Shown piece by piece: positions 1 through 64,000 of a stretch of DNA of 64,000 nucleotides. The stretch's first letter is position 1, and each line of letters opens with the position of its first letter. The position numbers were made by a program, and so were the translations under genes. Where the stretch lies: NCBI GenBank assembly GCA_001650895.1, contig LXYH01000016.1:186001-250000 (forward strand), given 5' to 3'. This DNA comes from Rhodobacteraceae bacterium EhC02 (GTDB lineage: Bacteria > Pseudomonadota > Alphaproteobacteria > Rhodobacterales > Rhodobacteraceae). The notes under the pieces were generated by a model that worked only from the letters and a program-made list of their open reading frames with translations, ran no database searches and was not told the origin of the DNA.

Positions 1-841
1 ACTCGTCCAGCATCGATTGCATCTCGTCGACATCGCGCTGCAGATCGGCCACGTCTTCCGCATCCAGCATCGACAATCCCAGCTTGAGCCGCGTGAGAGG
101 TGTGCGCAGATCGTGGCTGACGCCGGACAGCATCAGCGTGCGCTGCTCGATCTGGCGTTCGATCCGGGCGCGCATGTCAAGAAAAGCATTGCCCGCCGCG
201 CGCACCTCGACGGCGCCCGAAGGCTTGTAGGCCATGTGGCGCCCCTTGCCGAAGGCCTCCGCGGCCTGCGCCAGCCGCGTGATCGGTCGCAGCTGGTTGC
301 GCAGGTAGATAAAGGCGATCAGCGTCATCAGCGCGCCGAAGAACACCATGTTCACGAACAGCTGATGCGGATTCGTCGGCGACACCCGCCGCCGGTCCAG
401 CAGCACCTCCAGCACCCCATGCTCGGTTTCCAGCACCAGCAGCACGTTCCAGTCATCCGGCAATTGCACCGCCGCAAGACCGGGCAGAAGCGCATCGAAG
501 GTCTCGATCACGCGCAGGCCCGACAGGTCATACCAGCGCCGCACCGCCGGCGGCGTCGTACCGGCGGGCAGGAATCGCAGACCGATATCCAGCAGCGATG
601 CAGCGCTCGATACCCCCTCCAGCGCGCTGCGCTGGTCCGGCGCGCCGCGCATGTCGAGGATCAGCATCTGGACCTCGCGCGCGGCGGTGCGGGTCATCTG
701 GCGCGTCACCCCTTCGAAATGGCGCTGAATGAACACCACCGAGACGACAAGTTGCAGCGTGACCACAGGCAGGATCAGGATAAGGGCGGCCCGGCCATAA
801 AGACCGCGCGGGGAAAAGCGTTTGAGCCAGCCGAAGAACAT
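1..841 (-). CDS. sensor histidine kinase, EnvZ-like (cut by window edge)
   Basis: Reading the minus strand from the ATG at 841 gives 280 residues before the window ends. There is a membrane segment at about 19-38, a periplasmic region of about 120 residues, a second membrane segment at about 163-180, a HAMP linker at about 181-235 and the phosphorylation H-box VSHDLRTPLTRLK with His243. The ATP-binding domain lies outside the window. It is an inner-membrane kinase that should phosphorylate an OmpR-class regulator, not visible here. Layout and H-box fit EnvZ-type kinases; the signal is unknown. It is divergent from the MBL gene 40 bp away. The plus-strand open frame over the same bases has no recognisable motif and is a shadow. 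Confidence 0.85.
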   Translation of the reverse strand, partial: MFFGWLKRFSPRGLYGRAALILILPVVTLQLVVSVVFIQRHFEGVTRQMTRTAAREVQMLILDMRGAPDQRSALEGVSSAASLLDIGLRFLPAGTTPPAVRRWYDLSGLRVIETFDALLPGLAAVQLPDDWNVLLVLETEHGVLEVLLDRRRVSPTNPHQLFVNMVFFGALMTLIAFIYLRNQLRPITRLAQAAEAFGKGRHMAYKPSGAVEVRAAGNAFLDMRARIERQIEQRTLMLSGVSHDLRTPLTRLKLGLSMLDAEDVADLQRDVDEMQSMLDE

Positions 842-881
842 GGGCTAAACCTAGCCGCAGCCAGACGCCAAAGGAAGCAGA

Positions 882-1793
882 ATGCAAGCAGACCCGGGCT
901 TTGACCCTATCGCCGGACAACCGGACCAGATCGCACCCGGCCTGCGCCGGATCCTGGCACCGAACCCCTCGCCCATGACGTTCCGGGGCACCAATACCTA
1001 TATCGTGGGACAGACCGATCTGGCCGTGATCGACCCCGGCCCCGACAATGCGGCGCATCTTGCGGCGATTCTCGCGGCTTGCGGGCCGGAACAGCGGATC
1101 ACGCATATCCTTGTCACCCATGCCCATGTCGACCATTCGCCCCTGGCGCGGGCCCTGTCGCGGGCAACCGGCGCGCCGGTGATGGCCTATGGCGATGCGC
1201 AGGCCGGGCGCAGCGCGGTGATGGACAGCCTGGCGCAAGCAGGGCTGGCCGGCGGCGGCGAAGGCGTCGATGCCGGCTTTGTGCCCGATGCCTGCCTGGC
1301 GGATGGCGCAACCGTCACCGGGTCCGACTGGCAGCTCCAGGCGATCTGGACACCGGGCCATTTCGGCAATCACCTTTGCTTCGCAATGGGCGACATCCTG
1401 TTCACCGGTGATCTGGTAATGGGCTGGGCCAGTTCACTGGTCTCGCCGCCGGACGGCGATCTGACCGATTTCATGGCCTCCTGCCGGTGCCTGCGCGCGC
1501 GGGCGGACCGGATCTACCTGCCCGGCCATGGCGCGCCGGTCACCGATCCGGCCAGCCGGATCGACTGGCTGATCACGCATCGCAAGGCGCGCGAAGCGGC
1601 CATCATCAAGGCGCTGCAGGCCGCCCCGGCCACGGCCGAGACACTGGCGCGGCAGATCTATACCGAGACACCCGCCATGCTCCTGCCCGCAGCCGCCCGC
1701 AACGTCTTTGCCCATCTTGTTGACCTGACAGGAAAAAACATCATCGCACCCGAGGGACAACTGTCCTGGACAGCCCGTTTCCACCAGCTTTGA
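882..1793 (+). CDS. MBL-fold metallo-hydrolase (LACTB2/glyoxalase II-like)
   Basis: The 303-residue protein carries the metallo-beta-lactamase metal motif HAHVDH (His80, His82, Asp84, His85) after a GTNTY stretch, followed by later metal ligands in TPGHFGNH and LPGHG. The last ~70 residues form the winged-helix-like C-terminus seen in LACTB2-type hydrolases. It is probably a soluble hydrolase of thioesters or phosphodiesters; the substrate cannot be read. AAGGAAG lies just before the ATG and fixes the start. It is followed by tRNA-Asn. Confidence 0.85.
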   Translation: MQADPGFDPIAGQPDQIAPGLRRILAPNPSPMTFRGTNTYIVGQTDLAVIDPGPDNAAHLAAILAACGPEQRITHILVTHAHVDHSPLARALSRATGAPVMAYGDAQAGRSAVMDSLAQAGLAGGGEGVDAGFVPDACLADGATVTGSDWQLQAIWTPGHFGNHLCFAMGDILFTGDLVMGWASSLVSPPDGDLTDFMASCRCLRARADRIYLPGHGAPVTDPASRIDWLITHRKAREAAIIKALQAAPATAETLARQIYTETPAMLLPAAARNVFAHLVDLTGKNIIAPEGQLSWTARFHQL

Positions 1794-1874
1794 GCCCGCA
1801 GGCAAAGCTTTTGCAAAAATATGCCAAATGCCTCTGGACGCGACAAAACCCTGTTGTTATATCCGCCCTCGTGT

Positions 1875-1949
1875 TCCGGCGTAGCTCAGCGGTAGAGCAG
1901 TTGACTGTTAATCAATTGGTCGTAGGTTCGATCCCTACCGCCGGAGCCA
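1875..1949 (+). tRNA. tRNA-Asn (GTT)
   Basis: The acceptor stem TCCGGCG pairs with CGCCGGA; D arm GCTCAGCGGTAGAGC, anticodon loop CTGTTAA with anticodon GTT, T arm GTAGGTTCGATCCCTAC and an encoded CCA end. All arms pair. The sequence downstream changes to accessory genes with phage-like content, so this tRNA may once have been an integration target, but I found no second copy of its 3' end. Confidence 0.97.
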
Positions 1950-1980
1950 AAAATCCCAATAGAATCAGATATCTACAAAG

Positions 1981-2009
1981 AGCCCGCTAAGGCGGGCTTC
2001 TGATTTTTT
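1981..2009 (+). terminator. rho-independent terminator after tRNA-Asn
   Basis: AGCCCGC, loop TAAG, GCGGGCT, then TCTGATTTTTT: a 7-bp GC stem followed by a T-run, placed about 30 bp after the tRNA. Confidence 0.8.
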
Positions 2010-2148
2010 CCCTAGGGGTAACATTTGGGGTAACAGATTGATAGCTGAATAACCGACTACTTTTTAGTTGCTTCAGTCCAGTTCGCCTTCCGTCTTGGCA
2101 ACCAACACGCCTTTCCACTATCGTTCCTCGCAAATGGAGGATCAGCCG

Positions 2149-3012
2149 ATGCGATTTGTTTCCATTGATGTCGAAACGGCAAATGCCGACATGGCTTCGA
2201 TCTGCTCAATCGGAGCAGCTGCTTTTGAGGACGGCGTTATTGTTGACGAGTGGTACTCTCTTATCGATCCAGACGACTACTTTGACCCCATAAATGTTTC
2301 GATCCACGGAATCACAGAAGCCGCCGTTCGCAGCGCTCCAACCTTTAAATCTGCGATGCTCGAGATCGAACGGCGTTTAACAGATCAAATCGTTGTTACG
2401 CATACTCACTTCGACCGAGTTGCGATGCACCAAGCCGCAAACCGTTGGTCAGTCCCAATAATACGATGCACATGGCTTGATTCTGCGCGTGTAGTTCGCC
2501 GCACATGGGCTGATTGTGCGCGGTCAGGCTACGGCCTATCTGCGGTCTGTAAGCGAATTGGCTATACTTTTGATCACCACAACGCCCTTGAGGATGCGAA
2601 GGCGTCGGGGCACATCCTATTGGCGGCTATGCGCGACAGCGAACTCGACCTTGACGGAATAATTCAAAGGGTCTTTCAACCCATCAATCCAACGGCTAAC
2701 GGCTCTACGGCGTCCATCAAACGCGAAGGGAATGCCGATGGTGAGTTTGCGGGCGGCGTGATCGTGTTCACAGGTGCTCTAGAGATTCCGCGCCGAGAGG
2801 CCGCAGATATCGCGGCATCCGTGGGATTTGAAGTTGCTGCGGGTGTCACAAAGAAAACAACGCTATTGGTTGTAGGTGACACGGACGTGCACCAGCTGGC
2901 GGGGCACGAGAAGTCATCAAAGCATCGCAAGGCCGAAGAATTGGCCGCCGCTGGTCACCCCATCCGAATTATCCGCGAAACCGACTTCAAGCAGTTGGTT
3001 GCTGCAGTGTAG
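2149..3012 (+). CDS. DEDD 3'-5' exonuclease with C-terminal BRCT domain
   Basis: The 287-residue protein starts with the Exo I motif of DnaQ-like nucleases (SIDVET, Asp7/Glu9). Exo II-like HTHFD and the Exo III motif HNALEDA near residue 165 follow. A BRCT domain fills about 200-285 (GGVIVFTGALEIPRREAA, then VTKKTTLLVVGD). The combination resembles DNA polymerase III epsilon-like repair proteins that dock through BRCT. I place the start at 2149 because TGGAGG lies 8 bp upstream; an open frame extends back to 2068 without a ribosome site. Codon use is less GC-rich than the chromosomal core, consistent with transfer. Confidence 0.82.
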   Translation: MRFVSIDVETANADMASICSIGAAAFEDGVIVDEWYSLIDPDDYFDPINVSIHGITEAAVRSAPTFKSAMLEIERRLTDQIVVTHTHFDRVAMHQAANRWSVPIIRCTWLDSARVVRRTWADCARSGYGLSAVCKRIGYTFDHHNALEDAKASGHILLAAMRDSELDLDGIIQRVFQPINPTANGSTASIKREGNADGEFAGGVIVFTGALEIPRREAADIAASVGFEVAAGVTKKTTLLVVGDTDVHQLAGHEKSSKHRKAEELAAAGHPIRIIRETDFKQLVAAV

Positions 3013-3115
3013 GCAAGTCAGATACTTTTGTTGCCTGTTCGGTTATCCCACGTGCCAACGAGAACAAAGCGATAGCTTCGCTACTATGAGCCGCTAGTCG
3101 CACTGCGCGCCAAAT

Positions 3116-3361
3116 TCATTGAGTGTTCGTCCCTTTCAATTCCGCTAACAAGCCGGCAACCATAGGCCAGGAATCACGCCACGGTCCCGGTGAAGCCCAT
3201 GTTGGCGGCTCTGGACCGTCGATGTCGAAGGGGCTGGGTTGCCAAGGTTTAAGCCCAAGCGCCCGGTGCAGGCCCATTGCATCGCCCCGCTGAAAAGCCT
3301 CTACCGCTTCCGGCGTGATCCGGTGTTGCCGGTGCTTTGACTGGCGCAGTTTAACGGGCAT
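3116..3361 (-). CDS. small hypothetical protein coupled to terminase small subunit
   Basis: This is an 81-residue basic protein rich in Pro and Trp, with no domain I recognise. Its ATG overlaps the stop of the upstream terminase-like gene (TGATG), so the two are translationally coupled. In phages this slot often precedes the terminase large subunit, but no such gene or other phage structural gene follows, so this is an isolated remnant or cargo pair. Confidence 0.6.
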   Translation of the reverse strand: MPVKLRQSKHRQHRITPEAVEAFQRGDAMGLHRALGLKPWQPSPFDIDGPEPPTWASPGPWRDSWPMVAGLLAELKGTNTQ

Positions 3362-3705
3362 CAGCCGCCCCTCCTGTTGCTACGCAGTGCAGGCGGTCGC
3401 GCCCGCTCCGCAGCTGGTTCCGTATCCAGGTCGAGTTCACGCAACAGGCGGGCGAAGGCTAGGCGGGCATCCCGCTCAATCGCAATCGCCGGATGCGCCT
3501 TCATCCCGCCGTCTGACGTGACCACCACAGGCCCGTGCGCGTCGATCAGCGCCCGCGCCTGCTGGCATCGGTCGAACGCCTCACAGGCCAGCACCAGAAG
3601 CTTGGCGTGATGCGGCTCTATCGCGTAGTCCTCTTGCACAGATCGCCACCAAGCCGCCGTTTCCGGCGTAAGGTGCGAAGGTGCCTTAAGTGTCTTTGCT
3701 GGCAT
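3361..3705 (-). CDS. phage terminase small subunit, P27 family-like
   Basis: The 114-residue protein has the P27-type layout: a helix LTPETAAWWRSV, a central helix around LLVLACEAFDRCQQARALI, a strand pair GPVVVTSDGGMKAHP, and a C-terminal helix ARLAFARLLRELDLD. P27 small subunits recognise packaging DNA for the large-subunit motor. I use the inner ATG at 3705, preceded by an AAAGG site, rather than the TTG at 3753. No large subunit, portal or capsid gene follows. Family assignment is by motif pattern. Confidence 0.75.
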   Translation of the reverse strand: MPAKTLKAPSHLTPETAAWWRSVQEDYAIEPHHAKLLVLACEAFDRCQQARALIDAHGPVVVTSDGGMKAHPAIAIERDARLAFARLLRELDLDTEPAAERARPPALRSNRRGG

Positions 3706-4087
3706 GATGCGCCTTTCTGGAAATTTGAACGGGGGCGGCGTTTGTGCAAGCAAGGCTCCCCACGCCGGTACCTGTGCAAACGGCTACAAAGATTTAATAC
3801 CCCCCTTTACCTGTACTTAGTTAGATAAAAAATTCTGCTTAGATTACGATGTGTAACCACATCATACAGGTCAAAATTATAATAAAGCAATAAATTACCA
3901 TAATCCTATTCATATAAAAATGACGCCAAATTCATTCAGTTTTACATTTACGCCTTTAGGTAATATTTTTAATCCTATTTCGCAAGAACATCCAAAAGGA
4001 CCAGCAATCATTCTTACTCGGCTTCGCTAGGTGTTTGATCCCAAGGTTTGATGGTGCGATCCTTTCTTAGGAATGGAAAGAAGCATT
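3706..4087. other. AT-rich intergenic stretch, no gene seen
   Basis: About 380 bp, strongly AT-rich from about 3780 to 4020, with stops in all frames and no start plus ribosome site. Nothing recognisable is encoded. Confidence 0.6.
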
Positions 4088-4222
4088 ATGGGACAAGTTC
4101 GTCATTGGAGCGCCACGACCACGCACGCCGTCATAGCTGCAATGCAGCGATCGCAAGCTTTGCTCACGCAGCTAAGCAAGGAGATGAGCAGATCGTCACT
4201 CGGTCGTTACATCCGCAAGAAC
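4088..4222 (+). pseudogene. transposase N-terminal remnant (IS481-like helix-turn-helix)
   Basis: The frame from the ATG at 4088 reads MGQVRHWSATTTHAVIAAMQ then RSQALLTQLSKEM. This is the start of IS481-type transposases, whose first helix-turn-helix normally continues with a GINPKTVAKW-like stretch. Here that continuation is missing and the frame degenerates after about 40 residues, so only the 5' end survives. The ATG has an AAAGAAG-type site. Confidence 0.6.
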
Positions 4223-4338
4223 CTAGCTGACCTCTGGACTTTGTATGCCTGGATTATCGGCCTATCAAAGCCATCTGACCGCGTTGTTCTGGGTGAACTA
4301 AAAACACCGGACGCGCCATCCAGCAGCTCCCGTTTCGA

Positions 4339-4464
4339 TTAGTCGATCATCGTTAGATGCACGCCGAACCGGCTCGCCAGCTTCGACACGGTCGCCTCGC
4401 CTTTCAGCGCTTCCAGCGCCCCCTTTGCTTTGAACTCAGGGGCATGCTGCTTTCGTTTCGACAT
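4339..4464 (-). pseudogene. IS3-family OrfA fragment
   Basis: From the ATG at 4464, preceded by AAAGGAG, 41 residues match the N-terminus of an IS3-type (IS407 group-like) OrfA: MSKRKQHAPEFKAKGALEAL, then ATVSKLASRFGVHLTMI, then a stop. The full OrfA is about twice this length and its OrfB is absent. The break falls in the middle of the helix-turn-helix, beside the IS481-like remnant on the other strand. Confidence 0.75.
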
Positions 4465-4576
4465 CTTCGATCTCCTTTGTGGTGAAAATCAGCAGACAGC
4501 AAATCCGAGCTTACGTCATTGTCTAGTTTTCGGGGGGCACCTCACTCTGTCGAGGCGTAACTATTTGAGCGCCCTG

Positions 4577-5488
4577 TTAGAACTCCTGCAACAAACGGCC
4601 CCCGCCGCACAACGGGCCACTAAATCCGCTTTCCCGCAGCGCATACCAGAGAACGACCTGATTGATACCGAGTATTGGGATGTCAATCATCGGCTCAAGT
4701 TTTCGGGTAACGTCGATCATGCTCATGTTTGTTCCACATTGAACAATGGCATCGAGACTGTTTTTTTCAGCAACCATCTCCATAACCGCTTTTTCCTTGG
4801 CCCAGTCAGGGATATGTGCGATGTGCTGAGTATTTCCGCAGGCAAAACCAAAGTTTGCAACCACCTCGAACCCCAGATCTTGGAACATTCGGGATGCGGA
4901 TTTGTTTCCGACCTGCTCAAACGGCGTGAGAAGACCAATTCGCTTCGCTCCATAGCAATCGAGCGCCGCTTTTACGGAATCGTGCCATGTCGCCCATGAA
5001 AGATCGCAGTATTGCTCGATCTGGGACATCGTCGCGCGTATTGGGTCTATCCCGGAAACGATGTGTTCCAGGCTCATGCCCATTATCATGTACTGCGGTG
5101 CGGCGAGCAGCGCCGCCTTCACAGCAGATTCGACCCCGCCGAGGAACTGCAATCTGTACTGCTCGACGCCCTCGATCGAACTCACATCCGGTCTTGGGGT
5201 CAACACCGGGCTTGTATGCAGGCCGACGCCCGCCAGTCCGTCCCGCTCTGGATTGGCAAAGATGATACTCCAGAGCTCGTGTTCCATTGTCGTGTTGGTG
5301 GCCGGTATCAGCAGCCCGAAACGTTGACGGAAACTGCGTGCGTCGGGATAAGTTACCTGCGCGAGATCCGCCGAAGGCGAAACATTAACGCTTGGAATTG
5401 ATACATGCTTTTTCGACAGGCTGCCGGTTTTCAGATTAGCACTCCTACTTTCGTCATTTTTTGGACTGCTTATCTGGAATTCGGTCAC
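4577..5488 (-). CDS. Asp/Glu racemase superfamily enzyme, arylmalonate decarboxylase-like
   Basis: The 303-residue protein fits the maleate isomerase / aryl-malonate decarboxylase branch: FGLLIPATNTTME (Asn65), IMGMS at 136-139, and QCGTNMS with Cys251. Maleate isomerases and racemases use two cysteines. Here the first position is Gly137 in MGMS, comparable with Gly74 in the MGTS motif of Bordetella arylmalonate decarboxylase, and only the second Cys remains. That points to a decarboxylase-like or non-racemising reaction on a 2-substituted malonate or similar acid; this is inference. The first ~50 residues look unstructured. It is divergent from a transporter cluster across about 1.5 kb of transposon debris. 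Confidence 0.7.
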   Translation of the reverse strand: MTEFQISSPKNDESRSANLKTGSLSKKHVSIPSVNVSPSADLAQVTYPDARSFRQRFGLLIPATNTTMEHELWSIIFANPERDGLAGVGLHTSPVLTPRPDVSSIEGVEQYRLQFLGGVESAVKAALLAAPQYMIMGMSLEHIVSGIDPIRATMSQIEQYCDLSWATWHDSVKAALDCYGAKRIGLLTPFEQVGNKSASRMFQDLGFEVVANFGFACGNTQHIAHIPDWAKEKAVMEMVAEKNSLDAIVQCGTNMSMIDVTRKLEPMIDIPILGINQVVLWYALRESGFSGPLCGGGRLLQEF

Positions 5489-5781
5489 GCTGTTCGTCCC
5501 TCTTCTTTTCAGCCCACAGGCAAATTATCCATGCGTCTGTCCGTCAAGCAAATGAATGAACTGACATTCCCCAAGTAGGACGTCCTCCCGCCCACATTGC
5601 CGCTGTTCTGCGCTCCAATCAAGCCTCTTGGACCCATGGTGCCGTTGTTCGGGCATCTGACGCGCGAACTGAGCACGATTTCCATTCTCCGGGGCAGGTT
5701 TGTCGCGATTTTCGGGCTGACCGACGTTCGTCCAGACAAACTTGTTGAGCCGATGTTCTTCAGTTTTTGCCATCGCTGCCT

Positions 5782-6010
5782 TCATGCGGGAACCGGTGGT
5801 GAGCGCAGCCGGTGGATGGCCGCAAGGATGCGGTTAAACAGATCGCCGCTGACAGTCACCTCGGCCAGCTGGAGGGTGATTGCACGGGCGTGACTCACAA
5901 CCCGCGCACCAATCTTTATCAATCGCGTCTGCAGACTTTTCAGTTACCAGTCGACTATCTCATCAAGTAGATCATTGCCCTGTAGGAAGGCACCGATATT
6001 GTAAGCTGGC
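5782..6010 (-). pseudogene. IS1380-family transposase C-terminal remnant
   Basis: On the minus strand the frame ending at the TGA 5784-5782 reads SLQTRLIKIGARVVSHARA, then ITLQLAEVTVSGDLFNRILA. This is the C-terminal end typical of IS1380 transposases (LxxKLIKIGAKVVSHGRY...QMAEV). A TAA interrupts the frame about 50 codons before the end, after the LDEIVDW-like stretch, and no N-terminal domain could be traced upstream. It is a decayed insertion sequence end. Confidence 0.7.
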
Positions 6011-6957
6011 ATCCCATGGCAGCTTCTGCCCCGCGAATAGACACAGTTGCTAATCAGGAACGCAGCCCCTCAACTCGACCCAATTTCAAACACAACCGCG
6101 CCGCCGCTCTTGCTAAGTGGCGTGATCTTTGCTTGGCATAAGGACAGTTTCACTGTCCATTCGGAGGCTGGTTCGAATTCGTTTGGCAGCACCAGCCTGT
6201 CAGATAGCTTCAGTAAGAGACATCCACACCGTAGTGCGGACAGGTTTCTGAAAACCTTCGCACCGCCAGCGAAACTTTCGCTCAATATGATTTCACAGAG
6301 TGTTGTGGTTACTATCTACTGCATGAAAAAGATGCTGTTTGGACAGATATCCCTGTCAGTTCCTGCCAAAAACAAGATGTTTGGCGCTTACAGGTCTGTA
6401 AGTCCATGCGATTTATGTGTTTGGGTTGTGTGTGCCTTGCCTGCCTCTGGTCGTCACAGGCAATGGGACGTTGTTTTTGCGGAGGCAGTGGATTCAATAC
6501 TTGTCCTTTTGCTTTCAAAAAGCATCTTCCATCAGCCCGTGACGTCAAAAGGCGCTGGCGCGACAGTGCTGCACTATCTTTACTGGATGCTATCCGACCG
6601 TTTCGGGTCAGAACTTGGCTTGGATCTTGCCAATGCTCCGCATGAGGCGGGACTTGAACGTATGGTGGCCGTCGCAAGGCAAGCCGAATTTGGCGGCGCC
6701 GATCCGTGTCGGCGTGCGCGCCACACCAGTCCAGACCTGCCGCATCTGAGCAGCACGGCTTTTGCGCGTCCCAATATCTCGGAAGCGAACAACCGCGCTG
6801 CCATGGATAAGCCCTCAATGAGCAAGCATTTGTCCCTTTCAGGCCGCGAAAATAATTTGATCCCGCACCACGCTACGCGGCGCCACAGGTCTGCGATTAT
6901 TACACGGTTTTTTCCTCAATACCTGCTGGCTGGGGACGTCAGCATGCGGAATGCCCT
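6011..6957. other. degenerate intergenic region, no supportable gene
   Basis: About 950 bp between the IS1380 remnant and the methyltransferase. Long open frames exist on both strands, but their translations show no family motif and erratic composition (runs of Cys, Trp, His). Probably scrambled transposon or gene debris. Confidence 0.5.
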
Positions 6958-6969
6958 GTGTTATTGCGC

Positions 6970-7698
6970 ATGACAGAAGAACAATTCTTCTGGCCCAGCG
7001 ATTATTCAGGAATGATCGTGGGTCACCTCCGATCCCATCCGTATCTGGCACAAGGGCTGAGGGTCTGCGATATTGGCACCGGGTCCGGCATTCTCGCGGC
7101 GGCAGCCCTGCATCTAGGTGCTGTACATGTCATGGCGACCGATCTGGATGCGGAGGCCTTGGCCCTCGCGCGGCATAGTTTGGCGCGTGTTGCGCCCTCC
7201 GCGCGGTTTGAGTTGCGACGCGGCAGCCTATGGGATGCCCTTCTCCCCAACACATGCTTTGATCTTGTGCTGGCCAACCTCCCGAATTTTCCAGCCGAGG
7301 CGATCGTAACCGAGGGACGGCGGGCAGCATGGTCGGTGGGCGGAGCAGATGGGCGGCGTGCAATCGACCCGTTTCTGGCCGGTTTGCCGCAACGACTTGG
7401 CGCGGGCGGAGTGGCGATTTTCACCCAAAATCGCTGTGTCGGGCTTGAGAAGACCTTGGAGCAACTGCACTCCGACGGTCTATTTGCCGAGGTCCGCGGC
7501 AGTGCCCTTGTACCGATCGGCCCGGAGAAAATCGCGGCTCTTTCGTCTGCCTGCATCGAGCCTGCGGGCATTGTCGAGGTGGCGGGGTTTGTTTTTCTTG
7601 GCGTCGATTTGATCGTCGCCCGGCGCATTGCGCATCCCGATGATCCCGCAGGCAAAGTCTGGCGCGATCATGCGGCCCAAACAGGTGCTTTTGGATGA
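6970..7698 (+). CDS. class I SAM-dependent methyltransferase (PrmC/small-domain type)
   Basis: The 242-residue protein has motif I VCDIGTGSGILAAAAL, the acidic loop after strand 2 (ATDLDAEAL), and a LANLPNFP motif at the position of the NPPY loop of HemK/PrmC and RNA N-methyltransferases. LPN replaces NPPY, so the target may not be a planar amide. Its last four bases overlap the ATG of the transporter fusion (ATGA), so they form an operon; a modifying enzyme coupled to an importer suggests a small-molecule substrate. ATG 6970 is preferred to GTG 6958; neither has a strong ribosome site. Confidence 0.75.
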   Translation: MTEEQFFWPSDYSGMIVGHLRSHPYLAQGLRVCDIGTGSGILAAAALHLGAVHVMATDLDAEALALARHSLARVAPSARFELRRGSLWDALLPNTCFDLVLANLPNFPAEAIVTEGRRAAWSVGGADGRRAIDPFLAGLPQRLGAGGVAIFTQNRCVGLEKTLEQLHSDGLFAEVRGSALVPIGPEKIAALSSACIEPAGIVEVAGFVFLGVDLIVARRIAHPDDPAGKVWRDHAAQTGAFG

Positions 7699-9329
7699 TA
7701 TCCTCACTTTCCGCGCAGCTTTGCTCTCTGATCTTGGGCCTTGCATGCCTTTTGACAGCCAGCATTGTCAGCGCGCAAGGCACCGCATCAGATGCCATCA
7801 AGGCGCTGCGCGATCACGTCAGCCCCACCTGCAATGCACCAGAGGCCAGCGGCTCGGTCGAGCGCCAGATCATCTGTGACGGTGTGCTGCGCGTGGGCCT
7901 GCGAGTTGATTATCCGCGTTTCGGTGAACTCGGTGCGACCGGCCCCGAAGGCTATGAGGCCGATATCGGACGCCACATCGCCGAGCGGTTGGGCGTCGAC
8001 ATAGCGTTTACCACGGTGACTCCGATCAATCGCATCGCCAAGCTGGGCAGCGGAGAGATCGACTTGGTGATCGCCACCATGGGCCACAATACCCAGCGTG
8101 ATCCTACGGTACATTTCCTGCGCCCGCACTATTTTCAAAGCGAGACCATCGTTGTGGGGCCGACTGGGAGCGAACCGCTTGCGTGGGATGACCTGAACAG
8201 GCGTCTCGTCTGTACGACCGTCGGCAACTATTCGAACGTGATCCTTGCCCCGGCTGTCGGGCGCTTGATGCTGTTCTCACGTCCGCAACAGCTGATCCAC
8301 GCGCTGGAAAACGAGATGTGCCCCTTGATCGCGCAGGATGACACGCTTTTGCTGCCGCTGATCGCCCCCAAGGAGGGGGTTGCGGCTTTTGAACGAAAGC
8401 TTGGGTTTGCGCCGGTGCCCTGGGGCATGGCGATGCCCTTGGGCGTGTCGCAGGAAATGTCGGCCGCGATGACGCAGATCCTTGTGGAAATGCACCGTGA
8501 TGGCACATTCCTTGGGTTCGCGCAGGATCATGGCCTGCCAATGGTGTTCTTGACCCACGAAATGGCGCGATGGGGGGCATTGGAATGCGGCCTTTCACCA
8601 ATGGGTTGCCTGACACCCCCGCTCGACGTGCAGCTTGCACCCAGCGCCGTGGCCGGGGTCGCAGATGCGATCGAGGAGAATTTGGCCAAGATGCTGGGGC
8701 TGGAGTTGCGGCTGGGCTTCATGGAAAGCGCTGTTGGATGGCAGCTGTTTCTTGGCGGTCTGGGAACATCGGTGCTGGCGGTGATCCTGTCGGTCGTGGC
8801 CACCGTCGTGATCTCGTTCGGGGTGGCGTTCCTGCTGGTGAGCCGTCTGTGGGTGATCCGGATCGTGGGACAGGCCTTGATAACGACCTTTCTGAACGTG
8901 CCTACTGTTCTCGTTCTGGTGATCGTGAGCACCCTGATGATCTGGGCATTTTCGTATTCTTTCGCCACCGCCATGGTCAGTGCGATCCTTGCCATCTGCG
9001 GTATCAATGGGTGCTATGCGGGTTCGGCCATCGCCGAGGCCCATGTCATTACCACCGGCACGCCGACCCATTCGCGCTTCATGCAATCGGTTGGTGTCGC
9101 GTCAGTGCAACTCAAGGGGTACATCTTCAATTCCGTGCGGGGCATTTCGGCTGCCACTGTCGTTGGCGTGCCCGATCTGGTGAACGCGCTGAATGACATC
9201 ACCGCCTTTTCAGGGGCCCAAACATTCTATTACTGGCTTCTTGTGATTTTCTACATCTCGGCGGTGCTGTCGACAGGTATTGCGCTGCGTTGGACCATGC
9301 CGTTTCTCGTCCCCGGCTGGAGGGCCTGA
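7695..9329 (+). CDS. fused amino-acid-type ABC binding protein and permease
   Basis: The 544-residue protein has a signal peptide (cut after about VSAQG), a family-3 solute-binding domain at about 55-295 (VLRVGLRVDYPRFGE, GYEADIGRHIAERLGV, GEIDLVIATMGHNTQRD), then a His/Met-type permease domain at about 345-540 with several membrane helices (LFLGGLGTSVLAVILSVVAT). Normal polar amino acid systems have separate binding and permease proteins. The permease half has a weak EAA loop. Residues around 295-330 include a Cys-containing linker (ECGLSPMGC). The next gene is the second permease; no ATPase is present before the IS element. Confidence 0.82.
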   Translation: MISSLSAQLCSLILGLACLLTASIVSAQGTASDAIKALRDHVSPTCNAPEASGSVERQIICDGVLRVGLRVDYPRFGELGATGPEGYEADIGRHIAERLGVDIAFTTVTPINRIAKLGSGEIDLVIATMGHNTQRDPTVHFLRPHYFQSETIVVGPTGSEPLAWDDLNRRLVCTTVGNYSNVILAPAVGRLMLFSRPQQLIHALENEMCPLIAQDDTLLLPLIAPKEGVAAFERKLGFAPVPWGMAMPLGVSQEMSAAMTQILVEMHRDGTFLGFAQDHGLPMVFLTHEMARWGALECGLSPMGCLTPPLDVQLAPSAVAGVADAIEENLAKMLGLELRLGFMESAVGWQLFLGGLGTSVLAVILSVVATVVISFGVAFLLVSRLWVIRIVGQALITTFLNVPTVLVLVIVSTLMIWAFSYSFATAMVSAILAICGINGCYAGSAIAEAHVITTGTPTHSRFMQSVGVASVQLKGYIFNSVRGISAATVVGVPDLVNALNDITAFSGAQTFYYWLLVIFYISAVLSTGIALRWTMPFLVPGWRA

Positions 9330-9332
9330 TAC

Positions 9333-9980
9333 ATGACCTTGTTCGACGTGCTCTCGCTGGATTTCTTGCTTTCGTTTCTGCGAGGGCTGACACTGAACAT
9401 CAGTGCTTCGCTGATCGTGCTGGCGGCTGCGCTTCCGCTTTCCTATGCCTTGGCGTTGGGGATGCATGCGGGCCCTGCGCTTCTATCGCGCCCGCTACGA
9501 GCATTCGTGAATCTATTGCATACCTTGCCGGTTTTCGTGGTGCTTTTCTTTATGTCTGGAGTGTTGTCGGAAGAAAGCAGTATCGACACCTTGTTCGCAG
9601 GCAACCTGCCATTGATGCTACTTGTGATCGGACACACGCCCTATGTGCTGGCTTACGGGTCCGATCAGTTCTTGACGATGTTCGATCGGCAGCAACGAGG
9701 GAACCGCCACGAGGCCTTGCTGATCATCCCCAGTATTGGTCGCGCCTTGCAGATGGTGATGTCATCAAGCTGCTTTGGGGCAGCCCTTGGTGTGCCAGAG
9801 GCCATGTCGGTGGTCATTTATACCGCTGCACAGTTGGCGGATGAGGGCGAACAGATCCTGTTTTTCGTTGTAGTTGCCCTGATGTTTGTACTTGTGTTGC
9901 GGATTTGCCTGATCCCGTTCCGGATTGTGCACATCGCATTTGACCGGCGCGCCGCCCTGGCATCCGATGGCGCCGTCTGA
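9333..9980 (+). CDS. ABC transporter permease, polar amino acid type
   Basis: The 215-residue inner-membrane protein, with about five helices, resembles HisM/GlnP-type permeases: LTLNISASLIVLAAALPLSY at the N-terminus and a poorly conserved cytoplasmic loop around ALLIIPSIGRAL where the EAA motif should lie. It starts 3 bp after the fusion protein stop and would pair with its permease half. The ATP-binding subunit expected next is missing: an IS5-family element begins 38 bp after the stop. Confidence 0.75.
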   Translation: MTLFDVLSLDFLLSFLRGLTLNISASLIVLAAALPLSYALALGMHAGPALLSRPLRAFVNLLHTLPVFVVLFFMSGVLSEESSIDTLFAGNLPLMLLVIGHTPYVLAYGSDQFLTMFDRQQRGNRHEALLIIPSIGRALQMVMSSSCFGAALGVPEAMSVVIYTAAQLADEGEQILFFVVVALMFVLVLRICLIPFRIVHIAFDRRAALASDGAV

Positions 9981-10018
9981 GTTTTTTGGAAGGCAACAGC
10001 ATTTGGTGGTGCACGCAC

Positions 10019-11071
10019 GGCATTGTTGCAGAACTCTGACGGCAAAGGATTCACATCACGAATCCAGGTGGTTAGACGGATGGCATGAGCAAGCCTGACC
10101 CCACCCGCTACCGCACGACAAACTGGTCTGACTACAATGCCGCGCTAAGAAAGCGCGGGTCGCTGTTGATCTGGGTCGACAAGGATATGACCTGGCTCGC
10201 GCCGCATGAGGGACGACCAGGGCGGCCACCGGTCTTTTCGAACGCGGCGATCCAGTTCTGCTTGTCGATCAAGGTGCTGTTCAAGCTGCCGCTCCGCCAA
10301 ACGACCGGGATGGTTGCCAGCTTGCTCAAGATGGCGGGGCTGGATTGGGAGGTGCCTGATCACACGACGCTTTGCCGACGGCAAAAGACGTTGGCCGTTC
10401 AAATCCCGTATCGGCGCGCCGATGGGCCGCTCAATTTGCTCGTGGACAGCACCGGGATCAAGTTCCTCGGTGACGGTGAGTGGCAGGCCCGCAAGCACGG
10501 TGTTCAGGGCCGCCGCCAATGGCGCAAGGTCCATCTGGCGATGGATACCGCCACCTCCGACATCCGGGCGGTGGAGTTTACACCCAGCCGAGATGGCGAC
10601 AGCCCAGTTCTGCCAGACCTGCTGGAGCAAATCTCCGTGGACGAAAACATCAGCACCGTGACGGCCGATGGTGCCTACGACACAAGGCGTTGTCATACAG
10701 CAATCCTAGCACGCGATGCGGTCCCGATCATCCCGATCCGCAAGAATGGTCGGTCGTGGAAGGAAGACTGCCCAGCCGCTATTGCTAGAAACGATACTCT
10801 GCGAGCCACCCGGTACTATGGCCGAGCCTTCTGGAAGCGATGGACAGGATACCACGCCCGCAGCCGCATCGAAGCGAAGATGCGCTGCCTCAAGTCCTTC
10901 GGCGAGCGTATCATGGCAAGAGACCCCGACCGACAGACCGCCGAAATCCACATCCGCATCGCCCTCATGAACCGCTTCAACGCCCTCGGAACCGCCGAGA
11001 TCGTTCGCGTCGCCTGATGTCAATGGGGTAAGGGGCAGTCATGCCTCAAGCCGTAGTTCTGCAACAATGCC
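10019..11071 (+). mobile_element. complete IS5-family insertion sequence
   Basis: A 1053-bp element bounded by perfect 17-bp inverted repeats, GGCATTGTTGCAGAACT at 10019-10035 and its complement at 11055-11071, with one transposase gene. The flanks (GCACGCAC left, TCATCGAC right) do not form a target duplication, which suggests that a deletion or recombination followed insertion. The right flank is a LysR gene lacking its 5' part. Confidence 0.92.
10085..11017 (+). CDS. IS5-family transposase
   Basis: The 310-residue protein has the DDE domain of IS5 (IS903-like) transposases: LLVDSTGIKF (first Asp), TVTADGAYDTRRCH (second Asp) and RSRIEAKMRCLKSFGERIMARD (Glu in the YREK-like signature). It is full length and uninterrupted, so the element may be active. 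It lies inside perfect terminal repeats. Confidence 0.93.
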   Translation: MSKPDPTRYRTTNWSDYNAALRKRGSLLIWVDKDMTWLAPHEGRPGRPPVFSNAAIQFCLSIKVLFKLPLRQTTGMVASLLKMAGLDWEVPDHTTLCRRQKTLAVQIPYRRADGPLNLLVDSTGIKFLGDGEWQARKHGVQGRRQWRKVHLAMDTATSDIRAVEFTPSRDGDSPVLPDLLEQISVDENISTVTADGAYDTRRCHTAILARDAVPIIPIRKNGRSWKEDCPAAIARNDTLRATRYYGRAFWKRWTGYHARSRIEAKMRCLKSFGERIMARDPDRQTAEIHIRIALMNRFNALGTAEIVRVA

Positions 11072-11374
11072 TCATCGACCCAGAAGGTCGTCGACCGCGC
11101 CTTTCGCGCCGCCGGCCTGTCGCCGGTGCCGCAACTGACGGCGGATACACGCGATGCCGTCCATGAGGCCGTGACCCTCGGAATCGGGATCGGCTTCATG
11201 TGGCGCCACGGCACAATGCGCACCGATACGGTGATCAGGCTGGACATCCCGGCCATGGGGGCGGCCGTCGAAGAAGTGGTCTTTGCCCTCAAGGAAGAGC
11301 GAAATCCCTTGGTGGACCTGTTCTTCAAGGCCGCGGAAAACTACCGCTCGAGCCCTGCGCTGATGACGCCGTAA
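11072..11374 (+). pseudogene. LysR-type regulator, C-terminal fragment cut by IS5 element
   Basis: Directly after the IS right repeat an open frame reads SSTQKVVDRAFRAAGLSPVP, then TREAV-like TRDAVHEAVTLGIGIGF and KEERNPLVDLFFKAAENY. This is the second half of a LysR effector-binding domain. The DNA-binding N-terminus (about 200 residues) is absent and is not found left of the IS. Any start (for example the GTG at 11126) would make a protein with no DNA-binding domain. Confidence 0.8.
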
Positions 11375-11587
11375 ACACGCAACACGAAGGGCCTGTCAGC
11401 CCCGGTTCATCCTGCAAGGCCGGTGGCCCCCTGTCGCCTGCGCTGGTCCCTGCGTATCCTTTCGCTGATCCTGTCGCGGCGCGCCGACACGTGCAAACCG
11501 GGCACGGGCGCGAAAGGGTGGTCGCCGCGCGAAGGTCGAAAGCCGGGCCGCCACTGCGGTTTCACCCGCAATGGCGGCCTGTTCCGT

Positions 11588-13126
11588 TCAATCGCTGATC
11601 GAGCCTTCTTCGTCGCGGCGGGCGCGCATGCCGGCCTTGACCCGCGCCCCGAAGAAGAGCGGCAGGATGAAGCCGACAATGGCAATACCCCAGAGTGTCA
11701 GCGCGAGAGGGCTGTCAACCAGCGTCCACCAGTTGCCGTTGTCGATGGTGACGGCACGGCGCAGGTTGTTTTCCATGGAATTGCCCAGAAGCGTTCCAAG
11801 GATGATCGGCACCAGCGGCACATCGAACTTGCGCAGCACCCATCCCATCACACCAAAGCCGATCATCACCAGCAGATCGAAGCTTGACCCCGAGATGCCG
11901 TAGATGCCCACGAAACTGACCATGGCCACGATGGGCATCAGGACGCGCGAGGGGATCAGCAAAAGGCGGGTGAAAAGGCCCACCATGGGAATGTTCAGCG
12001 CAAGCAGCATGAAATTCGCGATGAACAGCGCCGCGATCAGGCCCCAGACAACATCCGGGTTCTGCGTGAACAGCAGCGGCCCCGGCGTGATGTTGAGCGC
12101 AAGCAGAACCGCCAGCAAGACCGCCGTGGTCCCCGAACCGGGCACGCCAAGCGCCAGCATCGGCACCAGCGCCCCACCCGCAGCCGCGTTGTTGCCTGCC
12201 TCGGGGGCGGCCACACCGCGCGGATCGCCGGTGCCGAAGGTGCCTTCCTTGTCCACAAGGCGCTTTTCCATCGTGTAGGAAATGAACGATCCCAGCGATG
12301 CCCCTGCCCCCGGCAGAACCCCCGCGATGAAGCCCAGAACCGAGGTGCGCAGCATGGTCGGCGTGCAGGCTTTCAGCATCGACATCGGCGGCGTCAACCG
12401 GCCGATCTCCATTTTCTTGCCGGCGGCATCCGACCCGCCGTGACGGTGCTCGAGGAAGATGAAGACCTCGGACAGGGCGAAAAGACCGACGATCGCCACC
12501 AGGAAATCCAGCCCGTCGTAAAGATGCACCTCGCCGAAGGTAAAGCGCGGCACACCCGTCTGGGTATCGACGCCGATGGTGGCAAGCCCGAGGCCGAGTG
12601 CCGCCGCAAAGGCCGCCTTGGCCTGGTTGGTCGAGGACACGCCGCCCAGGGTCATGAAGGCCAGGGCGAACAGGGCGAAATACTCTGCCGGCCCGAACAG
12701 CAGCGCGATCTTGACAAGTTGCGGTGCCAGAAGCGCAAGGCCCCATGTGGCGAAGAATGCGCCCACGAAAGACGCGATGCCCGACAGCGCCAGAGCCTCG
12801 CCTGCCATGCCCTTCCGGGCCATCGGGTGCCCGTCGAGACAGGTCATCATGGCCGGCTCGTCGCCGGGGATGTTCAGCAGGATCGACGATATCCGCCCGC
12901 CATACATCGCGCCGTAATAGACCGAGGTCAGAAGGATCAGCGCCGGTGTCGGGCCAAGACCCATGGTGAAGGCCAGCGGGATCAGGATGGCCACGCCGTT
13001 CGACGGGCCAAGCCCCGGCAACGCGCCCATGACGGTCCCAAGAAAGCAGCCAAGCAGCGCAAGCGCCAGGTTCTGCCATGTCAGCGCGACGGCAAAACCG
13101 TCGCCAAGGGATGCAAAAAGGTCCAT
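11588..13126 (-). CDS. tctA: tripartite tricarboxylate transporter, large permease TctA
   Basis: This 512-residue membrane protein is the large subunit of a TTT transporter, moving citrate-like carboxylates with the cation gradient. It shows LLGCFLGTVMGALPGLGPSN near the start, the repeated GVLPGAGASLGSFISYTMEK, and APEAGNNAAAGGALVPMLALG, which are the diagnostic TctA motifs. About 10-12 helices. The start at 13126 has CTGAGGAGACGG before it; the longer open frame to 13297 runs into tctB. It is last in tctC-tctB-tctA. Confidence 0.93.
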   Translation of the reverse strand: MDLFASLGDGFAVALTWQNLALALLGCFLGTVMGALPGLGPSNGVAILIPLAFTMGLGPTPALILLTSVYYGAMYGGRISSILLNIPGDEPAMMTCLDGHPMARKGMAGEALALSGIASFVGAFFATWGLALLAPQLVKIALLFGPAEYFALFALAFMTLGGVSSTNQAKAAFAAALGLGLATIGVDTQTGVPRFTFGEVHLYDGLDFLVAIVGLFALSEVFIFLEHRHGGSDAAGKKMEIGRLTPPMSMLKACTPTMLRTSVLGFIAGVLPGAGASLGSFISYTMEKRLVDKEGTFGTGDPRGVAAPEAGNNAAAGGALVPMLALGVPGSGTTAVLLAVLLALNITPGPLLFTQNPDVVWGLIAALFIANFMLLALNIPMVGLFTRLLLIPSRVLMPIVAMVSFVGIYGISGSSFDLLVMIGFGVMGWVLRKFDVPLVPIILGTLLGNSMENNLRRAVTIDNGNWWTLVDSPLALTLWGIAIVGFILPLFFGARVKAGMRARRDEEGSISD

Positions 13127-13136
13127 CTCCGTCTCC

Positions 13137-13568
13137 TCAGAAGCCCAGGGGGCCACGGGCCAGCGACAGGCCCAGAACCAGGTGGAAGATCGTGTAGATC
13201 CCGACCGAGGTACCGATGCCCACGGCCGCCGCTTCCAGCAGCGAGGACCCAAGCCGCCATGCCAGATAGGCTGCGGCAAAGGCGGTCGCGATGACAAAGC
13301 CGATGACGGGCAAAAGCTCGGCGTAGAGGATCATCACCACGGCGGCGGCGGCGATTTCGGCCAGACGGCCAAGCGCGGGCCATGCGGGTTCCGGATCAGG
13401 GCGCAGCGCGATGGCGGCGCCGGACAGGCCCAGGACGGTTGCGATAATCAGCGGAAAGGCCTTGGGGCCGACGGCATCCGAAAGAAAGCTTTCCTCGATC
13501 GCAAAGGCGGCGAAGACATAGCCTATGGCGAGGAGAATGCCGAAGACCCCGAAGATGCGATCGCTCAT
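13137..13568 (-). CDS. tctB: tripartite tricarboxylate transporter, small permease TctB
   Basis: This 143-residue protein has four predicted membrane helices, the normal size and layout for TctB. MSDRIFGVFGILLAIGYVFA forms the first helix, followed by FLSDAVGPKAFPLIIATVLG, a characteristic stretch (GPxxFP). It sits 10 bp before tctA and about 95 bp after tctC on the same strand. ATG 13568 is preceded by GGAGACC. It complexes with TctA. Confidence 0.88.
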   Translation of the reverse strand: MSDRIFGVFGILLAIGYVFAAFAIEESFLSDAVGPKAFPLIIATVLGLSGAAIALRPDPEPAWPALGRLAEIAAAAVVMILYAELLPVIGFVIATAFAAAYLAWRLGSSLLEAAAVGIGTSVGIYTIFHLVLGLSLARGPLGF

Positions 13569-13663
13569 GGCGGTCTCCTGTTCGGGTGTAAGTCCGGGAC
13601 GGACGGTGTCACGATCCGGGCGCAGCACAAATTGGCAGCGCCCGGGCACGGTGTGGCCGTGGA

Positions 13664-14641
13664 TTACTTGATGATGCCGATCTCGCGCGAGATGGCTTCG
13701 ATCTGCGCGACCGACTCGGTCACGAACTGCTGGAACGCAGCGCCCTGCAGATCCAGCGGGGCCATGCCGTTGGTGGCCATGACCTCTTTCCATTCAGCCG
13801 ATGCGTAGAGCGCGCCGATCTTTTCGACCCAGGCGTTGTAGGCATCGTCCGACATGCCGCCGGGCGCATAGAAACCGCGCCAGTTGGCGCCGATGGCGTC
13901 GACGCCCTGTTCACGGGCGGTCGGCATCGAGGCGAACTCGCCCTCCAGACGCTCGGGCGACAGCACCGCGATGACGCGGATGTCGCCGCTGTCGACAAAC
14001 CCCTTGGCTTCGGACACGTCACCCGTGAAAGCCTGAACCGAACCGGCCAGAAGCTGGGTCACCGCCTCGCCACCGCCGTCAAAGGCGATATACTTGACCG
14101 TGCGCACATCCTCGATGCCATAGGCATTCGCGGCGATCAGAACCTTCAGATGGTCCCAGCCCCCCACGGCAGAGCCGCCCGCGATGGAGATCGATTTGGG
14201 GTCGGACTTGATCTGGTCCAGCAACTGCGGCAGCGTCTGGATTTCGTTGGCGGCCGCCACGGCGATCACGCCGTAATCCGCACCGACCGAAGCAAGCCAG
14301 CGCACCTGATCCATGGTGTTACCCGGATAGGCGCCCTGCGCCAGCCGGGTCGCGGTGGCGGTCGACGCGGCAACGATCAGGTCGTTGCTGTCGTTGCGCT
14401 TGTTCACCACCTCGGCGAAGGCGACGCCACCGCCGCCGCCGGCAAGGTTCGAGACCTGCATCGTCTTGGCGATCAGGCCCAGGTCCTGCATCGACTTGCC
14501 GACCTGGCGGCAGGTGAAATCCCATCCGCCGCCGGGGTTGGCCGGGGCGATGCATTCGGGGTTTTCCTGCGCCAGACCGGCGGTCGCGGCCAGCGACAGG
14601 AAAGCGGCGGCGATCAGGCCGCGCGTTGCGTAAAGGGTCAT
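13664..14641 (-). CDS. tctC: tripartite tricarboxylate transporter, periplasmic binding protein TctC
   Basis: This 325-residue protein has a signal peptide (cut after AGLAQ) and the TctC/Bug fold: CIAPANPGGGWDFTCRQVGK near the start, then VSNLAGGGGGVAFAEVV and SIAGGSAVGGWDHLKVL. Start ATG 14641 follows GAGGAGGAAACC. It is the high-affinity receptor delivering a carboxylate to TctAB. First gene of tctCBA and divergent from tctDE across 165 bp, where control by phosphorylated TctD is expected. Substrate not readable. Confidence 0.9.
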   Translation of the reverse strand: MTLYATRGLIAAAFLSLAATAGLAQENPECIAPANPGGGWDFTCRQVGKSMQDLGLIAKTMQVSNLAGGGGGVAFAEVVNKRNDSNDLIVAASTATATRLAQGAYPGNTMDQVRWLASVGADYGVIAVAAANEIQTLPQLLDQIKSDPKSISIAGGSAVGGWDHLKVLIAANAYGIEDVRTVKYIAFDGGGEAVTQLLAGSVQAFTGDVSEAKGFVDSGDIRVIAVLSPERLEGEFASMPTAREQGVDAIGANWRGFYAPGGMSDDAYNAWVEKIGALYASAEWKEVMATNGMAPLDLQGAAFQQFVTESVAQIEAISREIGIIK

Positions 14642-14806
14642 GGTTTCCTCCTCGGGTCGGCCGGGCGCGCTCCCACACGCCGGCAAAGTTCCCCGCCGGC
14701 CGGCTTCTTGCTCTTTCCTGCGGGTTGCGGCTGTGTAACAAATGTTGCTGTCATGAACCTGTCATCGGCAACGGCGGATTCGGACCGGCTCAAGAAGGAG
14801 GAACGC
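14642..14806. promoter_or_regulatory. divergent tctC / tctD control region
   Basis: 165 bp between divergent starts must hold the promoters of tctCBA and tctDE. In TTT systems TctD binds this interval. I could not pick out a convincing -35/-10 or TctD repeat by eye. AAGGAGG at 14795-14801 is the ribosome site that decides the tctD start. Confidence 0.5.
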
Positions 14807-15478
14807 GTGCGGATCCTGATGGTCGAGGACGCCGAGGATCTGGCCGAGGGCGTGGTCGCGCATCTCGCCCGTTCCGGAGTGACCTGCGATCTTGCCCTGA
14901 CCATCGAGGATGCGCGCGACTGCCGCGCGGTGCAACGCTACGACGCGGTGATCCTTGACATCAACCTGCCCGACGGATCCGGCCTGTCGCTGCTGCGCGA
15001 GATGCGCGCGGCGGCGGACCGTACGCCGATCCTGATGCTGACGGCGCTGGCATCCATCGAGGACCGTGTCGAGGCGCTGGACCAGGGGGCGGACGACTAC
15101 CTGCGCAAACCCTTCGACCAGCGCGAACTTGAGGCAAGGCTGCGCGCGCTGGTGCGCCGTGAAGCGGCCCGGAAGGACGAAACGATCAGCCTCGGCTCGC
15201 TGAACTACGTGCTGAAGGACCGCAGCGCCGTGCTGGGCACACGGCCACTGGATCTGACCCGCCGCGAGGCCGCGCTGCTTGACGCGCTGGTCCGTCACAA
15301 GGGGCAATACCTGTCCAAGGAACGGCTTTATGACTCGCTCTACGGCTTCGAGGATGCCGATGTGGGCGTGAACGCGATCGAGCTTTATATCGCGCGCCTG
15401 CGCAAGAAATTCATCGGCAGCGATGTGGCGATCACCACGCGGCGCGGGGTCGGCTACCGGATCGATCTTGATGGCTGA
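14807..15478 (+). CDS. tctD: response regulator TctD, OmpR family
   Basis: The 223-residue regulator has a receiver domain (VRILMVEDAEDLAEG, phospho-Asp in VILDINLPDGS, Thr in LMLTAL, Lys in LRKPF) and a winged helix ending in IELYIARLRKKF and TRRGVGYRI. I start at GTG 14807 because AAGGAGG lies 5 bp upstream and the receiver begins there; the open frame extends into tctC sequence. Its stop overlaps the tctE start by 8 bp. Expected to activate tctCBA. Confidence 0.9.
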   Translation: MRILMVEDAEDLAEGVVAHLARSGVTCDLALTIEDARDCRAVQRYDAVILDINLPDGSGLSLLREMRAAADRTPILMLTALASIEDRVEALDQGADDYLRKPFDQRELEARLRALVRREAARKDETISLGSLNYVLKDRSAVLGTRPLDLTRREAALLDALVRHKGQYLSKERLYDSLYGFEDADVGVNAIELYIARLRKKFIGSDVAITTRRGVGYRIDLDG

Positions 15479-16847
15479 ACCGCGCGCCCTTGCGACACGC
15501 GTGCTGGTCGCCGTGCTGAGCATCCTTTTGCTGGGCGGTGTTCTGGTGGCCGCATCGACATGGTGGAACGGTCAACAGGCGGCGCGCCAATCCTATGACC
15601 GCATCCTTCTGGGCGCCGCCAACGACATCGCGGAATCGATCCGCATCCAGGGCGGTGCGCCGGTCGTGGTTCTGCCGGTTTCGGCCTTCGAGTTGCTGGC
15701 ACAGGCGCCGGACGACCGCGTCTACTATGCCGTGCACGGGCCGGGCGGCGTGCTGATCACGGGTCTCGATCCGCAATTCTGGATCGAACCGCCAAGGCCG
15801 GGCCGCGCGGGTTTCTTCGATGCCGCCCTGGATGGAGAGCCGGCGCGCTTCGTGACCGTGACCCGCCGCTTCGTCGAACGCGAATTTTCCGGCTCGGTCG
15901 AGGTTGTCGTGGGCCAGACCCTGCGCGCCCGCGCCACAATGACCCGAGAGCTGAGCATCGACGCCTTGCTGCCGATGGCCCTTGCGGGCGGCGCGCTGCT
16001 GCTGATCGCCTGGGCCGTGGTGCGCACCGCGATGCGCCCGCTTGAAGCGATCACCGAAGATCTGGCGCGCCGGGACCCCTATGACCTGACCGCGGTCCCG
16101 ACCGAGGGGCTGCCGCGCGAGATGCAGGTGATGCTGGGGGCGATGAACCGCTTCATGGGGCGGCTTGATGGGCAGGTTGACGCCATGCGCACCCTGATCT
16201 CGGACACCGCGCACCAGTTGCGCACACCCGTCGCCGCGATCCGCATCCAGGCCGAAAGCGCGATGTCCGAAGACGAACCGGCATTGCGCAGCCGTGCGCT
16301 GGACCGTCTGCTGTCGCGCACCCGGTCCCTTGGCACCCTTCTCGAACAGCTTCTGAGCCGCGCGCTGGTGGTGCATCGCGGCGACAGCGCGCCGCGTGTT
16401 CTGGTCGATCTGCGCGATGTCGCACTGGAGATCATGGAACATGATGATCATGCGCTCATCTCGCCCGGCACCCCGCTGAAGCTGGCGATCGGTGACAGGC
16501 CGGTGATGGTCCGCGCCGATGCGTTTTCCCTCGGCGAGGCCGGGCGCAACCTTCTCAGCAATGCACTGGCCCACGGCGCGCCCCCGGTGACCATCGGTGC
16601 CGAAAGACGCGGGACTGACGCGATCCTGTGGGTGCGTGACAACGGGCCCGGCCCCAGGGATGCCGTGCTGGCGCGGCTGGGTGAGCGGTTCAACCGCAGC
16701 GCGGATTCGCGCGAGTCCGGCGCGGGGATCGGCCTGTCGATCGTCAAATCCGTCGCCACCGCGTTCGGCGGGCGGATGGAGACCGCGCAGGACGCCGAAG
16801 GTTTCCGCATCGCACTGGTCCTGCCCGCCGAAAGGGATGCGCCATGA
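15471..16847 (+). CDS. tctE: sensor histidine kinase TctE
   Basis: The 458-residue membrane kinase has a first helix at about 8-28 (VLVAVLSILLLGGVLVAAS), a periplasmic region of about 135 residues, a second helix around LLPMALAGGALLLIAWAVV, HAMP, H-box SDTAHQLRTPVAAIRIQ, N-box NLLSNALAHG, and G-boxes VRDNGPG and GAGIGLSIVKS. It overlaps tctD at the start and the downstream binding protein at the stop (ATGA), so three genes are coupled. It should sense external carboxylate, directly or through a binding protein. Confidence 0.9.
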   Translation: MAEPRALATRVLVAVLSILLLGGVLVAASTWWNGQQAARQSYDRILLGAANDIAESIRIQGGAPVVVLPVSAFELLAQAPDDRVYYAVHGPGGVLITGLDPQFWIEPPRPGRAGFFDAALDGEPARFVTVTRRFVEREFSGSVEVVVGQTLRARATMTRELSIDALLPMALAGGALLLIAWAVVRTAMRPLEAITEDLARRDPYDLTAVPTEGLPREMQVMLGAMNRFMGRLDGQVDAMRTLISDTAHQLRTPVAAIRIQAESAMSEDEPALRSRALDRLLSRTRSLGTLLEQLLSRALVVHRGDSAPRVLVDLRDVALEIMEHDDHALISPGTPLKLAIGDRPVMVRADAFSLGEAGRNLLSNALAHGAPPVTIGAERRGTDAILWVRDNGPGPRDAVLARLGERFNRSADSRESGAGIGLSIVKSVATAFGGRMETAQDAEGFRIALVLPAERDAP

Positions 16848-17881
16848 TCCGGTTTGCGCGGCTCTTGGCCTTTCTGGCCTTCATCGCCGGCCCCCTTGCC
16901 GCGCAGGAGGATACGGCGCGTTTCGGCACGGGTCAGACGGAATTCCTGATACGGTCGACCACCGACATCGCGATCATCCGCCCGGTGATCGCGCGGTTCG
17001 CCGAACTGCGGCCCGACCTTGCGATCACCTATGAACAATGGGGATCAAACGCGCTTTTCGCCCGCAGCCGCGCTGACTGCCGCGATGGAACCGACCCGGC
17101 CGATGCCGTCTTTTCCTCTGCCGTGCATCAGATGGTCTGGCTGGTGAACGCGGCCTGCGCACAGGCCTATCGTTCGGCCGCAACGCAGGCGCTGCCCCCT
17201 TCCCGACGCTGGCGGGATGAATTGTGGGGGATCAGCACCGAACCCGCCGTGATCGCCTATAACAAGACGCTTCTGTCCGGCGCCGAGGTCCCGCGCGACC
17301 GTTTCGCCCTGCTGGATGCCATCCGCGAAAGGCCCGCCTTCTTCCGCAACCGGATCGCGACCTATGACATCGCGGAATCGGGTCTTGGCTATCTCTTCGC
17401 CTATAGCGACAGCCTTGAGGCCACGACCTTCGGCGCCTTGCTGGAGGGTTTCTCGCGCGTCGATGCCGTGGCGACCTGCTGTTCGGCCGAAATCATCGCA
17501 GGTGTGGCCGAGGGGCGCTATGTCCTGGCCTATAACGTGCTTGGCTCCTACGTGCTCAATTCCGATGCAGCACAGGTCGGGATGATCCTGCCGGAGGACT
17601 ATACCCTCATACTCTCGCGCGCCTACATGATCCCGCGCGCGGCAAGGCAGGCGGCAACCGCCGCGCGGTTCCTCGATTTTCTGCTCACCAGCGAAGTGCA
17701 GGCCCTGCTGGCCCAATCCGGTCTCGTGGCAAAGATCGACGCCACCGAGACAGGGCTTTCGGCCAGCGCGCAGCGCTTCATCCCGCTGTCGCCAAGCCTG
17801 CTTGTGGCACGCGATGCAAACCGTCGCGACCAGCTGCTGCAATTCTGGTCCGATACGTTCCAAAGCGGCTACCTGCCGTGA
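16844..17881 (+). CDS. periplasmic binding protein encoded in the tctDE operon
   Basis: This 345-residue exported protein (signal cut near GPLAAQ) has an iron/thiamine-type type 2 binding fold: FLIRSTTDIAIIRPVIARFA, ADAVFSSAVHQMVWLVN, then LWGISTEPAVIAYNKTLL and VLAYNVLGSYVLN. It contains cysteines (CRDGTD, ACAQ, TCCSAE) unusual for such proteins. No permease or ATPase follows and its ATG overlaps the tctE stop, so it is translated with the kinase. Inference: it delivers a ligand to the TctE sensor domain rather than to a transporter. Confidence 0.8.
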   Translation: MIRFARLLAFLAFIAGPLAAQEDTARFGTGQTEFLIRSTTDIAIIRPVIARFAELRPDLAITYEQWGSNALFARSRADCRDGTDPADAVFSSAVHQMVWLVNAACAQAYRSAATQALPPSRRWRDELWGISTEPAVIAYNKTLLSGAEVPRDRFALLDAIRERPAFFRNRIATYDIAESGLGYLFAYSDSLEATTFGALLEGFSRVDAVATCCSAEIIAGVAEGRYVLAYNVLGSYVLNSDAAQVGMILPEDYTLILSRAYMIPRAARQAATAARFLDFLLTSEVQALLAQSGLVAKIDATETGLSASAQRFIPLSPSLLVARDANRRDQLLQFWSDTFQSGYLP

Positions 17882-18145
17882 TCACCGCGCGGTGGGACCA
17901 TGGGCAAGCCGGGACATAAATCGGACTATCCCGCCCCACACAGAACAAAAAAGAAAATATACGGCCCTGATCCCGCCGAAACAGAACAGCGTTCCAAATG
18001 GCGCGATGGCCGCAAACGCATCCCACGCCGTGCCGCCGATCCCGGGAAAAGCCGTTTTGCAGATGACCACCGAACGCCGGCGGCGACACTTGAAGATTTC
18101 CGCAGGCATGTCACCTGATGCCCTGAACTGATGAAAGGGACCGTC

Positions 18146-19099
18146 ATGAACCGTCTTGCCGCATATCTGATTGCCGCCGCGCTTGCCGCGCCATTGCCCG
18201 CCTTTGCACAGGCCAACAGCTTCGGCCCATTGCTCAGCCCACAGGAATTTGCCGCGGTGCAGGCTGCGGCCGATCCGCTGGTTCTGGATATCCGCGCGCC
18301 TGCCAAGGACGGCAAGAGCGCCTATGCCGAGGGCCACATTCCCGACGCCGTGAACGCGCCTTACGGCCTGTTCCGTGGACCGTCGGAAAACCCCGGCGCC
18401 CTTGTCCCCGAGGACAAGCTGCAAGAGGTGCTGCGCGGGTTGGGCGTATCCCTCGACCGTCCGGTTCTGATCGTGCATCAGGGCCGCGACATCACCGATT
18501 TCGGCGCCGCGGCGCGGGTCTACTGGACCCTGAAATCAAGCGGTGTCAGCCAGTTGGCTATCCTCAATGGCGGCGTCAAGGGCTGGACCGAGGCGGGATT
18601 GCCGCTTGAGAAAGGCACCGTGACACCCACGCCCAGCCAGTTCCAGATCGCCTTTTCCGACAAGTGGCTGGCCACCCGTGACGAGGTTCTTGCCATCGTC
18701 AACGGCGAGCAGACCGCAAAGCTGATCGATTCCCGGCCTGAAAGCTTCTGGAATGGGGATGACGCGCATCCGGCGGCCGCGAAACCCGGCACCCTGCCGC
18801 AATCCGAGTATTTCACGCATTCGAACTGGTTCGCCGACAAGCCGGTGATCGCAGACGCGGACAGGGTCCGGGCGCTGGCGGCTGAAAACAACCTCGACAC
18901 CGGCGAGCCGATCATCAGCTTCTGCAATACCGGGCATTGGGCCGCCACCAACTGGTTCGCCATGAGCGAGCTTGCAGGTCTCGAGGACGTGAAACTCTAT
19001 CCCGAGTCGATGGTCGGCTGGTCGAATGCCGGATACGAGATGGCCAATGTGCCCGGTCCGGTGCGCCGCGTCTGGAACCAGATCAAGAGCGTCTTCTGA
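18146..19099 (+). CDS. periplasmic thiosulfate sulfurtransferase (tandem rhodanese)
   Basis: The 317-residue protein has a signal peptide ending near AFAQ and two rhodanese domains. The first (about 35-160, LVLDIRAPAKDGKSAYAEGH) lacks a catalytic Cys; the second (about 190-310) has SFCNTGHWAA with the active Cys. Tandem rhodaneses move sulfane sulfur from thiosulfate to acceptors. I start at ATG 18146, with GAAAGGGA 5 bp upstream, rather than 18131. It lies 5 bp before the YeeE-type importer, so the two probably act together in thiosulfate handling. Confidence 0.88.
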   Translation: MNRLAAYLIAAALAAPLPAFAQANSFGPLLSPQEFAAVQAAADPLVLDIRAPAKDGKSAYAEGHIPDAVNAPYGLFRGPSENPGALVPEDKLQEVLRGLGVSLDRPVLIVHQGRDITDFGAAARVYWTLKSSGVSQLAILNGGVKGWTEAGLPLEKGTVTPTPSQFQIAFSDKWLATRDEVLAIVNGEQTAKLIDSRPESFWNGDDAHPAAAKPGTLPQSEYFTHSNWFADKPVIADADRVRALAAENNLDTGEPIISFCNTGHWAATNWFAMSELAGLEDVKLYPESMVGWSNAGYEMANVPGPVRRVWNQIKSVF

Positions 19100-19104
19100 G
19101 CGAC

Positions 19105-20223
19105 ATGAGTGACATCAGCGTCCCCGCACCTCGCCTGCCAGGCGGTTTGACACGCGCCACCCTGATCGGGGTGGCGCTTCTGGCAGTCCTGTCGCTGTCC
19201 GCAGCGGCAGGCTTGCGCTACGGGCTGCTTCTGGCCATCGGCCTCGGCTTCGGCCTGGTCCTCGAGGGGCTGCGCTTCGGTTTTGCCGGGCCATGGCGCG
19301 CGATGATCCTGCGGCGCGACCCCGCCGGGCTGATCGCACAGCTTGTGTCCATCGGCCTTGTGGCGATCATCGCGATCCCGCTGATCGCCGCGAATGGCAC
19401 GGAACTGATCGGGGCCCATGCACCGGTCGGATGGGCGATGATCGGCGGGGCCTTCGTGTTTGGCGCCTGCATGCAGATCGTTCTGGGCTGCGGTTCGGGC
19501 ACATTGGTCAACGCCGGCAGCGGCAATGCGGTCAGCGCCCTTGCGCTGCCATTCTTTGCAATCGGATCCTTTGCCGGTGCCTATCACCTGTTGTGGTGGA
19601 CCAATCTGGGCACCGCTCCGATCGTCGCCTTAAGCGGCACCCAGGGGCTTGTGATCACCCTTGTGGCCCTTGCCGCCGTCGCGGGCCTGGTGCTGTTTCT
19701 TGCCGCGCCGGGAACGCGGCGCCTGCCGCGGCGCCTGTGGCTTGCCGCCGTGCTGCTGGCGGCACTGGCGCTGGCCAACCTGGTGGTGGCAGGCCAGCCC
19801 TGGGGCGTCGTCTACGGCCTTGGTCTCTGGGCCGCCAAGGGGGTGACAGCCTTCGGGGTGGACCTGTCCGGCTCTGGCTTCTGGGCGCTGCCGACCAACC
19901 AGACAAGGCTTGCCGAAAGCGTGCTGACCGATGTCACATCCCTGACGAATATCGGCATCATCGGCGGGGCCTTCATTGTCGCCGTCTGGCGATCCGGCCT
20001 ATCCGCGCGCCTTCCCGGCCTTCCGGCCCGCGCATGGATTGGCACGATCATCGCAGGGTTCCTGCTGGGCTACGCCTCGCGTCTGGCCTTCGGCTGCAAT
20101 GTGGGGGCGTTCTTCTCGGGCATCTCCACAGGCAGCCTGCATGGCTGGGTATGGTTTGCTGCGGCCTTTGCAGGGTCATTTCAAGGCATCCGCATCCGGC
20201 GCGCCCTGGGTCTGGACGGCTGA
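19105..20223 (+). CDS. YeeE/YedE family thiosulfate/sulfur-compound importer
   Basis: The 372-residue protein has about nine membrane helices. Key cysteines are in MQIVLGCGSGTLVNAGSG and ASRLAFGCNVGAFFSGI, matching the Cys-lined pathway of TsuA/YeeE proteins, which pass thiosulfate through hydrogen bonds to Cys. ATG 19105 follows the rhodanese stop by 5 bp. The pairing of importer and periplasmic rhodanese is typical of sulfur assimilation in this group. Confidence 0.87.
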   Translation: MSDISVPAPRLPGGLTRATLIGVALLAVLSLSAAAGLRYGLLLAIGLGFGLVLEGLRFGFAGPWRAMILRRDPAGLIAQLVSIGLVAIIAIPLIAANGTELIGAHAPVGWAMIGGAFVFGACMQIVLGCGSGTLVNAGSGNAVSALALPFFAIGSFAGAYHLLWWTNLGTAPIVALSGTQGLVITLVALAAVAGLVLFLAAPGTRRLPRRLWLAAVLLAALALANLVVAGQPWGVVYGLGLWAAKGVTAFGVDLSGSGFWALPTNQTRLAESVLTDVTSLTNIGIIGGAFIVAVWRSGLSARLPGLPARAWIGTIIAGFLLGYASRLAFGCNVGAFFSGISTGSLHGWVWFAAAFAGSFQGIRIRRALGLDG

Positions 20224-20226
20224 GCC

Positions 20227-20403
20227 ATGTTGACACGCAAATTCACGGCCATGCTGACACTCATCATCCTGACGGCCCTGTTGTGGCTGGATCTGGTCAA
20301 CAGCAAGCCGCTTGATCCGTTCCGCGCGCCAGCGGTGCTGGCGCTGGGATCCGGTCAGGCCGGGGCCGGCGCACATTGCGCGGCTTTGCCGACGGCCGAT
20401 TGA
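20227..20403 (+). CDS. small single-span membrane protein downstream of YeeE
   Basis: This 58-residue protein begins 3 bp after the importer stop (ATG 20227): MLTRKFTAMLTLIILTALLW, then a short Pro/Gly/Ala-rich tail ending in HCAALPTAD. One hydrophobic helix at about 8-24 puts the tail, with its single Cys, probably in the periplasm. The spacing suggests co-translation with the importer. No family is known to me; a helper subunit is a guess. Confidence 0.6.
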   Translation: MLTRKFTAMLTLIILTALLWLDLVNSKPLDPFRAPAVLALGSGQAGAGAHCAALPTAD

Positions 20404-20420
20404 CCGACCGAACCCCTTGG

Positions 20421-20457
20421 CAAGGGCGCGCCCTGCAACAGGTCTGGCGCGCCCTTG
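20421..20457. terminator. bidirectional hairpin between convergent genes
   Basis: CAAGGGCGCGCC at 20421-20432 and GGCGCGCCCTTG at 20446-20457 form a perfect 12-bp stem with a 13-nt loop, between the small membrane protein and the AhpD-like gene. There is no strong T-run on either side. Confidence 0.65.
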
Positions 20458-20463
20458 CAGCAA

Positions 20464-21033
20464 TCAGACCTGCAGCGGCGTATCCGACCGGGTCCAGGCA
20501 AGCGGGCGAAACACCTCATCCACTGGTGTCTGCGCGACATGGTTGATGTAGTTCGACATCGTTTTCTGCGCCAGGCCAAGCACCACATCCAGAACGGCAC
20601 GGTGGCCATAGCCCGCATCGAAGAAGGCCTGCATCTGCGCCTCTGACACATTGCCGCGTGCGCGCACCATCTGCACGGTGAAGGTGCGCAGCGCCTCGAG
20701 CCTGGGGGATGGCAGCGGCGTCTCGTTGCGCAGGGCCGCGGTCAGGTCGTCAGAGACCTTCATCATCTTCGCGATGCCCGTATGCGCCGGCACGCAGTAG
20801 TGGCAGCCATGCTCGACATTGATGGATTGCCAGACAACGGTCAGCTCGTCGGCATCGAACGCCGTCTGGGTGAAAAGCTTGTGCAGCAACTGGTAGCCTT
20901 CATAGGCCTGCGGGCTTTCGGCCAGAACCTTGTGAAGCCCCGGAAGGCGGCCAAAGGCCTTTTGCGACGCCTCTAGAAGCGGTTTCGAGGCATACGGCGC
21001 CGTATCCAGATCATGCGAGGGGAAGTTCATCAT
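20464..21033 (-). CDS. carboxymuconolactone decarboxylase / AhpD-like peroxidase-fold protein
   Basis: The 189-residue helical protein carries the CxxC redox motif of AhpD-type proteins in NVEHGCHYCVPAHTGIAK. It is likely an alkylhydroperoxidase-type thiol enzyme. Start at the ATG pair 21033/21030; the longer open frame crosses the operator region. It is divergent from a TetR gene with two palindromes in between, so it is probably the regulator's target. Confidence 0.85.
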   Translation of the reverse strand: MMNFPSHDLDTAPYASKPLLEASQKAFGRLPGLHKVLAESPQAYEGYQLLHKLFTQTAFDADELTVVWQSINVEHGCHYCVPAHTGIAKMMKVSDDLTAALRNETPLPSPRLEALRTFTVQMVRARGNVSEAQMQAFFDAGYGHRAVLDVVLGLAQKTMSNYINHVAQTPVDEVFRPLAWTRSDTPLQV

Positions 21034-21080
21034 TCTGCGTGGCTTTCTTGAAGTTGGAACATGTGACGTTTTACTCTTTA

Positions 21081-21120
21081 TTGAGTGATCACTCAAATAT
21101 ATAATTGAGCGATCATTCAA
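21081..21120. promoter_or_regulatory. tandem palindromic TetR operators
   Basis: TTGAGTGATCACTCAA (21081-21096) is a perfect 16-bp palindrome and TTGAGCGATCATTCAA (21105-21120) is a near copy, centre to centre 24 bp apart. They lie between the divergent AhpD-like and TetR starts and end 14 bp before the TetR ATG. This is the expected autoregulated TetR operator pair; binding is inferred. Confidence 0.8.
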
Positions 21121-21134
21121 GATTTGGTGATCCC

Positions 21135-21707
21135 ATGCCGCGCAAGCCGACCTATGACCGCAATGAAACGATCGCACGCGCGCGTGACCTTTTCTGGCAG
21201 CAAGGCTGGGCCGGCACCTCGCTCAAGGATCTGGAAGCAGTGCTGCAGATGAAACCCGGCAGTTTCTACGCGGCCTTCGGATCCAAGGACGCGCTGTACA
21301 GGCTCGCGCTTGAAAAATACGCCAGCGACGGCCTTGATCGCCTGGACCAGCTGGCAAGGACACTCGGCCCTCTCGAATCCCTGCAGCGTTTCCCGCAAAT
21401 GGTGATCGGCAACGACAATGCCCCCGCCAAGGCCTGCATGCTGTCCAAGACCCTTCTGGAACTGCAGGCGCAGAAACATCCGCTGGCGCATGACGCGCAT
21501 TTGCACCTGCTGAGGATGGAAAGCCGATTTGCCGAACTCTTCGCCCAGGCACAACAATGCGGCGAAATCAGCGGCGATCATGATCCGGCCGCCCTTGCCC
21601 GCCGCTATCAGTCCGATCTTCTGGGGCTGCGCGTGTCGGCCGAACGCGATGGAATCGATGCCGCGGCCATCGCGGCAGAAATCGCGGAAGGCCTGACGCG
21701 GTTGTAA
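21135..21707 (+). CDS. TetR family regulator
   Basis: The 190-residue regulator has an N-terminal helix-turn-helix (NETIARARDLFWQQGWAG, TSLKDLEAVLQMKPGSFYAA, FGSKDALYRLAL) typical of TetR/AcrR proteins, with GTSLKDL and GSFYAAFGSK resembling the NemR/YxaF group. The C-terminal domain includes ACMLSKTLLELQAQKHPLA. I start at ATG 21135. It most likely represses itself and the divergent AhpD-like gene through the palindromes before it; a Cys at the start of the ligand domain could sense electrophiles. Confidence 0.87.
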   Translation: MPRKPTYDRNETIARARDLFWQQGWAGTSLKDLEAVLQMKPGSFYAAFGSKDALYRLALEKYASDGLDRLDQLARTLGPLESLQRFPQMVIGNDNAPAKACMLSKTLLELQAQKHPLAHDAHLHLLRMESRFAELFAQAQQCGEISGDHDPAALARRYQSDLLGLRVSAERDGIDAAAIAAEIAEGLTRL

Positions 21708-21858
21708 TGGTCGCGTCACAAGGTCTGTCGCATATGGTGCCGAAGCGCTGGAACAACGCGATCCCCTGCATGCTGCCTTGCGACGCCTTCCCCACCTTGG
21801 CCCGTTATGCAACAGACAGGGCCCGCAACAAGCCCAGCAACAAGCCGAAGGCAGACTG

Positions 21859-23226
21859 ATGCAGGACCGTGCATACCCTACCCTTTCCGAGGCCACCCGC
21901 ATCTGGGCCCGTATCGGCCTGCTGAGTTTCGGCGGCCCCGCCGGACAGATCGCGCTCATGCACCGCATTCTGGTCGAGGAACAGCGCTGGCTGGGTGAAA
22001 AGCGGTTCCTGCACGCGCTCAACTATTGCATGCTTCTGCCGGGGCCCGAGGCGATGCAGCTTGCCGTCTATATCGGCTGGCTGATGCACCGCACGGTTGG
22101 CGGGATCATCGCGGGCGTTCTGTTCGTGCTGCCCGGGGTCGTGGCGATCATGGCGCTCAGCTGGATCTACGCGCTTTACGGCAATGTCGGAGCGGTCGAG
22201 GCGCTGTTTTTCGGCCTCAAGGCGGCGGTGCTGGCCATCGTCGTCCAGGCGGTCATCCGCATCGGGTCACGCGCGCTGAAGAATGGCGCGATGATTGCCA
22301 TTGCGGCCGCCTCGTTCCTTGCGATCTTCGGGTTCGCCCTACCGTTTCCGCTGATCATCCTCGTGGCGGGTCTTGTCGGGTTCTGCGGGGCCCGGGCCGA
22401 TCTGCCGGCGTTCCGGGACGGCGGCGGCCATGGCACGCCGGGCAAGGTCCAGGTCGATGATGCCGATAGCCTGCTGGGCGCGGAAACACCTGACCACACG
22501 CAGGTCAACCGCGGCGGGGCGATGCGCATCTCGCTGGTGTTTCTGGTGCTCTGGCTCGCGCCTGTCGCGCTGCTGTTCGCCCTGCTCGGCCCCGCCCATG
22601 TCTTTTCCCAGATCGCGGGCTTCTTCAGCGTGATGGCCGTCGTGACCTTTGGCGGCGCCTATGCGGTGCTGGCCTATGTGGCACAGGAAGCGGTGCAGAA
22701 CTACGGCTGGCTGGCCCCCGGCGAGATGCTGGACGGTCTGGGCATGGCCGAGACCACGCCGGGCCCGCTGATCATGGTGACGCAGTTCGTGGGCTTCATG
22801 GGGGCATTCCGCGACGCGACGGGCCTGCCGCCGCTGATGGCGGCGACGCTGGGTGGGCTGCTCACGACATGGGTGACCTTCACGCCCTGTTTTCTCTGGA
22901 TCTTCCTTGGTGCCCCCTACATCGAACGGTTGCGCGACAACAAGGTCCTGACGGCGGCGCTGACCGCCATCACCGCCGCCGTGGTCGGCGTGATCCTGAA
23001 CCTTGCCACCTGGTTCGGCCTGCATGTGGTCTTCGACGAGGTAAGGACGATCACCTCCTTCGGTCTCGATCTTCATGTGCCGGTCTGGTCCACGCTGAAC
23101 CTTGGCGCCGGGGCGCTGGTGGCGGCAGCCCTTGTCGCGGTGTTCCGCTTCGGATCTGGCGCGGCCACGGTCTTGGCCTGCTGCGCTTTGGCGGCCATGG
23201 CGATGTCGGTCACGGGATTGACGTGA
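21859..23226 (+). CDS. chrA: chromate ion transporter ChrA
   Basis: The 455-residue membrane protein is of full-length two-domain CHR type. Each half carries the family pattern: IGLLSFGGPAGQIALMHR with YCMLLPGPEAMQLAVYIGW in the first half, and AVVTFGGAYAVLAYVAQEAV with GLGMAETTPGPLIMVTQFVGF in the second. About 10-12 helices; a polar linker (about 195-220) separates the halves. It exports chromate from the cytoplasm. ATG 21859 is chosen; upstream in-frame sequence lacks membrane character. Confidence 0.9.
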   Translation: MQDRAYPTLSEATRIWARIGLLSFGGPAGQIALMHRILVEEQRWLGEKRFLHALNYCMLLPGPEAMQLAVYIGWLMHRTVGGIIAGVLFVLPGVVAIMALSWIYALYGNVGAVEALFFGLKAAVLAIVVQAVIRIGSRALKNGAMIAIAAASFLAIFGFALPFPLIILVAGLVGFCGARADLPAFRDGGGHGTPGKVQVDDADSLLGAETPDHTQVNRGGAMRISLVFLVLWLAPVALLFALLGPAHVFSQIAGFFSVMAVVTFGGAYAVLAYVAQEAVQNYGWLAPGEMLDGLGMAETTPGPLIMVTQFVGFMGAFRDATGLPPLMAATLGGLLTTWVTFTPCFLWIFLGAPYIERLRDNKVLTAALTAITAAVVGVILNLATWFGLHVVFDEVRTITSFGLDLHVPVWSTLNLGAGALVAAALVAVFRFGSGAATVLACCALAAMAMSVTGLT

Positions 23227-23266
23227 TGCGCCGCCACGTATCGAGGCATGTTGTAGTTCATCAACG

Positions 23267-23286
23267 ATGGCGCGATGATGCGCCAT
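23267..23286 (+). repeat. inverted repeat over the start codon of the lipoprotein gene
   Basis: ATGGCGC, spacer GATGAT, GCGCCAT: a perfect 7-bp stem whose right arm includes the first two bases of the ATG at 23285. In mRNA it could mask the start codon. Confidence 0.4.
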
Positions 23287-23869
23287 GGTGTCGAAAAAGG
23301 CAGTGACCAGATACATCCTTTGCGTGGCGGCGGCTTTTCTGGCGGGATGTCCGACAGGCCATCCGTCCGCGCAGGCCGATGCAATGGACGCTTGCGAGCC
23401 ATCCCTGACGGCCGAGCCATCCCATCGTCAGGTGCCCGCAGTCATCGGCGACCACCTGTTCAGGGAGATGATCGGCTGGATCGCGATGAACACCTCATAC
23501 GACCTTGTCGTCACCTATGGTGACCCACCGACGGTTTCCTTCTGCACGGTCGGAGAGATCATCACCTATGAACAATCGGAGCTTTTGGTCGATCCGATCC
23601 TTCTGGCCGCCTTTGACCGCGAAAAGCGCCATATCTTTCTGACCCACCCCTGGTCGCCCTTGAACTATTTCGACCAATCCGTCCTGCTGCACGAACTGAT
23701 CCATGATGTGCAACTGCAGAACAGGGACTGGGACTGCACCGGCGCCCCCGAGCTGGAAGCCTACAGGCTGCAGGACAAGTGGTTGTTCGAACACAACATC
23801 ATGCATCGCTTCGACTGGGCCATGATCACGCGCCTGTCCAGGTGCCCCGATGACAGCGAGGCCCGCTGA
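23285..23869 (+). CDS. DUF6647-like lipoprotein with HELIH zinc motif
   Basis: The 194-residue protein has a lipoprotein signal (lipobox LAGC, Cys22) and, in the mature part, LLHELIHDVQLQN, an HExxH-type motif in which Glu and two His could bind zinc and act as a metalloprotease. EAYRLQ about 25 residues later supplies a Glu that could be the third ligand. Conserved Cys pairs (ACEPS, SFCTV, WDCTG, LSRCP) suggest disulfides, as expected in the periplasm. I believe this is the DUF6647 family, of unknown function. Confidence 0.7.
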   Translation: MVSKKAVTRYILCVAAAFLAGCPTGHPSAQADAMDACEPSLTAEPSHRQVPAVIGDHLFREMIGWIAMNTSYDLVVTYGDPPTVSFCTVGEIITYEQSELLVDPILLAAFDREKRHIFLTHPWSPLNYFDQSVLLHELIHDVQLQNRDWDCTGAPELEAYRLQDKWLFEHNIMHRFDWAMITRLSRCPDDSEAR

Positions 23870-23905
23870 GGCACGGGGCAAATGGCGCCAAACGCCGCCC
23901 GCAGG

Positions 23906-24814
23906 TCAGTGATTGGCAACCTCGGCAAGATCAGCCCGGCTTTGCGCGCACAGCCAGCCGTGGAACCGCTGCCCAGACGCCGAAAGTTCCACCGTTTTCG
24001 GCACCACGACATGATAGGCAAAGCCCGTGTCGAACACCCGTCCAAAGGGGTTGATCAGCGTACCTTTCGCAAGCTCGTCCTGCACCAGCCACGAGGCGAA
24101 CAGCGACACACCAAGGCCGTTGATCGTCGAACTCAGCTGGAAATGACGGTCCTCCAGCATCATCTGCGGCTGGGCCGCGTCCAGCGCCAGATCATTGTCG
24201 GTCAACCATTCCTCCCACATGCGGGTATCGTCCACATGCAGCAGCGTGCATCGCAGCAGATCCTCCGGTTTGCGGATCGGATGCGCCTTCAGGTAATCCG
24301 GGCTGCACACCAGTGCCAGGGTCTCGGGCCAGAGCCGGGTGACATCGAAACTGTCCCAGTTCCCCCTGCCCCACTGGATGCCCAGATCCGCGAAGCGTTC
24401 GGGATTGGACATGCGTACGAAGCTGTTGTTGTGGTTCTGGATCGACAGGTTCATCTCGGGATGGGCCTCCAGAAGCTGACCGAGACGCGAGGATAGCCAC
24501 CGGCTTGCGAACATCGGCAAAAGCGCCACGCGCACCGTGCCCGGCCCCCGCGCGATCCGTTCCAGCCCGGTGCGGATGGCCGCAAGCCCGCGCGCCACAT
24601 GCTGCGCCAGCAGGCTGCCCTGCTCGGTCGGCTGCAAGCCGCTGGCGGTCCGGCGGAACAGCGTTACCGAAAGATCCTCTTCCAATTTTTTGATGTGATA
24701 GCTGACCGAGCTTTGGCTGATATTCAGCTCCTGCGCGGCACGAGTCACGTTTCCTGTCTCGTGACAGACCATAAACACTTGAATCGAGTTGATATTCCGA
24801 ACAATGTCCACCAT
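23906..24814 (-). CDS. LysR-type regulator of the divergent ABC/acyl-CoA operon
   Basis: The 302-residue regulator has a helix-turn-helix (VFMVCHETGNVTRAAQELNI, SQSSVSYHIKKLEEDL) and a GcvA-type effector domain. I start at ATG 24814 (MVDIVRN); an upstream ATG at 24840 is possible. It is divergent from the eight-gene operon beginning at 24975, the usual arrangement for a LysR activator controlled by an intermediate of the pathway. The open frame continuing to 25585 is antisense to the ABC gene and is not real. Confidence 0.87.
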   Translation of the reverse strand: MVDIVRNINSIQVFMVCHETGNVTRAAQELNISQSSVSYHIKKLEEDLSVTLFRRTASGLQPTEQGSLLAQHVARGLAAIRTGLERIARGPGTVRVALLPMFASRWLSSRLGQLLEAHPEMNLSIQNHNNSFVRMSNPERFADLGIQWGRGNWDSFDVTRLWPETLALVCSPDYLKAHPIRKPEDLLRCTLLHVDDTRMWEEWLTDNDLALDAAQPQMMLEDRHFQLSSTINGLGVSLFASWLVQDELAKGTLINPFGRVFDTGFAYHVVVPKTVELSASGQRFHGWLCAQSRADLAEVANH

Positions 24815-24974
24815 CGGAACCGGACCCTTCGCTGCGGCATGCATGACAGCATACCATCGAATAATTAGATACCAGCACAGAATCTTTGAATTTTTCCGCC
24901 GCACCTCCCGTGGATAGCGTGACAGCATCCGTGCGGCGTCTGCGGGAGACAGCGCCAGCGGAAGGGAGGAATTG

Positions 24975-25742
24975 ATGACTGATCGCGTTCTTGAGGTGAA
25001 CGACCTCTGCAAGTCGTTCGGCGGGGTGCAGGCCATCCGCGACCTGTCCTTTGGCGTGGCCCCGGGCGAAGTCATGGGCCTGATCGGGCCGAACGGATCG
25101 GGCAAGTCGACGACGGTCAACGCCCTGGCCGGGGTCTTTCCGGCCACCTCGGGACAGATTATGCTGGGCGGCGCGCCGGTGCAGGACATGTCCGAACATG
25201 CCCGCGTCGCGATGGGTCTGGCGCGCACCTTCCAGACCGCCAGCAACTTTGCCGAATTCACCGTGCGCGAACAGGTGATGCTGGGCGGCGCCGTCACCCT
25301 GAAGGCGCATCCGCTGGCATCCGTTTTCGGTCTGGGCCACCATGCGCGCGAAGAGGATGCATTGCGCGCAAGGGTGCAGGACATTCTGGACCTCACCGGT
25401 CTTGCCCCGGTGGCCGAACAGACCGTCGGCACGATTTCCTCGGCGCAGCAACGCTTTCTGATGATCGCAACGGCCCTTGCCGCGGCGCCCAAGATCCTGC
25501 TGCTGGATGAACCCGCCGCCGGTCTGGTCTCGCATGAGCGCAAGATGCTGGCCGACACGATCAAGGCGATCCGCGACCTTGGCACTGCCGTTCTGGTGAT
25601 CGAACATCACATGGCGCTGATCATGGAGGTCTGCGACCGTATCGTGGTGCTCAACTTCGGCTCCAAGATCGCCGAGGGCACGCCCAGCGAAATCCGCAAC
25701 GACCGCGCCGTGATCGACGCCTATCTGGGCGAGGCGGTCTGA
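24975..25742 (+). CDS. branched-chain-type ABC transporter ATP-binding protein (LivG-like)
   Basis: The 255-residue ATPase has Walker A GPNGSGKST, Walker B KILLLDEPAAGL and the H-loop in VIEHHM. The signature region reads TISSAQQRFLMIA instead of LSxGQQ/LPYGxQ, so it is unusual. The ATG at 24975 is preceded by AGGGAGGA at 24963-24970; a TTG one codon earlier is less likely. It forms the first gene of an operon with livF, binding protein, two permeases and three catabolic enzymes. Confidence 0.9.
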   Translation: MTDRVLEVNDLCKSFGGVQAIRDLSFGVAPGEVMGLIGPNGSGKSTTVNALAGVFPATSGQIMLGGAPVQDMSEHARVAMGLARTFQTASNFAEFTVREQVMLGGAVTLKAHPLASVFGLGHHAREEDALRARVQDILDLTGLAPVAEQTVGTISSAQQRFLMIATALAAAPKILLLDEPAAGLVSHERKMLADTIKAIRDLGTAVLVIEHHMALIMEVCDRIVVLNFGSKIAEGTPSEIRNDRAVIDAYLGEAV

Positions 25743-25743
25743 C

Positions 25744-26445
25744 ATGCTCAAGATCGAAGACCTCAAGGTCGGCTACGGCTCCATCGAAGTGATCCATGGC
25801 ATCAACCTCGAAGTGCGGACCGGCGAATGCGTGGCGCTGATCGGCGCGAACGGCGCGGGCAAATCATCAACCCTCAAGGCGATCTGCGGGCTGGTCCCGG
25901 TGAAAAGCGGCAAGGTCACTTTCGAAGGGCGCGACATCACCAACCTGAGCGGCCATGCCGTCGTGCAGGCGGGGATCACCATGTGCCCCGAAGGCCGGCA
26001 GGTGTTTCCGCAGATGAGCACGATCAAGAACCTGCGGATGGGCGCCTACACGCGGCGCGACGCCGAACAGGAGGCCGATCTGGACCGCATGATGGACATG
26101 TTCCCCATCCTGCGCGACCGGGCGCATCAGGCGGCGGGCACACTGTCGGGCGGCGAACAGGAAATGCTGGCCATTGCCCGTGCGCTGATGGCGCGCCCGA
26201 AACTTTGCATCTTCGACGAGCCCTCGCTGGGTCTTGCGCCCAAGATCGTGGCCGAAGTGGCCGCAACGATCGCGCGGATCAAGGACATGGGAAAGACCAT
26301 CCTGCTTGTCGAACAGAATTCGCTCATGGCGCTCAGACTGGCCGACCGGGCCTATCTGTTCGAGGCGGGCGAGATCGTGTTGAGCGGCACCGGGGAGGAG
26401 CTGCAATCACACCCGGAGGTGGTGAAAGCCTATCTGGGACACTGA
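25744..26445 (+). CDS. branched-chain-type ABC transporter ATP-binding protein (LivF-like)
   Basis: The 233-residue ATPase has Walker A GANGAGKSS, signature LSGGEQEMLAIARALM, and Walker B LCIFDEPSLGLAP, all of the LivF type. It begins one base after the LivG stop. It pairs with the LivG-like subunit to power uptake by the two permeases encoded downstream. Confidence 0.92.
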   Translation: MLKIEDLKVGYGSIEVIHGINLEVRTGECVALIGANGAGKSSTLKAICGLVPVKSGKVTFEGRDITNLSGHAVVQAGITMCPEGRQVFPQMSTIKNLRMGAYTRRDAEQEADLDRMMDMFPILRDRAHQAAGTLSGGEQEMLAIARALMARPKLCIFDEPSLGLAPKIVAEVAATIARIKDMGKTILLVEQNSLMALRLADRAYLFEAGEIVLSGTGEELQSHPEVVKAYLGH

Positions 26446-26474
26446 ACGAAACAACAAAAAAGGGAGGAATGACA

Positions 26475-27686
26475 ATGACAAGGCACATGAAGTTCACGAC
26501 ACTTACCGCGATGCTGGCGCTTGCCGGCGGCGCGGTCACGGCGGCGGACAAGACCCTCGACATCGGCGTGTCCGACGCGCTGACAGGCGGGGCGGCGGTC
26601 TATGGCCTGCCGCAGGCCAATGCCGTGCAGATGGCGGCCGAAGAGATCAACGCGGCAGGCGGCATCAAGGTGGGCGAGGACACCTACATGCTGAATGTCA
26701 TCGCCTATGACGACAAGGCCAACCCGACCGAGGCCACGAACGCGGTGCGCAAGCTGATCGACCGCGATGGCGTCAAGTTCATCCTGGGCTTCTGCTGCTC
26801 GGGCGCGACGGGGGCCGTCGCCTCGTTCATCGCCAACGAGGATGCGGTGATGCTGGTGGGCAATGCCGCCGAACGCTCGATCACCACGCGCGAAATCTCG
26901 AACCTGGTCCGCACGCGTCCGCCAGCCGATTACACCGGCGCCGCCGCCGGCACGTTCGTCGCCCAGAAGGGCCACAAGAAGGTCGCCGTGCTGGGCGCGC
27001 TGGATGTGGGTTTCTATGCCAGCTATGTCGACGCCTTCGAGACCGAGCTGAAAAAGACCGGCGGCGAGATCATCACGCGGGAATCCTTCGGCCTGAAGGA
27101 TCGCGACATGTCTCCGCAGCTGACCAAGATCCGCGAATTGCAGCCCGATGCGATCCTTGTCGTCGGCTACGTGGAACCTGCGGCCTTCATCTACCGCCAG
27201 GCGATCGAGCTGGGTATCGACGTGCCGCGCTACGGCTTTACCAGCGGGTCCGAGGAACAGTTCCTGCGCGTCGCGACCTCCGAGCAGATGGAAGGTGTCT
27301 GGGACCTGCGTCCGACCGAGCTGACGCTGCTGTCGGCCAGCGACAACGGCATCGCCTATCACGCAAACTACTCCGAGAAGTTCGGCATCGCCCCCTCGCC
27401 CAGCTCGCCCTATGCCTATGACCAGACCTATGCGCTCAAGCACGCGCTGGAGGCCGCAGGCACGGTCGAGGATACCGCAGCCGTGGCTGCCGCCCTGCGC
27501 GAAATGCCGATACCGGCCGAAGTGGTGATGCAATACCTGCCGGTGGACGGAAAGATGTTCGATGTGAACGGCCAGGCCTACACCTCGAACGGCGCGTTCC
27601 AGTGGCAGAGCGGCAACTGGGTATTCGTGCAGGACCTGCCATCTGATGCGGCGGCCTATTCCGCCTTCCTCAGCACGATCGACTGA
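26475..27686 (+). CDS. branched-chain-type ABC transporter periplasmic binding protein
   Basis: The 403-residue protein has a signal peptide (cut near VTAAD) and the type 1 periplasmic fold of LivJ/AmiC proteins: LDIGVSDALTGGAAVYGLPQ, then MAAEEINAAGGIKVG and a YDDKANPTEATNAVRKLI stretch. FCCSGATGAVA lines the site. AGGGAGG lies 7 bp before ATG 26475, which is why I prefer it to the ATG at 26469. The ligand is probably an organic acid, given the CoA ligase and dehydrogenase downstream. Confidence 0.9.
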   Translation: MTRHMKFTTLTAMLALAGGAVTAADKTLDIGVSDALTGGAAVYGLPQANAVQMAAEEINAAGGIKVGEDTYMLNVIAYDDKANPTEATNAVRKLIDRDGVKFILGFCCSGATGAVASFIANEDAVMLVGNAAERSITTREISNLVRTRPPADYTGAAAGTFVAQKGHKKVAVLGALDVGFYASYVDAFETELKKTGGEIITRESFGLKDRDMSPQLTKIRELQPDAILVVGYVEPAAFIYRQAIELGIDVPRYGFTSGSEEQFLRVATSEQMEGVWDLRPTELTLLSASDNGIAYHANYSEKFGIAPSPSSPYAYDQTYALKHALEAAGTVEDTAAVAAALREMPIPAEVVMQYLPVDGKMFDVNGQAYTSNGAFQWQSGNWVFVQDLPSDAAAYSAFLSTID

Positions 27687-27780
27687 GTTCCTCCCGGCGG
27701 CGCGGAGCCTTCTGGTTCTGCGCCGCCAAAAACCGCGATCACGCCGCAGACCCGCGGCATTGACCCTGAAAGACCGCATC

Positions 27781-28638
27781 ATGATCGAGATCCTGCAACA
27801 GATCGTCAATGGCGTGGCGATCGGCGGCGTCTATGTGCTGATCGCACTGGGCCTGACCACCGTTTTCGGCATCCTGGGCATTGCCCATTTCGCCCATGGT
27901 TCCGTCTCCATGTTCGGCGGCTACCTGACCTTCTTCATGGTCACCGCCTGGGGCTTTCCGCTGCTTCTGGCGATCCTGATCGCGCTGATCGTGGGGTTCC
28001 TGCTGGGGATGCTGATCGAGTTGCTGGCCTATCGCCCGGTCAGGAATGCCAATCATATCAACGCCTTCATCGTGGCGCTTGGGCTGACCATGATGGTCGA
28101 GGGGCTGAACCTGCAATTCTTCGGCCATGAACAGGTGGTGATCCCCACCAACCTGGCCCGCGTCTTCGACATCGGCGGGGTCACGATCCCGGAACTGCGC
28201 CTCTACGTGATCATCGCGGCGGCCCTTCTGATCATCGCCATGACCCTGTTCGTCGAAAAGACCAAGACCGGACAGGCGATCCGCGCCGTGGCCGAAAACC
28301 GCGATGCCGCCATCCTGATGGGCGTCAATGTCAAGACGATCCCGCTGGTGGTCTTTGCCATCTCGACCGCGCTTGGGGTCTGCGCGGGCGTCATGGTCGG
28401 CTCGCTCTTTGCCATCGCCCCCGGCATCGGGGAATGGCTGGTGGTCAAGGGCTTTGCGGTGCTGATCCTTGGCGGCCTGGGCTCGATCCCCGGCGCCATC
28501 GTCGGCGGCCTTGTCCTTGGCGTGACCGAGGCGCTGGCCGCGGGCTTCATATCATCCGCCTACAAGGACGTGATCGCCTTCGTCGTGATGATCGCCGTCC
28601 TGTTGCTGCGCCCGCAGGGCCTGATGGGGAAAGCATGA
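27781..28638 (+). CDS. branched-chain-type ABC permease (LivH-like)
   Basis: The 285-residue inner-membrane protein has about eight helices. LQQIVNGVAIGGVYVLIALG at the N-terminus and FGILGIAHFAHGSVSMFGGY are the standard LivH motifs, and the cytoplasmic loop ENRDAAILMGVNVKT is the coupling loop. ATG 27781 starts the family N-terminus; the open frame before it is unstructured. Its stop overlaps the LivM-like start. Confidence 0.92.
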   Translation: MIEILQQIVNGVAIGGVYVLIALGLTTVFGILGIAHFAHGSVSMFGGYLTFFMVTAWGFPLLLAILIALIVGFLLGMLIELLAYRPVRNANHINAFIVALGLTMMVEGLNLQFFGHEQVVIPTNLARVFDIGGVTIPELRLYVIIAAALLIIAMTLFVEKTKTGQAIRAVAENRDAAILMGVNVKTIPLVVFAISTALGVCAGVMVGSLFAIAPGIGEWLVVKGFAVLILGGLGSIPGAIVGGLVLGVTEALAAGFISSAYKDVIAFVVMIAVLLLRPQGLMGKA

Positions 28639-29597
28639 TGAAACTGCGCGCGACACATGTTCTTTACGCGGCGGCCCTTCTGGGCTTTGTCCTGCTGCCG
28701 CAGCTGATCACCGTGAAATACTACCTGCATCTGAGCGTGCTGGCGCTGGTCTGGGTGATCGCCGCGCAGGGCCAGAACCTGATCCAGGGCTACACCGGCT
28801 ATGTCTCGATCGTGCAGGCGGGCTTCATGGGCATCGGCGCCTACAGCACCACGCTGATGGGGATCCATTTCGCCCTTCCGGTCTGGCTGACCATCCTGCT
28901 GGCACCCTGCGTCACCGCCCTTTTCGCGCTGGCGGCAGGCTATCCCAGCCTGCGGGTCAAGGGGCATTACTTCGCCATCGTCACGCTGGCCTTCAACCTT
29001 GTGATCTTCATCGTGCTGATGCACGCGACCGACCTCACGCAGGGCGAGGCCGGGATCAGCGGCATCCCCAAGCCGGGGCGCGAGGATGGCTGGTTCGATT
29101 TCGCCAACCGCCAAGTCTATTACTACTTCGTGCTGGTCATCGCCGTCATCATGACGGGACTGGCCGCGCTGATCGTGCGCTCGCGCATCGGGCAGACCCT
29201 GATCGCGATCCGGCAGAACGAGACCCTGGTGGGCGCCATCGGTATCGCCGCCTGGAAATACAAGCTTTTCGCCTTTGTCGCCGCCGCCATGTACGCGGGG
29301 CTCGCCGGCGCGCTCTATGCCCATTACCAAAGCTTCATCAACCCCGAGATCTTTGGCCTTGCGCAATCGCTAGACGCGATCCTTGCCGTGATCATCGGCG
29401 GCTCGGGCACCATCCTGGGCCCGGTCATCGGTGCCTTCGTGGTGGTGTTCCTGCCCGAATACCTGCGGTTTGCGGACAGTTTCCGCCTGATCCTCTACGG
29501 TTTGCTGCTGGTGCTGGCGACGATCTTCATGCCGCGCGGCATCGTGGGCGTCGTGGGTCAGCTCTGGGCGCGGATCACCGGAAAGGCCGCATCATGA
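28635..29597 (+). CDS. branched-chain-type ABC permease (LivM-like)
   Basis: The 320-residue membrane protein has about nine helices with AAQGQNLIQGYTGYVSIVQA, GYPSLRVKGHYFAIVTLAFN and the coupling loop IRQNETLVGAIGI, all LivM features. The ATG at 28635 overlaps the LivH stop (ATGA), and its own stop overlaps the acyl-CoA dehydrogenase start in the same way, so translation is coupled along the operon. Confidence 0.92.
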   Translation: MMKLRATHVLYAAALLGFVLLPQLITVKYYLHLSVLALVWVIAAQGQNLIQGYTGYVSIVQAGFMGIGAYSTTLMGIHFALPVWLTILLAPCVTALFALAAGYPSLRVKGHYFAIVTLAFNLVIFIVLMHATDLTQGEAGISGIPKPGREDGWFDFANRQVYYYFVLVIAVIMTGLAALIVRSRIGQTLIAIRQNETLVGAIGIAAWKYKLFAFVAAAMYAGLAGALYAHYQSFINPEIFGLAQSLDAILAVIIGGSGTILGPVIGAFVVVFLPEYLRFADSFRLILYGLLLVLATIFMPRGIVGVVGQLWARITGKAAS

Positions 29598-30736
29598 CCC
29601 GGCAAGCCGATCACCTGGCGACCGTCCAGCGCTTTGCGCAGACGCAACTTGCCCCCGCCGCAGCGGGCTGGGGTCAAGGTGCATCCCCCGATCCCGCCCT
29701 CTTCCGCGCAGCCGCAGATCTGGGGCTTTTCGGGATGGAACTGCCGGTGGATGCGGGTGGCCTGGGCTTCGATTTCGCGCACAAGGCCGCTGTCTGCGCC
29801 GCGCTCGCGGCGGTCGATTTCGGATTTGCCATGTCCGTCGTCAACACCCACAACACAGCCCTGCGCCTGCACCGCAGCGCGCCTGCCCTGGCCGCGCGCC
29901 ACCTGCCCGGCCTGCTGTCCGGTCAGGTCGCAGCCTGCACCGCCCTGACCGAACCGGGCGCAGGCACCGATGTCGCCGCCCTGAAGACCCGCGCCACGCA
30001 AGGGCCCGACGGATGGGTGATCAGCGGACAAAAGGACTGGATCATCAACGCCCGGCACGCGGGCCTTTCCATCGTCTTTGCCAAATGCGGAACCGGCGAT
30101 GACGGGGCCGCCATCGGGGCCTTTCTGGTCGATCTGACCGCCCCCGGCGCGACCCGCCACGCGACCGAGGCGGGCTTCGCACAAGAAAGCATGGGCACCG
30201 GGGGTTTCACCCTTGATGCGGTCGCCCTGCCGCCCGAGGCCCTGATCCTGCCTGCGGGCACCGCCTTCCGCGCCATCCTGTCCGAGATCAACGGCGCGCG
30301 CGCCTATGTCGCCGCGATGTGCTGCGGCATGCTGGGCGCCGCCATCGCCACGGTCGCAGAGCATGGCCAGCACCGCCACAGCTTTGGCAGGCCGCTGATG
30401 GATCATCAGGCATGGCGGCTGGCACTGGCGCAGGCGCAGACCGATCTGGCCGCGACACAGGCCCTGACCGACCGGGCCGTGGCCGCCATCACGACCGCAG
30501 ACCCGGCGGCCCAGATCCTCGCCGCGCAGGCCAAGGTCCATGCCGTGCAGACCGCGCAGCACCACTTGCCCGCGCTGTTGCACGCGATGGGCGCCGAGGG
30601 CCTGCGCCCCGCCCATGGCCTGACCCGTCACATTGCCGCCGTGCAAAGCGCGGCCCTGACCGACGGGGCCATCGCCCCGCTGCTGGAACGGGTCGCACGG
30701 CTGTCATGGCCCGCCACGCCCGCAAGAAAGGACTGA
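29594..30736 (+). CDS. acyl-CoA dehydrogenase family protein
   Basis: The 380-residue flavoprotein has the family motifs CTALTEPGAGTDVAALKTRA (FAD/substrate contact) and GWVISGQKDWIINARHA, then RHSFGRPLMDHQAWRLALA. The catalytic Glu of the YEG motif near the C-terminus is replaced by Asp in ALTDGAIAPLLERV, if my alignment is right, so activity may differ from classical alpha,beta-dehydrogenation. It is coupled to the LivM-like gene by an ATGA overlap. FAD-dependent oxidation of the acyl-CoA made by the ligase two genes downstream is the likely role. Confidence 0.87.
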   Translation: MTRQADHLATVQRFAQTQLAPAAAGWGQGASPDPALFRAAADLGLFGMELPVDAGGLGFDFAHKAAVCAALAAVDFGFAMSVVNTHNTALRLHRSAPALAARHLPGLLSGQVAACTALTEPGAGTDVAALKTRATQGPDGWVISGQKDWIINARHAGLSIVFAKCGTGDDGAAIGAFLVDLTAPGATRHATEAGFAQESMGTGGFTLDAVALPPEALILPAGTAFRAILSEINGARAYVAAMCCGMLGAAIATVAEHGQHRHSFGRPLMDHQAWRLALAQAQTDLAATQALTDRAVAAITTADPAAQILAAQAKVHAVQTAQHHLPALLHAMGAEGLRPAHGLTRHIAAVQSAALTDGAIAPLLERVARLSWPATPARKD

Positions 30737-30739
30737 CCC

Positions 30740-31756
30740 ATGCGCGTATTCCAGATCGAAGGCGACTGGGGTCTGGCGAACCTGCGCCTGTCCGAACGCC
30801 CCCGCCCGGTGCCCGGTCCCGGGCAGGTGCTGATCAGGATGCACATGGCCGCGCTGAATGCGCGCGACCTGATCGTGCCCGAACGCGGCTATGGCCGCGC
30901 CACCGGCGAATTGCCCCTGATCCCCGTGTCGGACGGCGTGGGCGAGGTAATCGAGACCGGCGCGGGCGTGACCCGTGTCGCCATCGGCGACCGCGTCTGC
31001 CCCACCTATTTCCAGAACTGGATCGCGGGCGATCCGGACCCGGCTGCCTTTGCCTCGGCGCTTGGCGGGCCGCTGGACGGGGTGATGGCCGATTATGTCT
31101 GCCTGTCGCAGGAGGGCGTCGTGAAGGTTCCCGCCTATCTGACCGATGCCGAGGCCGCCACCCTGCCCTGTGCCGCGCTGACGGCCTGGAGCGCGATCGT
31201 CACCCATGGACGGACCCGCGCGGGCGACAGGGTTCTCGTGCAGGGCACGGGCGGCGTGGCCCTGTTCGCGCTGGCCTTCGCCAAGCTGCATGGCGCACAT
31301 GTCACCGTGATCTCGTCCAGCGATGACAAGCTGGATCGCGCCCGCGCCATGGGGGCCGATGCCACAATCAACTACACCGCCACCCCGGACTGGGCGCGCG
31401 CCAGCCGCGACATCACCGCCGCGCGGGGCGGCTATGACCTGATCGTGGAACTGGGCGGCGCGCAGACCCTGCCGCTGTCGCTGCGCGCCGTGCGGCCCGG
31501 CGGCACGCTGGCCATGATCGGGGTGCTGTCCGGCCTGACGATCGAGGCCTCGCTTGGCCCCATCGTGGCGCGACAGGTCCGCCTGCAAGGGGTCACCGTC
31601 GGTCACCGTGCGGGGTTCGAGGCGATGCTGACCGCGATGGAGCAGCACCGCATCCGCCCTGTCATCGGCACCACATTCGCCTTCGAGGACCTGCATGCCG
31701 CGCTGCAACATCAGCGCGATGGCGGCCATTTCGGCAAGACACTCATCCGGTTCTGA
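30740..31756 (+). CDS. quinone oxidoreductase-like MDR family NAD(P)-dependent dehydrogenase
   Basis: The 338-residue medium-chain dehydrogenase/reductase has the GroES-like domain (PGPGQVLIRMHMAALNARDL) and a Rossmann fold with VLVQGTGGVALFALAFAKLHGA. GHE zinc-site motifs of alcohol dehydrogenases are absent, so it is of the zinc-independent quinone oxidoreductase/enoyl reductase type. It begins 3 bp after the acyl-CoA dehydrogenase stop. Confidence 0.87.
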   Translation: MRVFQIEGDWGLANLRLSERPRPVPGPGQVLIRMHMAALNARDLIVPERGYGRATGELPLIPVSDGVGEVIETGAGVTRVAIGDRVCPTYFQNWIAGDPDPAAFASALGGPLDGVMADYVCLSQEGVVKVPAYLTDAEAATLPCAALTAWSAIVTHGRTRAGDRVLVQGTGGVALFALAFAKLHGAHVTVISSSDDKLDRARAMGADATINYTATPDWARASRDITAARGGYDLIVELGGAQTLPLSLRAVRPGGTLAMIGVLSGLTIEASLGPIVARQVRLQGVTVGHRAGFEAMLTAMEQHRIRPVIGTTFAFEDLHAALQHQRDGGHFGKTLIRF

Positions 31757-31762
31757 GGCCCG

Positions 31763-33301
31763 ATGCACGATACACACCCCTACCAGCCCCGCACATATGC
31801 GCGCCAAGATCCTGCCGCCGTCGCCTATGTGATGTGCGCCACGGACGAACATGTGACATTCGCCCAGCTCGAGGCGCGGGCCAATCAGGGCGCGCATCTG
31901 CTGCGCCGCGCGGGCCTGGCACGCGGCGATCACATCGCCATCCTGATGGAGAACCGGCGCGAGTTCATGGAAATCTGCTTCGCCGCCGACAGGTCGGGCG
32001 TCTATTACACGACGATCAGCACACACCTGACCGCCGAAGAGATCGCTTACATCCTGCAGGATTGCGGCGCGCGCGTGCTGATCACCTCGGACCGGATGAT
32101 GGACAGCCTCGGCCATGGGCTGCCGGTGGCGAATGACGCCCTTCAGGTCTATGTGGTAGGCGACACACCCGAGGGGCTGCACGACTGGACCCGCCTCAGA
32201 GAGGCGCTGCCCGAAACCCCGATCCCGGACGAGGCGCAGGGTCTGGACATGCTCTATTCGTCGGGCACGACGGGGCGGCCCAAGGGGATCAAGTGGCCCC
32301 TGCCCGAGGATCGCCCCGGCGGGCGCAGCATGCTGGTCGATCTCTTGTCCTCGCTCTTCGGTTATGACGCGCAGACCCGGTATCTCAGCCCCGCGCCGCT
32401 CTATCATGCGGCCCCGCTGCGCCATTCCATGGTGACGATCCGCATGGGCGGGACCGCCTACATCATGGATCGTTTCGATCCGCTGCAGGCGCTGGACCTG
32501 ATCCAGAGGCACCGCATCACCCACAGCCAATGGGTGCCCACGATGTTCGTGCGCCTGCTGAAACTGCCCCCCGAAGACCGCGCGCGTTTCGATCTGTCCT
32601 CGATGAAAATGGCCGTCCACGCCGCCGCGCCCTGCCCGATGGACATCAAGCGCCGCATGATCGACTGGTGGGGCGGGATCATCCACGAATATTATTCGGG
32701 CACGGAAAACAACGGCTTCACCGCCATCACGACGGCCGAATGGCTGGCCCATCCCGGATCGGTCGGGCGCGCCAAGCTGGGTGTGATCCACATCTGCGAC
32801 GAGGCGGGACGTGAATTGCCCATCGGTCAGGAGGGCGAGGTCTATTTCGAGAATGGCCACCAGTTCCTCTATCACAATGACCCCGAGAAAACCGCCGCCT
32901 GCACCAATGCCATGGGCTGGACCACGCTGGGCGATATCGGCAGGCTGGATGACGCGGGTTATCTCTACCTCACCGATCGCAAGTCCTTCGTCATCATCTC
33001 GGGCGGTGTGAACATCTACCCGCAGGAGGCCGAGGACATCCTGCTGTGCCATCCCGCCGTGATGGATGCCGCCGTGTTCGGCGTGCCGAACGAGGATTTC
33101 GGCGAAGAGGTCAAGGCCGTGGTGCAGCTGCTGCCCGGCAAGGCGGCAAGCCCCGCGCTGGCCGAGGACCTGATCGCCTGCTGCAAGGCCCGGCTGTCAT
33201 CCATCAAGTGCCCGCGCAGCATCGACTTTCGCGCAACCTTGCCACGGTCCGCGACAGGCAAGCTCTACAAGCGCAGGCTCAAGGCGGAATACTGGCCCTG
33301 A
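31763..33301 (+). CDS. acyl-CoA synthetase (AMP-forming)
   Basis: The 512-residue ANL enzyme has the P-loop-like motif YSSGTTGRPKGIK, the acyl-adenylate motif YYSGTE, the hinge region YLTDRKSFVIISGGVNIYPQ and the catalytic Lys in SATGKLYKRRLK. It activates a carboxylic acid with ATP and CoA. It is the last gene of the operon, and with the importer suggests that the imported acid is trapped as a CoA thioester. The acid cannot be read from sequence. Confidence 0.92.
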   Translation: MHDTHPYQPRTYARQDPAAVAYVMCATDEHVTFAQLEARANQGAHLLRRAGLARGDHIAILMENRREFMEICFAADRSGVYYTTISTHLTAEEIAYILQDCGARVLITSDRMMDSLGHGLPVANDALQVYVVGDTPEGLHDWTRLREALPETPIPDEAQGLDMLYSSGTTGRPKGIKWPLPEDRPGGRSMLVDLLSSLFGYDAQTRYLSPAPLYHAAPLRHSMVTIRMGGTAYIMDRFDPLQALDLIQRHRITHSQWVPTMFVRLLKLPPEDRARFDLSSMKMAVHAAAPCPMDIKRRMIDWWGGIIHEYYSGTENNGFTAITTAEWLAHPGSVGRAKLGVIHICDEAGRELPIGQEGEVYFENGHQFLYHNDPEKTAACTNAMGWTTLGDIGRLDDAGYLYLTDRKSFVIISGGVNIYPQEAEDILLCHPAVMDAAVFGVPNEDFGEEVKAVVQLLPGKAASPALAEDLIACCKARLSSIKCPRSIDFRATLPRSATGKLYKRRLKAEYWP

Positions 33302-33307
33302 GAACTG

Positions 33308-33332
33308 GCCCTGAAATCAGGCTGGTCAGGGC
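33308..33332. terminator. possible hairpin between convergent operons
   Basis: GCCCTGA at 33308-33314 and TCAGGGC at 33326-33332 form a 7-bp stem with an 11-nt loop, overlapping the deacetylase stop codon between two convergent operons. There is no clear T-run. Confidence 0.35.
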
Positions 33333-34210
33333 ACGAGGTCGGCGATCCGGTCCCGGCAATAGGCATGGATTTCGCCCGCGCGGGTCATCCAGATCTGGTC
33401 GCGCCGGGCGGTGACATGTTGCAGCGCGCGGCGCAAATGGCGCAGGCGATAGGGTTGGCCCACAAGGTAGGGATGCAGCGCGATGCCCATCACCAGCGGC
33501 TGGCTTTGGGATTGCGCCAGCATCTCGTCGAAATTGTCGATGATCATGTCGGCGAAATACCCCGCCCCGTCCTTGCGCGCCACGATCGAAGGGATGTCGT
33601 TCACCTCTTGCGGATAGGGGATCGACAGGATGCGGCCTTGCCTTGTGCGCATCCAGACAGGTTGATCATCCATGCACCAGTTCAGCGTATAGCCATATCC
33701 CGCCTCATGCAGCAGGTCGGGCGTGACCCGGCTTTCCGCGATCCATGGCGACAGCCAGCCTTGCGGCGCCACCCCTTCGGCGCGGGTGATCACATCCGTC
33801 GCCTCGGCGATCAGGGCGGTCTCGGCGGCCTCGTCCAGCACGCTCTGGCGTTCGGCATTGGTGCGCCCGTGGCCCACCACCTCGTCACCGCGCGCGCGAA
33901 AGGCGGCCATCAGTTCGGGTGCGTAATCATACATGGCCGAATTGGCCAGCACGCTGACCGGCATGTCCAGCGCCTCGAACATCTCGAGCATCCGCCAGGC
34001 GCCGACCCGGTTGCCATAGTCGCGCCAGGCATAGTTCAGCACATCCGGTTGCGGCCCGCCGGGGGCCAGTTCCGCCCCCAGCCCTTCGCCAAAGGCGAAA
34101 TGTTCCAGGTTCAGCCCGATATAGACCGCCAGCCGCGCACCACCGGGCCAGGTGTAATCGGCGCGCCGCGTGATCGGGACATAGTCGTACCGGCCGTGAT
34201 CCGTCAGCAT
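33326..34210 (-). CDS. polysaccharide deacetylase family protein (allantoinase PuuE-like)
   Basis: The 294-residue NodB-fold protein reads MLTDHGRYDYVPITRRADYT at the start, then ARLAVYIGLNLEHFAF, YAWRDYGNRVGAWRMLEMFE, and EVVGHGRTNAER. The pattern is that of PuuE-type proteins (putative allantoinases), which hydrolyse cyclic amides or N-acyl groups. It starts 4 bp after the NTF2-like gene stop and is last in the ABC-importer operon. Confidence 0.83.
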   Translation of the reverse strand: MLTDHGRYDYVPITRRADYTWPGGARLAVYIGLNLEHFAFGEGLGAELAPGGPQPDVLNYAWRDYGNRVGAWRMLEMFEALDMPVSVLANSAMYDYAPELMAAFRARGDEVVGHGRTNAERQSVLDEAAETALIAEATDVITRAEGVAPQGWLSPWIAESRVTPDLLHEAGYGYTLNWCMDDQPVWMRTRQGRILSIPYPQEVNDIPSIVARKDGAGYFADMIIDNFDEMLAQSQSQPLVMGIALHPYLVGQPYRLRHLRRALQHVTARRDQIWMTRAGEIHAYCRDRIADLVP

Positions 34211-34214
34211 CTTG

Positions 34215-34640
34215 TCAAAGCTCCGCCTCTGCCAGTCCCGCCTTCGCCAGAAGAACCTCTGCGCTGTCATTCCAGACATCGGTGCGGATCAGCTTGCCGT
34301 CACGCACGATGAACTTGTCCATGTAGCGGTTCGTCTCGAAGGCGGTCCCATCATGCCATTCCCCGTAGAGATAGCCCGTGTTGTAGACATGAACATCCCC
34401 CGTTTCGGCATCCAGCGCCGCATCCGTGCGCAGGAAACGCTTCTTCACCCAGGCATAGCGCTTGGCGTTGAAAGCCGCACTTTCGGCCAGGCCTGCAAAG
34501 CGGCGCCCACCGGTGAAGACCAGTTCGAAACCGGGGGCCAGATAGGCGGATGCACCTTCGGGATCGGGCACCATCGAGCGTTCGAGATAGGCCTCGACGA
34601 TGGCTTTGGCGGCGGTGAGGGGGTCGGTTCTCTGGTCCAT
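34215..34640 (-). CDS. NTF2-like / SnoaL-fold protein
   Basis: The 141-residue protein has the NTF2-like layout: helical start (AKAIVEAYLERSMVPD), then YLAPGFELVFTGGRRF and strands ending in RYMDKFIVRDGKLIRTDVWN. This fold serves as small isomerases, dehydratases or hydrolase partners. It is placed between the amidohydrolase and deacetylase genes. Function in this pathway unknown. Confidence 0.72.
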   Translation of the reverse strand: MDQRTDPLTAAKAIVEAYLERSMVPDPEGASAYLAPGFELVFTGGRRFAGLAESAAFNAKRYAWVKKRFLRTDAALDAETGDVHVYNTGYLYGEWHDGTAFETNRYMDKFIVRDGKLIRTDVWNDSAEVLLAKAGLAEAEL

Positions 34641-34652
34641 GGTGGTTCTCCT

Positions 34653-36131
34653 TCAGGGATGGGATGCAGCGGCGCAGGCCGCATGGCAGAAGCTGCGCAC
34701 GACTGTGGCGGCGGCCTCGGCCATCACGCGGGTATCGGTGTTCGCGGCATCAAGCCGCGCGGCGGCAGCGCGGACACGGGTCGCCAGCGCAGGTTCATCA
34801 AGCGTCAGCACGCGGTTGTCGGAAAACACGATGCGGCCCGCGATCATCACCTCGCGCAGGGCGGCCCCGTTTTCGGCAAAGACGATCTGTGAAAGCACAT
34901 CGCGCAGCGGCACGTAGTGGCAATAGTCACGGTCAAGAAACAGCATGTCCGCCGCCCAGCCCGGCGCGATACGGCCGACATCGGCAAGCCCCATGATGCG
35001 CGCGCTGCCTTCGGTCGCCATGCGAAACGCCTCGAGCGCGCCGATCCAGGTATCGGGCGGATCGCCCCCGGCACGGCTGAGGGTGGCGGCCAGCCGCAGC
35101 GCCTCGAACATGTTCTGCCCGTCCGAGGTGTTGGAGGCATCGGTCCCGATCCCCAGCGTGACCCCGGCATCGGCCAGCGCACGCACAGGCGCCGTGCCCG
35201 ACCCCAGGCGCAGGTTGCTGAGCGGGTTGTGCACGATCCCCGCGCCCTGCCCGGCCAGGCGCGCCGCCTCATCCGCCGACAACCAGACGCCATGCGCCCC
35301 GCTGAACCGTGCGGAGAGCACGCCCAGACTGTGCAGATGTGCCGTCAGCGTGGTGCCATAGCGGCGCATCGCCGCGACCTGCTGCATCCGGGTTTCCGCC
35401 AGATGGGTCTGCAGCCGCAAATCCAGAGCATCAGCCAGTTGCGCGCAGGCGGTCAGGAAATCATCCGAGCAATGCAGCGGAATGGCGGGGCCGATGCCCG
35501 GCCTGACCCGGTCCATCGGCACGGGCCAGGCGGCAAAGGCTGCCTTGCAGGTGGCAAGGCTGTCCTGCCAGGGCGGCAGGGTGATCGCGGCCAGCGCCGC
35601 GCGCATCTGCGGGGCAAAGGCCTCCAGCAGACCGGGCAGCGCCTGGTAGATCGTGCGGTCCGAGATCATCGGTGCCACGACCGCGCGCATGCCGGCCGCG
35701 TGATAGGCCTCGGCCACCGCATGGATGCCCGCGACCGATGGGCCCGGCAGTTCCACGCTCAGGTCGAAACAGGCGGTGCAGCCCTTGCGGATCATCTCGG
35801 CGGCGGAAAGTTCCGCCGACAGCCGCAGGTCATCCACGGTCCGCCCACCGTTCAGGGCAGACGCACCCGCCAGAAAGGTTTCAAGCGTCGCATCATCCGC
35901 CACCCCACCCCGCCCCAGCGCGCCATGCGAATGGGTATGTCCGTTGACAAGGCCGGGAATGATGATGCGCCCGGTCGCGTCGATGACCTGCGCATCGGGC
36001 GGCCCATCGCCATCTTCGATCAGGGCCGCGATGCGCCCTGCCTCGATCAGCAGCGACACGGGCGCGAACCGCGCATTCTCGACCAGGACAAGGCCACCGC
36101 GGATCAGGGTCTGACGGGCATTCATGGTCAT
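34653..36131 (-). CDS. amidohydrolase (cytosine deaminase / chlorohydrolase-like)
   Basis: The 492-residue metal-dependent hydrolase has the HxH motif in IIIPGLVNGHTHSHG, a third His in LQTHLAETRMQ, a fourth in GAHGVWLSADEAA and the metal Asp in LGIGTDASNTSDGQ. These are the subtype III ligands shared by cytosine deaminase, TrzN/AtzA and 8-oxoguanine deaminase. It hydrolyses C-N or C-Cl bonds on a heterocycle. Start 36131, or the second ATG two codons later. Confidence 0.88.
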   Translation of the reverse strand: MTMNARQTLIRGGLVLVENARFAPVSLLIEAGRIAALIEDGDGPPDAQVIDATGRIIIPGLVNGHTHSHGALGRGGVADDATLETFLAGASALNGGRTVDDLRLSAELSAAEMIRKGCTACFDLSVELPGPSVAGIHAVAEAYHAAGMRAVVAPMISDRTIYQALPGLLEAFAPQMRAALAAITLPPWQDSLATCKAAFAAWPVPMDRVRPGIGPAIPLHCSDDFLTACAQLADALDLRLQTHLAETRMQQVAAMRRYGTTLTAHLHSLGVLSARFSGAHGVWLSADEAARLAGQGAGIVHNPLSNLRLGSGTAPVRALADAGVTLGIGTDASNTSDGQNMFEALRLAATLSRAGGDPPDTWIGALEAFRMATEGSARIMGLADVGRIAPGWAADMLFLDRDYCHYVPLRDVLSQIVFAENGAALREVMIAGRIVFSDNRVLTLDEPALATRVRAAAARLDAANTDTRVMAEAAATVVRSFCHAACAAASHP

Positions 36132-36213
36132 ATCCGGGGTTGGTCATGGAGGGCAGACAGACGTATACGCCGAACGGATCAAGCCGTCCGGCGCATGGCG
36201 ATCACGGTCCGGA

Positions 36214-37242
36214 TCAGTTCATGATCTCGACGGCAAAGACGCGTTCTTCCACCGGCGGCAGGAACGAGCGGTCGAAGATCTCCGATGCCTCGGGCAGACG
36301 CTCCAGCCCGTAGCCCTTGGCCACGATCTCGATCGACCGGGTCAGACGCTCGTCCACCAGATCGCCCATGCCGATGGTTTCGACCTCGGGCGCGTTCATC
36401 AGGTTGGTCAGGGCAAAGTTCAGGCGCGCGCGCTCGTTATCCTTGTCCACAAGGTTGTCGAAAGCCATGATCGCTTCCATCGCGGCATCCTGGTCCTTGG
36501 CGATTTCCAGCGTGGCGCGGTTCACGGCGCGCACCATTCCGGCCACCACCTCGGGTTTGTCGGCCAGCAGCGCGCGGGACACCATCATGCCGTTGGAATA
36601 GAGGTCCATGCCGTAATCCTCGAACTGGAACCAGTTGTAATCATTGGCCGGGTCCTGACGGTTTGCGATCAGGTTGAACCAGCTTGTGATCGTGAAGACG
36701 AACGCCCCGTCGATATCGCCGCGGATCATCATCGGCTCCTGCAGGTTGGGGGCCATGTTCTCCTGCTTCACGCTGGCCAGGTCGATGCCGTTCAACTCGG
36801 CGAAGACCGGGAAGAGGCGCGTGGTCGGCGTGCCCTGCGCGCCACCCAGCGTGCGGCCCACGAAATCGGCGGGGGTCTCGATCCCCGAAGACTTGGGGGG
36901 CACGATCGCGAAGGGCGGACGGTTCCACAGCTGGTAGACCATGACGGGCGCTTCACCGGGGCGCTGCGCCGCGTTCTGGATGATGGCGTTGATATCGCCG
37001 AAACCGGCATCATAGGCACCGCCCATGATGCGGGTCACGGTCGCGGCCGATCCCTCGCCCTGGTCGATGGTCACGTTGATGCCTTCCTCGGCAAAGTAGC
37101 CCTTGCTCAGCGCCAGGAGGAACGGCGCGTCCGAGCCTTGGGTCTTCCAGCCAAGGGTGAAGCGGATATCGGTCATTTCGGCCCAGGCCGGGGACAGCCC
37201 GGCCGCAAAGGCAATTACGGCACCAAAGACAGCGTTCTTCAT
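36214..37242 (-). CDS. ABC transporter binding protein, NMT1/THI5-like
   Basis: The 342-residue exported protein (signal cut near PAWAE) resembles nitrate/sulfonate/pyrimidine-precursor binding proteins: IRFTLGWKTQGSDAPFLLAL, SKGYFAEEGINVTIDQGEGS, RTLGGAQGTPTTRLFPVF. The GYFAEEGI motif is the family hallmark. It is encoded with the permease and ATPase upstream. The ligand may be a pyrimidine- or purine-like compound because of the downstream amidohydrolase. Confidence 0.9.
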   Translation of the reverse strand: MKNAVFGAVIAFAAGLSPAWAEMTDIRFTLGWKTQGSDAPFLLALSKGYFAEEGINVTIDQGEGSAATVTRIMGGAYDAGFGDINAIIQNAAQRPGEAPVMVYQLWNRPPFAIVPPKSSGIETPADFVGRTLGGAQGTPTTRLFPVFAELNGIDLASVKQENMAPNLQEPMMIRGDIDGAFVFTITSWFNLIANRQDPANDYNWFQFEDYGMDLYSNGMMVSRALLADKPEVVAGMVRAVNRATLEIAKDQDAAMEAIMAFDNLVDKDNERARLNFALTNLMNAPEVETIGMGDLVDERLTRSIEIVAKGYGLERLPEASEIFDRSFLPPVEERVFAVEIMN

Positions 37243-37307
37243 CGTGATTTTCCTTGTTTCGCGGGTTTCTAATCAGGGGTCGGGGACAAATTGCAGGAAA
37301 GGGCGTG

Positions 37308-38081
37308 TCAGGTGATCGCGATGTCATTGCCGCGCGTGGCCCAGCCGGTCACACGGGATTCCAAGAAGGAAAAGAAGGCGTAAAGCGCCACACCCATCAG
37401 CGCGAGGACGATTAGCCCCGCAAAGACAAGCGACACCTGGAAGTTCGACGAGGCGGTCATCATCACGTTGCCGATGCCCTTGTTGGACGCGACCGTCTCG
37501 GACAGCACCGCGCCCACGAAGGACAGGGTGATGGCCACCTTCAGCGAGGCGAAGAAATAGGGCATGGTGCGCGGCAGACCGACGTTCCACAGGATCTCCT
37601 TCTTCGAAGCACCCAAGGTTTTCAGAACGTCCTCGAGATCGGGCTCGGTGGTGGCCAGACCGGTCGCGATGTTCACCACGATGGGAAAGACACAGATCAC
37701 CATGGCGGTCAGGATGGCGGGCGTGGTGCCCGACCCGAACCACAGCACGAAGATCGGCACCACGGCGACCTTGGGGATCGAGGAAAAGCCCACCAGCAGC
37801 GGATAGGCCACGCCGTAGGCCACGCGCGAGGTCCCGATCAGCACGCCGAGGGACACACCGATGATCACGCCCAGACTGAAGCCGGTCAGCGTGGCATAGA
37901 GCGTCTGCAGGATATGCGGCCAGAGCACCGGGAACCGGGTCCACAGCGTCACCACGATTTCGGAGGGGCGCGGCAGGATCAGGTCGGACACGTTCAAAAC
38001 GATGCACAGGACCTCCCACAGCAGGAAAAAGCCCAGGATGAACGAGGACGACATGAGCCTGATCCGGGTGGTATCGGTCAT
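37308..38081 (-). CDS. ABC transporter permease (SsuC/TauC-like)
   Basis: The 257-residue protein has about six helices: ILGFFLLWEVLCIVLNVSDL as first helix, FSLGVIIGVSLGVLIGTSRV, and the coupling loop LEDVLKTLGASKKEILWNV, which is the EAA motif of this family. ATG 38081 is preceded by AAGGAG. Partners are the neighbouring ATPase and binding protein. Confidence 0.92.
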   Translation of the reverse strand: MTDTTRIRLMSSSFILGFFLLWEVLCIVLNVSDLILPRPSEIVVTLWTRFPVLWPHILQTLYATLTGFSLGVIIGVSLGVLIGTSRVAYGVAYPLLVGFSSIPKVAVVPIFVLWFGSGTTPAILTAMVICVFPIVVNIATGLATTEPDLEDVLKTLGASKKEILWNVGLPRTMPYFFASLKVAITLSFVGAVLSETVASNKGIGNVMMTASSNFQVSLVFAGLIVLALMGVALYAFFSFLESRVTGWATRGNDIAIT

Positions 38082-38109
38082 CGCAGCATCTCCTTTTGCG
38101 GAACGGGCA

Positions 38110-38979
38110 TCATTTGCGCACCTGGGCGATCAGCTCGCGCAGGCCTTGGGTCATTTCGACAAAGGCGGGGTCATAGATGACGCCGATGTCGCGCGGCTGC
38201 GGCAGGTCCACCGCCCGGTCCGAGATCACGCGCCCCGGCCGCGCGCTCATCACGCAGATGCGGCGGGCCAGGAAACCGGCCTCGCGCAGGTCATGCGTCA
38301 CCAAGAGCACCGTCGGCTTGCGATCGAGGTAGAGATCCTGAAGGATCTGCCACAGCTCCTCGCGGGTGAACTGGTCCAGCGCGCCGAAAGGCTCGTCCAG
38401 CAGCAAAAGGTCCGGGTCATGGATCAGGGCGCGGCACAGGTTCGCGCGCTGCAACATGCCCCCCGACAGCTGCCATGGGAAATGGCCCGCAAAATCCTTC
38501 AGCCCCACCTGCGCCAGAAGCGCATGGACACGGTCGCGATAGGCGCCCTTGCGGTCCTGCCGGAAGGTCCGCTTGAACGGCTCGACGATCTTGAGCGGCA
38601 GCATCACGTTCTTTTCGATTGTCAGCCATGGCAGCATCGTCGGGTTCTGGAACGCCATGCCGATGCGCAGTTCCTTGGCCGCCACCTCGCGCCCGCCCAG
38701 CAGCACCAGCCCCGAGGATGGCTGGATCAGGTTGCTGACAAGGCGCAGGATCGTGGACTTGCCACAGCCGGAGGGTCCGACCAGGGCCAGGAAATCCCCC
38801 CGCTCCATGCGCAGGGTCGTGGGCGACAGGGCCGTGACGCTTTGCGGCCCCTTGCCGAAGACGACCGAGGCCTCCTGCAGCTCGATCGCCGGGCGCGGAT
38901 GCACCGGGTTGATCCGTGAGGCCGGGGGCGTCGCGGGCACCGGCATCGCTTGGGCGGGGATGTCTGATGTCATGTTCAT
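38110..38979 (-). CDS. ABC transporter ATP-binding protein (SsuB/TauB-like)
   Basis: The 289-residue ATPase has Walker A GPSGCGKST, signature LSGGMLQRANLCRAL (GGM in place of GGQ), and Walker B LLLLDEPFGALD. The first ~35 residues are a low-complexity Pro/Ala extension. It is the first gene of the operon ATPase-permease-binding protein-amidohydrolase-NTF2-deacetylase, all read leftward. Confidence 0.92.
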   Translation of the reverse strand: MNMTSDIPAQAMPVPATPPASRINPVHPRPAIELQEASVVFGKGPQSVTALSPTTLRMERGDFLALVGPSGCGKSTILRLVSNLIQPSSGLVLLGGREVAAKELRIGMAFQNPTMLPWLTIEKNVMLPLKIVEPFKRTFRQDRKGAYRDRVHALLAQVGLKDFAGHFPWQLSGGMLQRANLCRALIHDPDLLLLDEPFGALDQFTREELWQILQDLYLDRKPTVLLVTHDLREAGFLARRICVMSARPGRVISDRAVDLPQPRDIGVIYDPAFVEMTQGLRELIAQVRK

Positions 38980-39193
38980 GCAGCCACCTGACAGGCCGCA
39001 CCGAAAGCTGGGAAGACGCCTAAGTAAGTATTTTATGAATTAACATCGAAACCGATTAACTTTTGAGCAGCCCGGCCCTCGCTCGCGCGCAATAACGGCA
39101 TCTTTCGGAAATCGCCTGGCATGGCCCGGCAGGGGCAAGCCGGGCATGCCCCCCCGTGCAACAGCACGGGAACCCAAGGCAGCAGCCTGTTTG

Positions 39194-39856
39194 TCAGGGC
39201 TGGGGCGAATCGGCGCCCGACAGTGCGTTCATGACCAGATCGACGGTATGGGCCCGCCTTGCACTGCGCCAATCCCGGCTCAGCAGGTCGATCCCGAAGA
39301 TCGCCGACAGCGTATGGCCGTTGTTCAGGTGATGCGCGCTCAACGCCACGATGGTCACGTAGATCTGCAAGGGATCATAGCGATGCCCGAACACACCCTG
39401 CGCCTGCCCGCGCGCCATGATCGCGCCGATCGCGTCGAGCAGGGGCTGAGAACTTGTGCGGATCGCGGCGATATCCGCGATGAACCGCCCCTCCAGCAGG
39501 TTCTCGTTGCGGGTCAGTTTCACGAACAGCGGGTTGCCGTCAAAGAAATCATAGGTGAATTCCACCAGCCTGCGCATGGCTTGCACCGGTTCCTGGCGGT
39601 CAAGATCCAGCTCGCGTTCCTGCGCGCGGATATCGGCGAAGATATGCTCCAGCGCCGCGATATAGAGTTTTTCCTTGCTGCCGAAGTAATGGTAGAGCAG
39701 CCGCGGATTGCAGCCGACCGCGCGGGTGATCCGGTCCACCCTTGCCCCGTGAAACCCGTGATCGGCGAATTCGTGCAGCGCCGCCTCAAGCAGTTGCGCG
39801 CGCGTCCGTTCCGGATCGCGCTGGCGCGGCGTCCTCTTTTTCGCTGGCCCCGTCAT
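39194..39856 (-). CDS. TetR family regulator (RutR/PydR-like)
   Basis: The 220-residue regulator has the helix-turn-helix AALHEFADHGFHGARVDRIT followed by NPRLLYHYFGSKEKLYIAAL, similar to RutR-type pyrimidine regulators. It lies between the ABC/amidohydrolase operon (read leftward) and the divergent gamma-glutamyltransferase gene. I use ATG 39856; an upstream ATG at 39895 is equally open and neither has a clear ribosome site. RutR-like similarity fits the amidohydrolase context, but this is inference. Confidence 0.85.
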   Translation of the reverse strand: MTGPAKKRTPRQRDPERTRAQLLEAALHEFADHGFHGARVDRITRAVGCNPRLLYHYFGSKEKLYIAALEHIFADIRAQERELDLDRQEPVQAMRRLVEFTYDFFDGNPLFVKLTRNENLLEGRFIADIAAIRTSSQPLLDAIGAIMARGQAQGVFGHRYDPLQIYVTIVALSAHHLNNGHTLSAIFGIDLLSRDWRSARRAHTVDLVMNALSGADSPQP

Positions 39857-39999
39857 GTCGCTGGCCCCGTCATTGCCCGATTGCCCTGCCCTCATGTCCG
39901 GCCGTTGCTTATACGCCCCGCGCCTGCCTGGCCAGCCGACTTGACGGCCGGGACTGCCTAAAAATGCATCAAGTCCCACCTGCGGCCCCGATGCAGAGG

Positions 40000-40017
40000 T
40001 AAGTGAATATTTACTTG
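40000..40017. promoter_or_regulatory. imperfect palindrome, possible TetR operator
   Basis: TAAGTGAATATTTACTTG sits in the divergent space between the TetR gene and the gamma-glutamyltransferase gene. The outer AAGT/ACTT arms and the inner AATATT core are symmetric. A partly similar sequence, AAGTAAGTATTTTATG (39022-39037), lies before the ABC operon (first gene starting at 38979). Shared control by this TetR is a hypothesis. Confidence 0.4.
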
Positions 40018-40121
40018 TAGTCGCCCCCTGCCTAGCAGGTTTCAAGCCCTCATGCGGAATAATTTCCCCGGCCGGGCCCCGCACAGACGGTGAACCCGCA
40101 CCCTCAGGAGGTCCCTTGCCC

Positions 40122-40160
40122 ATGTTTCGCGTCCCCCGCAGCCCCAGGCGCGCGCCGTGA
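40122..40160 (+). other. short leader frame upstream of gamma-glutamyltransferase
   Basis: ATG 40122 is 9 bp after AGGAGG and opens a 12-codon frame (MFRVPRSPRRAP) whose TGA overlaps the GTG at 40157. Either it is a coupled leader peptide, or a one-base indel has split the true N-terminus from the enzyme: deleting one base near 40150 would join them. Confidence 0.4.
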
Positions 40161-41686
40161 CCGGCGCGCTGACGACACCGCATCCGCTGGCGACGGCGGC
40201 AGGCATGGCGGTGCTGCGCGCGGGCGGCACCGCCCCCGAGGCGCTGATCGCGGCAGGGGCCGCACTTTGCGTGGTGATGCCGCATTTCTGCGGGCTGGGG
40301 GGCGATGCTGTGTGGATGCTGGCGGATCGCAACGGGCAGCAGCGCTGCGACCTGGCGATCGGTCAGGGCATCGACCGGCCCATGCCCCCTGCCCCCATTC
40401 CCGCGCGCGGCCCCGGATCGGTCCTGACCACCGCGGCCTTGGTCAGCGGCTGGCAGCGGGCCTTCGACACGGCGCGCAGCGATCTGGGCGGACAGGCACG
40501 CTGGGAGGACCTGCTGGCCCCCGCCATCGCCCTGGCCGAGGAGGGTTTCGCCATCTCGCCCTCGCAGGCGTTCTGGGGCGCGTTCCGCAAGGACGAGTGC
40601 CGGGACTGGCCGGGTTTCGCGGCCCTTTACACAAGGGACGGTGCCCCCCTTGTGGCGGGACAGACGCTGCGCCAGCCGCAATTGGCCCGCTCCTTGCGCC
40701 GGATCGCGGAACAGGGCGCGGGGGCGTTCTACACCGGTGATCTGTCGCGCGATATTCTGGCCGGGCTGCGCGATGCGGGTGTCGTGATCGGCGCGGCCGA
40801 TCTGGCCGCCACCCGGACCCGCAGCCTGCGCCCGCTGGCGATGCCCTACCGCGACCTGACGCTGTTGGCCCCGCCACCCCCCACGCAGGGCGTCACCACG
40901 CTTCAGATCATGGGCATCCTGTCGCGGCTGGACCTGCGCGGGCTGCAGCCCGGCGGCGCGGATCACATCCATCTCTGCGTCGAGGCGGTGAAACGCGCCT
41001 TCATCCGGCGTGATGCAATCACGGACCCGGATTTTGTGCCCGCAACCACGGATGACTGGCTGACGGACAAGGCATTGACCGCGCAGGCGCGCGACATTTC
41101 CCGCCGGACCGCCCTGCCCTGGCCGCACCGATGGCAGCATGGCGATACGGTCTTTCTGGGTGCGATCGACGCGCAGGGCAATGCCGCCAGCGTGCTGCAA
41201 AGCACCTATTTCGACTGGGGCAGCGGCCTGGTGGCCGGGGATACCGGGATCATCTGGCAGAACCGGGGGGCGGCGTTCCGCACCGACCCCGCGCATCCCA
41301 ATGCCTTCGCGCCGGGTAAACTGCCCTTCTACACGCTGAACCCCGGTATCGCCCTGAAGGACGGACGCCCGCAGATCGTCTATGGCACCCAGGGCGCCGA
41401 CGGGCAGCCGCAGACGCTGGCGATGCTGCTGACCCGCCTGATCGATTTCGGCCAATCCCCGCAAGAGGCGCTGGCCGGCCCCCGTTTCCTGCTGGGACGC
41501 ACCTTTTCCGACAGCCGCGACAGCCTGAAGATCGAGGAAAACGCCGGCGCGGACATCCTGCGCGATCTGGCCGCCCGCGGCCATGAGATCAGCCCGATCC
41601 CCGCGCAAAGCCCGCTTGCGGGCCAGGCCGGTGTGGTGATGGCCACGGCGGCGGGCGCAATCGCCCTGCACGATCCACGCAGCTGA
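40157..41686 (+). CDS. gamma-glutamyltransferase family protein
   Basis: The 509-residue Ntn hydrolase has HPLATAAGMAVLRAGGTAPE in the large-subunit region and GLGGDAVWM as a family motif. The autoprocessing Thr should lie in WQHGDTVFLGAIDAQGNAAS, where cleavage would free the nucleophile. The GTG at 40157 is the in-frame start; see the leader entry. No signal peptide is seen, so it may act in the cytoplasm, unlike E. coli GGT. It may hydrolyse a gamma-glutamylated intermediate. Confidence 0.88.
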   Translation: MTGALTTPHPLATAAGMAVLRAGGTAPEALIAAGAALCVVMPHFCGLGGDAVWMLADRNGQQRCDLAIGQGIDRPMPPAPIPARGPGSVLTTAALVSGWQRAFDTARSDLGGQARWEDLLAPAIALAEEGFAISPSQAFWGAFRKDECRDWPGFAALYTRDGAPLVAGQTLRQPQLARSLRRIAEQGAGAFYTGDLSRDILAGLRDAGVVIGAADLAATRTRSLRPLAMPYRDLTLLAPPPPTQGVTTLQIMGILSRLDLRGLQPGGADHIHLCVEAVKRAFIRRDAITDPDFVPATTDDWLTDKALTAQARDISRRTALPWPHRWQHGDTVFLGAIDAQGNAASVLQSTYFDWGSGLVAGDTGIIWQNRGAAFRTDPAHPNAFAPGKLPFYTLNPGIALKDGRPQIVYGTQGADGQPQTLAMLLTRLIDFGQSPQEALAGPRFLLGRTFSDSRDSLKIEENAGADILRDLAARGHEISPIPAQSPLAGQAGVVMATAAGAIALHDPRS

Positions 41687-41798
41687 CCCGGCAGAACCGG
41701 CGGCAATGCCGCCCCCGGCATGGACCATGCCGCAGCGATCCGCTAGCACTGGATGCGCGGGCGCGCAAAGCGCCGCACGCGGCAAGCGAGGGATCACG

Positions 41799-42581
41799 AT
41801 GCAGCACATCTCGCCGATCTGGCTGGGCGCGCTTGGCAGCCTGCTGGCCGGGCTGATGACCGCCGCAGGTGCGGTGCCGGTCCTGTTCGGGCGTCTGCCG
41901 TCACGCGCCACGCGCGACCTGTTGCTGGGCTTTTCGGCGGGCGTGATGCTGTCGGCCTCATTCTTTTCGCTGATCATTCCCGCGCTCGAGGCCGCCGCCA
42001 CCCCGGAGCGCGCCGCAATGGTGCCTGCGGCCATCGTCTGCGTCGCGATCCTGCTGGGCATGGGGGCCGTGGCGCTGTTGAACGAAACCCTGCCGCATGA
42101 GCATTTTCGCAGCGGACGCGAAGGCCCCGAGGCGGCCTCGTTGCGCAGGGTCTGGCTGTTCATCTTCGCGATCACGATCCACAACTTTCCCGAAGGCATG
42201 GCCGTGGGCGTGGGCTTCGGCGCACATGGTCTGCAGGGCGGGCTGCCCTTGGCCATCGGGATCGGCTTGCAGAACGCGCCCGAGGGCCTTGCCGTCGCGG
42301 TGGCCCTGCTGGGGGAAGGCTACACGCCCTTGCGCGCCTGGGGCATTGCCGCCTTGACCGGGCTGGTCGAACCTGTTGGCGGGGCCATCGGTGCAGGCAT
42401 CGTCAGCCTGGCGCAACCCCTGCTGCCCTGGGGGCTGGCCTTCGCGGCGGGGGCCATGCTCTATGTCATCAGCCACGAGATCATCCCCGAGACCCATCGC
42501 AGCGGCCATCAGAACAAGGCCACGCTGGGTCTGGCCATCGGGCTTGTGCTGATGCTGTTCCTCGATGTCTGGCTGGCCTGA
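41799..42581 (+). CDS. ZIP family metal transporter
   Basis: The 260-residue protein has eight helices with the metal-binding motifs IHNFPEGMAVGVGFG and LQNAPEGLAVAVALLG (helices 4 and 5), and a His-containing loop NETLPHEHFRSGREG. These match ZupT-type zinc/iron transporters. ATG 41799 begins the first helix. Confidence 0.88.
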   Translation: MQHISPIWLGALGSLLAGLMTAAGAVPVLFGRLPSRATRDLLLGFSAGVMLSASFFSLIIPALEAAATPERAAMVPAAIVCVAILLGMGAVALLNETLPHEHFRSGREGPEAASLRRVWLFIFAITIHNFPEGMAVGVGFGAHGLQGGLPLAIGIGLQNAPEGLAVAVALLGEGYTPLRAWGIAALTGLVEPVGGAIGAGIVSLAQPLLPWGLAFAAGAMLYVISHEIIPETHRSGHQNKATLGLAIGLVLMLFLDVWLA

Positions 42582-42602
42582 CCGCCGCAGCCGCCCGCAC
42601 CC

Positions 42603-44063
42603 TTACGGCAAAAGCTGCGACAAGGCCCAGACCAGCACACCCTGCCCCAGCAGCAGCGCCAGGTATTGCGCGGTGCGGCGCCGGTCCTTGCGCGCGCCCA
42701 GCGCCCCGGCATAGTCGAAACGTTCATAGACGACATTGCGCATCGGCAGGCCCTGGCCCAGCAACCCGTCCGACACGGCGCTGACCATCGGACCGGGTCC
42801 GCAGATCATCGCAACGCAGGTGTCCAGTGTCAGCCCCTCCAGCAGGCGGGCCAGGCGGGGCGCATCCAGAAGCCCGGTCTCGGCCCCTCCGCTTGGGTCC
42901 GGCGCCTCGCTGATCAGCATGACGCGCAGATCCAGAACCGTCGCGGCTGCGGCAATCTCGTCCAGGCAGGCCGTGTTTTCGGGGCGGCCCACGGCATAGG
43001 CCAGGCGCACCGGGCGCGGATCGCGCCGCGCGACAAGGTCACGCAAGAGCCCCATGATCGGCGCGATCCCGGCCCCGCCCGCGATCAGGATGACGCTGTC
43101 GCAGGGGTGATCCGACAGGGTGAAGGTGCCGAAGGGCCCGTCGATCCCGATCGGCGTTCCGGGCGCCAGCGCCTCGACCGTCCGGGTGAAATCACCTGCC
43201 TCCTTGATGATCAGCCGCAGCGCGGGGCGTGTCGGGGTATCCGCAATGGAAAACGGGTGATCGCACAGCGGAAACCGCCGCGCACCTTCGGTCATCCAGA
43301 CGAATTGCCCCGCCCGATAGTCCAGCGGCGGGGTGCCCGGCGCCGGGGCGATGTCCAGCTCCCAGATGCGGTCGGCTTTCGGCGCGACCCCGCGCAGCAC
43401 GAAGGGCCGGTGATGCAGCCGCCACCAGCGCCAACCGTACAGCACGCCGATCACCCCGATCACCACGGCTGCGGCACCCCACCAGAATCCGTGCAATGGC
43501 CCCATCGCGCTCAGCCGTCCTGCCGTCAGCGCATGATGCAACCCGCCGCCCAGCGCTACCAGCGCCAGCCCAAGGTGCATCGCGCGCCACGTCTCGTAAT
43601 GCATCCGGTCGCGCAGGAGGCCCGCCAGCACCAGGACCAGCAGCGCAGACAACGCCACCACGCCACTGCGGTAGGCCGGCAGCCTGTGATATGCGATCAA
43701 CCGCTCGGCCCCGCGCGCGGGATCATCCATGACCGTCGGCAGCACATAGGCCAGCGGATGCAAGAGCAACGCCAGAAGCACCGCCATCGCCGCGATCTTG
43801 TGAAAGGCCATGATCCGGTCGATCCCCATGCGCCCCGACACCGACCGAAACCGCCCCGAGGTCAGCAATTGCACCACCATCGCCGCCAAGGCCGACAGCC
43901 CCAGCCCCGCGCCGAAGGCCTCCCACCTGTCCAGCGGAACGGCCTGCGACCACGTGGCAAGCACAAGCGGCAAGAGGCAAAGCAGCAGATAGAGCGCGCC
44001 CAGCGCAGGCGCGGACAGGCGCGGCAACGCGCCATGTCTTGGTCTTTCCGGCGCAGCGGGCAT
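42603..44063 (-). CDS. ferric-reductase-like transmembrane flavoprotein
   Basis: The 486-residue protein has about six membrane helices with His-containing MAFHKIAAMAVLLALLLHPL and MHLGLALVALGGGLHHALTA (heme ligands of a ferric-reductase-like domain), then an FAD domain (YRAGQFVWM, HPFSIAD) and an NAD domain (LIAGGAGIAPIMGLLRDL, MICGPGPMVSAV). The C-terminus adds another hydrophobic segment. It carries electrons from NAD(P)H across the membrane, like NOX/FRE proteins. GGAGG precedes ATG 44063. It is divergent from the pentaheme cytochrome, which could be an electron partner. Confidence 0.85.
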   Translation of the reverse strand: MPAAPERPRHGALPRLSAPALGALYLLLCLLPLVLATWSQAVPLDRWEAFGAGLGLSALAAMVVQLLTSGRFRSVSGRMGIDRIMAFHKIAAMAVLLALLLHPLAYVLPTVMDDPARGAERLIAYHRLPAYRSGVVALSALLVLVLAGLLRDRMHYETWRAMHLGLALVALGGGLHHALTAGRLSAMGPLHGFWWGAAAVVIGVIGVLYGWRWWRLHHRPFVLRGVAPKADRIWELDIAPAPGTPPLDYRAGQFVWMTEGARRFPLCDHPFSIADTPTRPALRLIIKEAGDFTRTVEALAPGTPIGIDGPFGTFTLSDHPCDSVILIAGGAGIAPIMGLLRDLVARRDPRPVRLAYAVGRPENTACLDEIAAAATVLDLRVMLISEAPDPSGGAETGLLDAPRLARLLEGLTLDTCVAMICGPGPMVSAVSDGLLGQGLPMRNVVYERFDYAGALGARKDRRRTAQYLALLLGQGVLVWALSQLLP

Positions 44064-44171
44064 GCGGTCACCTCCGTTCCTGACGTCCAGCGTGGCATGG
44101 ATGCGCCACACCGCGCCTTGATCAGGCTCAAGGCAGGACAGGCGCGGCGCTGGCAAACTGGTTCAAGCACT

Positions 44172-44180
44172 CCCCCCCCC
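44172..44180 (+). repeat. homopolymer C tract before the cytochrome gene
   Basis: Nine C's in a row lie 17 bp before the ATG at 44198, next to the ribosome site. Slippage here could change spacing or expression. Confidence 0.5.
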
Positions 44181-44197
44181 GCGCGAAGGAGAAGACC

Positions 44198-45328
44198 ATG
44201 ACCGGACACGAAAGACCCCGTCACCTGCTGGCCGTGCTGGCGGCCCTGTCGCTGCTCATTGCCGCCTTGCCCATCGCCCCGCCACCGGCCCATGCCCAGC
44301 AGAGCCTTGCGCAATATGACCCGGATGCCCTGGCCCGCCTTGTGCGGGACTGGCTTGACGCACCCCACGCCGATCATGACAGCCTGTCCTTCACCTACTG
44401 GAACAAGCAGGGCGCGGTGCCGACCGAATGCGCCGCCTGCCATTCGCAACCGGGTTTCCTGGATCATCTGGGCGCCGATGGCACGCCCGCCGGGGTGGTG
44501 GACCATCCCGCCGCGATCAACCAGCCGATCGGCTGCGCCTCATGCCACACGGACAGCGCCCATGCGCTTGACCGGGTGACCTTCCCCTCGGGGATCGAAG
44601 TGGCGGGGCTTGGGGCCTCGGCCCTCTGCGGCACCTGCCACCAGGGGCGCCTCTCCGGCCTCGATGTGGCGCGCGCCACGGCTAGCCTGCCCGAGGATCA
44701 GGTTCAGGCCGACCTTGGCTTCATGAACATCCACTATGCCGCCGCCGCAGGGGTTCAGGGTGGGGGCGACCTGATCGCGGGTTATCACTATCCGGGCCAA
44801 AGCTATGCCGGAACCTTCACCCATGTGCCCAGCGCCGGCACCTGTATCGCCTGCCATGATGCGCACAGCACCAGGGTCGAGACCGAAAGCTGCCTGAGTT
44901 GCCATCGCGGCGTGGACGATCTGCGCGCCATCCGCATGCAGCACGGCGATTTCGACGGGGACGGCAGCATCGCGGGTGGCATCATGTCCGAGATCGCGGG
45001 GCTCGAGGCGCAGCTTCTCGCCGCGATCCGCACCTATGCCCTGCAGGTATCGGGCCAGCCCCTCGCCTATGCGCCGGGGCAATATCCCTATTTCTTCAAG
45101 GATCCCGACCAAGACGGGAAGATCGGCGCGGATGAGGGGGGCTTTCCCAACCGTTACCAGTCCTGGACCCCGCGCCTTCTGAAGGCCGCCTACAATTACC
45201 AGATGTCGCGCAAGGATCCGGGCGCTTATGTTCACAACCCGCGCTATGTGCTGCAACTGCTGCATGACAGCCTGGCGGATCTGGCGGGCGTGATCGACCT
45301 TGATCTTGGCAGGCGCCCCCGCCCCTAG
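44198..45328 (+). CDS. periplasmic pentaheme cytochrome c-like protein with EF-hand-like loops
   Basis: The 376-residue protein has a signal peptide ending in AHAQQ and five CxxCH heme sites: CAACH, CASCH, CGTCH, CIACH and CLSCH. After the hemes come two calcium-loop-like stretches, DFDGDGSIAGG and DPDQDGKIGADEGG. I recognise no named family; it is a periplasmic electron carrier. AAGGAG precedes ATG 44198. Confidence 0.8.
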   Translation: MTGHERPRHLLAVLAALSLLIAALPIAPPPAHAQQSLAQYDPDALARLVRDWLDAPHADHDSLSFTYWNKQGAVPTECAACHSQPGFLDHLGADGTPAGVVDHPAAINQPIGCASCHTDSAHALDRVTFPSGIEVAGLGASALCGTCHQGRLSGLDVARATASLPEDQVQADLGFMNIHYAAAAGVQGGGDLIAGYHYPGQSYAGTFTHVPSAGTCIACHDAHSTRVETESCLSCHRGVDDLRAIRMQHGDFDGDGSIAGGIMSEIAGLEAQLLAAIRTYALQVSGQPLAYAPGQYPYFFKDPDQDGKIGADEGGFPNRYQSWTPRLLKAAYNYQMSRKDPGAYVHNPRYVLQLLHDSLADLAGVIDLDLGRRPRP

Positions 45329-45343
45329 ACCCTCAAGGCGCGA

Positions 45344-46128
45344 TCAGGCCGCGATGGCACGGTATCCCGCTCCATCCACCCGGAGGCGCGCGAACTTCAG
45401 CGGATCAACCGCATGACCACCCGTGAAGACCAGGTCCTGCGCCGCGATCTCGGCCAGGGCGGCCTTGCGGCTGCGCGTGGCCATCGCGGGATCGACATCA
45501 TAGATGGTGGCCGTCTCCGGCGCGGGCAATTGCAGTGCCGCGGAATGGAAGATGTCGCCCACGATCACCAGCCCTGCCCCGATCCGCAGCCCGATATGGC
45601 CGGGCGTATGGCCCGGCAGTTCCCAGACCGTGACACCCGGCGCCACGGCATCGCCTTGGGCCACGGTGACGATGCGCCCCGCATGGGCCGCGATCACGGC
45701 CGAGGCCGGTCCGTCACGATCCGTCCAATGCGCAAGTTCGGCCGCATGCATCATGATCCGCGCCGCCGGAAAGGCCGGCACGGCGCCGACAAGCGCACCA
45801 CCACAGTGATCGCCATGCAGATGCGTGAAGACAAGCGTGCCGATATCCCCGGGCGCCACGCCCAGCGCCGCCAGACGGGCAGGCAATTGCCCGCCCTTGT
45901 CCCCGGCCAGCGCGCCATAACCCGTATCGACCAGCGTCAGCGCATCGCCCTGCCGGATCAGGAACACGTTGAATGCCGTGCGGATCGTGCTGTCGCCCGC
46001 TGCTGCAAGCCGCAGGGCCAGCGTCTCGGGATCAACGGCGGGAAACACCTGCGCCCCGAAATCCGCGCCACCATCGGCCAGGCAGAAGACCTCGGCCACA
46101 TCCGCCTCGAACCTTGCGATCCCCTCCA

Positions 46129-46129
<1 letters not shown>
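45344..46129 (-). CDS. MBL-fold metallo-hydrolase (lactonase-like)
   Basis: The 261-residue hydrolase has HLHGDHCGG (HxHxDH) after FNVFLIRQGDALTLVDTGYG, with later ligands in WELPGHTPGHIG and FTGGHAVD. It resembles lactonases and quorum-quenching-type MBL enzymes. Its ATG overlaps the guaB stop by one base (TGATG), an unusual operon partner for guaB. Confidence 0.83.
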
Positions 46130-47829
<1,700 letters not shown>

Positions 47830-47836
47830 TCACCCC

Positions 47837-49933
47837 ATGAGCAGCGCGACCACCGCTTCCGCAGCGACACCACAGACCGCAGCATCCCAGGACCCTCTCG
47901 TCGTCTTCACCCCATCGGGCAAGCGGGGCCGTTTTCCGGTGGGCACGCCCGTCCTGACCGCCGCACGCCAGCTGGGCGTGGATCTGGACAGCGTCTGCGG
48001 CGGGCGCGGCATCTGCTCGAAATGCCAGATCACGCCGTCCTACGGCGAATTCTCGAAATTCGGCGTGACCTCCGAACCCGAGGCCCTCTCGGACTGGAAC
48101 AGCGTCGAGCAGCGCTACAAGGACAAGCGCGGCCTGATCGACGGGCGCCGCCTTGGCTGTCAGGCCACCGTGCAGGGCGACGTGGTCATCGACGTGCCCC
48201 CCGAAAGCCAGGTGCACAAGCAGGTGGTGCGCAAGGCGGCCACCGCCCGCGCCATCATCATGGACCCTGCCACCCGGCTCTATTTCGTCGAGGTGGAAGA
48301 ACCGGACATGCATGAGCCAACGGGCGATCTGGAACGGCTGGCCCGCGCCCTGCGCGACCAGTGGCAGATTGCCGACATCCGCGCCGACCTGTCGGTGCTG
48401 ACCAAGCTGCAGCCGGTGCTGCGCAAGGGCAACTGGCAGGTCACGGTGGCGCTTTACCGCGATCATCACGAAGGCCACGCGCGCCTGCTGGACATCTGGC
48501 CCGGTCTCTACGAGGGCGGTCTGTACGGCCTTGCCATCGACCTTGGCTCGACCACCATCGCAGCACATCTGTGCGATCTGGTCACCGGGCAGGTGCTGTG
48601 CTCCTCGGGTGTGATGAACCCGCAGATCCGCTTTGGCGAGGATCTGATGAGCCGTGTGTCATACGCGATGATGAACCCCGGCGGCGACAAGGACATGACC
48701 CGCGCGGTGCGCACCGCGCTCAACGGCCTGACCCAGAGCCTGAGCACCGAGGCCGGGATCGATCCCGCCACGATCTTCGAGGCGGTGATCGTCTGCAACC
48801 CGGTCATGCATCACCTTCTGTTGGGGATAGACCCGGTCGAACTGGGCCAGGCGCCTTTCGCGCTGGCCACCTCATCCTCGCTGTCGCTGCGCGCGACGGA
48901 TCTGGAATTCACCACGCTCAACGACCGCGCACAGGTCTATCTGCTGCCCTGCATCGCGGGCCATGTGGGGGCCGATGCCGCCGCCGTGGCCCTGTCCGAG
49001 GAACCGGGCAAGTCGCAGGATCTGGTCCTTGTCGTCGATGTGGGCACCAATGCCGAGATCCTTCTGGGCAATACGACCCGCGTTCTGGCCTGCTCCTCGC
49101 CCACCGGCCCCGCCTTCGAGGGCGCGCAGATCAGCGCCGGCCAGCGCGCCGCACCCGGCGCGATCGAGCGGATCGAGATTGATCCTGCCACCAAGGAACC
49201 GCGCTTCCGCATCATCGGCACGGAACTGTGGTCCGACGAGCCCGGCTTCGCCGAGGCCGCAGCCGCATCAGGCATCACCGGCATCTGCGGATCGGGCATC
49301 ATCGAGGCCGTGGCCGAGATGCGCATGGCGGGCCTGCTGGACGACTCGGGCCTGATCGGATCGGCCGACCAGACCGGCACGCCCCGCTGCATCGCCGAAG
49401 GGCGCACCCATGCCTACGTGATCCATGACGCCACCGCCGAGGGTGGGCCGCTGATCAGCGTGACCCAGGGCGACATCCGCGCGATCCAGCTGGCCAAATC
49501 CGCGCTTTACGCGGGCGCACGCCTGCTGATGGATGAAATGGGCGTCGACAAGGTGGACCGCGTGGTGCTGGCAGGCGCCTTCGGTGCCCATATCAGCCCC
49601 AAACACGCGATGGTGCTGGGCATGATCCCCGATGTGCCGCTCGACCGCGTCTTCAGCGCGGGCAATGCCGCCGGCACCGGCGCGCGCATCGCGCTGTGCA
49701 ACATCGGCAGCCGCGCCGAGATCGAGGCGACCGTGGGCAAGATCACCAAGATCGAAACCGCGATCGAGCCGAAATTCCAGGAACATTTCGTCGCCGCAAA
49801 TGCGATCCCGCACAAGACCGACCCCTTCCCGGAACTGTCCAAGGTGGTGTCGCTGCCCTCGCCCTCGTTCAACACGCGCGGCGAAGGCGGCGGCGGCGAC
49901 GACGGCGGACGGCGGCGGCGCAGAAGGGCTTGA
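47837..49933 (+). CDS. DUF4445/ASKHA corrinoid-activase-like protein with N-terminal ferredoxin
   Basis: The 698-residue protein begins with a plant-type 2Fe-2S domain (Cys54, Cys60, Cys63 in DSVCGGRGICSKC, fourth Cys in RLGCQATV), then an ASKHA ATPase-like region with AIDLGSTTIAAHL and LVVDVGTNAEILLG. This is the RACo/RamA-type architecture, a protein that uses ATP to reduce a corrinoid cofactor back to Co(I). Its C-terminus ends in a Gly/Asp/Arg-rich tail with six Arg in a row. No corrinoid methyltransferase is nearby. tRNA-Gly follows 35 bp later. Confidence 0.87.
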   Translation: MSSATTASAATPQTAASQDPLVVFTPSGKRGRFPVGTPVLTAARQLGVDLDSVCGGRGICSKCQITPSYGEFSKFGVTSEPEALSDWNSVEQRYKDKRGLIDGRRLGCQATVQGDVVIDVPPESQVHKQVVRKAATARAIIMDPATRLYFVEVEEPDMHEPTGDLERLARALRDQWQIADIRADLSVLTKLQPVLRKGNWQVTVALYRDHHEGHARLLDIWPGLYEGGLYGLAIDLGSTTIAAHLCDLVTGQVLCSSGVMNPQIRFGEDLMSRVSYAMMNPGGDKDMTRAVRTALNGLTQSLSTEAGIDPATIFEAVIVCNPVMHHLLLGIDPVELGQAPFALATSSSLSLRATDLEFTTLNDRAQVYLLPCIAGHVGADAAAVALSEEPGKSQDLVLVVDVGTNAEILLGNTTRVLACSSPTGPAFEGAQISAGQRAAPGAIERIEIDPATKEPRFRIIGTELWSDEPGFAEAAAASGITGICGSGIIEAVAEMRMAGLLDDSGLIGSADQTGTPRCIAEGRTHAYVIHDATAEGGPLISVTQGDIRAIQLAKSALYAGARLLMDEMGVDKVDRVVLAGAFGAHISPKHAMVLGMIPDVPLDRVFSAGNAAGTGARIALCNIGSRAEIEATVGKITKIETAIEPKFQEHFVAANAIPHKTDPFPELSKVVSLPSPSFNTRGEGGGGDDGGRRRRRRA

Positions 49934-49968
49934 CGCTCGGCACGGCCTCACTTACCTGTCAGATCGTC

Positions 49969-50042
49969 GCGGGTGTAGCTCAATGGTAGAGCAGCAGCTT
50001 CCCAAGCTGAATACGAGGGTTCGATTCCCTTCACCCGCTCCA
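49969..50042 (+). tRNA. tRNA-Gly (CCC), attL site of the integrated element
   Basis: GCGGGTG pairs with CACCCGC; D arm GCTCAATGGTAGAGC, anticodon loop TTCCCAA (CCC), T arm AGGGTTCGATTCCCT, encoded CCA. The last 62 bp (49981-50042) recur exactly at 60664-60725, so the element inserted into the 3' part of this gene and rebuilt it. Confidence 0.96.
49981..50042 (+). repeat. attL, 62-bp direct repeat
   Basis: Starts CAATGGTAGAGCAGCAGC and ends TTCACCCGCTCCA; identical to 60664-60725. Bases differ immediately outside on both sides. Confidence 0.93.
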
Positions 50043-50098
50043 CCACAGCAGTTATATGCGTTTACACTCAATAGCTTAGGCTTTTTGAGGTGTTATAA

Positions 50099-51199
50099 AT
50101 GCACACAAATATCACACGACACACGACTCTGATCAATGGTCACCTCTACTACAATCGTCGAGTTCCGGCGCATGCTCAGGGCGCTTTCGGTACCCAAATT
50201 CGGATCAGGATCAACAACGTACAAGAAGCTGAACGCCTTACAAGACGGCTGAACGACATCTGGGCTGAAGACGACATAACAGTCGCTCCCAACCTTGACG
50301 TGCTACTTGCAGCCACGACAACAAAACAAGCCACACTGACCGCGATAGCCTCAGAGTATGTCGAAGTGCGCGGCATTCAGGATAACCCAACCATCAGTTC
50401 CGCCTTGATGCTGGCCCAGTTGTCAGGGGACATGCCAATAGAAGGTTACGGCAGACAGGATGCGCGGTACTTTGTGAAGACACTTATTGATCGCGGCTTA
50501 AGAACAACGTCTGTTAGGCGGCGGTTGAACTGCTTAAGTGCAATCTTCAATTACGCATATGCTGAGTATGAAATTGTCGGGAGAAATCCGTTCTTGAGGG
50601 TTCTGGTCCCCAAAGAGGGTGTTGACCGTGTTAAGCGCGTTGCTTTTCAGCTTGATGAGTTAAAGCCACTATATGACGCATGCATTGCAAGCGACAGACG
50701 GTTGCGCTGGGCAGTACCAATCCTTGGCGAAACTGGATGCCGTATGGCTGAAGTGATCGGTTTGAGGCAGGCGGACGTTGCCTCTGACGGTTCTATGATC
50801 AAGATTACTGGTCACAACGCGAGACGGTTGAAGACGCCGGGATCCGAGCGGGAAATTCCTCTGGTCGGTTACGCGCAGGCTGCGGTTCAACAACTGCTAG
50901 AAACTAGCAACAGTGACCACCTATTCTCAGAGTACCTCAGGGACGGGACAGTTCTTGCAACACATGCAGGCAACACACTGAACAAATGGCTGAAAAGGGT
51001 CAGCAAGGGCAAAACAGCACATTCCCTGCGCCACGCCTTTCGAGATCGTCTGAGGGCCGTTGAATGTCCGATAGAACTACTGGATGCGCTGGGCGGATGG
51101 AGTAACGTGAAGGGAGCAGGTACTAAGTATGGGGCGGGACATTCACTAGAGCAAAAGCGCAACTGGCTGGAAAAAATAGCTGTGTTGGCAGAGGATTAG
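50099..51199 (+). CDS. int: tyrosine-type site-specific integrase
   Basis: The 366-residue integrase has a SAM-like core-binding domain at about 75-170 and a catalytic domain with Arg215 ([14 protein letters not shown]), HSLRHAF (His308, Arg311), GGW at 332-334 and Tyr344 (GAGTKYGAG). It reads away from tRNA-Gly and should catalyse integration between the tRNA attB and element attP. No excisionase is obvious. ATG 50099 lies 57 bp after the tRNA. Confidence 0.93.
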
Positions 51200-51317
51200 G
51201 CAATATGGTCCTGACTATGTCTTTCAAACTTTCAGGAAGGGCGTAGCAACACAGGTTGAGACTGCCCTAGTCCCTGAAAATCATGTCTCCCGCCTGCTTG
51301 GGCATGATCTCAAGACT

Positions 51318-51782
51318 ATGTCTTCCGGTAAAACCCATGTCGCGACAGCCCTTGGTGTGCAGGCCGTCGAACATCACCGCCGAAAGGTCCGTTTCTTCTC
51401 GACTATCGAGCAGGTCAACACACTTGAACAGGAGAAGGCCAAAGGGAAGGCTGGTCAGCTCGCCGAAAGCCTCACCAAGCTTGATCTCGTGATCTTGGAC
51501 GAGCTGGGCTACTTGCCGTTCAGCGCCTCGGGCGGCGCACTGCTCTTCCACCTGCTGAGCAAGTTATACGAACGCACCAGTGTCGTCATCACCGCCAATC
51601 TGAGCTTCACCCAATGGGCGACAGTCTTCGGTGATGCCAAGATGACCACCGCGCTGCTCGATCTCCTCACCCACCGCTGCCACATCCTGGAAACCGGAAA
51701 CGACAGCCACCGCTTCAAGGCCAGTTGGGCCGCCACTTTGCGGAAAACCAAGGAGGACAATCATGCCTTGACCAAAGCCTGA
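51318..51782 (+). pseudogene. IS21-family IstB helper ATPase, C-terminal fragment
   Basis: The 154 residues begin inside the Walker A motif ([12 protein letters not shown]) and continue with [29 protein letters not shown] (Walker B) and [13 protein letters not shown]. The first ~100 residues of IstB and all of IstA are missing. Downstream bases resemble an IS21-type end (AGTGGGTCAAATCTCGATGG), so one end of a degraded IS21 element sits here. Confidence 0.8.
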
Positions 51783-51881
51783 CCCCCGAAACATAACTTA
51801 GAAGTGGGTCAAATCTCGATGGAAAACCCGGGTCACTTCTGGGTGGAAATCAACACGTAAACATTGGGAACAATGCGACTG

Positions 51882-52361
51882 TCAGTCCACCAATGTGAAC
51901 GTATGTTCGTAGTGCCCCGCATCGCGCCGTGTCGTCACCATCTGACCACGTGCTCCAATGAATCGGCCCGTACCGCCAATGACAGCTCTGACATGCGGTG
52001 AATCTGGAGCCATTTCTGCTTGCTCGGCAGGGTATGCAGCCGTCCCGGCTATCACCAGTGTATCAGTACTACCAAAGTTTACCACAATCTGCGCAATACG
52101 GTCCAAAAAAACATCATTTTCGCCTACTGGGATCGAAACGGTAATGATGACGCCATGCATCTCACCAGATGTGCCATCATCGGCAGTAAAATCTGCCTCA
52201 AATGCCATTATATCACCATGAGAAGAACCTTGCGCACCAATGTCCACATGCGTGATGGCGGGTAATTCCTGCAGTATGGAAAACGTCTGATCCGCTGACG
52301 CGGGAACGGCAACCAAGCCTACCAACGCTAAAGCTGCAACGTGCGTGTGGTAATAGTTCAT
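51882..52361 (-). CDS. secreted protein with AOC-like barrel pattern
   Basis: The 159-residue exported protein (signal cut near VPASA) ends in VIGGTGRFIGARGQMVTTRR and EHTFTLVD, a pattern of allene oxide cyclase-like beta-barrel domains (VxGGTGxFxGAxG). It is a small secreted barrel; substrate unknown. ATG 52361 starts the signal peptide. It is inside the integrated element, with no operon partner. Confidence 0.7.
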   Translation of the reverse strand: MNYYHTHVAALALVGLVAVPASADQTFSILQELPAITHVDIGAQGSSHGDIMAFEADFTADDGTSGEMHGVIITVSIPVGENDVFLDRIAQIVVNFGSTDTLVIAGTAAYPAEQAEMAPDSPHVRAVIGGTGRFIGARGQMVTTRRDAGHYEHTFTLVD

Positions 52362-52629
52362 TGGTCAAGTCCTTTGTAAGTTACTGTGACTACTGACTTT
52401 ACAAAAAGCAAAGCATTCCCCATCGCTGATATCATGTCATCACACAAGGCGTATTTTCTTTGCCACGCAACTTGAGAATCTGAAAACCGCATGGGCCGGG
52501 CCAGATACAGAGAATTCAAGACACTCCCAAGACACTGGCGGCAACAGGCTAACCGTTTGCTGTCGCCCCCACTCCATGCCACTGCCCAATGCTGTCCCAG
52601 TTCAGGTGATAGTTCAGGTTACGGCAAAA

Positions 52630-52920
52630 TTACTCAGCGCCCTCAATGATCATCAGGTCTGTGTCAGAACATGTTTCACGCACAGCCTTTGCGGCTTGAT
52701 ATTCGGCACTAAAGTAGAACGTTTCGGCAGCTTGCTTGCTCTCAAACTCAATCATCATCAACGTGCCAGCGAGGTCACCTTCGTGCCTGTCCGCTGAGGG
52801 GCCTCTAGCTAGGACCTTGCCGCCATATTTCTTGATGACTGGTGCTGCCATGCCTGCAAATTCTTGGAACCTTTCAGCATCAGTGACCCTAATGTTCGCC
52901 ACCAAGTATCCCTTTGGCAT
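52630..52920 (-). CDS. DUF1330 family protein
   Basis: The 96-residue ferredoxin-like-fold protein reads KGYLVANIRVTDAERFQEFA, then APVIKKYGGKVLARG, EFESKQAAETFYFSAEYQAA: the DUF1330 pattern, a dimeric alpha/beta barrel of unknown activity. GGAGG precedes ATG 52920. The longer open frame to 53298 is not supported. Confidence 0.83.
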   Translation of the reverse strand: MPKGYLVANIRVTDAERFQEFAGMAAPVIKKYGGKVLARGPSADRHEGDLAGTLMMIEFESKQAAETFYFSAEYQAAKAVRETCSDTDLMIIEGAE

Positions 52921-53532
52921 ATCGATCCTCCATCCTTTTTGTCTGATAACTCCTTTGTAAGCCTTGCATTTATGCATGAGAATAACCACCCTATTTCTTA
53001 AAGTGGTATTTGACGGTATCGCCATTTCAAGATGCACGGCACGAGTGACTCGTACGTCGCCCACGAGGCAAACCTGATGGGCGGGCTGATAGACCCAAAC
53101 GACTACCGGCAAAATGTGATGGCGGTTGAGGCTGTCACTGGATGCACTGTAGATCCACGCACAATTATTAACAGCGGCCTTCAGATACGAGCGTTGGTCA
53201 TCTGCTAATTCTGATACCGAACCTTTTTCTTTGTCTTGGATTCTGAGGGATATACCGTCGCACCTCGTTTCATCTCCCCAGAGTCTGGAGGGTCCCATCC
53301 ACGCTGCGCAGCGCAGAGCCTGAAAGGCGACGCCCTACGGGCTTAGCAAGCTGCTATTACCACCAAAAAATTAGCCCCCCGCCAAGAGTGAGGCAGAGGG
53401 CTGGTCTTCCAAAGGGACTGGTGAATGAAAAACTTAGGGACAGCTAAAATGAACAACTTTAGAATGCGTTACTACCTTTAGATATGTCAACCGGAATATG
53501 AGGCACCTGTCACATGCGCGACAATAGACCTT
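52921..53532. other. gap in the element, possible short coding remnant
   Basis: About 610 bp with no full gene. A 58-codon frame on the plus strand (53032-53208), starting MHGTSDSYVAHEANLMGG and ending in QIRALVIC, has protein-like composition but no ribosome site or known family; it may be a fragment. Confidence 0.4.
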
Positions 53533-54087
53533 TTAGGATGCAAGGATGCGGTAGAGGCTGGCCCTGCTGATGCCCAGTTGGTCACAGACCTTAGCCTTGG
53601 ACATACCAGAGTTAAGCAGCGACAAAGCAGCATCTGACTTGTTCATGGCAGTGGGCTTGCGTCCTGTGTACTTACCTTCAGCCTTGGCCTTGGCGATACC
53701 TTCCCTCTGACGTTCAAGCATCATCTCACGCTCAAACTGGGCAACGGATGCCATGACGTTTAACATCATCTTCCCTGTGGCTGTCGTCGTGTCTATCTGC
53801 TGACCACCCATCGACAGGATAACCAAGCCTGAACCCTTGACCTCCAGTGTCTCAAGCAACTCCCCAAGATGCCTGACAGACCTAGCCAGACGGTCCAGCT
53901 TGGTCACTACCAGCTTGTCACCCTTACGCAGGGATTTGATAGCTGCATCCAGTTGGGGACGTTCACCAACAGACGACACTTGTTCCTGGTAGACTTCTTC
54001 ACAACCATAAGCCTGAAGGTCTCTGACTTGGGCTTCAAGTCCAGCCTGTTGGTCCAGCGTCGATGTTCTTGCAATTCCTACCAGCAT
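53533..54087 (-). CDS. serine recombinase (resolvase/invertase family)
   Basis: The 184-residue protein has the catalytic Ser9 in GIARTSTLDQQAGLEAQ, LVVTKLDRLARSVRHLGELL, then MMLNVMASVAQFEREMMLER, and a C-terminal helix-turn-helix ending SKAKVCDQLGISRASLYRIL. It is the length of Tn3-type resolvases/DNA invertases. ATG 54087 begins the family N-terminus. No res site or transposase was identified. It could resolve or invert part of this element. Confidence 0.93.
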   Translation of the reverse strand: MLVGIARTSTLDQQAGLEAQVRDLQAYGCEEVYQEQVSSVGERPQLDAAIKSLRKGDKLVVTKLDRLARSVRHLGELLETLEVKGSGLVILSMGGQQIDTTTATGKMMLNVMASVAQFEREMMLERQREGIAKAKAEGKYTGRKPTAMNKSDAALSLLNSGMSKAKVCDQLGISRASLYRILAS

Positions 54088-54639
54088 GTCTCGATCCCTG
54101 TGCCTGATTCTCAATAACATCTTAGTATATTCTGATAAATGCTTCAATAGGGTAGTTTTGGGAAGTTTTTGAGACACTATTCTCATATGTCGCTAGGGCA
54201 GGACCAACTGAGACGGGAAAAGTGTTTTCCAGAAAGTCTCGCAGTCTATGGGCCTAGGCATCGACCACTGTAGGATTTGGCATCCCGGCCATCTACCGGG
54301 TTCGATGGAAAATGGGATTTGACGACCGTCCTAGAGTTCGGTTTCCACTAGCTACGCAAAAGCCTACCTCGATCTTGGCACAGCATTTGGTACTAAGTAC
54401 GGAAAGCGGACCTTCGCTGCAGTGTGGGCCAAGGTCATCTACGAGGACCTAGCAGCCATTTACGATTTTGATCAGACGCTTCCAGTGGCATGAAAGACCT
54501 CGTTGTTGCCGGGCTGCTATCCACAATCCAGTGCCGAGCCTTCATGGATTAGCCTAAGCTCGATGGGCTGCGTAGCGCAGTCCCTGTGACGCCCGCATAG
54601 CAAAATTGATTTTCTGGAAAATTTTGGTTACTTCACATC
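54088..54639. other. gap in the element with decayed coding remnant
   Basis: About 550 bp with no start-bearing gene. An open plus-strand stretch ending at the TGA near 54495 reads SYAKAYLDLGTAFGTKYGKR, then TFAAVWAKVIYEDLA; it lacks a start and is probably the end of a lost gene. Confidence 0.4.
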
Positions 54640-55656
54640 ATGCCCGGACCCAAACCTCGCCCAATACCAAGCCACGGAGAGCTTGAAGCAGTTTATCCAA
54701 GACTAACGCTTGAAGAGGCTGCCGAACATTTTGGGGTAGGACAAACCCTCTTTTTTAAATGGTTGAAAGCTAGGGGCATTCCTCGAACAAGAACGCATCG
54801 CAAACCCAGAAGCGATGAACACAAGAAGCATCTTTCGGAAGCGCATCTGGCTAGGACCCGCGAGAAAAAGGAACCCAATCGCACCTGCCCGACTTGCCGC
54901 AAACCCTTCTATCTCAGACCCTCTTCGCTACTTGATGTTAATTATTGCTCCAGGGCATGTAAGGCGCTTGCGCAAAAAAATTCGCTTACCATGAAGAATT
55001 GCGAATATTGCGGACGGGAGTTTCAGCGTCGGAAGATTGAAACAAGCCAAAATTTCGCTCGAAGACGCTTTTGCTCGAAAAAATGCCAAACCACATCTGC
55101 ACCGCCACCAACTTACTTTGGCAAGGACAATCCTAAATGGAAGGGTGACGACGCGCGCCGACGTAATCGCCTTGGACCATCACGCAAGTGGCGAGAGCAA
55201 GTTCTGGCGAGAGACCATGCGACCTGCCAAAGGTGTGGGACCACGGATGTGACACTGGTAGTGCACCATATTTTGCCTTTTGAAACTTACCCGGAAAAGC
55301 GTTGGGACGTGGATAATGGCCTCACACTGTGTCAGCCATGCCATTTCAAGGAACATGGATGGGAACTAAGCGAAAAAGGCGTCCGAGAATTTACAGATGA
55401 GCGCGGAGTATTACTGCGCAGGTGGATCGGACCATGTCTGAACTGCGGGAAGTTCCTTGTGAAAAGGGCAAGCGATTTGAGGCGCACAGATGGAAGCACA
55501 AGAGACTACGCTTTCTGCTCAAATAAGTGCTCGCTAGAACTCGCTTGGAAACTCAGAAATGGTAAGTCGCCACGCTCCAGTTACTCAGACTTGTTTGAGA
55601 CTTATGCAAAGAGCCAAAAGATGAAGCGCAAATCCCAAAGCGGTCGGGCGCCTTGA
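54640..55656 (+). CDS. HNH endonuclease with repeated zinc-ribbon modules
   Basis: The 338-residue protein starts with a helix-turn-helix-like segment (YPRLTLEEAAEHFGVGQTLF), then two Cys4-type fingers (CPTCRKPFYL...CSRAC and CEYCGREF...CSKKC), the HNH core (CQRCGTTDVTLVVHHILPFE, then GLTLCQPCH) and a fourth finger (CLNCGKFLV...CSNKC). FCS/MYM-like fingers around an HNH suggest DNA binding and cutting; homing, defence or restriction roles are possible. It is on the plus strand alone. Confidence 0.85.
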   Translation: MPGPKPRPIPSHGELEAVYPRLTLEEAAEHFGVGQTLFFKWLKARGIPRTRTHRKPRSDEHKKHLSEAHLARTREKKEPNRTCPTCRKPFYLRPSSLLDVNYCSRACKALAQKNSLTMKNCEYCGREFQRRKIETSQNFARRRFCSKKCQTTSAPPPTYFGKDNPKWKGDDARRRNRLGPSRKWREQVLARDHATCQRCGTTDVTLVVHHILPFETYPEKRWDVDNGLTLCQPCHFKEHGWELSEKGVREFTDERGVLLRRWIGPCLNCGKFLVKRASDLRRTDGSTRDYAFCSNKCSLELAWKLRNGKSPRSSYSDLFETYAKSQKMKRKSQSGRAP

Positions 55657-55920
55657 TCAATCAGTGTAGCCGACGCTCACCCTGATGGGCGTCAAGGTCA
55701 GTATAGGTTCCAAGCTGTCATAGGTCGCAAAGCATACAAATGTCAGCTCAGGGCCGGAAGCGACAGCTTTCATAAAGGGCCGACAGCATACCTTTGGCTT
55801 AGGTGAGATTCTGAATTTGAGACTATGGCCCGAAAGACATTGAGATGAAGTCCCCTGGGTGGGAATATGAGCAAAGGAAGTGCAACCCGCAATCTGATAC
55901 GCGAGCGCCCCATCACTCAC
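55657..55920 (-). CDS. uncertain small ORF, hypothetical
   Basis: The 87-codon frame starts at a GTG and abuts the HNH stop. It has five Cys residues and no recognisable motif. Composition is only weakly protein-like. Confidence 0.25.
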   Translation of the reverse strand: MSDGALAYQIAGCTSFAHIPTQGTSSQCLSGHSLKFRISPKPKVCCRPFMKAVASGPELTFVCFATYDSLEPILTLTPIRVSVGYTD

Positions 55921-56148
55921 TTACCCTCACTCAAGCTACAGAACAAAAGGCAATGGCGCTCGACATATAGATAAATTGCATTTCAAGGCACAGCATTTAG
56001 TGGTTTATTATCTACAACGAAAAACCGTTCCGTATTTGGCGAAGCCAGTAAGGTGAAGCCTAAGTTGATACAGTAGTTGATACTGAATGAGTATTATACA
56101 CTAAGTATATCACTACTAACTAGTAATCCTGTCTATAAGTATAACCTT
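55921..56148. other. AT-rich gap, no gene seen
   Basis: About 230 bp of AT-rich sequence between the weak ORF and the stop of the polymerase-like gene; no motif or hairpin with T-run was convincing. Confidence 0.5.
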
Positions 56149-57435
56149 TCAGTTAAGATATTCTCCTATAAGGTCTTTATCTTCAGGTAACTTGTCTGTA
56201 CTTACTCCATCCCCCACCTCAACACTAAGGGGAACGAGAACTTCCAGACCATTCATTTTCTTACAATATTGATGAATTACTTCCCTGAAGGTCTTAGCGG
56301 CAACTATAGCATCTTTAGTCTTCACAATCAGACAATCATGAACAGGATATGCTGGGATGCCAACTTGCGCCAGTCGCTCTAGGGTCAACATCATCATCTC
56401 TGATTCATGATAACTCAGGAATCCCGCACCATTAAGATAACCCTCAACAGCCCCCTGCTTGTTGTAGCGGGGTTCAAGTTCTTCTAATGCAGGAACAGTC
56501 CGTACCAGTTGCTCTCGAAACGATTCCCAGCCTTGGGGCATCAGTCCAGTCTCTTTTACCAAATCATCAGTGGCTCTCGACTTGAGTGAGTTTCCACTTC
56601 CGATCAGCTCCATCACGACAGCTTTGGCAACTTTCCGGTTGCGCTTAATCTGTTCCATCACGTCGATTGTGTCGTCCACAACGGTCCACCAATGATTGAC
56701 GGAACCTAAGCGGGAAAGCTGTGAGTAGACGTCCCACCACTGCTCGCCCTTTTCTAACCCACCTAACCTGTAGCCCAGCAGACTGCTGAATAGCGTTGGC
56801 TGAGATGCTTTGATGTCGATCTCACAGATGGGGTCGCCGTCAATGGTGCAGAATAACCTCTCGGTGCCCTTATCCAAGCCAGTCCATGCACCATAAAGTC
56901 GGCCTCCTGCATCCATCCTGCCATCATGGTACACACGCGTTGCTGAGGCTGCAGAGTGGCCGTTTGGCATTTTCAGCGGGTGCTGAAGCCAGAACTGATT
57001 AAGGGCCTCTACGCGGCTCTCTGCGGCTGTGTGGGCATCTCCAAACAACTCCGTGCATTGCTTATTGTTCAAGAAAGGTTTGGATTGCTTCTGGAGATTG
57101 CGCTTATCTCTCTGTTGCCTTGTCTCTGCTTTATTGACCTTAACGGTAGGTAGGCCGACCTGAACGAACCGAGCATCTTCCAGTTTTTCAGGCAAAGAAG
57201 ACAGATCGACCTCGTACATCGTCATCCTGGGGTCTTTTGCCCACTTACCATTTTCATCTTTGAAGAGGCCGCTATCGCCAGAACCCTCGACGAGGTGTGC
57301 ACCAAAATACTCTACCAGGCGATCAATGACCTTTGGGGCAACATCCTTGCCAACCATCGGAAAGAGTGACCAGAGCTGATGCTCTACGATGAACGCCAAG
57401 ATAGTAAGGTTTTCTGGAGTTAGGTGACCTTGCAA
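56149..57435 (-). CDS. family A/T7-RNA-polymerase-like palm protein (main reading frame)
   Basis: This frame gives 428 residues from a TTG. Three motifs in order match the single-subunit right-hand polymerases: motif A CEIDIKASQP (Asp207), motif B RKVAKAVVMELIGSG (Arg267, Lys271, Met275), and motif C YPVHDCLIV (His366, Asp367). Motif B spacing equals that of T7 RNA polymerase (Arg627, Lys631, Met635, Tyr639), with Gly at the Tyr position. Families in mobile elements with DYSxLHP and HDSFIV motifs look similar. Product type (DNA, RNA, primer) cannot be told. The N-terminus probably lies in the 57323-57616 frame. Confidence 0.7.
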   Translation of the reverse strand: MQGHLTPENLTILAFIVEHQLWSLFPMVGKDVAPKVIDRLVEYFGAHLVEGSGDSGLFKDENGKWAKDPRMTMYEVDLSSLPEKLEDARFVQVGLPTVKVNKAETRQQRDKRNLQKQSKPFLNNKQCTELFGDAHTAAESRVEALNQFWLQHPLKMPNGHSAASATRVYHDGRMDAGGRLYGAWTGLDKGTERLFCTIDGDPICEIDIKASQPTLFSSLLGYRLGGLEKGEQWWDVYSQLSRLGSVNHWWTVVDDTIDVMEQIKRNRKVAKAVVMELIGSGNSLKSRATDDLVKETGLMPQGWESFREQLVRTVPALEELEPRYNKQGAVEGYLNGAGFLSYHESEMMMLTLERLAQVGIPAYPVHDCLIVKTKDAIVAAKTFREVIHQYCKKMNGLEVLVPLSVEVGDGVSTDKLPEDKDLIGEYLN

Positions 57436-57616
57436 TGGATTGAACAGATTTCAGAAAAGAAGCGACGACAACCTCATATCGCGACGCCTTTGGTCCACCG
57501 GCGGGAAAACCTAATCGTTCTGTAAGGTCAGCAACAATCTTGGAAGCAACATCATTGAAGGGCAACCATACTGGTCGCACGACTTCAAGAAGGTAGTCAT
57601 CTTTATCGAGGCTCAC
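57323..57616 (-). CDS. probable N-terminal part of the polymerase-like protein, shifted frame
   Basis: This 97-codon frame opens with MSLDKDDYLLEVVRPVWLPF and continues sensibly to about VVVASFLKSVQS, after which it reads SPNSRKPYYLGVHRRASALV and becomes implausible. The main frame becomes sensible at LQGHLTPENLTIL in the overlap. A one-base shift at about 57430-57460 would join them into one protein of about 485 residues. Either a mutation, a sequencing error or a programmed shift. Confidence 0.5.
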   Translation of the reverse strand: MSLDKDDYLLEVVRPVWLPFNDVASKIVADLTERLGFPAGGPKASRYEVVVASFLKSVQSIARSPNSRKPYYLGVHRRASALVTLSDGWQGCCPKGH

Positions 57617-57631
57617 AGATCACCCAAGCTG

Positions 57632-58171
57632 CTACGCTTGCCTCCAGTATGAGAATATCTCTGCTACAGCATCGGGGATAGCATCAGCAGCTTCGGCTAG
57701 GACCTGATCCAGTTCCTCCTGCGGTATACCCAACAGAGAGTTGCCGTTGTCGTCCAACAGGTGCGCAACTATCGGGTTTACCAGATGCCCGTCAGTGCCG
57801 CTCTCCGTGAGTCTCAGCCACTCTTTGGGACGTAGGGCAACCGCTTGCATGAAGCCCTCACACCAGTCCATCGCAATCACATGACCTTCATGCGCCTGCC
57901 AGAAGATGGGTTCAACGACTGGAGGATCAGCCACCAAGCCTTGAGCAATACCCATGTAGAGGTCAGTTATGTCGTTCAAGACCCAAACGGGTACCTCCCC
58001 AGGGTCTCCCCCTAACGCCACGGGTAGCCATTCATCTGAGTGGATCATCACTGGGGAGCAGATAACGCCATGAATGAAGCCATCAAGGTCCGACAGCATC
58101 ATGCAGTTTTCAGGACTGTCGTCTGAGGATAAGTACCCGTCCAGTGCCTCTAAATCTATGTTGTCGTCCAT
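57632..58171 (-). CDS. UPF0149 (YecA/YgfB) family protein
   Basis: The 179-residue acidic helical protein has the family start DGYLSSDDSPENCMMLSDLD followed by GFIHGVICSP and SDEWLPVALGG. It lacks the C-terminal zinc motif of YecA. UPF0149 proteins are poorly understood; YgfB in Pseudomonas modulates transcription. It lies 16 bp upstream of the polymerase-like frame on the same strand, so probably one transcript, and is divergent from HNH-HIT. Confidence 0.85.
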   Translation of the reverse strand: MDDNIDLEALDGYLSSDDSPENCMMLSDLDGFIHGVICSPVMIHSDEWLPVALGGDPGEVPVWVLNDITDLYMGIAQGLVADPPVVEPIFWQAHEGHVIAMDWCEGFMQAVALRPKEWLRLTESGTDGHLVNPIVAHLLDDNGNSLLGIPQEELDQVLAEAADAIPDAVAEIFSYWRQA

Positions 58172-58208
58172 ACTGGATTAACCCCGCTCGTCTGGGCATA
58201 GTCTTGGC

Positions 58209-59213
58209 ATGGAACAATCTCAGCACAAGCCTGATCTGGAAGATTTCATCCGTAGCATGATGAAGATGTCCCATGTTTACCAACCAGTGATGATCCAAAC
58301 CCTGTTGGAACATGGTGGTGCTGCCAGCCTTGAAGAAATAGCCCAAGCGTTGCTTAGGTATGATGTTCCCCAAGTCGAATACTACGCCATCAGAACCAAG
58401 GCGATGGTTGGCAAAGTGCTGACACAGAACGGTGTGGTCGAAGCCGTAAAGGATGGAAATAAAATCGTTGGCTATCGTCTGATCGATGATGACCTCTCAG
58501 ACCAAAGGAGAGCCTCACTGACAGCCATGTGCCGGGAGCGGCTTAACGACTACATCAACAAGCGTGGAGCGGCCATATGGGGGCACAGGAGCCTCTCTGA
58601 TGGCTATGTCAGTGGGTCTACCCGATACGAAGTGCTGAAGCGAGCCAAGCATCGCTGTGAACTGTGCGGAGCGCACGAAACCCAAGCAGCCCTTCACGTT
58701 GATCACATTGTTCCAAGAGCCAAAGGGGGCTCCGACGAACTGTCAAACTTTCAGGCCCTTTGTATATCATGCAACACAAGCAAACGGGACCGTGACGACA
58801 CTGATTTCAGGGAAGTATTGGCTTCCTATGATCATCGTGACTCTGGTTGCCTGTTCTGTGAACTTGGCGCTGGGCGTGTTGTTGATGAGAACGAGTTGTG
58901 CCTAGCAATACGGGACGCTTACCCTGTGACCCCACTTCACACGCTCATAATACCCAAGCGGCACATTGCCGATTACTTCGACCTTTATCAGTCAGAGCGT
59001 AATGCCATTGAGGCAATGCTTCACCAGCAACGACAGGTGATTATCGATGCTGATAAGTCAGTGACAGGCTTCAATGTCGGTATTAACGCAGGACAATCCG
59101 CAGGTCAGACGATCTTTCACGTCCATGTTCATCTCATCCCAAGAAGAGACGGCGATGTCGATGATCCTCGTGGCGGAGTGCGGGGCGTCATATCAAGCAA
59201 GCAAAAGTACTAA
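58209..59213 (+). CDS. HNH nuclease fused to HIT nucleotide hydrolase
   Basis: The 334-residue protein has three parts. Residues about 10-95 form a winged-helix-like domain (GGAASLEEIAQALLR). Residues about 135-195 are an HNH nuclease with two zinc pairs (Cys150/153, Cys185/188) and HVDHIVPRAKGG (His163, Asp165, His166). Residues about 208-315 are a HIT domain with a CLFC zinc pair (Cys214/217), PKRHIADYF and the triad HVHVHLIP (His304, 306, 308). HIT enzymes hydrolyse or transfer nucleotidyl groups. This pairing in a mobile element suggests a nucleic-acid or nucleotide-targeting defence effector (inference). Confidence 0.85.
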   Translation: MEQSQHKPDLEDFIRSMMKMSHVYQPVMIQTLLEHGGAASLEEIAQALLRYDVPQVEYYAIRTKAMVGKVLTQNGVVEAVKDGNKIVGYRLIDDDLSDQRRASLTAMCRERLNDYINKRGAAIWGHRSLSDGYVSGSTRYEVLKRAKHRCELCGAHETQAALHVDHIVPRAKGGSDELSNFQALCISCNTSKRDRDDTDFREVLASYDHRDSGCLFCELGAGRVVDENELCLAIRDAYPVTPLHTLIIPKRHIADYFDLYQSERNAIEAMLHQQRQVIIDADKSVTGFNVGINAGQSAGQTIFHVHVHLIPRRDGDVDDPRGGVRGVISSKQKY

Positions 59214-59241
59214 ATCTCACCTTATCCGTATACTCTAAGGC

Positions 59242-59691
59242 CTAACCGTCACGGGCATTGCAATCTAGCTCGTACTCTGCAGCTGAAGGTACAATTTCTG
59301 GCTCCGCGTTCTCGAACTCAAACAGTACAACTTCTCCTGTTACCGCTATGCTCTGCTCAGGATAGAGTAGATAAAAACTGGAGGCGTAAGCATCTGGATT
59401 ACCCGGATAATACTCTGCCGAAGCACATGAATGCTTCCTACATGTAAGCATCTTCGAGGCGCTGTTTCCTTGCAGGTCGGTGTAGATCAACGTCCCGCGC
59501 TCACCTCGTCGTATGAGAGTTCTTGTATGCTTCTCGTGCTGAGATGAAAGAACGCACACGTACTCTTTCTTGTTGTCGAAGTAATGCCAAGTTCTTGCTC
59601 GGTCCTGTATATCCTGAGAGTTGGCAGTCGAAACGAGAAGCATGCTGATGCCGACAGCATTGCTCAGAATACGCGCAGAAAAAACGGTCAC
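59242..59691 (-). CDS. secreted hypothetical protein
   Basis: The 149-residue protein has a signal peptide (about 1-25, ending near ANSQD) and four Cys (VCVLS, LTCRKHSC, LDCNARDG). No family known to me. Its GTG start overlaps the YbjQ-like stop (GTGA), so the two genes are coupled. Acidic C-terminal part (FEFENAEPEIVPSAAEYE). Confidence 0.6.
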   Translation of the reverse strand: MTVFSARILSNAVGISMLLVSTANSQDIQDRARTWHYFDNKKEYVCVLSSQHEKHTRTLIRRGERGTLIYTDLQGNSASKMLTCRKHSCASAEYYPGNPDAYASSFYLLYPEQSIAVTGEVVLFEFENAEPEIVPSAAEYELDCNARDG

Positions 59692-60182
59692 GTCTCAATC
59701 CTCACAGCAGTTCCTGATGCAACCAGCATCACCATCGACCCAACACTCGACAATTCGACATAATCCAAGCCAACACCAACAACGGCATTTGCTCCAACGG
59801 CATGGGCTTCCCTCTTCAGTTCGTAAAGGGCAGTCCTGCGTGCATCCCGCATGGTCTTCTGCACAGCCTCAGAACGACCACCAACGATGTCTCTGACGCC
59901 CGCAAACAGGTCTTTGAACATGTTCATGCCGAAGGCGCATTCAGCCGTCACGATCTCTATGCGTTCCAAGATTACCAAGCCTTGCGGATACGCCTCAGTG
60001 GTAAGCAGCACTAGATTTATGTCTTCAAGGTCTTTCTGGGAGGCCAGTTTTTTCTTAGCCGCTTCCTCGCTTGCACGGGCTCTGTTGTCAGGCGAAAGAC
60101 TGGCCAAGAAGCAAGGCTCACAAAACCCGTTGTTGCCCTCCAGAAAGCCCAGCTTCTTCCCGCACCCTTTGCAATCAGCCAT
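59688..60182 (-). CDS. YbjQ/UPF0145 protein with N-terminal zinc ribbon
   Basis: The 164-residue protein opens with a Cys4 ribbon (CKGCGKKLG...GFCEPC) and a charged linker, then the YbjQ-type domain: VTAECAFGMNMFKDLFAGVR, DIVGGRSEAVQKTMRDARRT, AVGANAVVGVGLDYVEL. Typical bacterial YbjQ proteins lack the ribbon. ATG 60182 begins the ribbon; an upstream ATG at 60212 adds ten unlikely residues. Function unknown. Confidence 0.8.
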   Translation of the reverse strand: MADCKGCGKKLGFLEGNNGFCEPCFLASLSPDNRARASEEAAKKKLASQKDLEDINLVLLTTEAYPQGLVILERIEIVTAECAFGMNMFKDLFAGVRDIVGGRSEAVQKTMRDARRTALYELKREAHAVGANAVVGVGLDYVELSSVGSMVMLVASGTAVRIET

Positions 60183-60204
60183 ATGTCCCGAACCTCTCCC
60201 AGAA

Positions 60205-60423
60205 TTGAACAAAGGTTATCGGGAAAAGCTAACGGCACAACCAGAGATCGATACAAACCCCAAAAGATATGACTGTCAGCCAACAGGTCAGTGTGAACGC
60301 CTCAGCAGGGCCATCAGGGAGCGCCACGGGCTGATGTCGTCACTTCTGCCGCTACACGCAATCAAAGCCCGAGACCGCCACCACGGTGCCCTACAGAGGC
60401 TCTACGGGCGCGCTGGGCATTAG
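60205..60423 (+). CDS. uncertain small ORF near attR
   Basis: A 72-codon frame from a TTG, with RLSRAIRERHGLMSSLLPLH and ALQRLYGRAGH, has protein-like composition but no family match and no clear ribosome site. Confidence 0.3.
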   Translation: MNKGYREKLTAQPEIDTNPKRYDCQPTGQCERLSRAIRERHGLMSSLLPLHAIKARDRHHGALQRLYGRAGH

Positions 60424-60473
60424 TTCAGCCCCGCACTGCTTGCGGTAGTAAGACTAAGCCATCCAATCACTGC

Positions 60474-60511
60474 GGAGATGTGGCCGAGTGGTCGAATGCG
60501 CTCCCCTGCTA
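60474..60511 (+). pseudogene. 5' half of a tRNA-Ser (GCT) gene
   Basis: GGAGATGTGGCCGAGTGGTC GAATGCG, then CTCCCCTGCT, match the acceptor, D arm and anticodon stem of tRNA-Ser(GCT); the sequence diverges within the anticodon loop, where pairing GGGAG should follow. Variable, T and 3' acceptor parts are missing. Confidence 0.75.
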
Positions 60512-60663
60512 CCAAAACTCATCTAATGGCAAGAAAATCGATCACACATCTGTTCACACATCGTCATTTTTGGTACTCGAGTCAGGGAGTGTAGACGTTG
60601 TGTAGCTGAGCCGACCTGTCGGCGGAGAGCCTTTCAAGCCATTGAAAATGGTGCAAAAAGGCG

Positions 60664-60725
60664 CAATGGTAGAGCAGCAGCTTCCCAAGCTGAATACGAG
60701 GGTTCGATTCCCTTCACCCGCTCCA
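60664..60725 (+). repeat. attR, 62-bp direct repeat of tRNA-Gly 3' end
   Basis: Identical to 49981-50042. The upstream acceptor and start of the D arm are absent, so this is not a functional tRNA. Confidence 0.93.
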
Positions 60726-61204
60726 AAAACCGCTTTGTCAAAACAAGCTTCAACTTCTGGTCGAAATATTTTGAAGCTCGACCTTGCATTGCTAGCTCGG
60801 CCACACCAATTTCTTTGGAGAGAGCGGTGGTTGCCGGGCCCATGTCACTCTCTAAATGGCAAAACCGGTGACTGGCCTAACGTGTGATGACCGCTACTGT
60901 AAGGGACCCGCACGCGAGTAAAGGTAAGGCACGTTTATGCGGGCAACTCTGACACTCGAAGCCAGCAGATCGAACGGTACGAAGTACCGTATGAGGCTGT
61001 CCTTTGGCTTTTTTGCTCTAGGCTGGCTTTTGAAGTACATCGGACTTTAGGTCTGGTTTGGGGTCGTTCTGTTGAGCGGCCCCAATTTCATCACACACGC
61101 TCCTTCCATCGTCGACAGCACCTTCCTGTCCTTGCGGGTTGAGACACGGCCGTTCTGCGCCTAGGTTCGCAGAAGCAGAGTGACCAACCCGAAGGAAGAC
61201 TGTC
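60726..61204. other. chromosomal gap after attR
   Basis: About 480 bp with no gene. ACGGTAC (60974-60980) and GTACCGT (60984-60990) form a short perfect hairpin with loop GAA. Nothing else is recognised. Confidence 0.5.
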
Positions 61205-61648
61205 ATGACATGGAACGTGTATCTCTCAGGCGAAATCCACACCGATTGGCGTGAGCAGATCATCAATGGCGCGAAAGGCCTTGATATCGCGTTCAATTCC
61301 CCGGTCACCGATCATGCGGCCAGTGACGATTGCGGGGTCACGATCCTGGGGGCGGAACCGGACAAGTACTGGCATGATCACAAGGGCGCGATGGTCAACG
61401 CCATCCGCACCCGCAAGGGTATCGCCGATGCCGATGTGGTGGTGGTGCGCTTTGGCGATCAGTACAAGCAGTGGAACGCCGCCTTCGACGCGGGCTATGC
61501 CGCGGCCCTCGGCAAATCGCTGATCATCCTGCACGGACCCGACCACCAGCACGCCCTCAAGGAGGTGGATGCCGCAGCCCTGGCCGTGGCGCAGACGCCT
61601 GATCAGGTCGTGGCCATCCTGCGCTATGTGATCGAAGGAAAGCTTTGA
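61205..61648 (+). CDS. ytoQ: YtoQ family protein
   Basis: The 147-residue protein opens with MTWNVYLSGEIHTDWREQI and has NSPVTDHAASDDCG and ADVVVVRFGDQYKQWNAAFD, the distinctive YtoQ strings. The fold resembles nucleoside 2-deoxyribosyltransferases, so a nucleotide-related role is possible. GAAGGAAGA precedes the ATG. The cupin gene starts 5 bp after the stop. Confidence 0.9.
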   Translation: MTWNVYLSGEIHTDWREQIINGAKGLDIAFNSPVTDHAASDDCGVTILGAEPDKYWHDHKGAMVNAIRTRKGIADADVVVVRFGDQYKQWNAAFDAGYAAALGKSLIILHGPDHQHALKEVDAAALAVAQTPDQVVAILRYVIEGKL

Positions 61649-61652
61649 CCCG

Positions 61653-62108
61653 ATGGCGGCATCCGGCATGGCGGCGCTTGGCGCGGCCCAGATCATCGAA
61701 CGCCTTGGCCTGATCCCGCATCCAGAGGGCGGCCATTACCGCCAGACATGGATCGACGGGTCCGAGGGCGCTGCGCGCCCCAGCGGCACCTGCATCTATT
61801 TCCTGCTGGCCGCCGGTGAACGCAGCCATTGGCACAAGGTCGACGCGGCCGAGATCTGGCATTTCTACGCAGGTGCCCCGCTGATCCTGTCGCTGGCCGC
61901 AACCGAGGCGGGCCCCGCGCGCGATCACCGTCTTGGCCCGGATCTTCTGGCGGGCGAGGCCCCCCAGATCATCGTGCCGCCGCATCACTGGCAGGCCGCG
62001 CGCAGCACCGGAGACTGGACGCTGGTCGGCTGCACCGTCAGCCCCGCCTTCCGGTTCGAGGGCTTCACCCTCGCCCCCGCAGGTTTCGACATTCCCCGCG
62101 CCGACTGA
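61653..62108 (+). CDS. DUF985 cupin family protein
   Basis: The 151-residue single-cupin protein starts with IIERLGLIPHPEGGHYRQTW, then TCIYFLLAAGERSHWHKVDA and EIWHFYAGAPLIL, and PPHHWQAARSTGDWTLVGCT: the DUF985/Cupin_5 family. The EGGHYR motif is the hallmark. Start 61653, or the inner ATG at 61668. Probably co-transcribed with ytoQ. Confidence 0.87.
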   Translation: MAASGMAALGAAQIIERLGLIPHPEGGHYRQTWIDGSEGAARPSGTCIYFLLAAGERSHWHKVDAAEIWHFYAGAPLILSLAATEAGPARDHRLGPDLLAGEAPQIIVPPHHWQAARSTGDWTLVGCTVSPAFRFEGFTLAPAGFDIPRAD

Positions 62109-62117
62109 CCCTTCGCC

Positions 62118-62564
62118 TCAGGGCTGCTGTGGCGCGGCCTGTCCCCGCAGATGCGCCAGCGTGGCGGCGCAGGGCTGCCCCTCGTAGAAGGTCGTCAGGA
62201 TCGCCTCGAACACCGCGCGCGTCTGCGGATCCTGCGCCGCTTCGCGAAACAGCGTGGCCGATGACCTGAGCTTGAGGGCATCGACCTGCCCCATGATCTG
62301 CGCGGCGCTGCGGTCCGGATGCGTCAGAACCGCCCGCGCCACCGCGATCAGACCGGGCCCCAGATCGGGATCGGCCAGATAGGCGCGCGCCTCGGCCATG
62401 TCTTCGATCCCGAAATGTTTTGCCGAGGCAGACCGTCCCAGCACCTTGAGCTGGGGAAAGATGAACCACATCCAATGGGTCTGCTTGCGCCCCTCGGTCA
62501 ATTCGGCCAGGGCCCTGTCATAGGTATCGAACTGGGCAATGTCGAACCGCGTCAGATTGCTCAT
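62118..62564 (-). CDS. DUF1810 family protein
   Basis: The 148-residue protein starts with RFDIAQFDTYDRALAELTEG, then RKQTHWMWFIFPQLKVLGRS and YLADPDLGPGLIAVARAVL: the DUF1810 pattern (KxxHWMWFIFPQ), of unknown function. Convergent with the cupin gene. Confidence 0.9.
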   Translation of the reverse strand: MSNLTRFDIAQFDTYDRALAELTEGRKQTHWMWFIFPQLKVLGRSASAKHFGIEDMAEARAYLADPDLGPGLIAVARAVLTHPDRSAAQIMGQVDALKLRSSATLFREAAQDPQTRAVFEAILTTFYEGQPCAATLAHLRGQAAPQQP

Positions 62565-62581
62565 GGTGCCTGCTGCCTCCC

Positions 62582-63784
62582 GTGCGTCTTCCCTTCAGGG
62601 GTCCCGCATCCCAGCATAGCCCCCACAAACCCCTGCCGACAATCCGCGCGCGGACCTGCCCTTGGCATCCCCGTGCGCCCGGCCTAAGAAGAGGCATTCC
62701 GACGCAGCGACCCAAGGCACCCATCCTGACCCGCGCATTCATCCTGACCACGATCATCGTGCTGGCCACCGGTGCGGCAGGCGGCCTTCTGGCAAGCTAC
62801 ACGCTGCTGCCCCTGCCCTATATGCTGGGCAGCCTGATCGCCACCGCGCTTTTGTCCAGCGTGACGGGCCATCGCTTTCCTGCGGGCTACAAGTTTCCCC
62901 AAAGCATCCGCCTGATCTTTCTGGCCGTGATCGGCGTGATGATCGGCGCACAGGTCACGCCGGGCATGGTCGCGATGCTGCCCTCTCTGGCGGTCAGTTT
63001 CGCGGCGCTGACCCTGTTCGTGGGCCTGGCTCATGCCGGCAATTACGCGGTATTCCGGCGGCTTGGCGGCTATGATCGCGCAACCGCCTTCTACAGCGGC
63101 ACCCCCGGCGGGCTGATGGAAAGCATCGCCATGGGCGAAGAGGCCGGCGCCAACCTTGCGATCCTGACCATGCAGCAGTTCCTGCGCATCGTGCTGGTGA
63201 TCACGATCCTGCCCATTGGCCTCTCGCTCTGGCTGGGTGCGCCCGTGGGCAGTGCGGGCGGCATGACGCTGGCGCGCCCCGATGTGGATCTGACCCAGCT
63301 GCCCGTGGTGATCGCCGTGGGCGCGCTTGGGCTGGGCATCGGGAAATGGCTGCACCTGCCGGCCGGACAACTGACGGGGCCGCTTTTCGTGGCGGCGGCT
63401 GTCAGCCTGACAGGCGTCGTGCCCCTGGATATGCCGCAATGGCTGATCAACGAGGCGCAGATCGTGATCGGCGCCAGCCTTGGCATGCGTTTCGGCGGGC
63501 TGAAAGGGCGCGCCCTCATGCGCGGGATCGGCCTAGGACTGATCTCGGTCTGCCTGATGATGGTGATCGCGGTGGTGCTGGTCGTCATCGTCCATGACAT
63601 CACCGGCGCCCCTTTCGACATGCTGCTGATCAGCTTCGCGCCCGGGGGCGTGACCGAGATGGCGCTGATCGCGCTCAGCCTGCAGGCCAATCCGGCATTG
63701 GTGACAGCGCATCATATCTATCGCATCATCCTGACGGTGATCGAGATGTCGGTGATCGCCCGCTGGAAGGCGCGCCGCAGGTGA
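62582..63784 (+). CDS. AbrB family (ammonia-monooxygenase-annotated) membrane protein
   Basis: The membrane part runs from about 62730 and has about nine helices: LATGAAGGLLASYTLLPLPY MLGSL near the start, then FLAVIGVMIGAQVTPGMVA and YSGTPGGLMESIAMGEEAGA, the AbrB/PF05145 hallmark. These proteins are unrelated to transcription factor AbrB. The start is uncertain: GTG 62582 lies only 18 bp from the divergent gene and adds a positively charged, non-conserved leader of about 48 residues; no ATG, GTG or TTG lies nearer the first helix. Confidence 0.82.
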   Translation: MRLPFRGPASQHSPHKPLPTIRARTCPWHPRAPGLRRGIPTQRPKAPILTRAFILTTIIVLATGAAGGLLASYTLLPLPYMLGSLIATALLSSVTGHRFPAGYKFPQSIRLIFLAVIGVMIGAQVTPGMVAMLPSLAVSFAALTLFVGLAHAGNYAVFRRLGGYDRATAFYSGTPGGLMESIAMGEEAGANLAILTMQQFLRIVLVITILPIGLSLWLGAPVGSAGGMTLARPDVDLTQLPVVIAVGALGLGIGKWLHLPAGQLTGPLFVAAAVSLTGVVPLDMPQWLINEAQIVIGASLGMRFGGLKGRALMRGIGLGLISVCLMMVIAVVLVVIVHDITGAPFDMLLISFAPGGVTEMALIALSLQANPALVTAHHIYRIILTVIEMSVIARWKARRR

Positions 63785-63864
63785 CAGATCCCGATGCGCT
63801 TTGACAAGCGGCACCGGGTCAGAGTAACTGAACTGACGTTCAATTCTAAGGGAAGAGGGTTCAC

Positions 63865-64000
63865 ATGCTGATGCAAGATACGGCCGCCGTCATCACGGGC
63901 GGCGCGTCCGGCCTGGGCGAGGCCACCGCCCGCCTGTTCCGCGCCTCGGGCGCCCAAGTCACCATCCTTGATCGTGACGCCGCGCGCGGTCAGGCCGTGG
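63865..64000 (+). CDS. short-chain dehydrogenase, 5' part only (window edge)
   Basis: From ATG 63865, 9 bp after GGGAAGAGGG, the first 45 residues read MLMQDTAAVITGGASGLGEA, with the SDR cofactor motif GGxxGLG, then FRASGAQVTILDRD. The pattern (GGASGLG, then an acidic Asp after strand 2) fits NAD-dependent SDRs such as 3-hydroxyacyl-CoA dehydrogenase type II. The gene continues beyond the window. Confidence 0.87.
   Translation, partial: MLMQDTAAVITGGASGLGEATARLFRASGAQVTILDRDAARGQAV

Follow-up and report, generated by a model that had tools for sequence, protein, structure and literature searches.

A putative TV-Pol element integrated in the tRNA-Gly gene of an alphaproteobacterium

In the 64-kb window (the whole stretch of DNA that was analysed), 10.7 kb of foreign DNA was found inside the tRNA-Gly gene of an alphaproteobacterium. 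This DNA is probably an integrative, site-specific tRNA-integrating element of the TV-Pol kind, TV-Pol being defined by Iyer, Abhiman and Aravind in 2008 as a minimal polymerase related to family A and T7 RNA polymerase, carried by mobile elements with a resolvase or an integrase (PMC2579912). The boundaries, the integrase, the resolvase and the polymerase with its defining residues were seen directly, and the gene set is repeated at the tRNA genes of many Alphaproteobacteria. The assignment was made by description, from the features given in PMC2579912 and from the gene context; judged from sequence, polymerase, integrase and resolvase together mark the identity of the element. This kind has been known since the 2008 prediction and the window element adds one member to it. 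An undescribed new polymerase family was considered and dropped, TV-Pol (PMC2579912) and divPolA2 (PMC11348598) being already in the literature.

Boundaries and gene content of the element

The features of the element, with the matches on which they rest, are the following.

49969-50042, +, intact tRNA-Gly(CCC) (ARAGORN)
49981-50042, +, attL, the last 62 bases of tRNA-Gly(CCC)
50099-51199, +, tyrosine integrase, 366 aa (Pfam PF00589 1.9e-13; phrog_1 integrase 5.7e-37)
51318-51782, +, fragment of the IS21-type helper ATPase IstB (PF01695 1.8e-46, from profile position 103)
51882-52361, -, ORF with a weak dirigent-like match (PF03018 0.0038, below cut-off)
52630-53298, -, DUF1330 protein (PF07045 2.7e-26)
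53533-54186, -, serine resolvase/invertase, 217 aa (PF00239 1.6e-39; PF02796 4.7e-10)
54640-55656, +, HNH endonuclease with cysteine motifs, homing-endonuclease-like (PF01844 3.3e-7; phrog_1271 2.1e-21)
56149-57435, -, putative TV-Pol/divPolA2-type minimal family-A polymerase, 428-aa open frame (phrog_4756 2.4e-13; fold matches)
57323-57616, -, N-terminal part of the polymerase in another reading frame (tblastn of the G075 relative)
57632-58171, -, UPF0149/YecA family protein (PF03695 3.6e-28; PADLOC PDC-S12 1.9e-19)
58209-59213, +, nuclease with fused HNH and HIT domains (PF01844 5.6e-13; PF01230 1.2e-19)
59242-59691, -, 149-aa ORF with no family match
59688-60212, -, YbjQ-domain protein (PF01906 3.3e-26)
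60474-60511, +, 5' half of tRNA-Ser(GCT), a relic within the right end of the element
60664-60725, +, attR, exact 62-bp copy of the tRNA-Gly 3' part

An earlier note had placed an exact duplicate of the tRNA-Gly(CCC) 3' end at 60664-60725, and a direct string test bore this out: the 62 bases are identical to 49981-50042, and the att pair is the only exact 62-mer repeat of the window. A repeat search extended the pair to 65 nt (49978-50042 and 60661-60725), one position being mismatched. That attR could be a second tRNA of an unrelated array was rejected because the Rfam tRNA model matches it over positions 9-63 of 71 only and ARAGORN did not call it as a tRNA; it is just a 3' fragment. The integrase ORF starts 57 bp after the end of the tRNA, and the different base use inside the element was equally confirmed, with a GC content of 0.507 within it (50043-60663) versus 0.680 on its left (40000-49968) and 0.657 on its right (61200-64000); the 475 bp immediately to the right are also GC-poor (0.526). 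Only short tandem repeats or iterons were detected in the element. The element thus has the three marks of a tRNA-integrated genomic island: an integrase, a tRNA left intact and a displaced copy of the 3' part of that tRNA. A second island at tRNA-Asn was rejected, that stretch having neither a tyrosine integrase nor a direct repeat including the tRNA.

The same site was compared in six congeners (G001 to G006). The alignment of the left flank ends at window positions 50042-50045 in five of the six. In G002, G004 and G006 the left flank is shared with the window and the tRNA is single and intact; the homologue of window position 62655 follows this tRNA at 1,185, 1,239 and 3,409 bp, respectively, with no element between. 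The locus is interrupted by contig ends in G001 and G005; no tRNA-Gly was seen in G003, the contig of which stops within the right flank. The expectation that relatives lacking the element have an intact single tRNA was thus borne out in 3/6 congeners, but its second half, the 60726 flank directly after that tRNA, was observed in 0/6: the bases just right of the tRNA in element-free congeners differ from those of the window, and no base-exact empty site was found among the six. In G001, the right-flank gene of window 61205-61648 has a second tRNA-Gly fragment (92% identical) next to it, on a different contig from the tRNA-Gly of this genome. This fragment supports the right end of the element and suggests that the site has been used again.

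Among 38 aligned integrases, the window's included, R215, R311 and Y344 are conserved in 37/38 and H308 in 36/38. The IstB fragment covers the second half of its profile only (NF038214 is matched from position 101, below its cut-off) and reads as an insertion-sequence remnant. The DUF1330 domain corresponds to the last ~95 residues of its ORF, of which the true start may lie nearer 52920; ~295 bp of this gene are 85-86% identical by blastn to stretches in L132 (G075) and L136 (G153), which are fetched flanks of other polymerase loci. The N-terminus of the endonuclease at 54640-55656 weakly matches an excisionase-type HTH (TIGR01764, 0.021). Over 274 aligned bases (blastn) the YbjQ gene shares 75% identity with DNA close to tRNA-Ser(GCT) in G106 (L143), and the tRNA-Ser relic is 95% identical over 39-40 nt to the tRNA-Ser(GCT) genes of L062, L063 and L143. 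Window proteins were submitted to family scans, ten proteins each, in partly different sets; in agreement with the earlier note, no phage structural or conjugation gene, and likewise no relaxase or type IV secretion gene, was recognised among the ten proteins of each scan.

The polymerase: residues, fold and condition

The polymerase gene had been described in the earlier note as polymerase-like; this part stood, while the TV-Pol identity, telling in company with the integrase and the resolvase, had been missed. Pfam, NCBIfam and PADLOC returned nothing significant for it, its sequence gave no PDB match of value, and the best PDB profile matches were mitochondrial RNA polymerases with a non-significant E of 0.24. 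Seven residues of the window polymerase, R179, D207, D235, R267, K271, H366 and D367, were followed in 40 aligned polymerases: R179, D207, K271 and D367 are present in 40/40, R267 and H366 in 39/40, D235 in 38/40. TV-Pol is characterized by an arginine of a beta-hairpin before the palm, two metal-binding palm aspartates, and an aspartate and an RxxxK motif in the fingers (PMC2579912). By our reading, in which the positions were equated, the conserved residues other than H366 would be these named features, the palm aspartates being D207 and D367. According to the same paper, TV-Pol is globular, has 400-600 residues and lacks a nuclease domain (PMC2579912); the open frame of the window encodes 428 aa, the relatives reach 648 aa, and no nuclease family was found in the 15 members scanned. 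One of these 15 matched the RNA polymerase family phrog_414 (3.9e-4). In DNA polymerases the position after the catalytic HD is occupied by E; all 40 aligned proteins have S, C, A or G there and none has E.

At E <= 1e-3, the AlphaFold model of the window polymerase (pLDDT 72.8, pTM 0.72) has 47 matches in the PDB, every one of them either a family-A DNA polymerase or a mitochondrial RNA polymerase. For a relative (model pLDDT 89.4, pTM 0.88) there are 55 matches, of which the best 50 are all family-A DNA polymerases. N-terminal helices are predicted in the model of the relative at residues 15-33, 40-63, 75-83 and 93-105. A helical N-terminal globular domain is reported for the mobile-element subset of TV-Pol (PMC2579912). 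The N-terminal region is frameshifted in the window copy: in tblastn, residues 4-52 of the G075 relative match frame -2 and residues 69-453 frame -3, the switch occurring between 57378 and 57431. The dN/dS values of 0.21 and 0.20 in two pairs of polymerases (dS 1.2 and 0.9) point to purifying selection.

Relatives of the polymerase and their surroundings

Relatives of the polymerase were found in 14 other genomes out of 248 of the family and in 25 others out of 385 of the class; a draw from the phylum gave 24 of 398 genomes, the window's own included, all but G753 belonging to the same class (the out-of-class share of the 398 not being given). From the 26 class genomes with a match, G414 and G596 (weak) were left out of the fetched loci, and the phylum draw added L206, L207 and L208 only. 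In L207, tRNA-Ala is followed directly by an integrase, with the polymerase; in L208, tRNA-Gln adjoins the polymerase and the integrase is ~5 kb away on the other side; L206, a 5.9-kb contig, has neither tRNA nor integrase.

The surroundings of 44 polymerase loci (window included) were compared with 20 stretches taken from the same genomes as controls. A tyrosine integrase or a fragment of one occurs within 8 kb in 31/44 loci versus 1/20 controls (Fisher p 1.2e-6), L066 and L114 having only fragments under 100 aa; an integrase starts no more than 300 bp from the 3' end of a tRNA in 18/44 versus 0/20 (p 5.6e-4); and a serine resolvase is found within 8 kb in 14/44 versus 0/20 (p 3.0e-3). The 13 loci with no integrase within 8 kb are eight short stretches near contig ends, L063, L065, L125, L126 and L129, the last being probably a plasmid. 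Of the 26 other tRNA-bearing loci, 15 contain a repeat of 17-88 bases that copies part of the tRNA exactly, and 11 have none in the fetched stretch. Fourteen of these 15 are thereby delimited to 6.0-14.0 kb with the polymerase inside, L108 (repeat of 17 nt, 17.3 kb) being excluded. These results agree with the picture of TV-Pol elements as one family of small, scattered mobile elements that are often located in tRNA genes.

Integrase, polymerase and resolvase are the only families found in more than 4 of 41 clustered loci; in three loci, RNase HI is at most 250 bp away from the polymerase. The cargo of the related loci was analysed through 86 proteins of 80 aa or more, with Pfam on all and PADLOC and PHROGs on 41. 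Matches, recorded by protein set and not by member, include restriction-modification genes (NgoMIV-type, type III and type I-like) and a single ATPase labelled AbiEii. Virion-labelled cargo comprised internal virion protein families only, one member each (41 proteins; 25 of 31 PHROGs families listed), and Pfam T7_gp14 was also among the matches. The cargo, restriction-modification genes included, varies among related elements, wide recurrence being limited to the three families named.

One relative lies on a contig that consists entirely of head-to-tail copies of a ~8.9-kb unit, with RepA, ParA and a resolvase and no integrase match; it is a probable small plasmid, judging by this arrangement, and since RepA is also encoded there the TV-Pol need not be the initiator. 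The 7,495-bp contig L060 was considered as a circle and rejected, its ends having no overlap. The window polymerase as query found no close relatives among viral contigs and plasmids; a relative as query retrieved 3 plasmid records. Relatives also occur in large phages such as ICP1, and the six phage copies included in the tree form one group (94/91). With the relative from Vibrio phage 1.121.O as tblastn query, 177 phage records were obtained, 114 of them from Rheinheimera (Barba), the matches listed being at E 2e-4 to 5e-4; the fold search matched a Barba31A entry at 3.6e-19. Tailed-phage versions received the name divPolA2 in 2024 (Yutin et al., PMC11348598), and through the phage relative and the fold match divPolA2 and the element polymerase appear as one sequence family.

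Proposed mode of action, alternatives and known systems

The integrase would recombine the 62-bp core in the 3' end of tRNA-Gly, by which the tRNA would be kept whole, and the element could leave as a circle. The polymerase would probably prime and/or copy this excised circle and the resolvase would separate multimers, the remaining genes representing exchangeable cargo. As no transfer gene was recognised, the element would have to rely on DNA uptake, a phage or a conjugative element for passage from cell to cell. The window copy itself is probably past its prime, because the N-terminal part of its polymerase is frameshifted and an IS21 remnant adjoins its integrase. It is possible, though we lean against it, that it is an altogether defunct leftover, decayed, with no present activity and retained by chance; the tRNA-Ser relic adds to the frameshift and the IstB fragment in this sense, while the identity of the att copies over 62 bp and an open integrase with its conserved residues speak against it. 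A dedicated RNA polymerase that transcribes the genes of the element, as in T7, and replicates no DNA seems improbable: the residue behind the HD, the phrog_414 match and the mitochondrial enzymes heading the non-significant profile matches favour it, and Yutin et al. leave this option open for divPolA2 in the available part of their text (PMC11348598). However, family-A DNA polymerases rank first by predicted fold, no promoter-specificity domain was recognised in the polymerase, and the context argument of 2008 favours a primase and polymerase (PMC2579912).

The earlier note had read the element as a satellite or defence island. Its compact, att-bounded nature within tRNA-Gly and its nuclease, polymerase-like and resolvase genes were confirmed; neither name was. 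A phage satellite, leaving the chromosome and replicating when a phage infects the cell and using the capsid of a helper for packaging, would be compatible with the TV-Pol reading but is rather unlikely. The size and layout (small, att-flanked, an integrase and a replication-type gene) agree with it, similar elements are described as PICMIs (PMC10803314) and as tmRNA islands moved by a jumbo phage (PMC12595487), at least in the portions of these papers available, and large phages possess polymerase relatives. Against it, no AlpA, terminase, capsid-remodelling or packaging gene was recognised among the window proteins scanned, the sole packaging-labelled match (phrog_4581, 'terminase small subunit') spanning HNH domains only, the virion-labelled cargo listed for related loci is restricted to internal virion proteins, and no helper is known. 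Very unlikely is a defence island in which the HNH, HNH-HIT and UPF0149 genes guard the host and mobility is incidental. The sister elements do carry restriction-modification genes and the AbiEii-labelled ATPase, and the UPF0149 protein matches the candidate family PDC-S12; yet the other PADLOC matches of the window element are weak and generic (HNH and HIT), no complete known system was found in it by PADLOC, and what the family conserves is integrase and polymerase, not cargo.

The integrative TV-Pol reading was compared with known systems. PICMIs and tmRNA-targeting islands are likewise integrase-driven without transfer genes (PMC10803314, PMC12595487); PICMIs are small, with six genes (int, alpA, prim and three unknown) (PMC10803314), and the tmRNA-targeting islands carry defence cargo (PMC12595487). 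Unlike the window element, both are described in the available parts of these sources with AlpA, and PICMIs with a DUF3987/DUF5906-type primase (PMC10803314), neither of which was recognised among the window proteins scanned. For divPolA2, mitochondrial RNA polymerase and PolA are the fold neighbours in both studies, but divPolA2 is phage-borne, and the Barba copies stand beside a regular polymerase, so that a role in repair or as an RNA polymerase is favoured there, according to the part of PMC11348598 available. The main text of that paper contains no word starting with 'mobile' or 'satellite'; it cites the 2008 TV-Pol paper, and the two families are not equated in the text available.

The TV-Pol elements of PMC2579912 share with the present one the hairpin arginine, the two acidic residues and the fingers D and RxxxK, as well as lambda-type integrase and gamma-delta resolvase neighbours with restriction-modification genes around, and rhodobacters are listed among their hosts. 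That paper ties a D5 helicase to another TV-Pol subset; none was seen here among the families listed for window and related-locus cargo (25 of 32 listed for one cargo set). It proposes replicative transposons and its main text does not mention tRNA, whereas the relatives found here are often at tRNA 3' ends with att repeats, a site-specific mode of integration. In the 2008 prediction, TV-Pol unites the functions of primase and polymerase and represents the PolA/T7-RNAP class in its minimal form (PMC2579912). Material for a test of this prediction is now provided by bounded elements having intact relatives and a clear integration site at tRNA 3' ends, by three loci in which RNase HI adjoins the polymerase, and by the plasmid-like relative. 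Two literatures are also connected, the TV-Pol of elements being linked here with the divPolA2 of phages.

Pipolins, according to the text of PMC7385651 available, are tRNA-integrated, have att repeats and mostly tyrosine recombinases, and share only the polymerase gene and the att sites, the rest being variable; their polymerase is of family B, versus family A here by fold matches. We tentatively propose, as a rather doubtful extension, that TV-Pol elements might be the family-A counterpart of pipolins: site-specific, tRNA-integrating elements in which a minimal polymerase would start and extend synthesis on its own excised circle with no separate primase, RNase HI being recruited in some lineages to remove RNA. 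Such elements might be the source pool of the divPolA2 copies of large phages and of those of small plasmids, and could then serve as a living model for the ancestor of PolA and T7-type RNA polymerases.

The element in tRNA-Gly and its site in relatives

The features on which the description rests are the following (window positions):

49969-50042: tRNA-Gly(CCC), with its last 62 bases repeated at 60664-60725
56149-57435, minus strand: TV-Pol/divPolA2-type minimal family-A polymerase, 428-aa open frame
58209-59213: HNH nuclease and HIT domain in one fused protein
60474-60511: tRNA-Ser(GCT) relic (5' half, 38 bases), inside the right end of the element

The element in tRNA-Gly is real. Its exact 62-bp att repeats, its different base use (GC 0.507 between the copies versus 0.680 and 0.657 outside) and the integrase start 57 bp past the tRNA were all described in the earlier note and were recovered here. 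No other exact 62-mer repeat occurs in the 64-kb window, and by score the second copy is a tRNA fragment only.

The right flank was searched against 60 relatives and ten stretches were fetched around tRNA-Gly or right-flank matches. In five of the six congeners, the left-flank alignment ends at the last tRNA base or three bases past it. A single tRNA-Gly without element is present in G002, G004 and G006, with the homologue of window 62655 lying 1.2 to 3.4 kb downstream. The sequence immediately right of tRNA-Gly is unlike in each of these three genomes, so that the 60726 flank, which the earlier note had expected directly behind the tRNA, was found there in none of the six congeners. The congener G001 carries a decayed second copy of the tRNA-Gly 3' part (92%; L025, contig C15, locus positions 10757-10818) which adjoins the same right-flank gene as in the window and has an integrase ORF beside it, pointing to a repeated use of this tRNA-Gly site.

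At the right end, the YbjQ gene is followed after about 500 bp by the tRNA-Ser(GCT) relic. Since this order is that of a stretch near tRNA-Ser(GCT) in the genome G106, a former location at a tRNA-Ser is suggested for the element or just for its right part. Elsewhere in the window, the stretch 2001-11000 is GC-poor (0.53-0.61) and adjoins tRNA-Asn (1875-1949); neither a tyrosine integrase nor a tRNA-derived repeat was found in it.

Gene content and the polymerase

Pfam, PHROGs and NCBIfam named an integrase, an IstB fragment, DUF1330, a serine resolvase, an HNH protein with cysteine motifs, UPF0149, the HNH-HIT fusion and the YbjQ protein, and no complete defence system was detected in the element by PADLOC. 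The polymerase gave no significant match to Pfam, NCBIfam or PADLOC and a single one to PHROGs (phrog_4756, unknown function). Residues D207, R267, K271, H366 and D367 are invariant in a 15-row alignment, and in the window's own gene the N-terminal 60 residues or so sit in a different reading frame. The core of the model predicted from the 428-aa frame is confident, and its PDB matches at E <= 1e-3 are exclusively family-A DNA polymerases and mitochondrial RNA polymerases. The relative from G503, modelled from 40 rows (pLDDT 89.4), retrieved family-A DNA polymerases throughout the best 50 of 55 PDB matches. Its first twelve viral matches are proteins of 400-450 residues (E 2.5e-22 to 4.6e-10), mostly unnamed, one being labelled 'DNA polymerase of Barba31A'. 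In two pairs of polymerase relatives dN/dS is near 0.2, with dS around 1, and these sequence comparisons therefore indicate purifying selection on the polymerase.

Genomic context of the polymerase relatives

Polymerase matches were obtained in 15/248 genomes of the family, 26/385 of the class and 24/398 of a phylum draw, the last all of the same class except one (G753); the draws overlap, and the window's own genome is among the matches of each. Three further loci came from the phylum draw: one has the same tRNA-integrase-polymerase layout, another a tRNA and polymerase with the integrase farther off, and the third is a short contig without tRNA or integrase.

The search profiles were derived from the ORFs of the fetched loci. 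Of 44 loci (the window and 43 others), 31 have a tyrosine integrase, whole or fragmentary, at most 8 kb from the polymerase and 14 have a serine resolvase there; in 18, the integrase start follows immediately on the 3' side of a tRNA (Ser, Leu, Gly, Cys, Thr, Val, Glu or Met). The corresponding values were 1, 0 and 0 in 20 control stretches, which were positioned at round coordinates within this set of genomes. An exact tRNA-derived repeat is present in the fetched stretch of 15 of the 26 other tRNA-bearing loci and absent from that of 11. Fourteen elements could be delimited; they measure 6.0 to 14.0 kb and have repeats of 17 to 88 bases, of which those with 17 to 20 bases are provisional. 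Among their cargo are restriction enzymes, DNA methylases and AAA ATPases. When 615 ORFs near the polymerase gene were clustered from 41 loci, only the polymerase (41), integrase (28) and resolvase (14) families occurred in more than four. RNase HI lies less than 250 bp from the polymerase in three loci (L110, L118, L130). At locus L059 (G075), both an integrase and a TV-Pol gene are found on each side of tRNA-Leu, which may mean that two divergent elements share this tRNA.

In G357, an entire contig of 21,261 bp (C14; L129/L205) consists of a unit of about 8.9 kb repeated head to tail, encoding RepA, a ParA-type ATPase, a serine recombinase, a D12 methylase and the polymerase; no integrase match was obtained on this contig. 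Its long self-matches are 99.2-99.9% identical and the Sel1 repeat number varies between copies. The contig is probably the concatemeric assembly of a small circular plasmid, and a real tandem array could also account for it.

Phage relatives and known systems

The window protein matched 44 phage records, the G503 relative 89 and a Vibrio phage relative 177 (114 of them Rheinheimera); the phage matches listed are mostly annotated as hypothetical. Vibrio phage ICP1 (GP100; locus L197) encodes a polymerase relative also annotated as hypothetical. In a 46-row tree, six chosen phage proteins form one group (support 94/91) and the window polymerase belongs to a separate group of 14 rows (100/99), 10 of which have a resolvase in the fetched locus; its nearest rows are from G075, G171 and G147. 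Because this tree has long end branches, 13 of 43 inner branches open and a root for drawing only, it gives no direction of transfer.

TV-Pol was described in 2008 from mobile elements that carry an integrase or a gamma-delta resolvase and lie near restriction-modification genes; it has the same polymerase features and was predicted to be a primase plus polymerase (PMC2579912). The window element is a new member of these TV-Pol mobile elements, and its attachment sites at the tRNA are clear. Of its mechanism, the analysis shows where it integrates, which genes it carries and that the arrangement recurs; beyond this, it would excise, be replicated by its polymerase and be transferred. A 2024 paper describes divPolA2 in Barba and other phages (PMC11348598). 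Pipolins (PMC7385651), PICMIs (PMC10803314) and jumbo-phage-moved islands (PMC12595487) are functional parallels.
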